32,873 nt of DNA from a virus, in IMG/VR virus record IMGVR_UViG_3300032308_000741, positions 1 to 32,873 of that record. One strand, given 5' to 3'. Below, in pieces: positions 1-32,873 of the stretch. The notes below the pieces were generated by a model. The model was not told where the DNA came from. It saw only the letters and a list, made by a program, of their open reading frames with translations, and did no database searches. Each line of letters begins with the position of its first letter. The first letter of the stretch is position 1. The position numbers and the translations under genes were made by a program.

Positions 1-37
1 CGTTTCAGAGTGTGTTAAGTTTATGTCTGCTATCTAA
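1..37 (+). CDS. 3' end of major capsid protein gene (partial, wraps from the right end)
   Basis: The last 12 codons, including the TAA stop at 35-37, of the capsid gene that starts at 31822. The same bases occur at 32751-32787. It is not a separate gene; it is partial only because the circular genome was opened here. Confidence 0.9.
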   Translation, partial: VSECVKFMSAI

Positions 38-64
38 TTTTAAAATAAATTAACTAATCAAAAG

Positions 65-92
65 GGTGGTGCAAAAAACACCACCTTTTTTT
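65..92 (+). terminator. Rho-independent terminator after the capsid gene
   Basis: Perfect 7-bp stem (65-71 ggtggtg with 79-85 caccacc), 7-nt loop, followed by seven T. It lies 28 bases after the capsid stop and just before the next gene at 106, so it separates capsid expression from the tail tube candidate. It recurs at 32815-32842 because of the terminal overlap. Confidence 0.85.
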
Positions 93-105
93 AAAACTTA
101 TAACT

Positions 106-642
106 ATGCCGTGTGCGTTAACAAGTGGTTACACAATTGATTGTAGAGAATCAATAGGTGGAATCCAAGCAATTTGGTTGATAGAAAATTCAGCCCTTTA
201 TGATGCTTCAGGTAATTCAAGAATTTCTCAATCTTCAGGAACGATTACAGGAATGACTAAAGCAAGTGGTAAAAGATTTTACAAGTTTGAAGTTCCAAGA
301 GCAACTGCTTCTGCTTCTTCTAACTTAACAGGTTCACAAGAGAATGGAACTATCTTCTTTACACATCAAGTAATGTTCCCTATCAATTCAAGAACTGCTT
401 CTATCCGTAACATCATTACAACTTTGGCGAAAAATCGCTTGACCTTTGTAACTTTGGATATGGATGGCGTTTATAGATGCTATGGTGCTTCATTCGGTTT
501 GTTCCTTGATACAACTGAAAGTGGAAGTGGAACTGCTCCTGGAGATAGACAAGGTTCAATGCTTACCTTTACTTCACAAGAAACTGAAGATTTCTTGGTA
601 GTAAGTTCAAGTGTTGCAGCGAATTTAGAAGTAGCAGGTTAA
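106..642 (+). CDS. Candidate major tail (tube) protein
   Basis: A 178-residue soluble protein with no signal peptide or membrane segment. The opening (MPCALTSGYTIDCRESIGGI) and the central ENGTIFFTHQV stretch match a family I recognise as common next to capsid genes of Bacteroidetes phages. The C-terminal part, with GDRQGSMLTFTSQE at roughly 145-158, is reminiscent of phage tail tube proteins. The gene stands alone between two strong terminators (65-92 and 664-695), fitting a very highly expressed virion protein. Alternative roles are a head decoration or other abundant structural protein. The assignment to tube is inference; the structural role is likely. Confidence 0.6.
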   Translation: MPCALTSGYTIDCRESIGGIQAIWLIENSALYDASGNSRISQSSGTITGMTKASGKRFYKFEVPRATASASSNLTGSQENGTIFFTHQVMFPINSRTASIRNIITTLAKNRLTFVTLDMDGVYRCYGASFGLFLDTTESGSGTAPGDRQGSMLTFTSQETEDFLVVSSSVAANLEVAG

Positions 643-663
643 TAAATAATAATAAAAAATAGG

Positions 664-695
664 AAAGCCGACAGATAAAAAAGTCGGCTTTTTTT
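664..695 (+). terminator. Rho-independent terminator
   Basis: Stem 664-672 (aaagccgac) pairs with 683-691 (gtcggcttt) around a 10-nt loop. The final T's of the stem continue into a T run to 695. It lies between the tail tube candidate and the gene at 701, whose start codon is only six bases further on. Confidence 0.87.
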
Positions 696-700
696 AGATT

Positions 701-1072
701 ATGATTGTACTAACAAAAGGCGAAACGAAAGATATATATTTTACAGGTTCGGAAAGTGCATTACTTACCGACCCTTATTTTTTGTTTATATTTACTAATA
801 GAATTACACAAGAAGTGGTAAAGTTTGTTGCTACAAATGAAAGTACAACTTTAAGGTATGATGTTTTTGAACTTGATGTAGACCAATACTTTGAGAATGC
901 TGAAACAGGCTTTTGGACTTATGAGGTTTATGAACAAGCAAGTTCAAGCAGTTTAAATCCTGCAGGAAAGAATCAGGTTGAGAATGGTTATATGTATTTG
1001 AATAGTGCAATAACCTTTGAACCTACAACTTATGATGAACAAGATAATTCATTTATAACATACAATGGATAA
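701..1072 (+). CDS. Conserved phage protein of unknown function (head/tail region)
   Basis: A 123-residue protein starting MIVLTKGETKDIYFT. It contains LFIFTNRITQEVVKFV (about 28-43) and FWTYEVYEQ (about 71-79). I recognise this as a small family found beside portal and capsid genes of Bacteroidetes phages, but I know no experimentally assigned role. It is predicted to be beta-rich and soluble. It overlaps the portal gene by 8 bases, which suggests translational coupling and a structural or assembly role. A virion accessory protein is the most reasonable guess. Confidence 0.55.
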   Translation: MIVLTKGETKDIYFTGSESALLTDPYFLFIFTNRITQEVVKFVATNESTTLRYDVFELDVDQYFENAETGFWTYEVYEQASSSSLNPAGKNQVENGYMYLNSAITFEPTTYDEQDNSFITYNG

Positions 1073-3182
1073 TTATAAGCATATTGTTTTGGCTTTTGAC
1101 CAAGCACAGCAACCGAAATTTACTGAAAAGAAAAGTAAGGGTTATGTTGAATTCGGAAAGGATAATGACTATCCGAAGTACTTAATTGACCTTTATTCTG
1201 AATCACCTAAACACGGAGCAATTGTAAAGGGTAAATCTAATTACATTTACGGAAAAGGATTTGAGGATGCAGGAGTTGCTAATAGTTTAGAAAGTTGGAA
1301 TGACATTCTTAAGAAATGTATTAAGGATGACGAATTATTTAGAGGCTATTATCTTCAAGTAATTTGGAATAGAGCAAAGCAAGTAAGCGAAGTTTACCAT
1401 ATAGATTTTGCAAAGGTTAGGGTTAGTAAAGACCTTCAGACATTCTATGTTAAAAACGATTGGAATGATATGCGAGAAAAGCCAAGAGAATACGAGGCTT
1501 TCAATGTGAACAATCCTTACGGAAGTCAAATCTTTTACTATAAAGAATACAATCCTGTTTCTGAAATCTATCCTTTGCCTTCGTACTATCAAGGGTTAAA
1601 TATGATAGAATCGGACATAAAAGTAAGTAGGCATATTCTTGGAAACGCTAATCAAGGATGGGTGGGAACTAAACTTGTCAATCTTAACAATGGCGACCCT
1701 ATCGGAGAAGAAAATAAAGGTGAAGTTGAAAGGGATTTATTAAAGAAATTTACAGGTTCAGAAGGGAAGCGTGTTGTTATAATGTTCAATAAGTCAAGGG
1801 ATAACGCAGCAGATATTCTTGATTTAGGAAACACAATGTTGACTAAAGAAGATTTTACTAATGTCAACAATTTAATTCAGCAAGAAATATTTGCTTGTCA
1901 TCAAATTACAAGTCCTACATTATTTGGTATAAGCACACCTGGTTCTTTAGGTCAACGAAACGAAATTAGAGATGCTTACGAGATTTTTAATAACACATAC
2001 GTTCAAGAAAGACAAAGTGAGTTTGAAGTTATATTTACTAATTTCAGAAATCTTAAAGGTGAACAAGGTGAATTCTACATTCAACCTGTAGAACCTTTGA
2101 AGTTTGAATTTACTGAAGCTATAGTTTCACAAAATCTTACCCAAGATGAAATCCGTGAATTGATGGGTAGAGAACCTATTGACAATGCTATTAAAACACA
2201 GGCACAAATTATTTCTGATAATATCAATGCTTTAAGTCCATTGGTTGCGAACAAGGTTCTTGAATCAATGACACCTGATGAAATAAGAAGCCTTGCAGGT
2301 TTAGTTCCTGTTCAACAATCTACAGGTACTGCTATGCCTAATCAAGAGCAACCTACACAAATGAATGATTCAATTAAGAATCTAACAGGCAGACAATATC
2401 AAAACGTAATGAGAATAGTTAGGCAGTTCGGAAACGGCAAACTAACTAAAGGACAAGCTACTTTGATGTTGAAGAATGGATTTGGTTTTACTGATGCAGA
2501 TGTTAACACTTTTCTTGGTGTAGATGATGACCCTTTAACCGATGACGAAATAACTAAATTCTCAATGGATGCAGATGAACTTCTGCTTCAAGAATTTGCT
2601 TCCTGTGGTTCAGATAGGAGTTTGTATTCAATAACTGAAACGAGGTCATTTAACGGCTTTGAAATGGCTTTAAATCAACTTCAGGCAGATGTTCTTTCGT
2701 TAATTACAAAACAACCATTGATTGCTCCTGAAGTGATAGCAGAAACTTTGAAGAAACCTTTAAAGGATATTGAAGCAACTATCGGCGAATTGGTAGGTAA
2801 TAAAATTATTACCGAAAAAAAAACATTAATCGGTGAAGATGAGGTTGTAAGAAGGTATGTTAATAAGCCTGTTTCTGAACTTCCTGGAAAGAGTTCAAAG
2901 GTTAATGATATTCTAATTATGTATTCTTACGAATGGCGTTCAATAGTTCCTATAGATGAAAGGGACACAAGTGACCATCCTTCAAGATTGTTTTGCAAAA
3001 GAATGATGCAGTTAAGCGAAACTAAATTTTGGTCAAGACAAGATATTCAAAATATAAGTGCAAGAGTAGGTTATTCAGTTTGGGATAGAGTCGGTGGATG
3101 GTGGAATGATAAAAGAAATCCTACACCTTATCAATGTAGGCACGAATGGAAAGTTAATGTTGTAACAAGAAAACAAAAGTAA
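1065..3182 (+). CDS. Portal protein with C-terminal winged-helix-like and MuF-like domains
   Basis: A 705-residue protein. The N-terminal two thirds read as a phage portal: an early KGKSNYIYGKGF segment (about 55-66), and a later block around TSPTLFGISTPGSLG with the long acidic helix that follows. The portal forms the dodecameric ring at the DNA-entry vertex and binds terminase. After about residue 425 the protein continues well beyond a usual portal. Residues about 531-600 look like a winged-helix fold (two short helices, LIAPEVIAETL, then GELVGNKIITEKK). The last 84 residues end in a cysteine/histidine cluster (PYQCRHEW) after a WDRVGGWWN stretch, which resembles the C-terminal part of MuF/SPP1 gp7 minor head proteins. 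No separate MuF gene is seen. The gene ends with a one-base overlap with the next start. Confidence 0.8.
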   Translation: MDNYKHIVLAFDQAQQPKFTEKKSKGYVEFGKDNDYPKYLIDLYSESPKHGAIVKGKSNYIYGKGFEDAGVANSLESWNDILKKCIKDDELFRGYYLQVIWNRAKQVSEVYHIDFAKVRVSKDLQTFYVKNDWNDMREKPREYEAFNVNNPYGSQIFYYKEYNPVSEIYPLPSYYQGLNMIESDIKVSRHILGNANQGWVGTKLVNLNNGDPIGEENKGEVERDLLKKFTGSEGKRVVIMFNKSRDNAADILDLGNTMLTKEDFTNVNNLIQQEIFACHQITSPTLFGISTPGSLGQRNEIRDAYEIFNNTYVQERQSEFEVIFTNFRNLKGEQGEFYIQPVEPLKFEFTEAIVSQNLTQDEIRELMGREPIDNAIKTQAQIISDNINALSPLVANKVLESMTPDEIRSLAGLVPVQQSTGTAMPNQEQPTQMNDSIKNLTGRQYQNVMRIVRQFGNGKLTKGQATLMLKNGFGFTDADVNTFLGVDDDPLTDDEITKFSMDADELLLQEFASCGSDRSLYSITETRSFNGFEMALNQLQADVLSLITKQPLIAPEVIAETLKKPLKDIEATIGELVGNKIITEKKTLIGEDEVVRRYVNKPVSELPGKSSKVNDILIMYSYEWRSIVPIDERDTSDHPSRLFCKRMMQLSETKFWSRQDIQNISARVGYSVWDRVGGWWNDKRNPTPYQCRHEWKVNVVTRKQK

Positions 3183-3970
3183 TGAGCAAAAATATTTTAT
3201 TTCTAACTGAACAAACATTTAAAGAAAGAACAGGTGCATCTAATGCTATTGATGGGAAGCAATTATTCCCTATGATTAAGGTAGCAGGTGATATGTTTAT
3301 ACAACCTGTTTTAGGTTCTACGCTTTACAAAAGATTACAAGAAGGAGTTGAGGATGACAATTTAAGCGTTAACGAAAAGACCTTAATAGATGACTATATT
3401 ACTGATGCTTTGATTTGGTTTACTATGTCAATGCTTCCAATGACTATGGGCTATCAGTTATTTAGTAAGGGATTCCTACAAAAGACAAGCGAAGAAAGCA
3501 CACCACCAAGTAGAGCAGACCTGGAACTAATTGAGCAGAAATATAAATCAATGGCTGAATTTTACAATAGCAGATTGATAAGTTTCTTGCAGGAAAACTA
3601 TACGCTTTATTCAGAATACTTAAATGTTTCAATGGGGTTAGATACTATATTCCCTACAACAAAGGCTTACACTTGTCCTATTTATTTAGGTGGCTTTGAG
3701 CCTTGCGGCACGAAATATATGAATAGTTCAAGTGGTTATGCAACTCCACAGGTTGTTTACCATACTGCAACTGCAGGACAAACACAATTTGAAGTTATGG
3801 CTTTGAGTGGTAATAGGGTAATCTTTGCGAGTCGTTCAGGATTGGCAAAAACAATTACAACTTTCCCTACTGCAGACACAGGATATTTACAAATAGTTGG
3901 TGGTATGGTTATTTTACCTACAGGTGATTCAGCAATGGCAGGTGAATTATTTACATTCTTATATACTTAA
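3182..3970 (+). CDS. Head-tail adaptor (connector)-like protein
   Basis: A 262-residue protein directly after the portal. The N-terminal 150 residues are helical and contain LFPMIKVAGDMFIQPVLGSTLYKRL, a pattern I associate with the DUF6712-type adaptor proteins that dock under the portal in Bacteroidetes phages. The C-terminal 80 residues (from about 180) are beta-rich with many G, T and S, like a small structural domain. The start overlaps the portal stop by one base, so the two are probably made in a fixed ratio. The adaptor role is inferred from family resemblance and position. Confidence 0.6.
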   Translation: MSKNILFLTEQTFKERTGASNAIDGKQLFPMIKVAGDMFIQPVLGSTLYKRLQEGVEDDNLSVNEKTLIDDYITDALIWFTMSMLPMTMGYQLFSKGFLQKTSEESTPPSRADLELIEQKYKSMAEFYNSRLISFLQENYTLYSEYLNVSMGLDTIFPTTKAYTCPIYLGGFEPCGTKYMNSSSGYATPQVVYHTATAGQTQFEVMALSGNRVIFASRSGLAKTITTFPTADTGYLQIVGGMVILPTGDSAMAGELFTFLYT

Positions 3971-3973
3971 TTT

Positions 3974-4132
3974 ATGAGTAAAGGCTACAAAAAAGAATAC
4001 ATAGACAAAGTAAAACAAAAGTTCAATGACTTACAAACAATTAGCAACGGAAATAACAAGCCTGTTGGAAAGCCACGCAATGATTCACACCACAAAGTTT
4101 GCGACACCAATAGAGTGGTTAAATTGGGATGA
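3974..4132 (+). CDS. Possible small basic protein (52 aa)
   Basis: ATG lies three bases after the previous stop, a position typical of a real start in this genome. The first 20 residues (MSKGYKKEYIDKVKQKFNDL) are a charged helix. The rest overlaps the next gene for 107 bases in another frame and looks like a shadow of it (NGNNKPVGKPRND). It may be a real small gene, or the N-terminal part may once have belonged to the next gene. Low confidence. Confidence 0.3.
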   Translation: MSKGYKKEYIDKVKQKFNDLQTISNGNNKPVGKPRNDSHHKVCDTNRVVKLG

Positions 4133-4460
4133 CCAACCTGTATTTCCTTTAGCTTCCTTTTCTATCAATTCAGGTTCTTTTAATCTTGGGAAGCAACGTC
4201 AATATGATATTCAATTTTGGTTTATAGATAAGTCAGGAGTAGAAGGGGAATTTGAAACTGAAGTTGTAAATGATATGCATCAAGTAGCAGGGGATATAAT
4301 AAGCAAATTGAGAAACGGAGCAAATGATTTTGTGATTGATGACAATATTCGTTTTGATGTTATCAGCGAAAAGTTTGAAGATTATTTAAGTGGAGTTCAA
4401 TTAACATTAAGTTTAACAAGCACTTCAGCATTTGATGGGTGCGATATGCCAACGATATGA
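4026..4460 (+). CDS. Candidate tail terminator / tail completion protein
   Basis: A 144-residue protein placed right after portal and adaptor genes. Its pattern (N-terminal helix, a beta strand ending FPLASFSIN, then YDIQFWFIDKSG, a helix, and a C-terminal strand LSGVQLTLSLTS) fits the small tail terminator or completion proteins found at this site in siphophages. These cap the tail tube at the neck. ATG at 4026 is the first possible start because a stop precedes it at 4011-4013. It ends in an ATGA overlap with the next gene. Function is inferred from size, fold impression and neighbours. Confidence 0.5.
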   Translation: MTYKQLATEITSLLESHAMIHTTKFATPIEWLNWDDQPVFPLASFSINSGSFNLGKQRQYDIQFWFIDKSGVEGEFETEVVNDMHQVAGDIISKLRNGANDFVIDDNIRFDVISEKFEDYLSGVQLTLSLTSTSAFDGCDMPTI

Positions 4461-6097
4461 GGAAATTAATTATAGTTTTATTAGTTGTTTTTTGTCAAGT
4501 TAGCTTTGGTCAGGTTTACCAAATTATGCCACAATATGGTTATTCAGCACCAAGAATGAACTTTGATTCTACGTTAACCATTCCTACATTTAACGGAGTT
4601 CCTACGCTTAAAAGCAACATAACAAGAAAAGGTGCTTTAGCTATTGATTCCACAAACGGAAGGTTTTATTTCTACAATCCTAAAAATTTAACCTGGTCAG
4701 AAGTTACAGGTGGTGGTGGTGGTTCAACTGATACTACTTCTTTGAGCAATCGTATCAACGCAAAACTTTCAATAAGTGATTCTACAATTTACTATACTAA
4801 ATTCCGTTCAGATAGTTCAAGAACAAATATTTACAATGCCATAAGTACAAAGGTAAATTCGTCAGATAGCACACTTTATCAAACGAAATTTCGTAGTGAT
4901 ACTGCAAGAACAAACACATATACTGCTATAAATTCAAAGCTAAATAAATCAGATACTACTAATGCTTTCCTTATTAGTGTTTCACAACCTAACGATTCAT
5001 CATTAACTTTTGTAAAAGGAACAACTTCTACTAATTATATTATCCGTTCTTCTATTGCAGGTTCTGCTACAAGATTAATAACTCAAGTTTACAATAATAC
5101 AGGCAGCACAATCCCAAAAGGTTCAGTAGTTTATATTAGTGGTAGGCATTCAAGCAACCTTCCTACGATAGCACTTGCTACAGGGAATAGCGAAGCGAAT
5201 AGTTACAAAACTTTTGCTTTAGTAGAAACTGATATTGCTACAAGCAATTCAGGTGTAGTCATTCAAGCAGGTAAAATTGAAAACCTTAACCTACCTACAT
5301 CAAGCTATACTGATGGTGATGTAGTTTATTTAAGTCCTACTATACCTGGAGGATTGACAACTACAAAGCCTTTAGCACCTTACCACATTTGTAAGATAGG
5401 TTCAATTACAAGGGCACATCCAACTTTTGGTTCAATAGAAATAAAGATTGAAAACGGATGGCAGTTAGACGAATTGAGTGATGTTCAGATAGCAGCAGTT
5501 CCTGCTGATTCAACTATATTGCAATTTAGTAGAGTTGATTCTTTATGGCACGATGTGAGTGTAACTAATGCAATAGGTAATAGATATATCAAACCTTCTG
5601 ATACTTCAGTTTTTCAAAGGAAAAGTATTGCTGCTTATTCATTCCAAGCAAATAACACAAATGCAACTGCTAACGTAAGCACATTTACTTTTAGAGAACA
5701 GGCTTCACAATCTTTAAGTTCAGGTATAACTTGGAATAATACTTCTCCTTCAGGAACTCAAACACATCAATATAGATGGAATCAAATTGGCAACCTTGTT
5801 ACGCTTTACATTACTTTAGTTTATGGAACTGCAGGTTCAAATAATTCACAAGTTCAAATTGCATTGCCATCTGATTTGCCTACTCCATATAGTCCAACAG
5901 GTTTAACAAGTGCTTCAAATATGTTGTATTATGGAGCAGCGAATATGGCAACTGCAGTAACAGGTGTAATCACGGTTACACGACCTTGTATGTTAAGAAG
6001 AAATTCTGCCAACAATGGATTTGAAATATTAGTAACGGCAGCAACTGCACAAGCAATGACCTTTGTATCTATAACAATTCAATACTTTACTAACTAA
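4457..6097 (+). CDS. Fibre-like surface protein with N-terminal signal peptide
   Basis: A 546-residue protein from the ATG at 4457, which overlaps the previous stop as ATGA; a GTG at 4439 is less likely. Residues 1-19 form a typical signal peptide (MRKLIIVLLVVFCQVSFGQ: basic start, hydrophobic core, small residues before Q19). Then come a region with YFYNPKNLTW, a GGGGG linker (85-89), and two and a third 29-residue repeats (101-168). A domain beginning VYNNTGSTIPKGSVVYISG (about 211-330) is widespread in phage tail proteins. The C-terminal 150 residues are beta-rich (YRWNQIGNLVTLYITL) like receptor-binding heads. A tail or head fibre is likely, but secretion would be odd for a virion part. 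It could instead be an exported or surface-displayed host-modifying protein. Confidence 0.65.
   Translation: MRKLIIVLLVVFCQVSFGQVYQIMPQYGYSAPRMNFDSTLTIPTFNGVPTLKSNITRKGALAIDSTNGRFYFYNPKNLTWSEVTGGGGGSTDTTSLSNRINAKLSISDSTIYYTKFRSDSSRTNIYNAISTKVNSSDSTLYQTKFRSDTARTNTYTAINSKLNKSDTTNAFLISVSQPNDSSLTFVKGTTSTNYIIRSSIAGSATRLITQVYNNTGSTIPKGSVVYISGRHSSNLPTIALATGNSEANSYKTFALVETDIATSNSGVVIQAGKIENLNLPTSSYTDGDVVYLSPTIPGGLTTTKPLAPYHICKIGSITRAHPTFGSIEIKIENGWQLDELSDVQIAAVPADSTILQFSRVDSLWHDVSVTNAIGNRYIKPSDTSVFQRKSIAAYSFQANNTNATANVSTFTFREQASQSLSSGITWNNTSPSGTQTHQYRWNQIGNLVTLYITLVYGTAGSNNSQVQIALPSDLPTPYSPTGLTSASNMLYYGAANMATAVTGVITVTRPCMLRRNSANNGFEILVTAATAQAMTFVSITIQYFTN
4757..4960 (+). repeat. 87-bp coding repeats (29-residue units) in the fibre-like gene
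   Basis: Two full units (residues 101-129 and 130-158) and a partial third (159-168) share the pattern K-[LV]-x2-SDST-x-Y-x-TKFRSD-[ST]-[SA]-RTN-x-Y-x-AI. They read as a tandem stalk, likely a trimeric shaft. Such repeats can change in number by recombination and alter fibre length. Confidence 0.75.
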
Positions 6098-6285
6098 TGA
6101 AACACATAAGAAAGAAGGATTCATCCTTTGACCCAAGTATTGCTTATTCAGTTGTTCTTACAACTAATTGGGATAGACCTTTAGAAGAACATCCTACGAT
6201 AGTTTTAGAACCTGATGTTTTTGAAATAGCCGATTGTGAAATTCCACCACATTTTCAATATATGACCTATACTGATTTATTATGA
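6097..6285 (+). CDS. Small protein of unknown function (62 aa)
   Basis: Starts on the last base of the previous stop and overlaps the next start by four bases, so it is embedded in a tightly coupled operon. The product is mixed in charge with a basic start (MKHIRKKDSS) and an acidic middle (LEPDVFEIADCEIPPH). No signal peptide or membrane segment. I do not recognise a family. The position after a fibre gene would suit a fibre accessory or chaperone, but nothing in the sequence proves this. Confidence 0.5.
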   Translation: MKHIRKKDSSFDPSIAYSVVLTTNWDRPLEEHPTIVLEPDVFEIADCEIPPHFQYMTYTDLL

Positions 6286-6443
6286 AACAATTTGAACTAT
6301 TAGGAGTTTGGCTTTTATCTATAGCTACATTTTTAACTTCATCGGAAGTTATTGGATTCTTTGCTATTGTAGCGAGTATAACAACTATAGTAGGCAATAT
6401 GCCTGGAGTAATTAAATTTTTCAACAAATACATAAAAAAATGA
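6282..6443 (+). CDS. Small membrane protein of the lysis cassette (53 aa)
   Basis: ATG overlaps the previous stop as ATGA and the gene overlaps the next start (6440) the same way. The 53 residues are almost wholly hydrophobic from about 5 to 40 (LLGVWLLSIATFL, then VIGFFAIVASITTIVG), enough for one or two membrane spans, with a basic tail ending KKFFNKYIKK-like. It may be a holin, an antiholin or a partner of the next small protein. Coding support comes from length, overlaps and neighbours. Confidence 0.55.
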   Translation: MKQFELLGVWLLSIATFLTSSEVIGFFAIVASITTIVGNMPGVIKFFNKYIKK

Positions 6444-6613
6444 AAAGTGCAAAAACAACAATCTTCGGATTAATTTTAGCGACATTGGTAGCGGTTCAAC
6501 CTATCGTAGAAGGAACAGGTTACCATTTTGATGGCAACACAATTACTAAAATATTGTTTGCTGCTTCATTAGCTGCTTTTGGATATTTGGCTAAAGACCA
6601 CGATTCCAAATAA
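6440..6613 (+). CDS. Holin candidate (57 aa)
   Basis: A 57-residue protein with two hydrophobic segments: about 7-22 (TIFGLILATLVAVQPI) and 38-50 (ILFAASLAAFGYL), joined by a polar turn containing YHFDGNTI, and a charged tail ending AKDHDSK. This matches the general form of small holins in Bacteroidetes phages, which end in a similar K-D-(H) tail. A holin would open the inner membrane and let the endolysin at 7190 reach the cell wall. It lies directly before the spanin and endolysin. The holin role is inferred from topology and location. Confidence 0.6.
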   Translation: MKSAKTTIFGLILATLVAVQPIVEGTGYHFDGNTITKILFAASLAAFGYLAKDHDSK

Positions 6614-6619
6614 AAAAAA

Positions 6620-6639
6620 GAGTTGGTAAAAACCAACTC
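6620..6639 (-). terminator. Hairpin, terminator-like for the minus strand
   Basis: Perfect 8-bp stem (6620-6627 gagttggt with 6632-6639 accaactc) and a 4-nt loop. On the + side the following bases are cttccc, not a T run. On the other side it is preceded by eight A's (6612-6619), so read on the minus strand the hairpin is followed by U's. It could block antisense transcription, or act as an mRNA-end or processing hairpin between the holin and spanin genes. Confidence 0.5.
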
Positions 6640-6687
6640 CTTCCCACAAGAGATACCAAAATGTTATCCCTTCAAAAATAAGAATTT

Positions 6688-7230
6688 ATGCTGAAATATT
6701 TATTGTTTATTTCAATTTTTTTTACGGCTTGTTATTCAGAGAAAAAAGCATCTAAACAATTAAATAAAGTAAGCAATGAATATCCTGTTTTAATATCGCA
6801 AAAATGCGGTGAATTATTCCCACCTACAATAGTAAAAGATACTGCGTTAATTACTGAATACATTCAAAAGATAGATACATTTTTAAGTAGAAATACTGAT
6901 ACCTTATTAGTTACTGATGCTATAAAAAAAGATTGTTCTAAAAGTGTAAAAGAATTAGTTCTAAAATTGCAAAATGCAAACAAGTTTATTCAGATTCTTA
7001 AAGATGATTTGCAGAACAATCCACCTTACATTATTAAGAATATCATTGATAGTTCAAAAGTATTTTCTTTAACGAAGCAAAGGGATATTGCTTTGAAAGA
7101 TAAAGAAGATTATAGAACAAGAAACGAGGTAATGAATAAGGTTTGCATTTGGTTACTAATTATAATAATCGTTTTAATTTCTTACATCTATGTCATTGAA
7201 ACCAAGTCAAAATTGCATAAACCTAATTAA
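6688..7230 (+). CDS. Unimolecular spanin (u-spanin) candidate
   Basis: A 180-residue protein with an N-terminal lipoprotein signal (hydrophobic 2-13, lipobox FTAC with acceptor Cys15) and a single C-terminal membrane helix (about 152-170, VCIWLLIIIIVLISYIYVI), followed by a short basic tail. The region between is a charged periplasmic stretch with helical parts. This topology, outer-membrane lipid anchor plus inner-membrane helix in one chain, is that of T1 gp11-type u-spanins, which fuse inner and outer membranes in the last step of lysis of Gram-negative cells. It sits between holin candidate and endolysin and overlaps the endolysin gene by 41 bases. The function is inferred from topology and context, but the fit is good. 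Confidence 0.72.
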   Translation: MLKYLLFISIFFTACYSEKKASKQLNKVSNEYPVLISQKCGELFPPTIVKDTALITEYIQKIDTFLSRNTDTLLVTDAIKKDCSKSVKELVLKLQNANKFIQILKDDLQNNPPYIIKNIIDSSKVFSLTKQRDIALKDKEDYRTRNEVMNKVCIWLLIIIIVLISYIYVIETKSKLHKPN

Positions 7231-7630
7231 GAGGTTTGAAGGTTGTAGATTAAAGGCTTACAAATGTCCTGCAGCAATCTGGACTATAGGCTATGGAACA
7301 ACTCGTTACCCTGATGGAAAAGCAGTAAAGGAAGGCGAAGAAATAAGTTTATATCGTGCAGAATCATTACTAACGTATGACGTTAATAAGTTCGCTTCGC
7401 AAATAAAAGTAAACGTAAATCAAAATCAGTTTGATGCTTTAGTTTGCTTTGCTTATAATGTTGGAATAGGTGCTTTTAATGGAAGCACTTTAAAGAAAAT
7501 GGTTCTTGCTAATCCTGGAGATGAATTAATAAGAAATCAATTTATGAGATGGATAGCAAAAGGAAGTCCATATACTAAAGGATTAACTAATAGAAGAAAG
7601 GCTGAAGCCGATTTATATTTTAAGATATGA
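7190..7630 (+). CDS. Endolysin, T4-type lysozyme (GH24 muramidase)
   Basis: A 146-residue protein that hydrolyses the glycan strands of peptidoglycan. The family signature is clear: RFEGCRLKAY with catalytic Glu17 and WTIGYGTT with Thr32. The residue nine after Glu17 is Cys26, not Asp, giving the E-8aa-C-5aa-T triad seen in many phage lysozymes. C-terminal NQFDALVCFAYNVG (about 79-92) and GLTNRRKAEADLY complete the fold. No signal peptide, so release needs the holin. Its start lies inside the spanin gene, and its end overlaps the phosphoesterase start as ATGA. Confidence 0.93.
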   Translation: MSLKPSQNCINLIKRFEGCRLKAYKCPAAIWTIGYGTTRYPDGKAVKEGEEISLYRAESLLTYDVNKFASQIKVNVNQNQFDALVCFAYNVGIGAFNGSTLKKMVLANPGDELIRNQFMRWIAKGSPYTKGLTNRRKAEADLYFKI

Positions 7631-8604
7631 AACAAATAGACATTGTTAAGGAATATCGCAGAAAAAATATGGATATGCCTAACCTTAAACTTGCAAGGAT
7701 AATTTATAATGATAATCCTTTAATGTTTAGAAATATTGATAGTGTTAGAAGGCAATTAAGAAAAATTGAGAAAGGAAATTATGATTCTAAAAACAATGCA
7801 GAATTCTTTAGAACTGAACCAAGACCTTATAATCCTTACAAACTACCTGAATCTTCAGAATCAATCTACGAACCTTACATCATTAAAGGCTTCAGCAAAG
7901 TAGGTATTCTTTCAGATATTCATTTACCTTACCACAATATCGGTGCTTTAACCTGTGCTATTGATTTCTTAAAGAACGAGAAAATAGATGCTTTACTTTT
8001 AAATGGTGATACTATAGATTGTCATACTTTGAGCAGGTTTATGAAAGACCCAAAGAAAAGGGATTTTAAATATGAATTAGACACCTTAAAGGCTTTTATA
8101 GATGTCATTAAGAAGGAACTTAATTGCAAAATCTTTTTCAAGATAGGCAACCACGAAAATCGTTATGAGCATTTCCTTTATCAAAAGGCAGGTGAGTTAG
8201 TAGGGGTTGAAGAATTTCAGTTTTCAAATATCATTAAGGCACGTGCAGAAGGGATTGAAATAATTGAATCCAATAGGTATATGAAACTTAATGAACTAAA
8301 CGGCATACACGGACACGAATACATTGGTGGAATTTCTGCACCTGTCAATGTAGCGAGGGGACTTTATTTAAGAGGAAAGACATCTGCCTTTCAAGGTCAT
8401 AATCATTCTACAAGCGAACATAGTGAAACTGATATGAATGGAAAGATAACAACTACCTGGAGCATTGGATGTCTTTGCGAATTGCATCCTGAATATATGC
8501 CTTTAAATAAATGGAATTGGGGATGTGCAGTTGTCTATTTAGATAACAATGGAGTTGATTATCAATTCTTCAATAAGCGAATTTTTAACGGCAAAATACT
8601 TTAA
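7627..8604 (+). CDS. Calcineurin-like metallophosphoesterase
   Basis: A 325-residue protein with the full set of metallophosphoesterase motifs: D97-x-H99, GD-x2-D (127-131), GNHE (174-177), HGHE (228-231) and GHNH (257-260). These bind two metal ions and hydrolyse phosphate esters; the real substrate cannot be told. Residues 1-50 form a small helical domain (LARIIYNDNPLMFRNIDSVRRQLRKI), as in other phage members of this type. It is coupled to the endolysin by an ATGA overlap, so it is expressed late. Possible roles include nucleic-acid end processing or nucleotide turnover. The family call is secure, the role is not. Confidence 0.88.
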   Translation: MKQIDIVKEYRRKNMDMPNLKLARIIYNDNPLMFRNIDSVRRQLRKIEKGNYDSKNNAEFFRTEPRPYNPYKLPESSESIYEPYIIKGFSKVGILSDIHLPYHNIGALTCAIDFLKNEKIDALLLNGDTIDCHTLSRFMKDPKKRDFKYELDTLKAFIDVIKKELNCKIFFKIGNHENRYEHFLYQKAGELVGVEEFQFSNIIKARAEGIEIIESNRYMKLNELNGIHGHEYIGGISAPVNVARGLYLRGKTSAFQGHNHSTSEHSETDMNGKITTTWSIGCLCELHPEYMPLNKWNWGCAVVYLDNNGVDYQFFNKRIFNGKIL

Positions 8605-8639
8605 TCCATTTATGTAAGAACATACAAAAATAGAATCCT

Positions 8640-8909
8640 ATGAGTGAAGAAATAAAAGTAGAGCAAGAACCTACACCTGAAGAAATAAAGGAAATAGAAG
8701 AAACATTTGAGTTTGAATATACCACAAGGATGGACTATGTAAGTTGTGCTTACTATTCAATTTCTGCAGTAGAAGGAATTGATTTACTTTTGCTCACGAA
8801 GGATGAAGCACGAAAGATTAAGAAGATAATAAAGAAGGCAATAAGGATAATAGATTCGTGTATAAATGAAATGCACGATGAATTGTTTGAGGATGAAGAA
8901 GAAAATTAG
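8640..8909 (+). CDS. Acidic small protein of unknown function (89 aa)
   Basis: Very acidic at both ends (EEIKVEQEPTPEEIKEIEE and ELFEDEEEN) with a helical middle rich in I, K and D. No membrane segment and no recognised domain. It is the last gene before the strong terminator at 8960-8984, so it closes the structural/lysis transcription unit. The acid character would suit a DNA mimic or a protein-binding inhibitor, but that is only a guess. Confidence 0.6.
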   Translation: MSEEIKVEQEPTPEEIKEIEETFEFEYTTRMDYVSCAYYSISAVEGIDLLLLTKDEARKIKKIIKKAIRIIDSCINEMHDELFEDEEEN

Positions 8910-8959
8910 GTTTCTTGTTTTATAGGATTTGGTTTTTAGGATTTGTTTTTTAGATTGCG

Positions 8960-8984
8960 AGGGATGTTTCTACATCCCTTTTTT
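8960..8984 (+). terminator. Rho-independent terminator at the end of the late unit
   Basis: Perfect 8-bp stem 8960-8967 (agggatgt) with 8972-8979 (acatccct), tetraloop ttct, and six T's (8979-8984). It follows the 89-residue acidic gene and precedes the early promoter, so it is the boundary between late and early transcription. Confidence 0.88.
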
Positions 8985-9078
8985 AGTTATACATATATAT
9001 TTATTTATTTAATAACTATTGATTCTATTGAGTTTCAGCGTATCGGAAAAAAAACTTTAAAAAAAAGTTCAAAATAAT

Positions 9079-9110
9079 TTTGTTTTGTAATCCTAAAATA
9101 TATATCTTTG
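9079..9110 (+). promoter_or_regulatory. Bacteroidetes-type promoter for the early region
   Basis: TTTG at 9079-9082, a 20-bp spacer, and TATCTTTG at 9103-9110. This fits the known -33 TTTG / -7 TAnnTTTG consensus of Bacteroidetes vegetative promoters. The transcription start would be near 9116-9118, leaving a leader of about 35 bases before the first early gene at 9151. It sits just after the late terminator in a 241-bp non-coding gap. A 6-bp inverted repeat (9053-9058 / 9064-9069) lies just upstream and could be an operator. The rest of the gap shows nothing else I can name. Confidence 0.75.
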
Positions 9111-9150
9111 ATTTATCAATCAAAAACAAATAACCTTAAAACTAAAAACA

Positions 9151-9387
9151 ATGAAAGTAGCACCATTTACATTAAGAACAAAAGTAACTGCTAAAGAACA
9201 AAAGGAGCATAAAATTTATATTTTAAAATGCAAAATTATTGAGTGCAAAAATCAGATAGATTTTTTTACTGAAATTTTAAATAATCCAAAGGCAAGTGTA
9301 GGAATTCAACGCAAGATGTTATTTAATATTGAATCGCAGGAATTAGAAATATTAAAAATTAACGAGCAATTGAAAAATTTAATATAA
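9151..9387 (+). CDS. First early gene, unknown function (78 aa)
   Basis: The first gene after the early promoter. The 78-residue product is basic and helical, with a likely coiled coil in the second half (ESQELEILKINEQLKNLI) and two cysteines in a KCKIIECK pattern. No recognised family. First early genes of phages often encode small host-takeover proteins, which is a possibility here only from position. The start is preceded by the A-rich leader shared with other early genes. Confidence 0.55.
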   Translation: MKVAPFTLRTKVTAKEQKEHKIYILKCKIIECKNQIDFFTEILNNPKASVGIQRKMLFNIESQELEILKINEQLKNLI

Positions 9388-9440
9388 ATTAAATAGGGGT
9401 GCAGCATCCTATCAACTGCTTAAATCTAAAAACAAAACAA

Positions 9441-9524
9441 ATGAAAAAATCAACCACTTTAGCAATCATTATTCTTGCTAACCTTATCTTCGCTTACATT
9501 ATCTTTCAATTTCGTAATCTTTAA
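9441..9524 (+). CDS. Tiny membrane protein (27 aa)
   Basis: ATG at 9441 follows the recurrent early leader motif TTAAATCTAAAAACAA (9420-9435). The 27-residue product is one hydrophobic helix (about 6-22, TLAIIILANLIFAYIIF) between short polar ends. The leader match and spacing argue that it is translated. Function unknown; single-span early microproteins could act on host membrane proteins. Confidence 0.5.
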   Translation: MKKSTTLAIIILANLIFAYIIFQFRNL

Positions 9525-9538
9525 ATCTAAAAACAATG
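9521..9538 (+). promoter_or_regulatory. Recurrent early translation-start leader TTAAATCTAAAAACAATG
   Basis: An 18-base sequence ending in the start codon of the gene at 9536. It is identical at 9925-9942 (gene 9940), differs by one base at 9136-9153 (gene 9151), and 16 bases recur at 9420-9435 (gene 9441). Weaker versions precede 10809, 11399 and 15389. There is no Shine-Dalgarno site. Bacteroidetes ribosomes favour A-rich leaders, so this probably works as a shared initiation signal. Confidence 0.6.
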
Positions 9539-9922
9539 AACACAAAATTAAATTTTCACCAAGAAATTATTGAACACGCTTTAGCAGGGTTGTTAAGTAA
9601 TCCTGAAGGAGTTTATGGTTGCGATTTGCATCACGAGTTATTCAATATGGATTATTTTGTTATTGGATATTATAATGCAGAAAAATTTTTATCTGAATGG
9701 GGGGGTAGCTGGAAAGCTATTCATAGAGTAAAAAATTATGAACAGGAAATGTTTGGGGAAGTATCAACTGACCTTTCAGATTGCGAAAAAGTAGCAAATA
9801 TGATAGCTTATATAGAAGGTGAATTGCTTCTAATGGAATGTTCTACACTTGAAAGGTGTTGGGATAAAAGATTAACTGAAGAAGATATTGCTAATATAAT
9901 AGATGAAATCAAATCATTTTAA
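9536..9922 (+). CDS. Early protein of unknown function (128 aa)
   Basis: A soluble acidic protein, mostly helical, with a Gly/Tyr-rich turn near GVYGCDLHHELF (about 25-37) and a helix around SDCEKVANMIAYIEGELLL. It distantly resembles small early phage proteins of the DUF7222 type, but I am not sure. No membrane segment. The perfect early leader motif precedes its ATG. It contains a run of six G's within coding sequence (9699-9704), unusual for this AT-rich DNA. Confidence 0.6.
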   Translation: MNTKLNFHQEIIEHALAGLLSNPEGVYGCDLHHELFNMDYFVIGYYNAEKFLSEWGGSWKAIHRVKNYEQEMFGEVSTDLSDCEKVANMIAYIEGELLLMECSTLERCWDKRLTEEDIANIIDEIKSF

Positions 9923-9939
9923 CCTTAAATCTAAAAACA

Positions 9940-10083
9940 ATGACACAAAAAACAGCCTTTGAATTATTAGTTGAAGCAATTGAAACTTCTTCAGCAACTA
10001 TTGAAGAAAAAATTAAAATGATTGAATGCTTTATGGACTACATAGAGTATAAATATCAACAAAACCTAAACGCAATCCGATGA
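9940..10083 (+). CDS. Small helical protein (47 aa)
   Basis: ATG at the end of an exact copy of the early leader motif. The 47 residues form one or two acidic amphipathic helices (AFELLVEAIETSSATIEEKI). It ends in an ATGA overlap with the next small gene. No recognised family. The leader motif and overlap are the main support for coding. Confidence 0.55.
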   Translation: MTQKTAFELLVEAIETSSATIEEKIKMIECFMDYIEYKYQQNLNAIR

Positions 10084-10196
10084 ACCTATTAGCATTTTCA
10101 ATCTATTGGATAATTATTATTTCGTTTTTAATTTACCTAAATGATAGACAAACAAAAAGATTCAAAAAAGAACTTGAAGAAGAAGAAATTCAGTAA
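10080..10196 (+). CDS. Tiny membrane protein (38 aa)
   Basis: ATGA overlap with the preceding gene. One hydrophobic helix (about 4-20, LAFSIYWIIIISFLIYL) followed by a charged cytoplasmic-type tail (NDRQTKRFKKELEEEEIQ). The layout, helix first and charged tail after, indicates an inner-membrane protein. Unknown role. Confidence 0.5.
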   Translation: MNLLAFSIYWIIIISFLIYLNDRQTKRFKKELEEEEIQ

Positions 10197-10247
10197 ATTA
10201 GTAGAACTTTTAACAACCAAATACGTAAAAACAAAACCTTTAAAACA

Positions 10248-10805
10248 ATGCAACAATCAAACACCATCAGCGAATTAGCAAAAGCACTTGTTCTATTCCA
10301 CGTTAAAGTGGACACCATTAAGAAGGATGCAAAGAATCCTTTCTTTAAATCAACCTACGCTTCCCTTCCTAACATCCTGGAAGGAATCAATGAACCTTTA
10401 ATTGAATCAGGCTTATCAGTTGCTCAATTTCCTTCAGGCGAGAATGGTTTAACTTCTATCTTGCTTCACGAATCAGGAGAATTTATTTCAGCAGAATATC
10501 AAATGAGACCTGTAAAGGATGACCCACAAGGAAGGGGTTCTTGTATAACCTATCAACGCCGTTATGCTTTAGCTTCTATTCTTGGGTTGAACATTGATGA
10601 AGACGATGACGGAAACACGGCTACCTTCGGTGGTAAGAATCCACAAGAAGCAGAAGATAACACTAAACAATGGTTGAACAAAGGAACTGACCTTTTCAAC
10701 AAAGCAAAGGCTAAACTTGATTCAGGCGAAACTACAATGGCTAAAATCAAAGCAGCCTTCAAAGTATCTAAAGAAGTAGAAACATTATTAACATCTAAAA
10801 ACTAA
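10248..10805 (+). CDS. ERF-family single-strand annealing recombinase
   Basis: A 185-residue ERF superfamily protein. Diagnostic blocks are KNPFFKSTYASLPNILE (29-45), the middle LLHESGEF, PQGRGSCITYQRRYALASILG (93-113) and the acidic DEDDDGN (118-123). These proteins bind single-stranded DNA and anneal complementary strands in phage recombination and in repair of replication ends. The family also occurs with RecT and Redbeta in similar operons. It is followed after three bases by the gene at 10809, probably its partner. The C-terminal 60 residues are a charged, helical linker and tail. Role in genome circularisation or concatemer formation is inferred. Confidence 0.92.
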   Translation: MQQSNTISELAKALVLFHVKVDTIKKDAKNPFFKSTYASLPNILEGINEPLIESGLSVAQFPSGENGLTSILLHESGEFISAEYQMRPVKDDPQGRGSCITYQRRYALASILGLNIDEDDDGNTATFGGKNPQEAEDNTKQWLNKGTDLFNKAKAKLDSGETTMAKIKAAFKVSKEVETLLTSKN

Positions 10806-10808
10806 ACT

Positions 10809-11270
10809 ATGTTACCACAAATTTCAGCAGGGTTAACTAAAAACCAAATCAAAATCATTGCTCAAAATTCTATTAACGAATTAATGGATTCAGGTAGAAT
10901 CCTGGAAGCAGCAGAAGCACTTTCTATAATGGAGAAATTCATTGAAGAAATAAGAAGTTCAAAAGCCTTTACTGATTATGTTCGTGAAGAAGTAGCCAAG
11001 AATGGAAAAGAAATAACCAATTCTTCAGGTGCAAAGATTGAACTTGCAGAAGCAGGAACGAAGTACGATTTCAGCCAATGCCAAGACCCTATTCTTGCAC
11101 AATTACAAGCGAAGTTTGAAGGAGCAAAGGCAATGCTTGATGAAAGAAAGACCTATCTTAAAAGCATTCCTTCTGCAGGTGTAGAGGTTTTAATTGAAGA
11201 TGAAGTAGTAAAACTATACCCACCGAGCAAAACAAGTTCTTCAACCTATAAAATAACTTTAGCAAAATGA
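10809..11270 (+). CDS. Recombination-associated protein of unknown function (153 aa)
   Basis: Directly after the ERF gene. Residues 1-70 are helical (RILEAAEALSIMEKFIEEI), then a short beta segment with YDFSQCQDP (about 89-97), and a helix with ERKTYLKSIP (about 116-125). I have seen this YDFS...LKSIP layout in small proteins next to annealing proteins of Bacteroidetes phages, without known function. A partner of the ERF protein, such as a nuclease inhibitor or single-strand-binding helper, is possible but unproven. ATGA overlap links it to the next small gene. Confidence 0.6.
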   Translation: MLPQISAGLTKNQIKIIAQNSINELMDSGRILEAAEALSIMEKFIEEIRSSKAFTDYVREEVAKNGKEITNSSGAKIELAEAGTKYDFSQCQDPILAQLQAKFEGAKAMLDERKTYLKSIPSAGVEVLIEDEVVKLYPPSKTSSSTYKITLAK

Positions 11271-11386
11271 TGGGCATCTTATTTGTTTTATTAGTTGTTA
11301 CGATAGTTTCAATTATATGGGTAAATAGCATTGATAAAATGAACAAAGATTTCCCTGATTATGACGGAGAAGATTTCTTAAACTAA
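11267..11386 (+). CDS. Tiny membrane protein (39 aa)
   Basis: ATGA overlap with the previous stop. Hydrophobic helix at about 3-19 (GILFVLLVVTIVSIIWV) followed by an acidic tail (DFPDYDGEDFLN). Predicted single-span inner-membrane protein. No recognised family. Confidence 0.5.
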   Translation: MMGILFVLLVVTIVSIIWVNSIDKMNKDFPDYDGEDFLN

Positions 11387-11398
11387 AAATAAAATACA

Positions 11399-11617
11399 AT
11401 GGAAAACAAATTAGAAAACCACATCCTGCAAATCAAATTTGAGCAGTATGTTAGAACTTCAACAAGGCGAGAAGAATGTCACGGCTACCATTATTTTACT
11501 GATGTAGATGTTAAGAATGTAATTGAGTCAATTACGATTGATGTTAATGGAGTTGAAATAGACATTACTGATAGATTAACCGAAATTGAAAAAGAACAAA
11601 TAAGCGAAAACCTTTAA
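11399..11617 (+). CDS. Small protein of unknown function (72 aa)
   Basis: Acidic soluble protein, with a likely beta-rich second half (ESITIDVNGVEIDITDRL). It contains TSTRREECHGYHYF in the middle. Preceded by an A-rich leader (aaataaaatacaATG). No known domain. It sits in the run of small early genes between recombination and replication functions. Confidence 0.5.
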   Translation: MENKLENHILQIKFEQYVRTSTRREECHGYHYFTDVDVKNVIESITIDVNGVEIDITDRLTEIEKEQISENL

Positions 11618-11620
11618 ACT

Positions 11621-11758
11621 ATGATTTGGCTAAACTTCAGTACCTGGTACAAATACAAAATCAAAAGAACTAAAAATTATGTTTGGTATTGGGAACGCTT
11701 CTATAAGAATGGTCATTTATGGACACCTTTAATAATCTTTAAAATCAAAAAATTATGA
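11621..11758 (+). CDS. Small basic aromatic protein (45 aa)
   Basis: Three bases after the previous stop, and overlapping the next start as ATGA. The 45 residues are rich in W, Y, F and K (STWYKYKIKRTKNYVWYW) with a hydrophobic end (TPLIIFKI). High basic and aromatic content suggests binding to nucleic acid or to a membrane surface. No family recognised. Confidence 0.5.
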   Translation: MIWLNFSTWYKYKIKRTKNYVWYWERFYKNGHLWTPLIIFKIKKL

Positions 11759-11994
11759 AACTTTATTTAGCATTAGAAAACGGAATGTGCCTAAATTATA
11801 TTAATTTGCACAACTCACAAACAATGAGATTAAGAGATACACCTTTCACGAGTCAATCGTTAAGGTTTGAAAGTATTTTTTATGTAGAGAAAGACGTTCC
11901 TAAATTAAAGGCACTTCATCCTGCAGCAGAGATAATGAAATTCAATAGCCATTACCATTTAAACGTTTATAAAAATGCTATGGAACTATCTTAA
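11755..11994 (+). CDS. Small protein of unknown function (79 aa)
   Basis: Coupled to the previous gene by an ATGA overlap and to the next by a 20-base overlap. Soluble, mixed alpha/beta impression, with two leucine/asparagine-rich stretches (MCLNYINLHNSQ and KLKALHPAAEIM). No recognised motif. Confidence 0.5.
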   Translation: MKLYLALENGMCLNYINLHNSQTMRLRDTPFTSQSLRFESIFYVEKDVPKLKALHPAAEIMKFNSHYHLNVYKNAMELS

Positions 11995-12208
11995 AAATGA
12001 TGTTATCGGTTCTTATAGTAAAATCATTTACGGAGAACAAGGTGACAAGGTAGCAATAATAGGCAGATTAAATGAGATGCTTAAAGTCCTGCACGAAAAC
12101 GGACAAGTATTTTTTATTAAAGAAGATGGAATTTCAATAGATTATATAACCAAAAAACAAAACAATGGAACAACAACAAAAACAAAATCAAGAAGTAAAA
12201 GAATTTAA
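11975..12208 (+). CDS. Small protein of unknown function (77 aa)
   Basis: Starts inside the preceding gene and overlaps the next by 44 bases. N-terminal two thirds look globular (YGEQGDKVAIIGRLNEMLKVL); the C-terminal end is rich in K, T, N and R because it shares bases with the following A-rich leader. No family recognised. The true end is certain; the low-complexity tail may be unimportant. Confidence 0.45.
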   Translation: MLWNYLKNDVIGSYSKIIYGEQGDKVAIIGRLNEMLKVLHENGQVFFIKEDGISIDYITKKQNNGTTTKTKSRSKRI

Positions 12209-12332
12209 ACCTAAACCCTGGTTGAAGAAACCTGAAGAAGAAAAGAAAGTTCAAGGTTACTATTATGTAAAAGCCAAGTTCAAAAAGATTGCTCACGAAG
12301 AAATAGAAAAACTAACACAACAATGGAAATAA
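12165..12332 (+). CDS. Small charged protein (55 aa)
   Basis: ATG preceded by an A-rich leader (aaaacaaaacaATG). The 55 residues start with a Gln-rich stretch (MEQQQKQNQE), then KPWLKKPEEEKK and a possible helix (KKIAHEEIEKLTQQW). Overlaps the next gene by 10 bases. No recognised domain. Confidence 0.45.
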   Translation: MEQQQKQNQEVKEFKPKPWLKKPEEEKKVQGYYYVKAKFKKIAHEEIEKLTQQWK

Positions 12333-12538
12333 AAGAACGCAACAAAACAATAGTTGAACTTTATGATTTAGGAGTTAGCTATGAAGAAATAGGTAAAAGA
12401 TTCAACCTTAAAGCGAATAGCGTTTGTGATATTATTCTAAAAGTAAAATCTAAATACTTTGCACCTGGAATCTTTAATGTTCACGATTATGATTGTTGGA
12501 TAATGCCTACAAAAAAATCTTATGAATTTAACAACTAA
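12323..12538 (+). CDS. Small helix-turn-helix protein
   Basis: A 71-residue protein. Residues about 4-40 form a helix-turn-helix of the sigma region 4/resolvase-like kind (IVELYDLGVSYEEIGKRFNL, then KANSVCDIILKVK), so it should bind DNA. The C-terminal 25 residues carry several Asp, Tyr and Trp (FNVHDYDCWIMP). It may be a transcription regulator of the early region or a small replication factor. It overlaps the next gene by 17 bases. No operator can be assigned. Confidence 0.6.
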   Translation: MEIKERNKTIVELYDLGVSYEEIGKRFNLKANSVCDIILKVKSKYFAPGIFNVHDYDCWIMPTKKSYEFNN

Positions 12539-12824
12539 AGACAAAGTAAAAAGCCTTTTAATTGACTACCCACATTTAAGGGATTCAGACGAAAGATTAA
12601 TAGCTACTTATTGGATGAGAGAAGTAGGAAGCAAAGACGCTTTGGATTATATGTCTGCTACAAAATTTCTTACAAATTTCGTAGAAGGTGCTTACACAAG
12701 TCCTGAATCAATTCGTAGAATGAGACAAAAGATTCAAGAAGAAGATGAATCATTAAGGGGTAAATCCTATTACAAAAGACAAAAAATAGAACAAGATGTT
12801 AGAAGCAAAATTAGAAGTTTGTAA
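12522..12824 (+). CDS. Conserved phage protein of unknown function (100 aa)
   Basis: A soluble helical protein: LLIDYPHLRDSDERLIATYW in the first third, and SPESIRRMRQKIQEEDESLRGKSY in the last. I recognise this pattern from small genes near replication modules in many phages and prophages, without known function. It overlaps the DnaA-like gene by 29 bases, which suggests related timing and perhaps a replication or regulation role. Confidence 0.6.
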   Translation: MNLTTKDKVKSLLIDYPHLRDSDERLIATYWMREVGSKDALDYMSATKFLTNFVEGAYTSPESIRRMRQKIQEEDESLRGKSYYKRQKIEQDVRSKIRSL

Positions 12825-13188
12825 TCCGTGTGTTGAGCATCCTTCGTACTTTAAAATCAATCCTATTAGTAAGCGTTTAAATTCAAATGAAATATTAGAA
12901 TCTATTTCTAAATTCTTTGAAATACCAGTAACTGAAATAGTAGGTAAGAAAAGAACTGCTAAAATTGCTGAAGCAAGAATGATTGCTGCCTATGTTTTAA
13001 GAAAGGATAGGTATTTAAGTTTAGGCTTAAAGCACATTGGGAATATTTTAGGTGGCAAAGACCATACTTCAGTAATGCACCACGTTAAAAGAATTGGTGA
13101 ATTGATTGACATTGAACCTGAATTTAGAGTTAAGATTAAAGAAGTATTCCTGGAAACATACGGAAGTACAACTTATTTTTACGAGTGA
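12796..13188 (+). CDS. Stand-alone DnaA domain IV (DNA-binding) protein
   Basis: A 130-residue protein whose residues about 33-118 match the DNA-binding domain of the replication initiator DnaA: the helix ILESISKFFEIPVTEIVG, the basic loop KKRT (51-54), the long helix KIAEARMIAAYVLRKD, and the DnaA signature GGKDHTSVMHHVKRIGELI (86-104). The AAA+ ATPase part of DnaA is absent; only about 30 extra residues precede the domain. It should bind DnaA-box-like DNA. It lies just upstream of the initiator gene with iterons (13536), so it may direct or compete with host DnaA at an origin. Whether it activates phage or represses host replication cannot be told. Confidence 0.85.
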   Translation: MLEAKLEVCNPCVEHPSYFKINPISKRLNSNEILESISKFFEIPVTEIVGKKRTAKIAEARMIAAYVLRKDRYLSLGLKHIGNILGGKDHTSVMHHVKRIGELIDIEPEFRVKIKEVFLETYGSTTYFYE

Positions 13189-13212
13189 TTTTTTCCCTAT
13201 TGAAAATTGATT

Positions 13213-13220
13213 TATATTTG
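13213..13220 (+). promoter_or_regulatory. Possible -7 promoter box (TATATTTG)
   Basis: Exact match to TAnnTTTG in the 132-bp gap after the DnaA-like gene. No clear TTTG is present 19-21 bases upstream, only a T run at 13189-13194, so the -33 part is weak. A start about six bases downstream (near 13226) would place the first hairpin of the leader at the very 5' end of the RNA. Confidence 0.4.
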
Positions 13221-13226
13221 TTCAAC

Positions 13227-13310
13227 GATTTGTAAATGAAGAGCGAACCATTTACAAATTTATTTTAGAGAAATCTAAATAAATGCCCTGCAGTTCGCTC
13301 CTGTGGGGCT
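13227..13310 (+). ncRNA. Structured leader RNA with two kissing hairpins
   Basis: Hairpin 1: 11 perfect pairs (13228-13238 atttgtaaatg with 13249-13259 catttacaaat), extendable by a G-U pair, with a 10-nt loop aagagcgaac. Hairpin 2: 9 pairs including two G-U (13285-13293 with 13301-13309) with a 7-nt loop ttcgctc (13294-13300). All seven bases of loop 2 are complementary to 13241-13247 in loop 1, so the two loops can kiss. The second hairpin is followed by ctattttatttt and then the start codon at 13321. It may be an attenuator or translation switch for the next gene, or a small RNA of about 90 bases. I do not recognise a known RNA family. Confidence 0.55.
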
Positions 13311-13324
13311 ATTTTATTTTATGA
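13283..13324 (+). CDS. Possible 13-codon leader peptide
   Basis: ATG at 13283 follows aaatctaaataa, which resembles the phage's early leader motif. The frame reads MPCSSLLWGYFIL and stops at 13322-13324, giving an ATGA overlap with the next gene. It runs through hairpin 2 of the leader RNA, so ribosomes on it would unfold that hairpin. Could be chance; supported only by leader match and overlap. Confidence 0.3.
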   Translation: MPCSSLLWGYFIL

Positions 13325-13533
13325 CAAAAATTAAATTTATTTGCGAACAAGATGATTGTGATTATTTAGAAGTTATTAAATGTGATAATTCAATAGATAT
13401 TTTTATTACTAAAAAAATTTCTGAAGAAAATTGCAATATTGAAGAATCTTTATCAGTTAATTTAAATATTGATGATGTTAAATTATTAATTTATTTATTG
13501 AATAATTTAGTTAGTAAAATAGAAAAAAATTGA
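13321..13533 (+). CDS. Small acidic protein of unknown function (70 aa)
   Basis: ATG at 13321 is chosen over an in-frame GTG at 13303, which lies inside hairpin 2 of the leader. The 70 residues are acidic with several cysteines in the first half (FICEQDDCDYLEVIKCD) and a helical end (VKLLIYLLNNLVSKIEKN). Base composition is very AT-rich even for this genome. No recognised family. Expression may be controlled by the structured leader just upstream. Confidence 0.55.
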   Translation: MTKIKFICEQDDCDYLEVIKCDNSIDIFITKKISEENCNIEESLSVNLNIDDVKLLIYLLNNLVSKIEKN

Positions 13534-13535
13534 AA

Positions 13536-14348
13536 ATGAGTTACATTAAATTAGACAGGGATTTACTTTATAGTTATTGCTTCGCTAATCCTAATCATTT
13601 AAAAATTTGGATTTGGTTGTTGATTAAAGCTAACTTTAAGAATGCCTTTATTCCTATTAATTTAGGTAAAGGATATAAGACAATTGAAATAAAAAGAGGT
13701 CAATTAATCTATGGTAGAAACAAGGCAGAAGATGAACTTGGATTGAATGGAAGTTTAATTGATAGGACTTTAAAAGAATTTGAGAATTTAGGGCAAATTA
13801 AACGTGAAGTGAGCAGCCATTATTCAGTCATAACTATTTGTAATTATGATAGTTATCAAAGCAAATCGGATGAACTTGAACAGGCTATGAACAACCAATG
13901 CACAACCAATGCACAACAAATGAACAACACGTGCGCAACAAATGAACAACACGTGAACATATATAAAGAAGAATTAGAAGAAAAAGAAAGTAAAGAAGAA
14001 AGAGAAGTTAGTAGTGCGATTTGTTTAAAAAATTCAAATTTGTTTAGGAAGCCTAAAGTTCCAAGCCTGGAAGAAGTCCAAATGAATTTTGTTAGTTGCG
14101 GTGGAAATAAAGAAATGGCTGAAGCATTTTTCAACAAGCATAGTGCAGTTGATTGGTTTATGAAAGGTTCACCGATAACAAACTATAAAACTTTAATACC
14201 TAATTTTATTAAAATTTATAACGAAAATGAATCAAAATCAAAATCTAATAAAACAAGACAACAAACTACCAACGAATCACTTGAGTACATCCAAGCAAAA
14301 GGTGCTGAACTCTATGCCAAGCTATATGGCTCCAATAATGAAGGCTAA
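13536..14348 (+). CDS. Replication initiator / replisome organiser, O-like
   Basis: A 270-residue protein starting MSYIKLDRDLL; the ATG at 13536 is preferred to a TTG at 13530. Residues 1-110 are a winged-helix domain typical of phage replication organisers: NHLKIWIWLLIKANF, GQLIYGRNKAEDELG, a recognition-helix region with LIDRTLKEFENLGQI, and SVITICNYDSYQ. A low-complexity linker (about 119-160, rich in N, Q, T, E and K) follows, then a C-terminal helical part like those that recruit helicase or primase. The linker DNA holds six 11-bp iterons, as the origin lies within gene O of phage lambda. It presumably binds its own gene's iterons and loads the host helicase. Confidence 0.75.
   Translation: MSYIKLDRDLLYSYCFANPNHLKIWIWLLIKANFKNAFIPINLGKGYKTIEIKRGQLIYGRNKAEDELGLNGSLIDRTLKEFENLGQIKREVSSHYSVITICNYDSYQSKSDELEQAMNNQCTTNAQQMNNTCATNEQHVNIYKEELEEKESKEEREVSSAICLKNSNLFRKPKVPSLEEVQMNFVSCGGNKEMAEAFFNKHSAVDWFMKGSPITNYKTLIPNFIKIYNENESKSKSNKTRQQTTNESLEYIQAKGAELYAKLYGSNNEG
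13891..13956 (+). repeat. Six tandem 11-bp iterons: candidate replication origin
   Basis: Units ACAACCAATGC (twice), ACAACAAATGA, ACAACACGTGC, GCAACAAATGA and ACAACACGTGA, head to tail with no gaps, 11 bp being about one helical turn. Units 3-4 and 5-6 form a nearly exact 22-bp repeat. A purine- and AT-rich stretch follows (13957-14010), as a melting region would. The array lies in the linker-coding part of the O-like gene, the same arrangement as the lambda origin. Origin function is inference. Confidence 0.7.
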
Positions 14349-15048
14349 AGAATCTGGAATTCCATTCAAACAAATGACACCTGAAGAATTAAAACTTTCT
14401 GCTTATTCGCTAATCATAAAAATGAACGTAATCACAGGTTGGAACATTTTAGACAAAAATTTGCTTGATATTTTTGCAGAACAACTTTCTTTAAAACTTC
14501 AGGAATCTTATTCATTCCTAAATACAAATGAGATAGAATATGCCTTCAGAAACTTTACTATCAATGATTGGGGTAAAAACTTTAATCTAACGGCCTTAGA
14601 TGACGTTTTAAAGCCTTATCTTACTTTAAGAAGGGAATTACACACAAACGAAACAAAAGCCAAAATTTCGCTTCCAATGGCTTCTAATGAAATATCACAA
14701 AAAGAAATGATTCAAGACGTTGAAGAATATCTTGCTAAAAATACTTTAGAGATTAATTTAATACCTATCTTTATTTATGAATATGCTGAAAAGTTAGGAT
14801 ATATAAATTTGAGTAAAGAAGAAAAGCTAAAGATATATGATGAAGCTAAAAGTTATCGGCAAAGGGAATTAAGTTCAAACGCAAAATCTAATAGGATTGA
14901 TGACATTATGGCTAATAATATGTTTTTTGAAATGGTTAAAAAGAATGAGATAACCGATGAAGAAAAATTCAGGTTGCAAAATTTGAGCAAAAAAATAGCA
15001 TTTAAAAAATTTTATGAGAGCAAAAAAAATAGACCTGCCGAAACTTAA
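14227..15048 (+). CDS. Replication-module protein, helicase-loader position (273 aa)
   Basis: A 273-residue helical protein after the initiator. Homologous-looking parts are SGIPFKQMTPEELKLSAYSLI (about 43-63) and NEIEYAFRNFTINDWGKNFNL (about 100-120), a pattern I associate with replication-region genes of Bacteroidetes phages that have no known biochemistry. By position it could be a helicase loader, though no Walker A motif is present. The first ATG (14227) overlaps the initiator by 122 bases; starts at 14314, 14326 or 14338 would give a shorter overlap, and the first 29 residues are low in complexity, so the start is uncertain. Confidence 0.6.
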   Translation: MNQNQNLIKQDNKLPTNHLSTSKQKVLNSMPSYMAPIMKAKESGIPFKQMTPEELKLSAYSLIIKMNVITGWNILDKNLLDIFAEQLSLKLQESYSFLNTNEIEYAFRNFTINDWGKNFNLTALDDVLKPYLTLRRELHTNETKAKISLPMASNEISQKEMIQDVEEYLAKNTLEINLIPIFIYEYAEKLGYINLSKEEKLKIYDEAKSYRQRELSSNAKSNRIDDIMANNMFFEMVKKNEITDEEKFRLQNLSKKIAFKKFYESKKNRPAET

Positions 15049-15376
15049 AAAGAAAGCACAAGAAGTTTTTAATAAATGGATTCGTGAAAGGGATAAGAAT
15101 TTAGGGTGCATTTCTTGTGGTGGTAAAATAGACCACGCAGGACATTACTTCAGTTCAGGTCATTATTCACTACTAACGTTTGACGAAACTAATGTCAATG
15201 GTCAATGTTTAAGGTGTAATAACTTCCTTCACGGAAACTTGATTCATTACAGGATGGGATTAGTTGAAAGGTATGGAGATGCTAAAGTTTATGAATTAGA
15301 AAGTAAGAGCAGGAACAATATTAAGAAATGGGATAGGGTAGAACTTGAAGATATAATAACCAAATACAAAATCTAA
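15014..15376 (+). CDS. ninG: NinG/Rap-like recombination endonuclease
   Basis: A 120-residue protein with the lambda NinG (Rap) pattern: helix RERDKNLGCISCGGKIDHAGHYFSSGH-type block with Cys32, Cys35, His41 and His44, then FDETNVNGQCLRCNNFLHGN with Cys65 and Cys68, then YRMGLVERYG. NinG binds and cuts branched recombination intermediates such as D-loops and Holliday junctions. The zinc-binding cysteines and histidines are all present. It is shorter than lambda NinG (204 residues), keeping mainly the conserved core. It overlaps the previous gene by 35 bases and pairs functionally with the ERF protein. Confidence 0.85.
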   Translation: MRAKKIDLPKLKKKAQEVFNKWIRERDKNLGCISCGGKIDHAGHYFSSGHYSLLTFDETNVNGQCLRCNNFLHGNLIHYRMGLVERYGDAKVYELESKSRNNIKKWDRVELEDIITKYKI

Positions 15377-15388
15377 AACAATCTAAAA

Positions 15389-16372
15389 ATGAATGTACTT
15401 TCTTTATTTGATGGCATGAGCTGCGGTCAACAGGCATTGCAAAGATGCGGATTTAAGGTTGACAATTACTTTGCAAGTGAGATTGATAAATATGCTATTA
15501 AAGTTACAATGTCAAACTATCCAAACACACAGCAACTTGGATCTGTTGTTGATGTGAATGGTTATGATTTACCAAAGATTGACTTACTTATTGGAGGCAG
15601 TCCGTGCCAGTCATTCTCATTTGCCGGCAAACGCAAAGGGATGTCAACAAAGGATGAGCAGGAAATACTTATACTTGGTCATTACCTACAACTTAAAAAA
15701 GAGGGATTTGAGTTTGAGGGGCAATCTTATTTGTTTTGGGAATATATGCGACTACTAAATGAGTTAAGGTCAAAAAATCCTGATGTGTTTTTTTTGCTTG
15801 AGAATGTTGAGATGGGTGAGAAATGGGAGAAGGTTTTGAGTAAAGCAATTGGTGTCAATGGTATACACATCAATTCAGCTTTGGTGTCAGCACAAAATCG
15901 CAAACGCATATACTGGACAAATATTGGTATGCAACCATCAGGATTGTTTGGTGATATGCAAAGCATAATTGAGCAACCAAGAGACAAAGGGATATTGTTA
16001 AAGGATGTGCTTGAGGATGAGGTTGGTGAGAAGTATTTTTTGAGTGAAAAATCATATTGTTTGGATAATGGCAATACAAATGCGGTTGAGGTAATACCAA
16101 TGGACTACCGATATGATGAGGGATTTAGGCCGCGTGAGAATGGCAAAAGTCCTACATTGACAATTACCAATGACAGCAATAGTGCATCAGGTAAAGCATT
16201 GGCAAAAATCAATAACCGCATCCGCCGCCTAACACCAATTGAATGTGAGAGGTTGCAGACGGTAGCAGACAATTATACTTCATCAGTTTCAGATAGCCAA
16301 AGATATAAGATGCTTGGTAATGGATGGACTATTGATGTTATTTGTCACATTTTAAATTATTTAAAAAATTGA
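15389..16372 (+). CDS. C5 cytosine DNA methyltransferase
   Basis: A 327-residue methyltransferase that transfers a methyl group from S-adenosylmethionine to carbon 5 of cytosine. Motif I LSLFDGMSCGQQAL (4-17), motif IV GGSPCQSFSFAG (69-80) with catalytic Cys73, motif VI LENVEM (137-142), motif VIII QNRKRIYWTNI (169-179), and motifs IX-X (RRLTPIECERLQ; YKMLGNGWTIDVI) are all intact. The recognition part between VIII and IX is short. No restriction enzyme is nearby, so it is an orphan enzyme, probably shielding phage DNA. Its codon use differs from neighbours: many GAG and CGC codons where the rest uses GAA and AGA, which suggests recent transfer. Confidence 0.93.
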   Translation: MNVLSLFDGMSCGQQALQRCGFKVDNYFASEIDKYAIKVTMSNYPNTQQLGSVVDVNGYDLPKIDLLIGGSPCQSFSFAGKRKGMSTKDEQEILILGHYLQLKKEGFEFEGQSYLFWEYMRLLNELRSKNPDVFFLLENVEMGEKWEKVLSKAIGVNGIHINSALVSAQNRKRIYWTNIGMQPSGLFGDMQSIIEQPRDKGILLKDVLEDEVGEKYFLSEKSYCLDNGNTNAVEVIPMDYRYDEGFRPRENGKSPTLTITNDSNSASGKALAKINNRIRRLTPIECERLQTVADNYTSSVSDSQRYKMLGNGWTIDVICHILNYLKN

Positions 16373-16373
16373 A

Positions 16374-16381
16374 TACATTTG
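16374..16381 (+). promoter_or_regulatory. Possible -7 promoter box (TACATTTG) before the sigma-like gene
   Basis: Exact TAnnTTTG match two bases after the methyltransferase stop. It ends five bases before the ATG at 16387, so a transcript from it would have almost no leader. The -33 side is weak (T's near 16350-16353). Tentative. Confidence 0.3.
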
Positions 16382-16386
16382 TATAA

Positions 16387-16902
16387 ATGACCAATTGTCA
16401 TAAATACATTTTAGAGATTTACCAATCTAAAAGGGTTACCGAAATCCTAAAGAAAATTTACCCCCAAGATTTAAGGGATGACCTGAAACAAGAACTTGCA
16501 CTTACTTTGTTCAATATGGACTGCAAGAAAATAGTAAATCTGAATTTCAAGAATGAACTTCTTTCCTATTCAATCAAAACATTGTGGTTAATGGCAACTT
16601 CTTCTACAAGTCCTTTCTTCTACAAGTACAAAAAAAATGATTTAGACAAAGCTATTAAGTACCTGGAAAGCCAACAAGGAAAAGCACTTGGAGAAAAGGA
16701 AGCAAACATTGCTAAAAAGATATTGCTAAAAAAGATTGACAAATCAGCAAATGATGCACACGAAGCTATAATCTTTAACAAATATGTTGAACTTAATTCT
16801 TGTGTAGAGGTTGCAAAGTATTTCAACATTCCAAAAGACCACGTTTATAGTGTAGTTAGGAATTGCAAAGAACAATTAAAAAAAGCTATCAATAATGATT
16901 AG
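16387..16902 (+). CDS. Phage sigma-70-like factor
   Basis: A 171-residue protein with the layout of a small sigma factor. Residues about 24-90 resemble region 2: DLRDDLKQELALTLF, then LLSYSIKTLWLMATSSTSPFFYKYKK. Residues about 130-165 resemble region 4, a helix-turn-helix (SCVEVAKYFNIPKDHVYSVVRN) followed by a basic helix. It would bind host RNA polymerase and direct it to phage promoters, probably those of the packaging and structural genes that follow. Region 2 is weak, so another DNA-binding role is possible. It overlaps the next gene by eight bases. Confidence 0.65.
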   Translation: MTNCHKYILEIYQSKRVTEILKKIYPQDLRDDLKQELALTLFNMDCKKIVNLNFKNELLSYSIKTLWLMATSSTSPFFYKYKKNDLDKAIKYLESQQGKALGEKEANIAKKILLKKIDKSANDAHEAIIFNKYVELNSCVEVAKYFNIPKDHVYSVVRNCKEQLKKAINND

Positions 16903-17134
16903 TAACATTTTAGCAGCGTTCTTATTTAGTTATTATTTTGTGAACATAGCAGGGATTCCGAATGCAGTAAAGAAAGGATTTTCAATGATGCCTCATCAAA
17001 GAATAAAGCCTTTTGATTGTGTAACTTGTTTATCGGTTTGGTCTGCAGTTGCTTTGTATTTCTTACCTTCTGAACTATCTAATTTTTTAACAATCATTTT
17101 CGGTGCAGGATTCATCGGAAGCAAAATCAAATAA
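16895..17134 (+). CDS. Small membrane protein with a CxxC motif (79 aa)
   Basis: Two hydrophobic segments, about 4-20 (NILAAFLFSYYFVNIAG) and 50-74 (SAVALYFLPSEL, then FLTIIFGAGFIG), flank a polar loop with KPFDCVTCLSVW (39-50). The cysteine pair and following Trp recall DUF1360-like membrane proteins. It may be an integral inner-membrane protein with a metal-binding or redox pair. The function is unknown. Confidence 0.6.
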   Translation: MISNILAAFLFSYYFVNIAGIPNAVKKGFSMMPHQRIKPFDCVTCLSVWSAVALYFLPSELSNFLTIIFGAGFIGSKIK

Positions 17135-17136
17135 CA

Positions 17137-17352
17137 ATGACATCAATAGAATTTCTATTTAAAGAACTATGGGAAACTCCAAAAGATAAATTTGAATGGT
17201 GCTTTATATTAAATAAAGCCAAAGAAATGCACAACAAAGAAATAGAAATATCAGATGAAGAAATAAAGAAAGCCGCCAACAATCCCAATAATGATGGATA
17301 TTGTTTTCAAGAAGGTGCAAGATGGTATCGTGAACAATTAAAACAAATATAA
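17137..17352 (+). CDS. Small protein of unknown function (71 aa)
   Basis: Two bases after the previous stop and one-base overlap with the next start. A charged helical protein (ELWETPKDKFEWCFILNKAKEM) with a C-terminal stretch YCFQEGARWYREQL. No known family; no membrane segment. Operon position is the main clue. Confidence 0.55.
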   Translation: MTSIEFLFKELWETPKDKFEWCFILNKAKEMHNKEIEISDEEIKKAANNPNNDGYCFQEGARWYREQLKQI

Positions 17353-17552
17353 TGGTTAAAATAACTGACATACTGGATAAGATGCTTATTGAATTTAATG
17401 CTTCAGATAATAGCGAATTTATAATGAGTGAAGCCAACGTAATAAAACTATCTGAAGAACTTGGAGTTCCCGATTCAGTAGTAATAGATTACAAAGGAAT
17501 GATTATAACTGCAATGGAAGGATGCGATGAATTCAAAATTTACCTTCGTTAA
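17352..17552 (+). CDS. Small acidic protein of unknown function (66 aa)
   Basis: ATG overlaps the previous stop by one base. An acidic helical protein; KLSEELGVPDSVVIDYKGMI in the middle looks like a short helix-turn-strand. No recognised domain. It ends 25 bases before the glycosyltransferase gene. Confidence 0.5.
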   Translation: MVKITDILDKMLIEFNASDNSEFIMSEANVIKLSEELGVPDSVVIDYKGMIITAMEGCDEFKIYLR

Positions 17553-17577
17553 TTAAACAAGAGTAAAAAATACACTT

Positions 17578-18588
17578 ATGAAAATATTAGGATTAGGTGG
17601 TAGAATGTCAGGTTGTACTTTTCACAGGGTTACGCTTCCTTTGGCTTATATGAATGGAATCAAAGGAATGGTTACTGATATTCCTACCTATGAGATTTTA
17701 GAACAAGGATGGGATATTATCTTCTATAACAGGCTTTCTGCTTTAGATGCTGATTGGGTTGAAGTCAAAAAGCAAATGAATGTAAAGATAGTTATGGATA
17801 TGGATGACGATTGGGTTCTTCCACCGAACCATATGAACTATGAATCCTATCTTGAAAAGAAACCTATAATAGAAAATAACTTAAGCGAAGCACACTTAAT
17901 AACTTGCACCAATGAAAAACTTGCTGAAAAGATTTATCCGTTCAATCCAAATGTCTTGGTTATTCCTAACGCTATACCTTACGGACATCATCAGTTTACG
18001 GATGCAAAAAAAGAAGATGAAAGGATAAGGATATTTTGGGCAGGTGGATGTACGCATCAACACGACCTTGAAATACTTAAATACCCACTTCAAAGATTAA
18101 AACCATTCAGCGATAAAATTAAAATGGTTTTAGGTGGATATACTGATTCAGACCCTTATTCAAAATACATTTGGGATAAGATGTTCAATTCATTTACTTG
18201 TAATGGTCAACTGCCTTGGACTAAATTAGGTGGACTTGAACCTATAAATTATATGGGTTTATATGAGTACGCAGATATTATGCTTGTGCCTTTAGAGAAT
18301 TCAGAATGGCATTCCTGCAAGTCAAACCTTAAACTATTAGAAGCAGCAGCAAAGAAAGTTCCTGTAATAGTTTCAAATGTAGAACCTTATTCAAGGGATA
18401 AAGATGCTCCTGTTTTTTGGGTGAATAGCCAAAAGGATTGGTACATACATTTAAAAGATTTAATTTTGAATCCGAATAAACGATTAGAATATGGCGAGAA
18501 AATCCACGAATGGGCAAAGTCAAAGTATAACCTCATTGACATCAACGAAGGAAGAAAAGCCGCATTTGACAATCTTGTCAAAGCATAA
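17578..18588 (+). CDS. Glycosyltransferase, GT4-like (GT-B fold)
   Basis: A 336-residue protein. The first half is a Rossmann-like domain starting MKILGLGGRMSGCTFHRV, with the acidic turn VMDMDDDWVLP (72-82) seen in phage-borne glycosyltransferases. The second half carries IFWAGG (152-157) and the group-1 signature around SNLKLLEAAAKKVPVIVSN (249-267), where Glu255 corresponds to the sugar-nucleotide-binding acid of GT4 enzymes. It should move a sugar from a nucleotide donor to an unknown acceptor. With the next three genes it forms a likely sugar-modification cassette. The target may be virion protein, host surface glycan or DNA. Confidence 0.82.
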   Translation: MKILGLGGRMSGCTFHRVTLPLAYMNGIKGMVTDIPTYEILEQGWDIIFYNRLSALDADWVEVKKQMNVKIVMDMDDDWVLPPNHMNYESYLEKKPIIENNLSEAHLITCTNEKLAEKIYPFNPNVLVIPNAIPYGHHQFTDAKKEDERIRIFWAGGCTHQHDLEILKYPLQRLKPFSDKIKMVLGGYTDSDPYSKYIWDKMFNSFTCNGQLPWTKLGGLEPINYMGLYEYADIMLVPLENSEWHSCKSNLKLLEAAAKKVPVIVSNVEPYSRDKDAPVFWVNSQKDWYIHLKDLILNPNKRLEYGEKIHEWAKSKYNLIDINEGRKAAFDNLVKA

Positions 18589-18607
18589 GCACTACTATGA
18601 TTTTTAT

Positions 18608-18772
18608 ATGAGAACAGGCGAAGTAGTTAATTTTTGGCATCACGTTCAAGAGGAAATACTAAACGCTTACAAGGTAGAGTTTCCACATTATCACTACCAA
18701 AGAACTTGTCCTGTTTGTGTAGCAGAATTTTTAGTTAGAGTTTATACTTGGTACGAAAAACAAATACAATGA
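18608..18772 (+). CDS. Small conserved phage protein with a CxxC pair (54 aa)
   Basis: The open frame extends upstream through a TTG at 18575 to an ATG at 18491, but that part overlaps the glycosyltransferase gene and looks like its shadow. I take ATG 18608 as a conservative start; TTG 18575 is possible because the residues HKHYYDFYMRTGEV read naturally. The product has a conserved-looking FPHYHYQRTCPVCVAEFL segment and RVYTWYEK at the end, a pattern I have seen in small phage proteins. Possibly binds zinc with a partner. ATGA overlap with the next gene. Confidence 0.55.
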   Translation: MRTGEVVNFWHHVQEEILNAYKVEFPHYHYQRTCPVCVAEFLVRVYTWYEKQIQ

Positions 18773-19449
18773 ACGAATTTTTCCATTCAGGAGCAACAGG
18801 TGACATAATATTTTCACTACCTACAATAAAAGCAATGGGTGGTGGGAAGTTATATATTACAAACTTTGACAAGCAAAGGTCTGAATCTATAAAAAGATTA
18901 ATTGAAGTTCAGCCTTACATAACTGAAGTAGAAATAAGGGATGGTTGGAGTCCTGGATATGACCTTAACCGATTCAGAGATTACGCTTCACACAATAACA
19001 ATTTAGTTGAAGCACATTTCAGAGGTCAGAATATACCTATAGACCCAACGTGGAAAGAAGGATGGTTAACTTTACCTGAACCTAACTTTGAACTATTCCC
19101 TACTAAAAAATATTCAGTAATTAACAGAACAACAAACTACGCAGACCCAAATTTTAATTGGGCAAAAGAAGTTGAATATCTTAAAACAATTTCGGATGAA
19201 GTTTACTTTTTAGGTTACTTTAAGGAGTGGCAGTTATTTAATAATATTTTCGGAACTGATATAAACTTTGTAGATTTAGATTTCCTTGAAGGTGCTTACT
19301 TCATAAAGAACGCAGTAATGTTTTCAGGTTGCTATTCTTGTTGGTCAACTATAGCGATGGGATTAGGATTAACTTATAGATTAGAACAAGCACCTGGACA
19401 TACCTGTTCTTCATTATTAGAACCAAGAGAAACAATTATAAATGTATAG
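18769..19449 (+). CDS. Heptosyltransferase-like protein (GT9-like)
   Basis: A 226-residue protein from the ATG at 18769, which overlaps the previous stop; an upstream TTG is less likely. It opens with FFHSGATGDIIFSLPTIKAMGGG (4-26), the glycine-rich donor-side loop typical of GT9 ADP-heptose:LPS heptosyltransferases. It has YFLGYF and FSGCYSCWSTIAMGLG (about 186-201), matching the S-x-x-x-H/AMG site of that family. It is shorter than bacterial heptosyltransferases (about 320-350 residues), as phage members often are. It probably acts with the GT4-like enzyme at 17578. Activity is unproven. Confidence 0.68.
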   Translation: MNEFFHSGATGDIIFSLPTIKAMGGGKLYITNFDKQRSESIKRLIEVQPYITEVEIRDGWSPGYDLNRFRDYASHNNNLVEAHFRGQNIPIDPTWKEGWLTLPEPNFELFPTKKYSVINRTTNYADPNFNWAKEVEYLKTISDEVYFLGYFKEWQLFNNIFGTDINFVDLDFLEGAYFIKNAVMFSGCYSCWSTIAMGLGLTYRLEQAPGHTCSSLLEPRETIINV

Positions 19450-19957
19450 CCAAGCAAGACAGGATGAGTTTGTTCTTCATATGATGAACGGCAAAGTAGG
19501 GGAATATTTAGAAGTAGGTGCTTCGCATCCTATTGACATAAACAATACTTTCCTTTTAGAGCAGCACGGATGGACAGGTTTAAGTATAGATATAGACGAT
19601 TCCTGCAAACAAGTATGGCAAGAGAAACGAAAGAATCCTTTAATTATTGCAGATGCTTTAACCTTTGATTATCCACAAAAGGAAAGAATAGATTACCTTC
19701 AAATAGATGTAGACCCATCAGAAGTAAGTTTCAAAGCACTTCTTCAGATACTTAAAAGCAAAACAAGATTTTCAATAATAACCTACGAAACCGATGCTTA
19801 CGCTGATATGACCTATGTTCAACCAAGTAGGCAGTTATTACAAAGCGAAGGTTACAAACTTATTTATCCTGATGTTCTTTGTGGCTTCGGTCCATTTGAA
19901 GATTGGTATATTGATGAATCAGTAATTAATGCAGAACTTTTTAAAACATTTAAATGA
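19442..19957 (+). CDS. FkbM-family methyltransferase
   Basis: A 171-residue protein with the S-adenosylmethionine-binding start of FkbM enzymes: QARQDEFVLHMM, then GEYLEVGASHPIDINNT (17-33) and GWTGLSIDID (42-51), followed by IDYLQIDVD (about 81-89). These methylate oxygen atoms, often on sugars of surface glycans. It overlaps the GT9-like gene by eight bases, so a sugar added by the transferases may be methylated here. The next gene starts four bases inside its end. Family call is good, substrate unknown. Confidence 0.78.
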   Translation: MYSQARQDEFVLHMMNGKVGEYLEVGASHPIDINNTFLLEQHGWTGLSIDIDDSCKQVWQEKRKNPLIIADALTFDYPQKERIDYLQIDVDPSEVSFKALLQILKSKTRFSIITYETDAYADMTYVQPSRQLLQSEGYKLIYPDVLCGFGPFEDWYIDESVINAELFKTFK

Positions 19958-21153
19958 AACTAAACCAAATCAAAAGCAATCCTAATAATCCAAGAATTAT
20001 CAAGGATGAAAAGTTTAAGAAACTTTGCGAATCAATCAAGGCACTTCCTAAAATGATGGAGTTAAGACCTATTGTAGTTGATGAAAACTTTATAGTTCAG
20101 GGTGGCAATATGCGACTAAAGGCATTGAACGAATTAGGGTTTAAAGAAATACCTGATACTTGGGTTAAACAGGCTAAAGATTTTACTGAAGAAGAACTTA
20201 AGGAATTTATTATTAAAGATAATGTTGGATCCGGTGAATGGGATTGGGATGACCTGGCGAATAATTGGGATGTTGAAAAGTTAGAAGAATGGGGTTTAGA
20301 TATTCCTGATTTTGCAGTTAAAGAACTTGAAGCAGAAGAAGATGACTTTGAAATTCCTAATGAAATAAAAACTGATATTGTTTTAGGTGATTTATTTGAG
20401 ATAGGGGAACATCGTTTACTTTGTGGAGATAGTACAGATTCAGACCAAGTGGCAAAACTAATGAATGGGAAAGAAGCAGATTTAATATTTACTTCACCAC
20501 CATACAATGGCAATACACAAACTCCACAAGGTAAATTATATTTAAATAATGATTTAGATAATAAAACTGAAGAAGATTACCTTAAATTTTTAGATGAAAT
20601 AAAAGATTCATTTTATACTATATTAAAATCAAAAGGAATTGTTTGTTGGAATATAATGTACAATAATAATTCAAGACAATCATTTATTAAAAATGTAAAT
20701 AGATTTATTGAATCAGGTTTATTATTAACGGAAACAATAATTTGGAAAAAAAATGCTATTCCATTATCTAAAGGATTATCAAGAGCTTTTGAATTTATAT
20801 TTATATTTCAAAAAGATGAATTAGATTTTTCATATCAAGAAAAATATTCTTACAATGAAAATGTTTGGGAAATTTCAAATGCTAAAACACAAACTGAACA
20901 TCATAAAGCTTGTTTTCCTGTTGAATTGCCTTCAAATGGTATAAAAATATTTACTAAAGAAAATATGATTTTATTTGAACCATTTACAGGAAGTGGAACA
21001 ACAATGGTAGCAGCACACCAACTTAAACGCAAATGTTATGGTATGGAATTAGACCCTAAATATTGTCAAGTAATAGTTGATAGAATGGTTAAACTTGACC
21101 CAACTTTAGAAGTAAAAAGAAATGGGTTACCTTATCAAATAATAGAGAAATAA
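19954..21153 (+). CDS. ParB-like domain fused to a DNA methyltransferase (N4-cytosine/N6-adenine)
   Basis: A 399-residue fusion. Residues 1-90 are a ParB/Srx-like domain (LNQIKSNPNNPR; PIVVDENFIVQGGNMRLKAL with the G-x-x-R box at 51-54). Residues about 140-385 are an amino-methyltransferase: LCGDSTDS, catalytic TSPPY (180-184), then the SAM-binding FEPFTGSGTT (341-350) last, which is the beta-class order. SPPY suits N4-cytosine or N6-adenine methylation. The central part (20521-20990, residues about 190-346) is much more AT-rich than both flanks, about 20 percent GC by my hand count against 33-45, which suggests exchange of the target-recognition region. Probably an orphan anti-restriction enzyme. 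Confidence 0.88.
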   Translation: MKLNQIKSNPNNPRIIKDEKFKKLCESIKALPKMMELRPIVVDENFIVQGGNMRLKALNELGFKEIPDTWVKQAKDFTEEELKEFIIKDNVGSGEWDWDDLANNWDVEKLEEWGLDIPDFAVKELEAEEDDFEIPNEIKTDIVLGDLFEIGEHRLLCGDSTDSDQVAKLMNGKEADLIFTSPPYNGNTQTPQGKLYLNNDLDNKTEEDYLKFLDEIKDSFYTILKSKGIVCWNIMYNNNSRQSFIKNVNRFIESGLLLTETIIWKKNAIPLSKGLSRAFEFIFIFQKDELDFSYQEKYSYNENVWEISNAKTQTEHHKACFPVELPSNGIKIFTKENMILFEPFTGSGTTMVAAHQLKRKCYGMELDPKYCQVIVDRMVKLDPTLEVKRNGLPYQIIEK

Positions 21154-21163
21154 TAGTGAAGAT

Positions 21164-21526
21164 ATGGCTAATGAACAAAACTTAAAACCATTTAAGAAAG
21201 GCGAAGTAGCTAATCCTAATGGCAGACCTAAAAAATATGTTACGCTTCTAAAAGAAAGTGGTTACAAGCTATCGGAAATAAACGATACTATTCAGGTAAT
21301 GATGTCAATGGATTTGCAGGAATTAAAAGAAGTTTATGATAATCCTAAAGCAACTATCCTGGAAAAGACAATAGCAAATGCTATGAGGAAAAGCCTTGAA
21401 AAAGGTTCTTTGTATTCTATTGATACTTTGCTAACAAGGGTTTATGGAAAGCCAAAAGAAACGGCTCACGTTACAACTGATAATAAGATAGAAGTAGTAT
21501 TTGTAAAAGGCAAAACAATATTATAA
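21164..21526 (+). CDS. Terminase small subunit candidate (DUF5681-type)
   Basis: A 120-residue protein beginning with a DUF5681-like motif (LKPFKKGEVANPNGRPKK, 7-24), a basic N-terminal element often found in proteins just before TerL in phages. The middle is helical (LSEINDTIQVMMSMDLQELK), ending in a short strand. A terminase small subunit would recognise the packaging start site; the paired dyads at 21569-21622 just downstream are possible targets. It lies 10 bases after the methyltransferase and 148 bases before terL. The family link to packaging is by context, so moderate confidence. Confidence 0.62.
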   Translation: MANEQNLKPFKKGEVANPNGRPKKYVTLLKESGYKLSEINDTIQVMMSMDLQELKEVYDNPKATILEKTIANAMRKSLEKGSLYSIDTLLTRVYGKPKETAHVTTDNKIEVVFVKGKTIL

Positions 21527-21568
21527 TGTGGAATCCTGCAGATGGTCCTGAAAGCGAAGATGAACTTT

Positions 21569-21622
21569 AATGTGTCATAAAATACACAAATTCAAATGAA
21601 AATGTGTGATATATTACACATT
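21569..21622. promoter_or_regulatory. Two tandem dyads in the gap before terL (operator or packaging-site candidate)
   Basis: The 148-bp gap 21527-21674 is the only sizeable non-coding stretch in the packaging/structural block. It begins with a possible 14-residue frame (21526-21570, MWNPADGPESEDEL) of doubtful reality. Then come two copies of TGTGT-N8-ACACA, at 21571-21588 and 21603-21620, exactly 32 bp (three helical turns) apart; the second dyad extends to 7 bp (aatgtgt/acacatt). They may bind the small terminase, or a regulator or phage sigma at the packaging operon. No clear TAnnTTTG box is present. Confidence 0.5.
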
Positions 21623-21674
21623 ATACAAAGGAAAGTGTCTTAATGAATGATATATAATACAAAATTACTAACCC

Positions 21675-22826
21675 TTGAGAATAGAACTTTCTGAACCACA
21701 CATTAACCAACAAAGAATCCTTGATAGTTCAGCAAGATTCAGAGTAGTTATGTGTGGGCGAAGGTTCGGTAAATCAGAGTTAAGCCAAATTGAAATAATA
21801 ACAAATGGCTTGATGGGAAAGAATGTAGCTTACATAACACCTACCTACAAACTTGCTAAAACCTTCTTTGAGAAACTTTGCCAAGTTGTTCCATTTGAAA
21901 ATAACAAGTCAGACCTTATTATGACTTTCCCTAATAGTGGTTCGGTTGAATTCTTTACAGGGGAAAGATTAGATAATTTAAGAGGTAGAAAATTTCACTT
22001 CGTAGTAATAGATGAGGCTTCATTCATTCCTAACCTGGAAGATGGTTGGCTTAACTCAATAAGACCTACCTTAACCGATTACAAAGGGAAGGCTTTATTC
22101 GTTTCAACTCCTAAAGGCAAGAACTATTTCTATTCGCTATTTATGAACAATAGCAACGAATGGGAATCGTTTAAGTTTAGCACTTACGATAATCCTTACA
22201 TTGACAAGAACGAAATAGATGACGCAAGAAGGCAGTTACCTATAGCAGTATTTGAGCAGGAGTATATGGCTAACCCTATGGAGAACGCAGCTAATCCTTT
22301 CGGAAGCCAACAAATCAATCTTTGTGTAAAGCCTTTATCTACTTTAGAACCTTCTTATTATGGCATAGATTTGGCTAAATCCTTTGACTATTCAGTTATT
22401 ATAGGACTTGACAAGAACGGAAATGTAGCTTACTTTAATCGTTTCCAAAAGGATTGGAAGCAGACAAGGGAAACCATTCTTTCAATAGATAGAAGTAAAC
22501 CTGTTTACATAGATTCTACAGGTGTAGGTGATGCGATAACTGAAGATTTGCAAAAATGCTTCAACTCAATGACAGGATTTAAATATACTGCACATTCTAA
22601 ACAGCAATTAATGGAACTTCTTGCATCTAAAATACATTCACAAGAAATAGGATTCCCTGAAGGTGAAATCAAAAATGAATTAGAAATCTTTGAATATCAG
22701 TACACTTCTACAGGAGTTCGTTATAATGCTCCTTCAGGTTACCACGATGACTGCGTTAATGCTTTAGCTTTAGCAATCAAATGTAAGAACGAAAACAAAC
22801 TGACAGGAGTTTATAGATATATATAA
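21675..22826 (+). CDS. terL: Terminase large subunit (ATPase and nuclease)
   Basis: A 383-residue protein that drives DNA into the prohead and cuts it. ATPase: Walker A GRRFGKS (28-34), ITPTYKLAK (54-62), Walker B VVIDEA (110-115), FVSTPKG coupling motif (142-148). RNase H-like nuclease: GIDLAKSFDYS with Asp232, VYIDSTGVGD with Asp280, and HDDCVNALA with Asp358/359. The start is TTG at 21675; an in-frame stop at 21669-21671 excludes any earlier start and no ATG precedes the Walker A. It is rather short for a TerL but has every motif. It is far from the portal gene. Confidence 0.95.
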   Translation: MRIELSEPHINQQRILDSSARFRVVMCGRRFGKSELSQIEIITNGLMGKNVAYITPTYKLAKTFFEKLCQVVPFENNKSDLIMTFPNSGSVEFFTGERLDNLRGRKFHFVVIDEASFIPNLEDGWLNSIRPTLTDYKGKALFVSTPKGKNYFYSLFMNNSNEWESFKFSTYDNPYIDKNEIDDARRQLPIAVFEQEYMANPMENAANPFGSQQINLCVKPLSTLEPSYYGIDLAKSFDYSVIIGLDKNGNVAYFNRFQKDWKQTRETILSIDRSKPVYIDSTGVGDAITEDLQKCFNSMTGFKYTAHSKQQLMELLASKIHSQEIGFPEGEIKNELEIFEYQYTSTGVRYNAPSGYHDDCVNALALAIKCKNENKLTGVYRYI

Positions 22827-22859
22827 ATGCAATTAAACTTTCATCTAAATAGCCACCAA

Positions 22860-22876
22860 TTTTTATATCATATATT
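22860..22876 (+). promoter_or_regulatory. Conserved element TTTTTATATCATAT before the chaperone gene
   Basis: The 14-base sequence at 22860-22873 recurs exactly at 30222-30235, both starting 17 bases before an ATG. The core ATATCAT with a five-base gap before ATG occurs a third time at 31264-31270. It lies in a 50-bp gap. It could be a late promoter box giving a leaderless mRNA, or a translation signal. Confidence 0.45.
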
Positions 22877-23509
22877 ATGAGATTAAGCATTAAGCAATTT
22901 CAAGACATTATTGAAGTAAACAAAATGTCAATTGATGACCTGGAGAAGTCAATCTTCTTTGTTATGATTCTTACAGGAAAGACCGAGTTTGAAGTTAACA
23001 AGATGTCGGTTAAGAAGTTCAACAAACTTTGCAAGGTAGTTTTAGATGAATTTGAACTGATGGCTAAAGGATTGAACGAATCAAAGCCTGTGAATCTTAT
23101 TAAGGCAAACGGAAGATGGTATTTCTTGGACTATGAGATTAAGAATATGACTACAGGGCAGTATGTAGAAACTGCTACGTTTGGACTTGATTTAATGAGC
23201 AACCTTCATAAGTTGTTAGCTACAATGGCAACACCAATGAAATGGACTTGGAAAGGCTTAAAACCTGTCAAGGAAAAGAACCACGAGCAAGTTGCAGAGG
23301 ATATGCTTGAAGCAGAATTTAGACATTGTTATCACGCAGCGGTTTTTTTTTACGCAGTTTTCAAGGAATCAATTCTGAATTTAAGTCCTTATTTGGAAAG
23401 TCAGACGGAGAGGAAGGAGGAACTGAAGGAAGCGTTGATTGGTTTCAAAAAGAGTTCGGATGGATTTACAATGCCAAAATGGTTTCAGAATTTGAAAATA
23501 TCAGTTTAA
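22877..23509 (+). CDS. Tail assembly chaperone, short form (G-like)
   Basis: A 210-residue protein in the unframeshifted reading. Residues 1-150 are helical and contain LSIKQFQDIIEVNK and ANGRWYFLDYEIKNMTTGQYVE, a pattern typical of tail chaperones of Bacteroidetes phages. Such proteins coat the tape measure while the tail tube forms and are not in the finished virion. A T9 tract at 23343-23351 allows a -1 shift into the frame described at 23350. After the shift site the zero frame continues for 53 residues that look less natural than the shifted frame. Confidence 0.72.
   Translation: MRLSIKQFQDIIEVNKMSIDDLEKSIFFVMILTGKTEFEVNKMSVKKFNKLCKVVLDEFELMAKGLNESKPVNLIKANGRWYFLDYEIKNMTTGQYVETATFGLDLMSNLHKLLATMATPMKWTWKGLKPVKEKNHEQVAEDMLEAEFRHCYHAAVFFYAVFKESILNLSPYLESQTERKEELKEALIGFKKSSDGFTMPKWFQNLKISV
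23344..23350 (+). other. Programmed -1 frameshift site (T TTT TTT)
   Basis: Slippery heptamer inside a run of nine T's. Zero frame reads GTT TTT TTT TAC; a slip back by one base reads on as TTA CGC AGT and enters an open frame to 23622. The heptamer fits X XXY YYZ. The fusion makes the long tail chaperone. A sequencing error in the T run would be the simple alternative, but the gene position is exactly where such shifts are expected. Confidence 0.6.
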
Positions 23510-23622
23510 ATGAAGTATGGGATTTAAAGCCTATGCAGTTTTTAAATGATTTGACTTACATAAAAATGAAAAACGATTGGGATGCCGAGCATATCAGAAA
23601 AGCTAAAGGTAGAAGCACTTAA
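23350..23622 (+). CDS. Frameshifted C-terminal part of the long tail chaperone (G-T form)
   Basis: Read after a -1 shift at 23344-23350. It adds 90 residues to the first 158 of the 22877 gene, for a 248-residue fusion. The segment has native codon use (GAA, GGA, AAT) and protein-like content: VDWFQKEFGWIYNAKMVSEF, then EVWDLKPMQFLNDLTYIKMK. It resembles T-domains that contact the tail tube in lambda-like G/GT pairs. There is an in-frame ATG at 23326, but no reason to think it is used. It overlaps the next gene by 41 bases. Confidence 0.62.
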   Translation, partial: LRSFQGINSEFKSLFGKSDGEEGGTEGSVDWFQKEFGWIYNAKMVSEFENISLNEVWDLKPMQFLNDLTYIKMKNDWDAEHIRKAKGRST

Positions 23623-24220
23623 AGGATTAGAAGGAACAAATAGGGATGAATTTATTCCTTTTGTTGCTCAAAGCATATTAGACCAATATGGGCAAGATTT
23701 TAAGATTCTTCTTGAAGCATACATCAAAGCAAGGCAAATAAGCGCAAGTGGTAAGTTAGCAGATAACATAACTTCTGAAGTAGATAACGACAAAAATAAG
23801 CTAACTATAAAGATGTTAGATTATTTTGATTTCCCTAACGAAGGTGTAAGGGGATGGGGAAGTTCAAAGAATGCACAAGCAAGTCCTTATACATATAGAA
23901 GGAAAGCAAAGAAAAGTTCTAACGGACAATTTCAGGCTTCTATAAAAGAATATATTTTAAGCGGAAAGGCAAAGGTTAGAAATATACAAAGTCCTGTAGG
24001 ATTAGAAAGGAAAGTAAATAGAGGCAAAAAGAAATCTTTGATAGATAAGCAAGTAGATACCTTAATTTATATGATTAAGAGATATGGTATAAAGCGAACT
24101 GAATATTTCAACGATGCTTTTGAAGAAGCGTTTAAGGATATTGATGTAGTAATGGGTGAAGCGTTAGGAATAGATATAGCAATGAACATACAAACAATAA
24201 GCAGTAAAAAAGTAAAGTAA
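23582..24220 (+). CDS. Neck/tail-completion-like structural protein (212 aa)
   Basis: A 212-residue protein. It has a helical start (ALKGLEGTNRDEFIPFVAQSIL), then SGKLADNIT, DYFDFPNEGVRGWGSS, a basic loop (ASPYTYRRKAKKSS), and IYMIKRYGIKRTEYFNDAFEEAF near the end. This GxKxTxYFxxAF-type ending with the preceding D-x-G-V-x-G strand reminds me of HK97 gp10-like head-tail or tail-completion proteins. It starts inside the T frame, and its stop overlaps the next start. Role uncertain; structural or assembly is likely. Confidence 0.5.
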   Translation: MPSISEKLKVEALKGLEGTNRDEFIPFVAQSILDQYGQDFKILLEAYIKARQISASGKLADNITSEVDNDKNKLTIKMLDYFDFPNEGVRGWGSSKNAQASPYTYRRKAKKSSNGQFQASIKEYILSGKAKVRNIQSPVGLERKVNRGKKKSLIDKQVDTLIYMIKRYGIKRTEYFNDAFEEAFKDIDVVMGEALGIDIAMNIQTISSKKVK

Positions 24221-25395
24221 TGGCGATTAGTAGTTTAATAAATCCTTCAGGGAAGCCAAGCGTTCAGGATAACTTATGGCATATAGCCACGAGTGATAAT
24301 TCAGGGCAAGTAGATTTTAAATATGTCTTTGATGTTTTTAAAGGTGGTGAACAATTGATAAGGGCAAAAGTATTTCCTACACCTGATAGTGGTAAGGGTT
24401 ATTTTGATGCAGGACCAATTGTAAGAAATGAAATGGATTATACTTGGTTTACACCTAACGGAAATCTTTCTTCTGCAGAACCTAATTTAAGTGGTCAAAT
24501 TGGGCAAACATATCAAATAAGAGTAGGTGAGGATTTTTCAGGACTTACTACGCTTAACCTGGCTTCAGGAAATGTTACTGCTTACAACTTCGTTCCTCCT
24601 GTATTTAAAAGGAGAATGTTTGATTTAACTGCTAAAAATAATTTGGCTTTAACTGATAGGTTCTTAAATTTTAGTGCAGGATATTTAGAAGATATTTATT
24701 TCCCTATTCATTCAAGTAGTAATGAAATTTATTTCACTATTGTTAAATATGAAGGTTCGTCTGTTAGTGTTTCACAAGAGCACGTAGTAAGACCTGATTG
24801 GGGTTATATGCAGTTGAATATTGGTAGAATACCTTTAAGCAATTTTTTATCTTCAGAAGGTGATTTTGCTTTACCTACAAGCGTAACTAAATATCAAGCA
24901 ATATTTGATACTGCTACACAACAAGTAACGGCGACGATAAATTTAGAATGTGATGGAAAGTTTACACCTATTCCTTTACACTTTATGAATGCCTATGGAA
25001 TGTTTGAAACTGCACGATTCCAATTAGTCAATAGATTAAGTAAGCAGATACAAAGAAAGACATTCCAAAAGCGAGATTATGAATTAGGCAGTTCTTCAGT
25101 TAATTACTTTACTACCTACGGAAGCAATAGGAAATATGTTGAAAGTAAAATCAATTACGGAAGTGAAATTAATTGGCAATATAAGTTAACGATGTACCCA
25201 CCTTCAGATTCTGACTACCAATGGTTAGCACAACTTATAGATAGTCCTTTGATTTATGCAGAAATAGATTCTGAATATTATCCTGTAACTATAGTAGAAA
25301 CTAACTACGAATATAGTAAGCACGATTTCAACGGATTGAAACCTTTAGAATTAAACATTGAATTAAACCAAAAACGCTTCGGCTTTAAACGATAA
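24220..25395 (+). CDS. Distal tail (Dit-like) structural protein
   Basis: A 391-residue, beta-rich protein with no signal peptide. It begins MAISSLINPSGKPSVQDNLW and includes FKYVFDVFKGGEQLIRAKVFP and RFQLVNRLSKQIQRKTFQKR. It lies between the chaperone/neck genes and the large tail protein, coupled to both by one-base overlaps. I associate this gene pair with the tail tip of Bacteroidetes siphophages. Dit, the hub adaptor joining tube and tip, is the most likely role, from position and beta content only. Confidence 0.5.
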   Translation: MAISSLINPSGKPSVQDNLWHIATSDNSGQVDFKYVFDVFKGGEQLIRAKVFPTPDSGKGYFDAGPIVRNEMDYTWFTPNGNLSSAEPNLSGQIGQTYQIRVGEDFSGLTTLNLASGNVTAYNFVPPVFKRRMFDLTAKNNLALTDRFLNFSAGYLEDIYFPIHSSSNEIYFTIVKYEGSSVSVSQEHVVRPDWGYMQLNIGRIPLSNFLSSEGDFALPTSVTKYQAIFDTATQQVTATINLECDGKFTPIPLHFMNAYGMFETARFQLVNRLSKQIQRKTFQKRDYELGSSSVNYFTTYGSNRKYVESKINYGSEINWQYKLTMYPPSDSDYQWLAQLIDSPLIYAEIDSEYYPVTIVETNYEYSKHDFNGLKPLELNIELNQKRFGFKR

Positions 25396-27821
25396 TGGTT
25401 ACAATATATTTAGAGAATAACGAACTTGACATTAACGAAGGATTTAGTCAGCAAATAACTTACGCAGTTGATGACCTTCAGAACTTGGATAGCAAAAGCA
25501 CGGCTTTTAGTAAGACAATTGTTATTCCTGGAACTGCTAAAAATAATAAGTTATTCGGAAATATATTTGAGTTCACCAATTCTAATTTTACAGGAGATGG
25601 TCCGAATGTAGGTTACAACTTTAATGCTTCTAAAGCAGCAAAGGTAAGATTAGAGATAAACGGATTAACTGCTATTAAAGGAGTTTTAAGATTGCTTACT
25701 ATTATCCACGATGGTGAGAATATAGATTATGAAATAGCCATTTTCGGAGAGTTAGGTGGCTTTGTAAATGCTTTAGGGAATAAGAAATTAGAGGATTTAG
25801 ATTTTTCAGTTTATGACCATATTTATTCAGTAGCAAATATTGAGGATAGTTGGGATGAATTAAGAGATTTTACTTTTACTTCAGATGTTGGTGGAATGAC
25901 ATTCTTTAATAATCTGCTAATTGTTTATGGGTTAAATTTTGGGTTAATTGATGTAGGAGATACTTTTCAAATTTCAGGTGTTCCTTCCAATAATGGAACT
26001 TATACTATAAGTCAAACTTATTATAAAAGCATAGAGAATGCAACTTATATTAGAGCTACTTCTAATTTTCCTGGACAATTAAATACACAGGGAACAATAA
26101 TAATAAAAAACAAAAAAGGGATAGGTTATTTTTATCCTTTGATAGATTATGGTTTAGCAAGTTTTTACAAACAAAACTATAGGTATAATGCTTTTAGACC
26201 TGCACTTTATGTTCGTGAGTATTTAGATAAAATAATAAAAGGTGCAGGATATACTTACGAATCTAACTTCTTTGATAGTGATTTCTTTAAAAGGTTGATA
26301 ATACCTAACAACCAACAAAACTTACAATATTATCAAACTGAAGTAGCAACTGCTACATTCCCTAATAGTTATGGAGCAGGATATTATACAAGTGCTTTCA
26401 TAGATTTTACAGGTTTTTCTTCTGCATTATTTAGCATAGCAAGTAATAGATTAATTACTTACAATGGTTCAGTAGGGTTAAATGTAATCTTTAATTTAAA
26501 CTTTAGTTTCAATGTAGTTCCTAATACTTCATATAATCCTAATGGGTTTTTTGGATTTCAAATTTTTTTATATTATGATAATCCTGACCCAAGTTTTGCA
26601 GATAATCAATATTCAATATACAATTTAAGAACGTCTAAAATAGGTGGCACGTTAAATTATTCTTTAAATTTAAAAACTGCTCCATTCGTTATAGAACCTG
26701 GACAAACAATTTATTTCAAAGTTCTTGTAAGTGAAATAGCTTCTTTAGATTTTACTAATGCTAATTTTATATTAGAATCAAATGAAAACACTTATGTTCC
26801 TGTAGTATTGGGTGATGACATAAAATTAAATCAGTTAATCCCAAAGAATATATTTCAAAAGGATTTCTTCACTTCTATTTTGAAGATGTTCTATTTGATG
26901 GTTACTGAAGATAAGGATAGAAATAACCATTTAATTATTGAACCTTGGGTTGAATTTTATAATTTAAGTAGGTCAAGTTATTTGGATTGGTCTGATAAGA
27001 TAGATAGAAGCCAACCGATTAAGATTGTTCCAATGTCTGAAATCAATTCAAGATATTACAACATTAATTTCAAATCGGATTCAGATTACTTTAACGAAGA
27101 TTACAAAAAGAAATTTAATGAAGGTTATGGTAATGTAATTTTTGACAATCAATTAGATTTTGCGAAAGATAGTTCTACAACTGAAGTTATTTTTTCTGCT
27201 ACACCTTTAGTAGGTTATGAAGATGAAGATAAGGTAGTTTCAACTATATTTAAATGGGATGGAAGCAATCCTAATAATGAAGAAAGGATTTCATCAAACA
27301 TTAGAATTCTACAAAGTAAATTAATTAAAGGTGTAAATAGTTGGAGTATATTACAATTAGATGGTGGAACAATTATAGATACTTACACTAAATATCCTTA
27401 TGCAGGTCACTTTGATGACCCTGATGTCCCTACAAGTGATTTACAATTTGGAATTCCTAATCAACTTTATTTCACTTTAGTAGCAGGTGCTATAGGAAAC
27501 AATCTTTTCAACACTTACTATTCTTCTTATTTAAGCGAGATAACCGATAAGGATTCAAGATTAGTTATTGCTAAAATAAAATTAAATGAACAAGACATTT
27601 TTAACCTTGATTTTGGTAGGTTCATTTGGATTGATGGAGTGCTTTATAGATTGAGTAAAATAATAGATTATTCAGCAGGGGAAATATGCACAATAGAATT
27701 ATTAAGGGTTATTTATACAACCTATCAAACAGGAAGTCCTGCACAAACTGAATGCATTTTAACTGAAGATTCTATCTGCCTACAAACTGAAGGTGGAGAT
27801 AATATAACAATTGAAAATTAA
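25395..27821 (+). CDS. Large tail-tip / baseplate hub-like protein (808 aa)
   Basis: The longest gene. The start (TIYLENNELDINEGFSQQITY; AFSKTIVIPGTAKNNKLFGNIF, residues 2-60) is a signature I know from tail proteins of Bacteroidetes phages. A beta-sandwich-like insert (about 170-215, FQISGVPSNNGTYTISQTYY) and a more AT-rich middle follow; residues 225-300 (YFYPLIDYGLASFYKQNYRY; LYVREYLDKII) return to the core. The C-terminal end carries three cysteines (TECILTEDSICLQTEG). It is probably the tail-tip hub that holds the fibres and reaches the cell. Its insert may have been exchanged between phages. Confidence 0.6.
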   Translation: MVTIYLENNELDINEGFSQQITYAVDDLQNLDSKSTAFSKTIVIPGTAKNNKLFGNIFEFTNSNFTGDGPNVGYNFNASKAAKVRLEINGLTAIKGVLRLLTIIHDGENIDYEIAIFGELGGFVNALGNKKLEDLDFSVYDHIYSVANIEDSWDELRDFTFTSDVGGMTFFNNLLIVYGLNFGLIDVGDTFQISGVPSNNGTYTISQTYYKSIENATYIRATSNFPGQLNTQGTIIIKNKKGIGYFYPLIDYGLASFYKQNYRYNAFRPALYVREYLDKIIKGAGYTYESNFFDSDFFKRLIIPNNQQNLQYYQTEVATATFPNSYGAGYYTSAFIDFTGFSSALFSIASNRLITYNGSVGLNVIFNLNFSFNVVPNTSYNPNGFFGFQIFLYYDNPDPSFADNQYSIYNLRTSKIGGTLNYSLNLKTAPFVIEPGQTIYFKVLVSEIASLDFTNANFILESNENTYVPVVLGDDIKLNQLIPKNIFQKDFFTSILKMFYLMVTEDKDRNNHLIIEPWVEFYNLSRSSYLDWSDKIDRSQPIKIVPMSEINSRYYNINFKSDSDYFNEDYKKKFNEGYGNVIFDNQLDFAKDSSTTEVIFSATPLVGYEDEDKVVSTIFKWDGSNPNNEERISSNIRILQSKLIKGVNSWSILQLDGGTIIDTYTKYPYAGHFDDPDVPTSDLQFGIPNQLYFTLVAGAIGNNLFNTYYSSYLSEITDKDSRLVIAKIKLNEQDIFNLDFGRFIWIDGVLYRLSKIIDYSAGEICTIELLRVIYTTYQTGSPAQTECILTEDSICLQTEGGDNITIEN

Positions 27822-27834
27822 AAACTAAAAGAAT

Positions 27835-28260
27835 ATGCCAAAAATAAGTGAATTAACAAGTGCAGCAACAATAGCAGGAACGGAAACAATTCCTGTAGTT
27901 CAAAGTTCAACAACAAAAAAAGTAACTGCAGAATCATTACTAAAGATGCCTATTGCTGAAATAGATTTAGGTGCTGCAGATTATACTATTACCAAGTATG
28001 GGTTATACTACATAACTGAAGGTTCAAGTGGAATAACTCCAAATAATATTATTTTGCCTAACCCTACAACAATGCCTGGAACTCAACTAATATTCTTCAA
28101 TTATGATGATACTAATGATGCTTTTTTTGAAGCTACCTATCAACCATATATTGAAGCAGGAACTACAGGTGCAGATAAATATACAGGAGTTCCACCTAAA
28201 CAAGCAGTTTTAGTTATATCTATTAATGGTTATTGGAGTGCATTAAATTTTAGAGCATAA
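27835..28260 (+). CDS. Minor tail/fibre protein (141 aa)
   Basis: The N-terminal 36 residues (KISELTSAATIAGTETIPVVQ, then TKKVTAESLL) are a motif widespread in tail and fibre proteins, believed to attach them to the virion. The rest is beta-rich with YDDTNDAFFEATYQPYI and ends VLVISINGYWSALNF. It is short for a receptor-binding fibre, so it may be a tip protein or an adaptor. It sits between hub and tape measure genes and has an A-rich leader (aaaactaaaagaatATG). Confidence 0.62.
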   Translation: MPKISELTSAATIAGTETIPVVQSSTTKKVTAESLLKMPIAEIDLGAADYTITKYGLYYITEGSSGITPNNIILPNPTTMPGTQLIFFNYDDTNDAFFEATYQPYIEAGTTGADKYTGVPPKQAVLVISINGYWSALNFRA

Positions 28261-28278
28261 GGTTAAAAAATAAAATCA

Positions 28279-30210
28279 ATGTCAAAAAGAGTAATTGCGT
28301 TAGAAGCAAATTTAGATGCTAATAAAGCAGAAGGTTCGGTTAAAAGTTTAAAAGCACAATTAAGGGAAGCACAACAAGAGGTTGTTAAGATGTCTGACAA
28401 GTTCGGAGAAACTTCCGTACAAGCAGCACAAGCAGCACAAAAAGCAGCACAACTTAAAGATAGAATTGGAGATGCTAAAGCCTTAACTGAAGCGTTTAAT
28501 CCTGATAAAAAGTTCCAAGCATTTAGTTCAGCCATTCAAGGTGTTGTAGGTGGTTTTTCTGCTTTGCAAGGAGCACAGGCTTTATTTGGTGCTAAATCTG
28601 AAGACCTGGAAAAAACTTTAGTTAAAGTACAAGGTGCTATGGCTTTAAGTCAAGGATTAAGTGCAATAACTGAAGCAGGGGATTCATTTAAGAATTTAAA
28701 AGTTGTAGCAGTTAATGCTTTGAATAGTATTAAAGCAGCAATAGGTTCTACAGGTATTGGACTTCTTGTTATTGCTTTAGGTGCTATATATACTTATTGG
28801 GATGACATAAAAGGAGCAGTTAACGGAGTTAGTGCAGAGCAAGACAAACTTAATGCTAAAACAAAGGCAAATCTTGATGCACAAAAGCAGAAGTTAACTA
28901 CAATCAATAGCCAAGATAATATCTTAAAACTTCAGGGTAAAACCGAAAAGGATATTCTGAATTTAAAGATTAGTCAATACGATGCAGTTATTAAAGCAAC
29001 TGAAGCACAAATAGTTCAATCTGAAATAACTAAAAATGCACAGATAGCAGCAGCACAAAGAAACAAAGAGATTCTTAAAGGCTTATTGAATTTCTTATCT
29101 ATTCCAATTACTGCTATTCTTTATGCAGTTGACCAAGTTAGAAATGCTTTAGGTGGAACTTCTACACTTTTAGAAGATTATAAAGAAGGTCTTGCTAAAA
29201 TGGTCTTTGACCCTGAACAAACTAAAAAGGATGGAGAAAAAGAAATACAAGAACAAAAGAATGCTTTACAAAATCTAAAGAATGAAAGGGCAGGATTTCA
29301 ACTTCAAATTCAGGCAATAGATAAAGACGCTGCTGATAAAGCAAAAGCAAAAAAAGAAAAAGATGATGCTGAAGCATTAAAGAAGCAAGAAGAATTTCAA
29401 AAGAAAGTTGAAGAATTAATAAAAAAGTATAATGAAAATAAAATAGTTCAAGATAAAAAAACTGATGATTTAATTCTTCGCAATCGTTTACAAAATATAT
29501 TAGATACTGAATTTAAGGTTAGACAAGAAATTGAAATTAATAGACAAAAAGAAATTGATGATAATTTAGAATTATTAAATCAAAAATTAATTGATGAAAA
29601 ACAATATAATGAGAATAAGGCTTTAATAAATGCTAATTATGACCAACAACAATTAGATGCTATAGACGCAATAAATTTAGCAAGGAAACAAAAAAATGAT
29701 AAAGCAGCAGAAGATGATATTAAAAGTGCTAAAGTTGTAGCAGATGCAAAGATTAAGTTTCTTCAAGATATTGCTAACGCTACAGGTGCTTTATCTGATG
29801 TAATAGGAAAGGAAACTGCAGTAGGTAAAGGTTTGGCAGTAGCACAAGCTACAATAAATACTTATTTAGGTGCGAGTGAAGTTATTAAAGCTAAAAGTGT
29901 TTTACCTGAACCTTTAGGTACTATATCAAAAGTTGTAAACGTAGCAACTATAATCGCAACAGGTTTAAAAGCAGTTAAAGGAATTTTATCTACAAAAGTT
30001 CCTGGAGGTGGTGGAGGTGGTGGAAATCCTTCTTTACCTTCACCTTCTACAATCGCACCTGTTCAACCACAATTAGGAGCAACTGCTTTGAATCAACAAT
30101 TAATTAATCAAAGTGGAAACGCTGCAGTTAGAGCATTTGTTTTAGAAACTGATGTTTCAGGAAATCAAGAAAGGATAAAGAGGTTAAATAGAGCAGCACG
30201 AATAAACTAA
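28279..30210 (+). CDS. Tape measure protein
   Basis: A 643-residue protein that sets tail length and is ejected with DNA. It begins with a coiled-coil segment (SVKSLKAQLREAQQEVVKM, 20-38) and an Ala-rich repeat (VQAAQAAQKAAQLKDR). A hydrophobic span lies at about 153-174 (IGLLVIALGAIYTYW), then a second around 265-280. Long charged coils run from about 310 to 490, and a GGGGGGG run lies at about 575-581. At roughly 1.5 angstrom per residue the tail would be about 95 nm. Unusually, it follows rather than precedes the tip genes. The coil section (29400-29720) is especially AT-rich. Confidence 0.85.
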   Translation: MSKRVIALEANLDANKAEGSVKSLKAQLREAQQEVVKMSDKFGETSVQAAQAAQKAAQLKDRIGDAKALTEAFNPDKKFQAFSSAIQGVVGGFSALQGAQALFGAKSEDLEKTLVKVQGAMALSQGLSAITEAGDSFKNLKVVAVNALNSIKAAIGSTGIGLLVIALGAIYTYWDDIKGAVNGVSAEQDKLNAKTKANLDAQKQKLTTINSQDNILKLQGKTEKDILNLKISQYDAVIKATEAQIVQSEITKNAQIAAAQRNKEILKGLLNFLSIPITAILYAVDQVRNALGGTSTLLEDYKEGLAKMVFDPEQTKKDGEKEIQEQKNALQNLKNERAGFQLQIQAIDKDAADKAKAKKEKDDAEALKKQEEFQKKVEELIKKYNENKIVQDKKTDDLILRNRLQNILDTEFKVRQEIEINRQKEIDDNLELLNQKLIDEKQYNENKALINANYDQQQLDAIDAINLARKQKNDKAAEDDIKSAKVVADAKIKFLQDIANATGALSDVIGKETAVGKGLAVAQATINTYLGASEVIKAKSVLPEPLGTISKVVNVATIIATGLKAVKGILSTKVPGGGGGGGNPSLPSPSTIAPVQPQLGATALNQQLINQSGNAAVRAFVLETDVSGNQERIKRLNRAARIN

Positions 30211-30221
30211 ATTTTAAGAAC

Positions 30222-30238
30222 TTTTTATATCATATTAT
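30222..30238 (+). promoter_or_regulatory. Conserved element TTTTTATATCATAT before the protease gene
   Basis: Same 14 bases as at 22860, again 17 bases before the ATG. It is within the 28-bp gap between the tape measure and protease genes. Possible late promoter or start signal at the head of the protease-scaffold-capsid set. Confidence 0.45.
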
Positions 30239-31255
30239 ATGAACTACCCAATTTACGAGTTAAAAATAAACGAATCTTTGAACGATGAAAGCGAGGTTTC
30301 CTATGTGGCTTTAGTTGATGAACCTGCCATTCAAAAGGACTTCCTGGCTTTTAAGTTTGTAGAACCTTCTAAAGGCGAAGATGAAAACGAGTTTATTCCA
30401 AGATGTGTAAAATATATTATTAACGAAGGGAAAGAACAAGAACAAGCTATTGCTATTTGTTATTCAATATGGGAGCAACATTTCGCAGGAGAAACCTATA
30501 ATGACTACCCTAAAGCAGCTACTGAAAATGCAAAGATTGCTTTAAGATGGGCAGAAGAAAACGGATGGGGTGATTGTGGAACTCCTGTAGGAAAGGCAAG
30601 AGCAAACCAATTGGCTAATGGTGAAAATATAAGCCGTGAAACTATTTCAAGAATGGCTTCTTTTGATAGACATAGGGAAAATTCAGATAGACCTTTAGGA
30701 GAAGGATGTGGAAGGTTAATGTGGTTAGCTTGGGGTGGAGATGAAGGGATAGAATGGGCATCAAGGAAACTAAAAGAAATAGATAAGCAGAAAATGAACT
30801 TTCAGATTATAAGCGAAGATGAGCATATAATTTCAGGTCCATTAATGATTGCCGATGAATTAATCTATCGTAACAATGACAAGTTCGGTGAACACTACGT
30901 TAAATTCTCTGCAGATACGATTCAAAAGATAGCTATTAAATTCTCTAAAAAGAAATACCAATCAAACGTTAATTTGATGCATGACCCTAATCAAAAGGTT
31001 CAAGGTGTTACAATGTTTGAATCATTTATCGTAGACAAGAAAAGGGGAATCCTACCAATGCAAGGCTTTGAAGATGTAGCAGATGGAAGTTGGTTCGGTT
31101 CTTTCTATGTGGAAAACGAAGAAGTATGGAATAAAGTAAAAGCAGGGGAATTTAGGGGTTTTTCAGTAGAAGGTTTATTTGATTATGAAGAACCTAAAAC
31201 TCCTGAAGAACAAGCACTTCAGAAAATATCTGAACTTTTAAACGCAATTTCTTAA
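30239..31255 (+). CDS. XkdF-type prohead protease with an inserted domain
   Basis: A 338-residue protein. The ends form the XkdF protease: ESEVSYVALVDEPAI (17-31), and FSADTIQKIAIKF (223-235), NVNLMHD (243-249, His248), GVTMFESFIVD (256-266) and EFRGFSVEGLF (304-314, Ser309). Between residues about 45 and 185 lie inserts: FIPRCVKYIINEG, then a block from NDYPKAATENAKIALRWAEENGWGDCG to LMWLAWGGDEGIEWASRK. I know such inserts from other phage proteases of this type, but not their role. It should cut scaffold and capsid during head maturation. The position just before scaffold and capsid agrees. Confidence 0.83.
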   Translation: MNYPIYELKINESLNDESEVSYVALVDEPAIQKDFLAFKFVEPSKGEDENEFIPRCVKYIINEGKEQEQAIAICYSIWEQHFAGETYNDYPKAATENAKIALRWAEENGWGDCGTPVGKARANQLANGENISRETISRMASFDRHRENSDRPLGEGCGRLMWLAWGGDEGIEWASRKLKEIDKQKMNFQIISEDEHIISGPLMIADELIYRNNDKFGEHYVKFSADTIQKIAIKFSKKKYQSNVNLMHDPNQKVQGVTMFESFIVDKKRGILPMQGFEDVADGSWFGSFYVENEEVWNKVKAGEFRGFSVEGLFDYEEPKTPEEQALQKISELLNAIS

Positions 31256-31263
31256 CTAAAATA

Positions 31264-31275
31264 ATATCATAATTT
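31264..31275 (+). promoter_or_regulatory. ATATCAT element before the scaffold gene
   Basis: ATATCAT at 31264-31270, five bases before the ATG at 31276: the same core and spacing as at 22865 and 30227. The flanking T's are less conserved. Tentative third member. Confidence 0.35.
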
Positions 31276-31794
31276 ATGCAACCAAAAGAAATAATTGAAA
31301 AATTGAGATTAACCTTTAACGAATTGGTTAACAATCAACCTGCTCCTGTACAATTAGCAACTGCTAAACTTATGGATGGTACTGAAGTGGAAGTAACTGA
31401 ACTTGCCGTAGGTGGTATCGTAACTATTCAAGGCGTTCCTGCTCCTATTGGAGAACATCAACTTGAAGATGGAACTATTATTGAAGTAGGCGACAACGGA
31501 GCAATTACTGAAATCAAAGCACCTGAAGTAGAAGAAGAAGTTGTTGTTGAAGATATGAATGCTTTGTTTAGTGCATTTCAAGCATCTACAAACGAGAAGT
31601 TCGCTGCTTATGAGCAAAGATTTGCTGATTACGAAACAAAGTTAAACAACGCAAATTCAATCATTAATCAATTGCTTGATGTAACTAAAACTTTAGCGGA
31701 AACTCCAACAGGAACTCCTGACCAAGCGGTTAAAACTCAAAACAATTTTAAAGTAGAAAAAGAAGAAAAGAGTTATTCAGTTCTTTTCAGCTAA
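31276..31794 (+). CDS. Scaffolding protein candidate
   Basis: A 172-residue protein between protease and capsid. The first 75 residues are a beta-rich part with AKLMDGTEVEVTELAVGGIV and HQLEDGTIIEVGDNGAI, followed by a highly acidic linker (EVEEEVVVED) and a coiled-coil helix (about 100-145, FSAFQASTNEKFAAYEQRF). Such an acidic coil before the capsid is typical of scaffolds, which guide shell assembly and are then removed by the protease. The DGT-rich domain is a recurrent feature of this gene in Bacteroidetes phages. Function inferred from order and shape. Confidence 0.65.
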   Translation: MQPKEIIEKLRLTFNELVNNQPAPVQLATAKLMDGTEVEVTELAVGGIVTIQGVPAPIGEHQLEDGTIIEVGDNGAITEIKAPEVEEEVVVEDMNALFSAFQASTNEKFAAYEQRFADYETKLNNANSIINQLLDVTKTLAETPTGTPDQAVKTQNNFKVEKEEKSYSVLFS

Positions 31795-31821
31795 TTAATA
31801 ACAATTAAAAATTAAATAAAA

Positions 31822-32787
31822 ATGGCATTATCATTTACAGGTTTGAGTACATATACTAAACAATTAACTCAACCATTACTTACTTCAGCCGTTATCGGTG
31901 CAAAAACTCAACAACTTATCCTTGATAATGGTATAGTGTTGACAGGTGTTAAAGGTCCTACTGCAATTCCTTTGATGGATACTGATGCAGTATTCGCTAC
32001 ACAATCTTGTTCTTTTGATGCTTCAGGAACAACTTCATTCTCTCAAAGAACAATCGTTCCTGGAAAGATTAAGGTTGAGGAGAAAATATGCCCGAAGGAT
32101 TTAGAATCGTACTACACTATGGAAATTTTAAGGGCGGGCAGTACTTACACGGACTTTGGAACTGCAGAATTCGCTGAGGCTTACCTTGCAAAAAAGAACG
32201 CAAGAATTGCTGCTCAACTTGAAACTGCGATATGGCAGGGAAATTCAGGAAGTGGTACTGCTAACTTGAATAAGTTCAATGGTCTTTCAGTTCTTATCAA
32301 TGCAGGTTCTCCAATTGATGCAAACGTAAGTGGTTTCACAGGTGTAAGTGGTGCTGCAATTGCTACCATTACTGCTTCTAACGTAGTAGCTGCAACTGAA
32401 GGAATTTACAAAGCTATCCCTGCTGAAGTTATGGCTAAAGGTGATGTTAGAATCTTCGTAGGTTACGATTGGTTTAGATTGCTTGTTCTTGCTTACAGAG
32501 CATTGAATATGTTCAGTTACAATCCACAAGACGCAAACTTTGAAGGTTTCATCTTGCCTGGTACTAACGTAAAGATTGAGCCTGTGAATGGTTTGAACGG
32601 AACAGGTGATGCTTTCGCTATTAGCCTTTCAAATATGGCTATCGCAGTAGATTTGGAAGCAGAAGAAACAAACTACAAATTGTGGTATTCTGAAGATAAC
32701 AACGATGTGCGTTTCCGTGCAGAATTCAAAGTAGGTGTTGACGTAGCCTTCGTTTCAGAGTGTGTTAAGTTTATGTCTGCTATCTAA
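31822..32787 (+). CDS. Major capsid protein (HK97-fold)
   Basis: A 321-residue protein at the expected place after protease and scaffold candidates. Features that fit: KIKVEEKICPKDLESYY (about 82-98), FGTAEFAEAYLAKKNARIAAQLETAIWQG (the spine helix, about 112-140), an E-loop/P-domain with GDVRIFVGYDWFRLLVLAYRAL, and a C-terminal strand set ending FKVGVDVAFVSECVKFM. No long N-terminal delta domain is seen, which agrees with a separate scaffold. It is preceded by an A-rich leader (aattaaaaattaaataaaaATG) and followed by a strong terminator. The assembled window cuts its 3' end into a second copy at 1-37. Confidence 0.85.
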   Translation: MALSFTGLSTYTKQLTQPLLTSAVIGAKTQQLILDNGIVLTGVKGPTAIPLMDTDAVFATQSCSFDASGTTSFSQRTIVPGKIKVEEKICPKDLESYYTMEILRAGSTYTDFGTAEFAEAYLAKKNARIAAQLETAIWQGNSGSGTANLNKFNGLSVLINAGSPIDANVSGFTGVSGAAIATITASNVVAATEGIYKAIPAEVMAKGDVRIFVGYDWFRLLVLAYRALNMFSYNPQDANFEGFILPGTNVKIEPVNGLNGTGDAFAISLSNMAIAVDLEAEETNYKLWYSEDNNDVRFRAEFKVGVDVAFVSECVKFMSAI

Positions 32788-32873
32788 TTTTAAAATAAAT
32801 TAACTAATCAAAAGGGTGGTGCAAAAAACACCACCTTTTTTTAAAACTTATAACTATGCCGTGTGCGTTAACA
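32751..32873. repeat. Right copy of the 123-bp terminal overlap
   Basis: Identical to bases 1-123. It contains the last 37 bases of the capsid gene, the terminator, and the first 18 bases of the tail tube candidate. The duplication is the trace of circular assembly. Confidence 0.93.
32815..32842 (+). terminator. Rho-independent terminator after the capsid gene (second copy)
   Basis: Same stem and T run as 65-92, repeated because of the overlap. It is 28 bases after the capsid stop at 32787. On the circular genome the two copies are one site. Confidence 0.85.

Follow-up and report, generated by a model that had tools for sequence, protein, structure and literature searches.

A leader of about 95 nt in front of the replication operon of a phage carries two hairpins whose loops are complementary to each other, and in its relatives the two loops change together. 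It was analyzed in a viral record of 32.9 kb (the window, that is, the whole stretch of 32,873 nucleotides), which has a G+C content of 29% around the element and carries phage genes for portal, endolysin, Erf, a DnaD-like loader, NinG, methyltransferases and terminase. The element had been noticed in a first-pass annotation; the observation is real and stronger than first stated. The element is probably a cis-acting kissing-loop leader, or attenuator, of the replication operon, in which kissing of the loops would lower expression past the second hairpin. Comparison of relatives shows the two hairpins, the predicted loop-loop pairing, the layout running from promoter box to start codon and the linkage to a DnaA-HTH gene. 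We infer termination at the second hairpin, a kissing interaction that lowers rather than raises expression, and pairing that takes place mainly in cis.

Both hairpins were found where they had been placed, at 13227-13310. Hairpin 1 (H1, 13227-13260, + strand) has a 12-pair stem made of 11 Watson-Crick pairs and one G-U (5' arm 13227-13238, 3' arm 13249-13260), supported by folding and by compensatory stem changes across families. Its 10-nt loop AAGAGCGAAC (13239-13248) reads AA-GAGCGAA-C, the central 7-mer GAGCGAA occupying 13241-13247. Hairpin 2 (H2, 13285-13309, + strand), detected by folding and by a scan for terminator-like sites, has a 9-pair stem (arms 13285-13293 and 13301-13309) closing a loop that consists entirely of the 7-mer TTCGCTC (13294-13300). 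The original claim that all seven bases of loop 2 pair with loop 1 is correct: GAGCGAA is the reverse complement of loop 2 and co-varies with it. The 8-mers GAGCGAAC/GTTCGCTC are complementary too, the eighth base in H2 being the closing base of its own stem. Between H1 and H2, folding gives a small middle hairpin, TTTAGA-GAAA-TCTAAA (13264-13279, + strand), which sequence comparison showed to be weaker in the second stem family. The element folded better than 200 of 200 shuffles (z -4.16), and the full architecture, present once in the window, was seen in none of 60 first-order Markov windows of equal length. Neither 7-mer had any further occurrence in the window.

The first relatives were obtained by scanning for two loop words, which returned close relatives along with a further group that has the same loops on different stems; relatives with other loops were reached via the neighbouring proteins. 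This gave 54 distinct elements, or 241 loci when overlapping fetches of identical contigs are counted. The count started from the ten 7-mers already known and accepted perfect matches only, so that other loop types would escape it. The ten types are GAGCGAA, GGACAAG, GGACGAA, GTACGAA, CTGCGAA, CTACGAA, AGTCGAG, AGTCCAG, GTAGAAG and ATAGTAG, and each of them faces its own reverse complement in loop 2. The stems fall into five families (ATTTGTAAATG; ACACATTA/ACACATAG; and those of L381, L383 and L384), with GAGCGAA and GTACGAA common to both main families. With a covariance model, 22 of the 23 records searched each gave a single true element; the element of the remaining record has diverged stems and was recovered by the loop scan. 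Loop-word matches in G-C-rich contigs (e.g. L003, L009 and L017) were without the architecture and were taken as chance or coding sequence. Neither the INPHARED phages nor the PLSDB plasmids contained a relative of the leader, the search giving four weak unrelated matches only, and no cultured relative came up; in addition, no phage record matched the family-2 DnaA-HTH protein, and the DnaD-like protein matched distant phage records only. A DnaA-C scan of genome contigs matched mostly host dnaA genes and has no bearing on prophages.

Covariation was scored for the two stems and the loop-loop helix in three alignments, two within single stem families (A2 and A3) and one with 30 elements from two stem families (A4). 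Over the whole structure, 99.7% (A2), 98.9% (A3) and 96.5% (A4) of the cells were paired, compared to 29-48% over the three alignments (33-42% in A4) when the partners were slid by 1-3 columns. For the kissing helix the values were 100%, 99.7% and 100%, with double changes at 4/7, 5/7 and 5/7 of its pairs, respectively, and zero one-sided changes such as G-C to G-U in any of the three. Both stems contain double changes together with G-U pairs, as in RNA. A shuffle control ignores relatedness, whereas the slide control and the recurrence of loop switches in different stem families are independent of it. The evidence for complementarity comes from these alignments and from an independent positional reading of the loops; the seeded count of 54 is no such evidence because a perfect match was required of known 7-mers. 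The H2 of some GAGCGAA elements was read from A3, the position-based reading being unreliable there. The check proposed at the outset, covariation in relatives, thus gave loops that change together in ten pairs and five stem families, with compensatory changes in the stems. Loss of complementarity in relatives was also looked for: region and complementarity were kept, and the positional reading gave a sole true mismatch, in L226 (585-664, minus strand), where CTACGAA faces TTCGCAG (6/7, a single A-C). This mismatched pair lies exactly between two common loop types and is possibly a half-switched intermediate, or else a chimeric contig or an assembly error.

A TAnnTTTG box before and a start codon after the element had been reported, and both are present: TATATTTG (13213-13220, + strand) is a putative Bacteroidota-type -7 promoter box, from whose position transcription is predicted to start near 13226, and the start codon lies at 13321. 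A TAnnTTTG-like box stands 6-15 nt 5' of H1 in 54/54 elements. Bacteroidota sigma promoters combine TAnnTTTG at -7 with a TTG about 19-21 nt upstream; a TTG exactly 19 nt upstream of the box was found in 19/54 elements, and the window has T-rich sequence at that place. The carriers are uncultured phages, probably of Bacteroidota hosts, to judge by promoter type and base composition only. Downstream, an ORF starts 6-15 nt 3' of H2 in all 54 elements, and the 12 nt 3' of H2 contain at least 7 T in every one. The distance between loops is 40-46 nt; loop 1 is 10 nt long (NN-7mer-N) in the inspected elements and loop 2 exactly 7 nt.

The sequence after H2 suggests a signal for termination rather than an ordinary ribosome site. 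The T-tract TATTTTATTTT (13310-13320, + strand), noted from T counts, connects H2 to the start codon, and T makes up 75% of the 12 nt before 13321, whereas the 42 other gene starts of the window have on average 28% T and 56% A; it is from this difference in T content that the tract is read as a termination signal. H2 has the most G-C pairs among the terminator-like sites of the + strand (bases 1-20000), and its sequence combines a G-C-rich stem with an immediately following T-run, so that H2 and the T-tract look like a predicted intrinsic terminator. A second terminator-like hairpin (8959-8980, + strand; 9 pairs followed by TTTTAG) lies about 100 nt before a promoter-like TTG-N-TAnnTTTG match at 9080.

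Directly upstream of the element lies the gene for a 130-aa protein with a DnaA C-terminal HTH domain (12796-13188, + strand; Pfam PF08299, E=5.6e-19), and a relative of it lies before the element in every case in which the upstream gene was inspected. Conversely, the element is absent from L375, L378-L380 and L385-L387, which have a DnaD relative and no DnaA-HTH gene in the inspected stretch. The claim that the element precedes a replication initiator held in part: a replication operon does follow, but its first gene is a 70-aa ORF to which no function is assigned (13321-13533, + strand; ORF call, no match in Pfam or PHROG), and its second gene encodes a DnaD-like helicase loader (13536-14348, + strand; phrog_2514, E=4.1e-25). 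The first gene 3' of the leader varies among phages (DnaD-type, DUF proteins, HNH, GIY-YIG, small proteins of about 63-82 aa), and behind a constant layout this variation indicates that promoter and leader behave as one fixed cassette before exchangeable genes. In family-1 phages with near-identical flanks the small protein after the leader is strongly divergent, and in the second stem family other genes replace it, HNH or GIY-YIG endonucleases among them. In one relative that carries DnaD and lacks a DnaA-HTH gene, another kind of structured leader (L075 2775-2925, on the contig of L371) is followed by a small ORF and then DnaD; this leader contains two long complementary pairs that cross each other (GCTAAAGATT/AATCTTTAGC and GGGAAGTCCTTGTTG/CAACAAAGGCTTCCC) and then TTAAATTTTATTATG, the crossing pairs forming a possible pseudoknot. 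Elsewhere in the window lies the gene of a 399-aa protein (19954-21153) that matches DNA methyltransferase families along most of the sequence and ParB-like partition/nuclease families towards the N-terminus.

The proposed attenuator would work as follows. Transcription would start just before H1, which would fold at the extreme 5' end of the RNA and present its 7-mer. H2 would fold next and present the complementary 7-mer, after which the T-tract would reach the start codon 6-15 nt on. The loops would then kiss intramolecularly through 7 Watson-Crick pairs with both stems intact, locking a compact closed form at the junction of terminator and start codon and giving less expression past H2; release or bypass of the lock would allow read-through and translation of the replication genes. 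The direction of this regulation is a guess, which the sequence does not display. A stabilised H2 would be the more natural outcome, since kissing is confined to bases of the loops and does not disturb the stem. The constant placement of the element, 6-15 nt ahead of a start codon, speaks for a cis leader rather than for an independent small RNA, and a strong hairpin at that distance could also act on translation alone.

The rate at which the loops change was analyzed on a tree of the upstream gene from 114 second-family phages among the matches listed, the contig collection not being a random sample. For the seven kissing columns the tree required 46, 40, 47, 0, 19, 0 and 29 changes, with the same pattern in loop 2, compared to 6-21 in the variable columns of the H1 stem, up to 31 in columns of the H2 stem, and a mean of 3.3 with a maximum of 37 over the 446 columns of the upstream gene. 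The top kissing sites thus exceed every site of either stem and of the upstream gene. Loop type required 57 changes on this tree, versus at least 63 (mean 67.5) in all of 30 label shuffles, and pairs of phages with 98-99% identical upstream sequence have different loop types. Within the region the kissing sites change fastest, and they are nearly uncoupled from the tree of the neighbouring gene, a pattern that looks like frequent exchange combined with selection for diversity.

A purely structural leader, with loop pairs subject to neutral drift and to shuffling by recombination and with a diversity that has no function of its own, seems rather unlikely. Pairing demands complementarity alone, the first downstream gene is modular and recombination is evident, since those nearly identical upstream sequences are followed by different loops and H2 stems. 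Against it stand the speed of the top kissing sites and the comparison between the window and L078, in which four coordinated changes in each loop are accompanied by one other different base in the leader; slow passage through intermediates also agrees poorly with strict Watson-Crick changes without G-U steps. Fast loop change is unexpected if cis pairing is the sole constraint, and trans pairing of same-type leaders would explain it.

Such a trans function, which we regard as possible but not probable, would involve a terminated leader of about 95 nt that accumulates as a small RNA, kisses nascent leaders with the same 7-mer and limits expression of the replication operon. The targets would be other genome copies or co-infecting phages, leading to incompatibility or superinfection interference, and different types would be mutually blind. 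The near-randomisation of loop type relative to the adjacent gene's tree and the speed of the kissing columns fit this proposal. Several types also occur at comparable frequency, with at least two types in 20/22 samples that yielded more than one contig, and cognate loop duplexes are predicted at -5.5 to -9.6 kcal/mol while most non-cognate ones are weaker than -5. On the other hand, types one base apart are predicted to cross-pair partly, and both partners lie within one molecule, so that cis pairing competes. Avoidance of the same type within samples was not seen (7/44 same-type pairs versus a shuffled mean of 8.8, P=0.33), nor was a trans target, the phages' own 7-mers not being enriched elsewhere in 21 genomes. 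Moreover, integrase (PF00589) and resolvase (PF00239) families were not found in the window and 23 related records (24 records of 30-35 kb, perhaps incomplete); the carriers look virulent on this ground, which makes lysogenic immunity unlikely. The broader proposal that virulent phages recognise themselves by RNA, with a hypervariable 7-base lock and its key in one leader, selected for diversity, and with same-type genomes restraining each other (copy-number control or superinfection interference) without a dedicated protein, is unlikely. Because the loops outpace all their surroundings, a second role in trans, in which same-type leaders of co-infecting phages interfere, is likely enough to test beside the preferred role in cis.

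Could a phage protein read the loops instead? The 7-8-mers might be half-sites of an inverted repeat in DNA, bound by a replication or repressor protein such as the DnaA-HTH protein; the adjoining DnaA-C-domain gene is compatible with this, and strict Watson-Crick 7-mers fit a DNA palindrome as well. Such a site is nevertheless highly improbable. The 7-mers fall precisely within the two hairpin loops, both stems change in a compensatory manner with G-U pairs, near-identical DnaA-HTH proteins (98%) are accompanied by different 7-mers, and loop type is nearly independent of the DnaA-HTH gene tree. Furthermore, none of 53 protein clusters from 17 second-family genomes follows loop type (best permutation p 0.058), in a test of moderate power with five types and ORFs of at least 60 aa, and the presence or absence of no gene follows it in the 17 genomes. 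On the simplest interpretation, the two loops are partners of each other.

The architecture was compared with known RNAs. As had been stated, it belongs to no recognised family: the Rfam 15 covariance models gave no match in the window and none at gathering score among the elements, the best weak match (trpB RF04312, 26.6-27.1 bits versus a threshold of 59) reflecting a hairpin-plus-terminator resemblance. No published description was found in the open-access literature, searched mostly at title and abstract level. In the guanidine-IV riboswitch a kissing loop hinders or competes with the terminator stem and thereby turns transcription on (PMC11611296). Like this and other kissing-loop riboswitches, the element is a two-hairpin leader with a kissing loop and a terminator-like hairpin before a gene, a layout that could accommodate a ligand pocket or a protein-binding site formed by the loops. 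Its loops are hypervariable, however, and its kissing helix lies outside the terminator stem. A riboswitch of the guanidine-IV kind has a conserved ligand-binding core in the kissing loops, whereas 1/7 kissing positions is constant over the ten types, and loops, both stems and linker differ between families; together with the Rfam result, this makes a riboswitch or protein-binding leader very improbable.

The element also resembles systems of replication control. In ColE1, sense and antisense RNAs from an overlapping gene pair, RNAI and RNAII, are complementary, and their loop-loop contacts set plasmid compatibility (PMC9458437), a precedent for action in trans. As in RNAI/RNAII and CopA/CopT, stem-loops are predicted to kiss, loop sequence would set the partner and the system is tied to replication. 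The ColE1 loops are 7 nt long, pair fully with intact stems and set specificity by their sequence; in the element, loop 2 has 7 nt, all of them complementary to bases of loop 1. Unlike in ColE1, both partners are in one short transcript from the same strand, complementarity covers just 7-8 nt, and the element is carried by phages. Among phage RNAs, the CI RNA of P4 and the c4 antisense RNA of P1/P7 act in trans and keep the prophage or plasmid state. The element shares with them short complementary segments in a phage leader upstream of replication genes, which would set specificity, and differs in that no integrase or resolvase family was found in its carriers and in that hairpin layout, hosts and sequence are unrelated. 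The put antitermination RNA of HK022, which acts by binding RNA polymerase, also opens a phage early transcript with two hairpins, but the element conserves loop complementarity rather than loop or stem sequence. The phage-encoded GOLLD and ROOL RNAs also contain kissing loops, intermolecular ones being known (PMC12286853); they are much longer, lie near tRNA islands and form multimeric cages, unlike the element, whose roughly 95 nt immediately precede an ORF.

Leaders with kissing loops and control by antisense RNAs are already known kinds of regulation; to our knowledge, a single leader with both halves of a hypervariable pair is a new form among them. It is a compact RNA element that is missing from Rfam, with very strong covariation for the kissing loop, placed at a likely control point of phage replication, and coordinated loop switches occur between otherwise near-identical leaders. 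These matched but varying loops suggest a built-in lock-and-key RNA switch, and the element supplies ready-made RNA switch pairs. Natural, hypervariable and largely orthogonal loop pairs are also what incompatibility typing in phages would be expected to look like: the pattern suggests that the loops act like specificity alleles and that RNAs of the same type could pair in trans.
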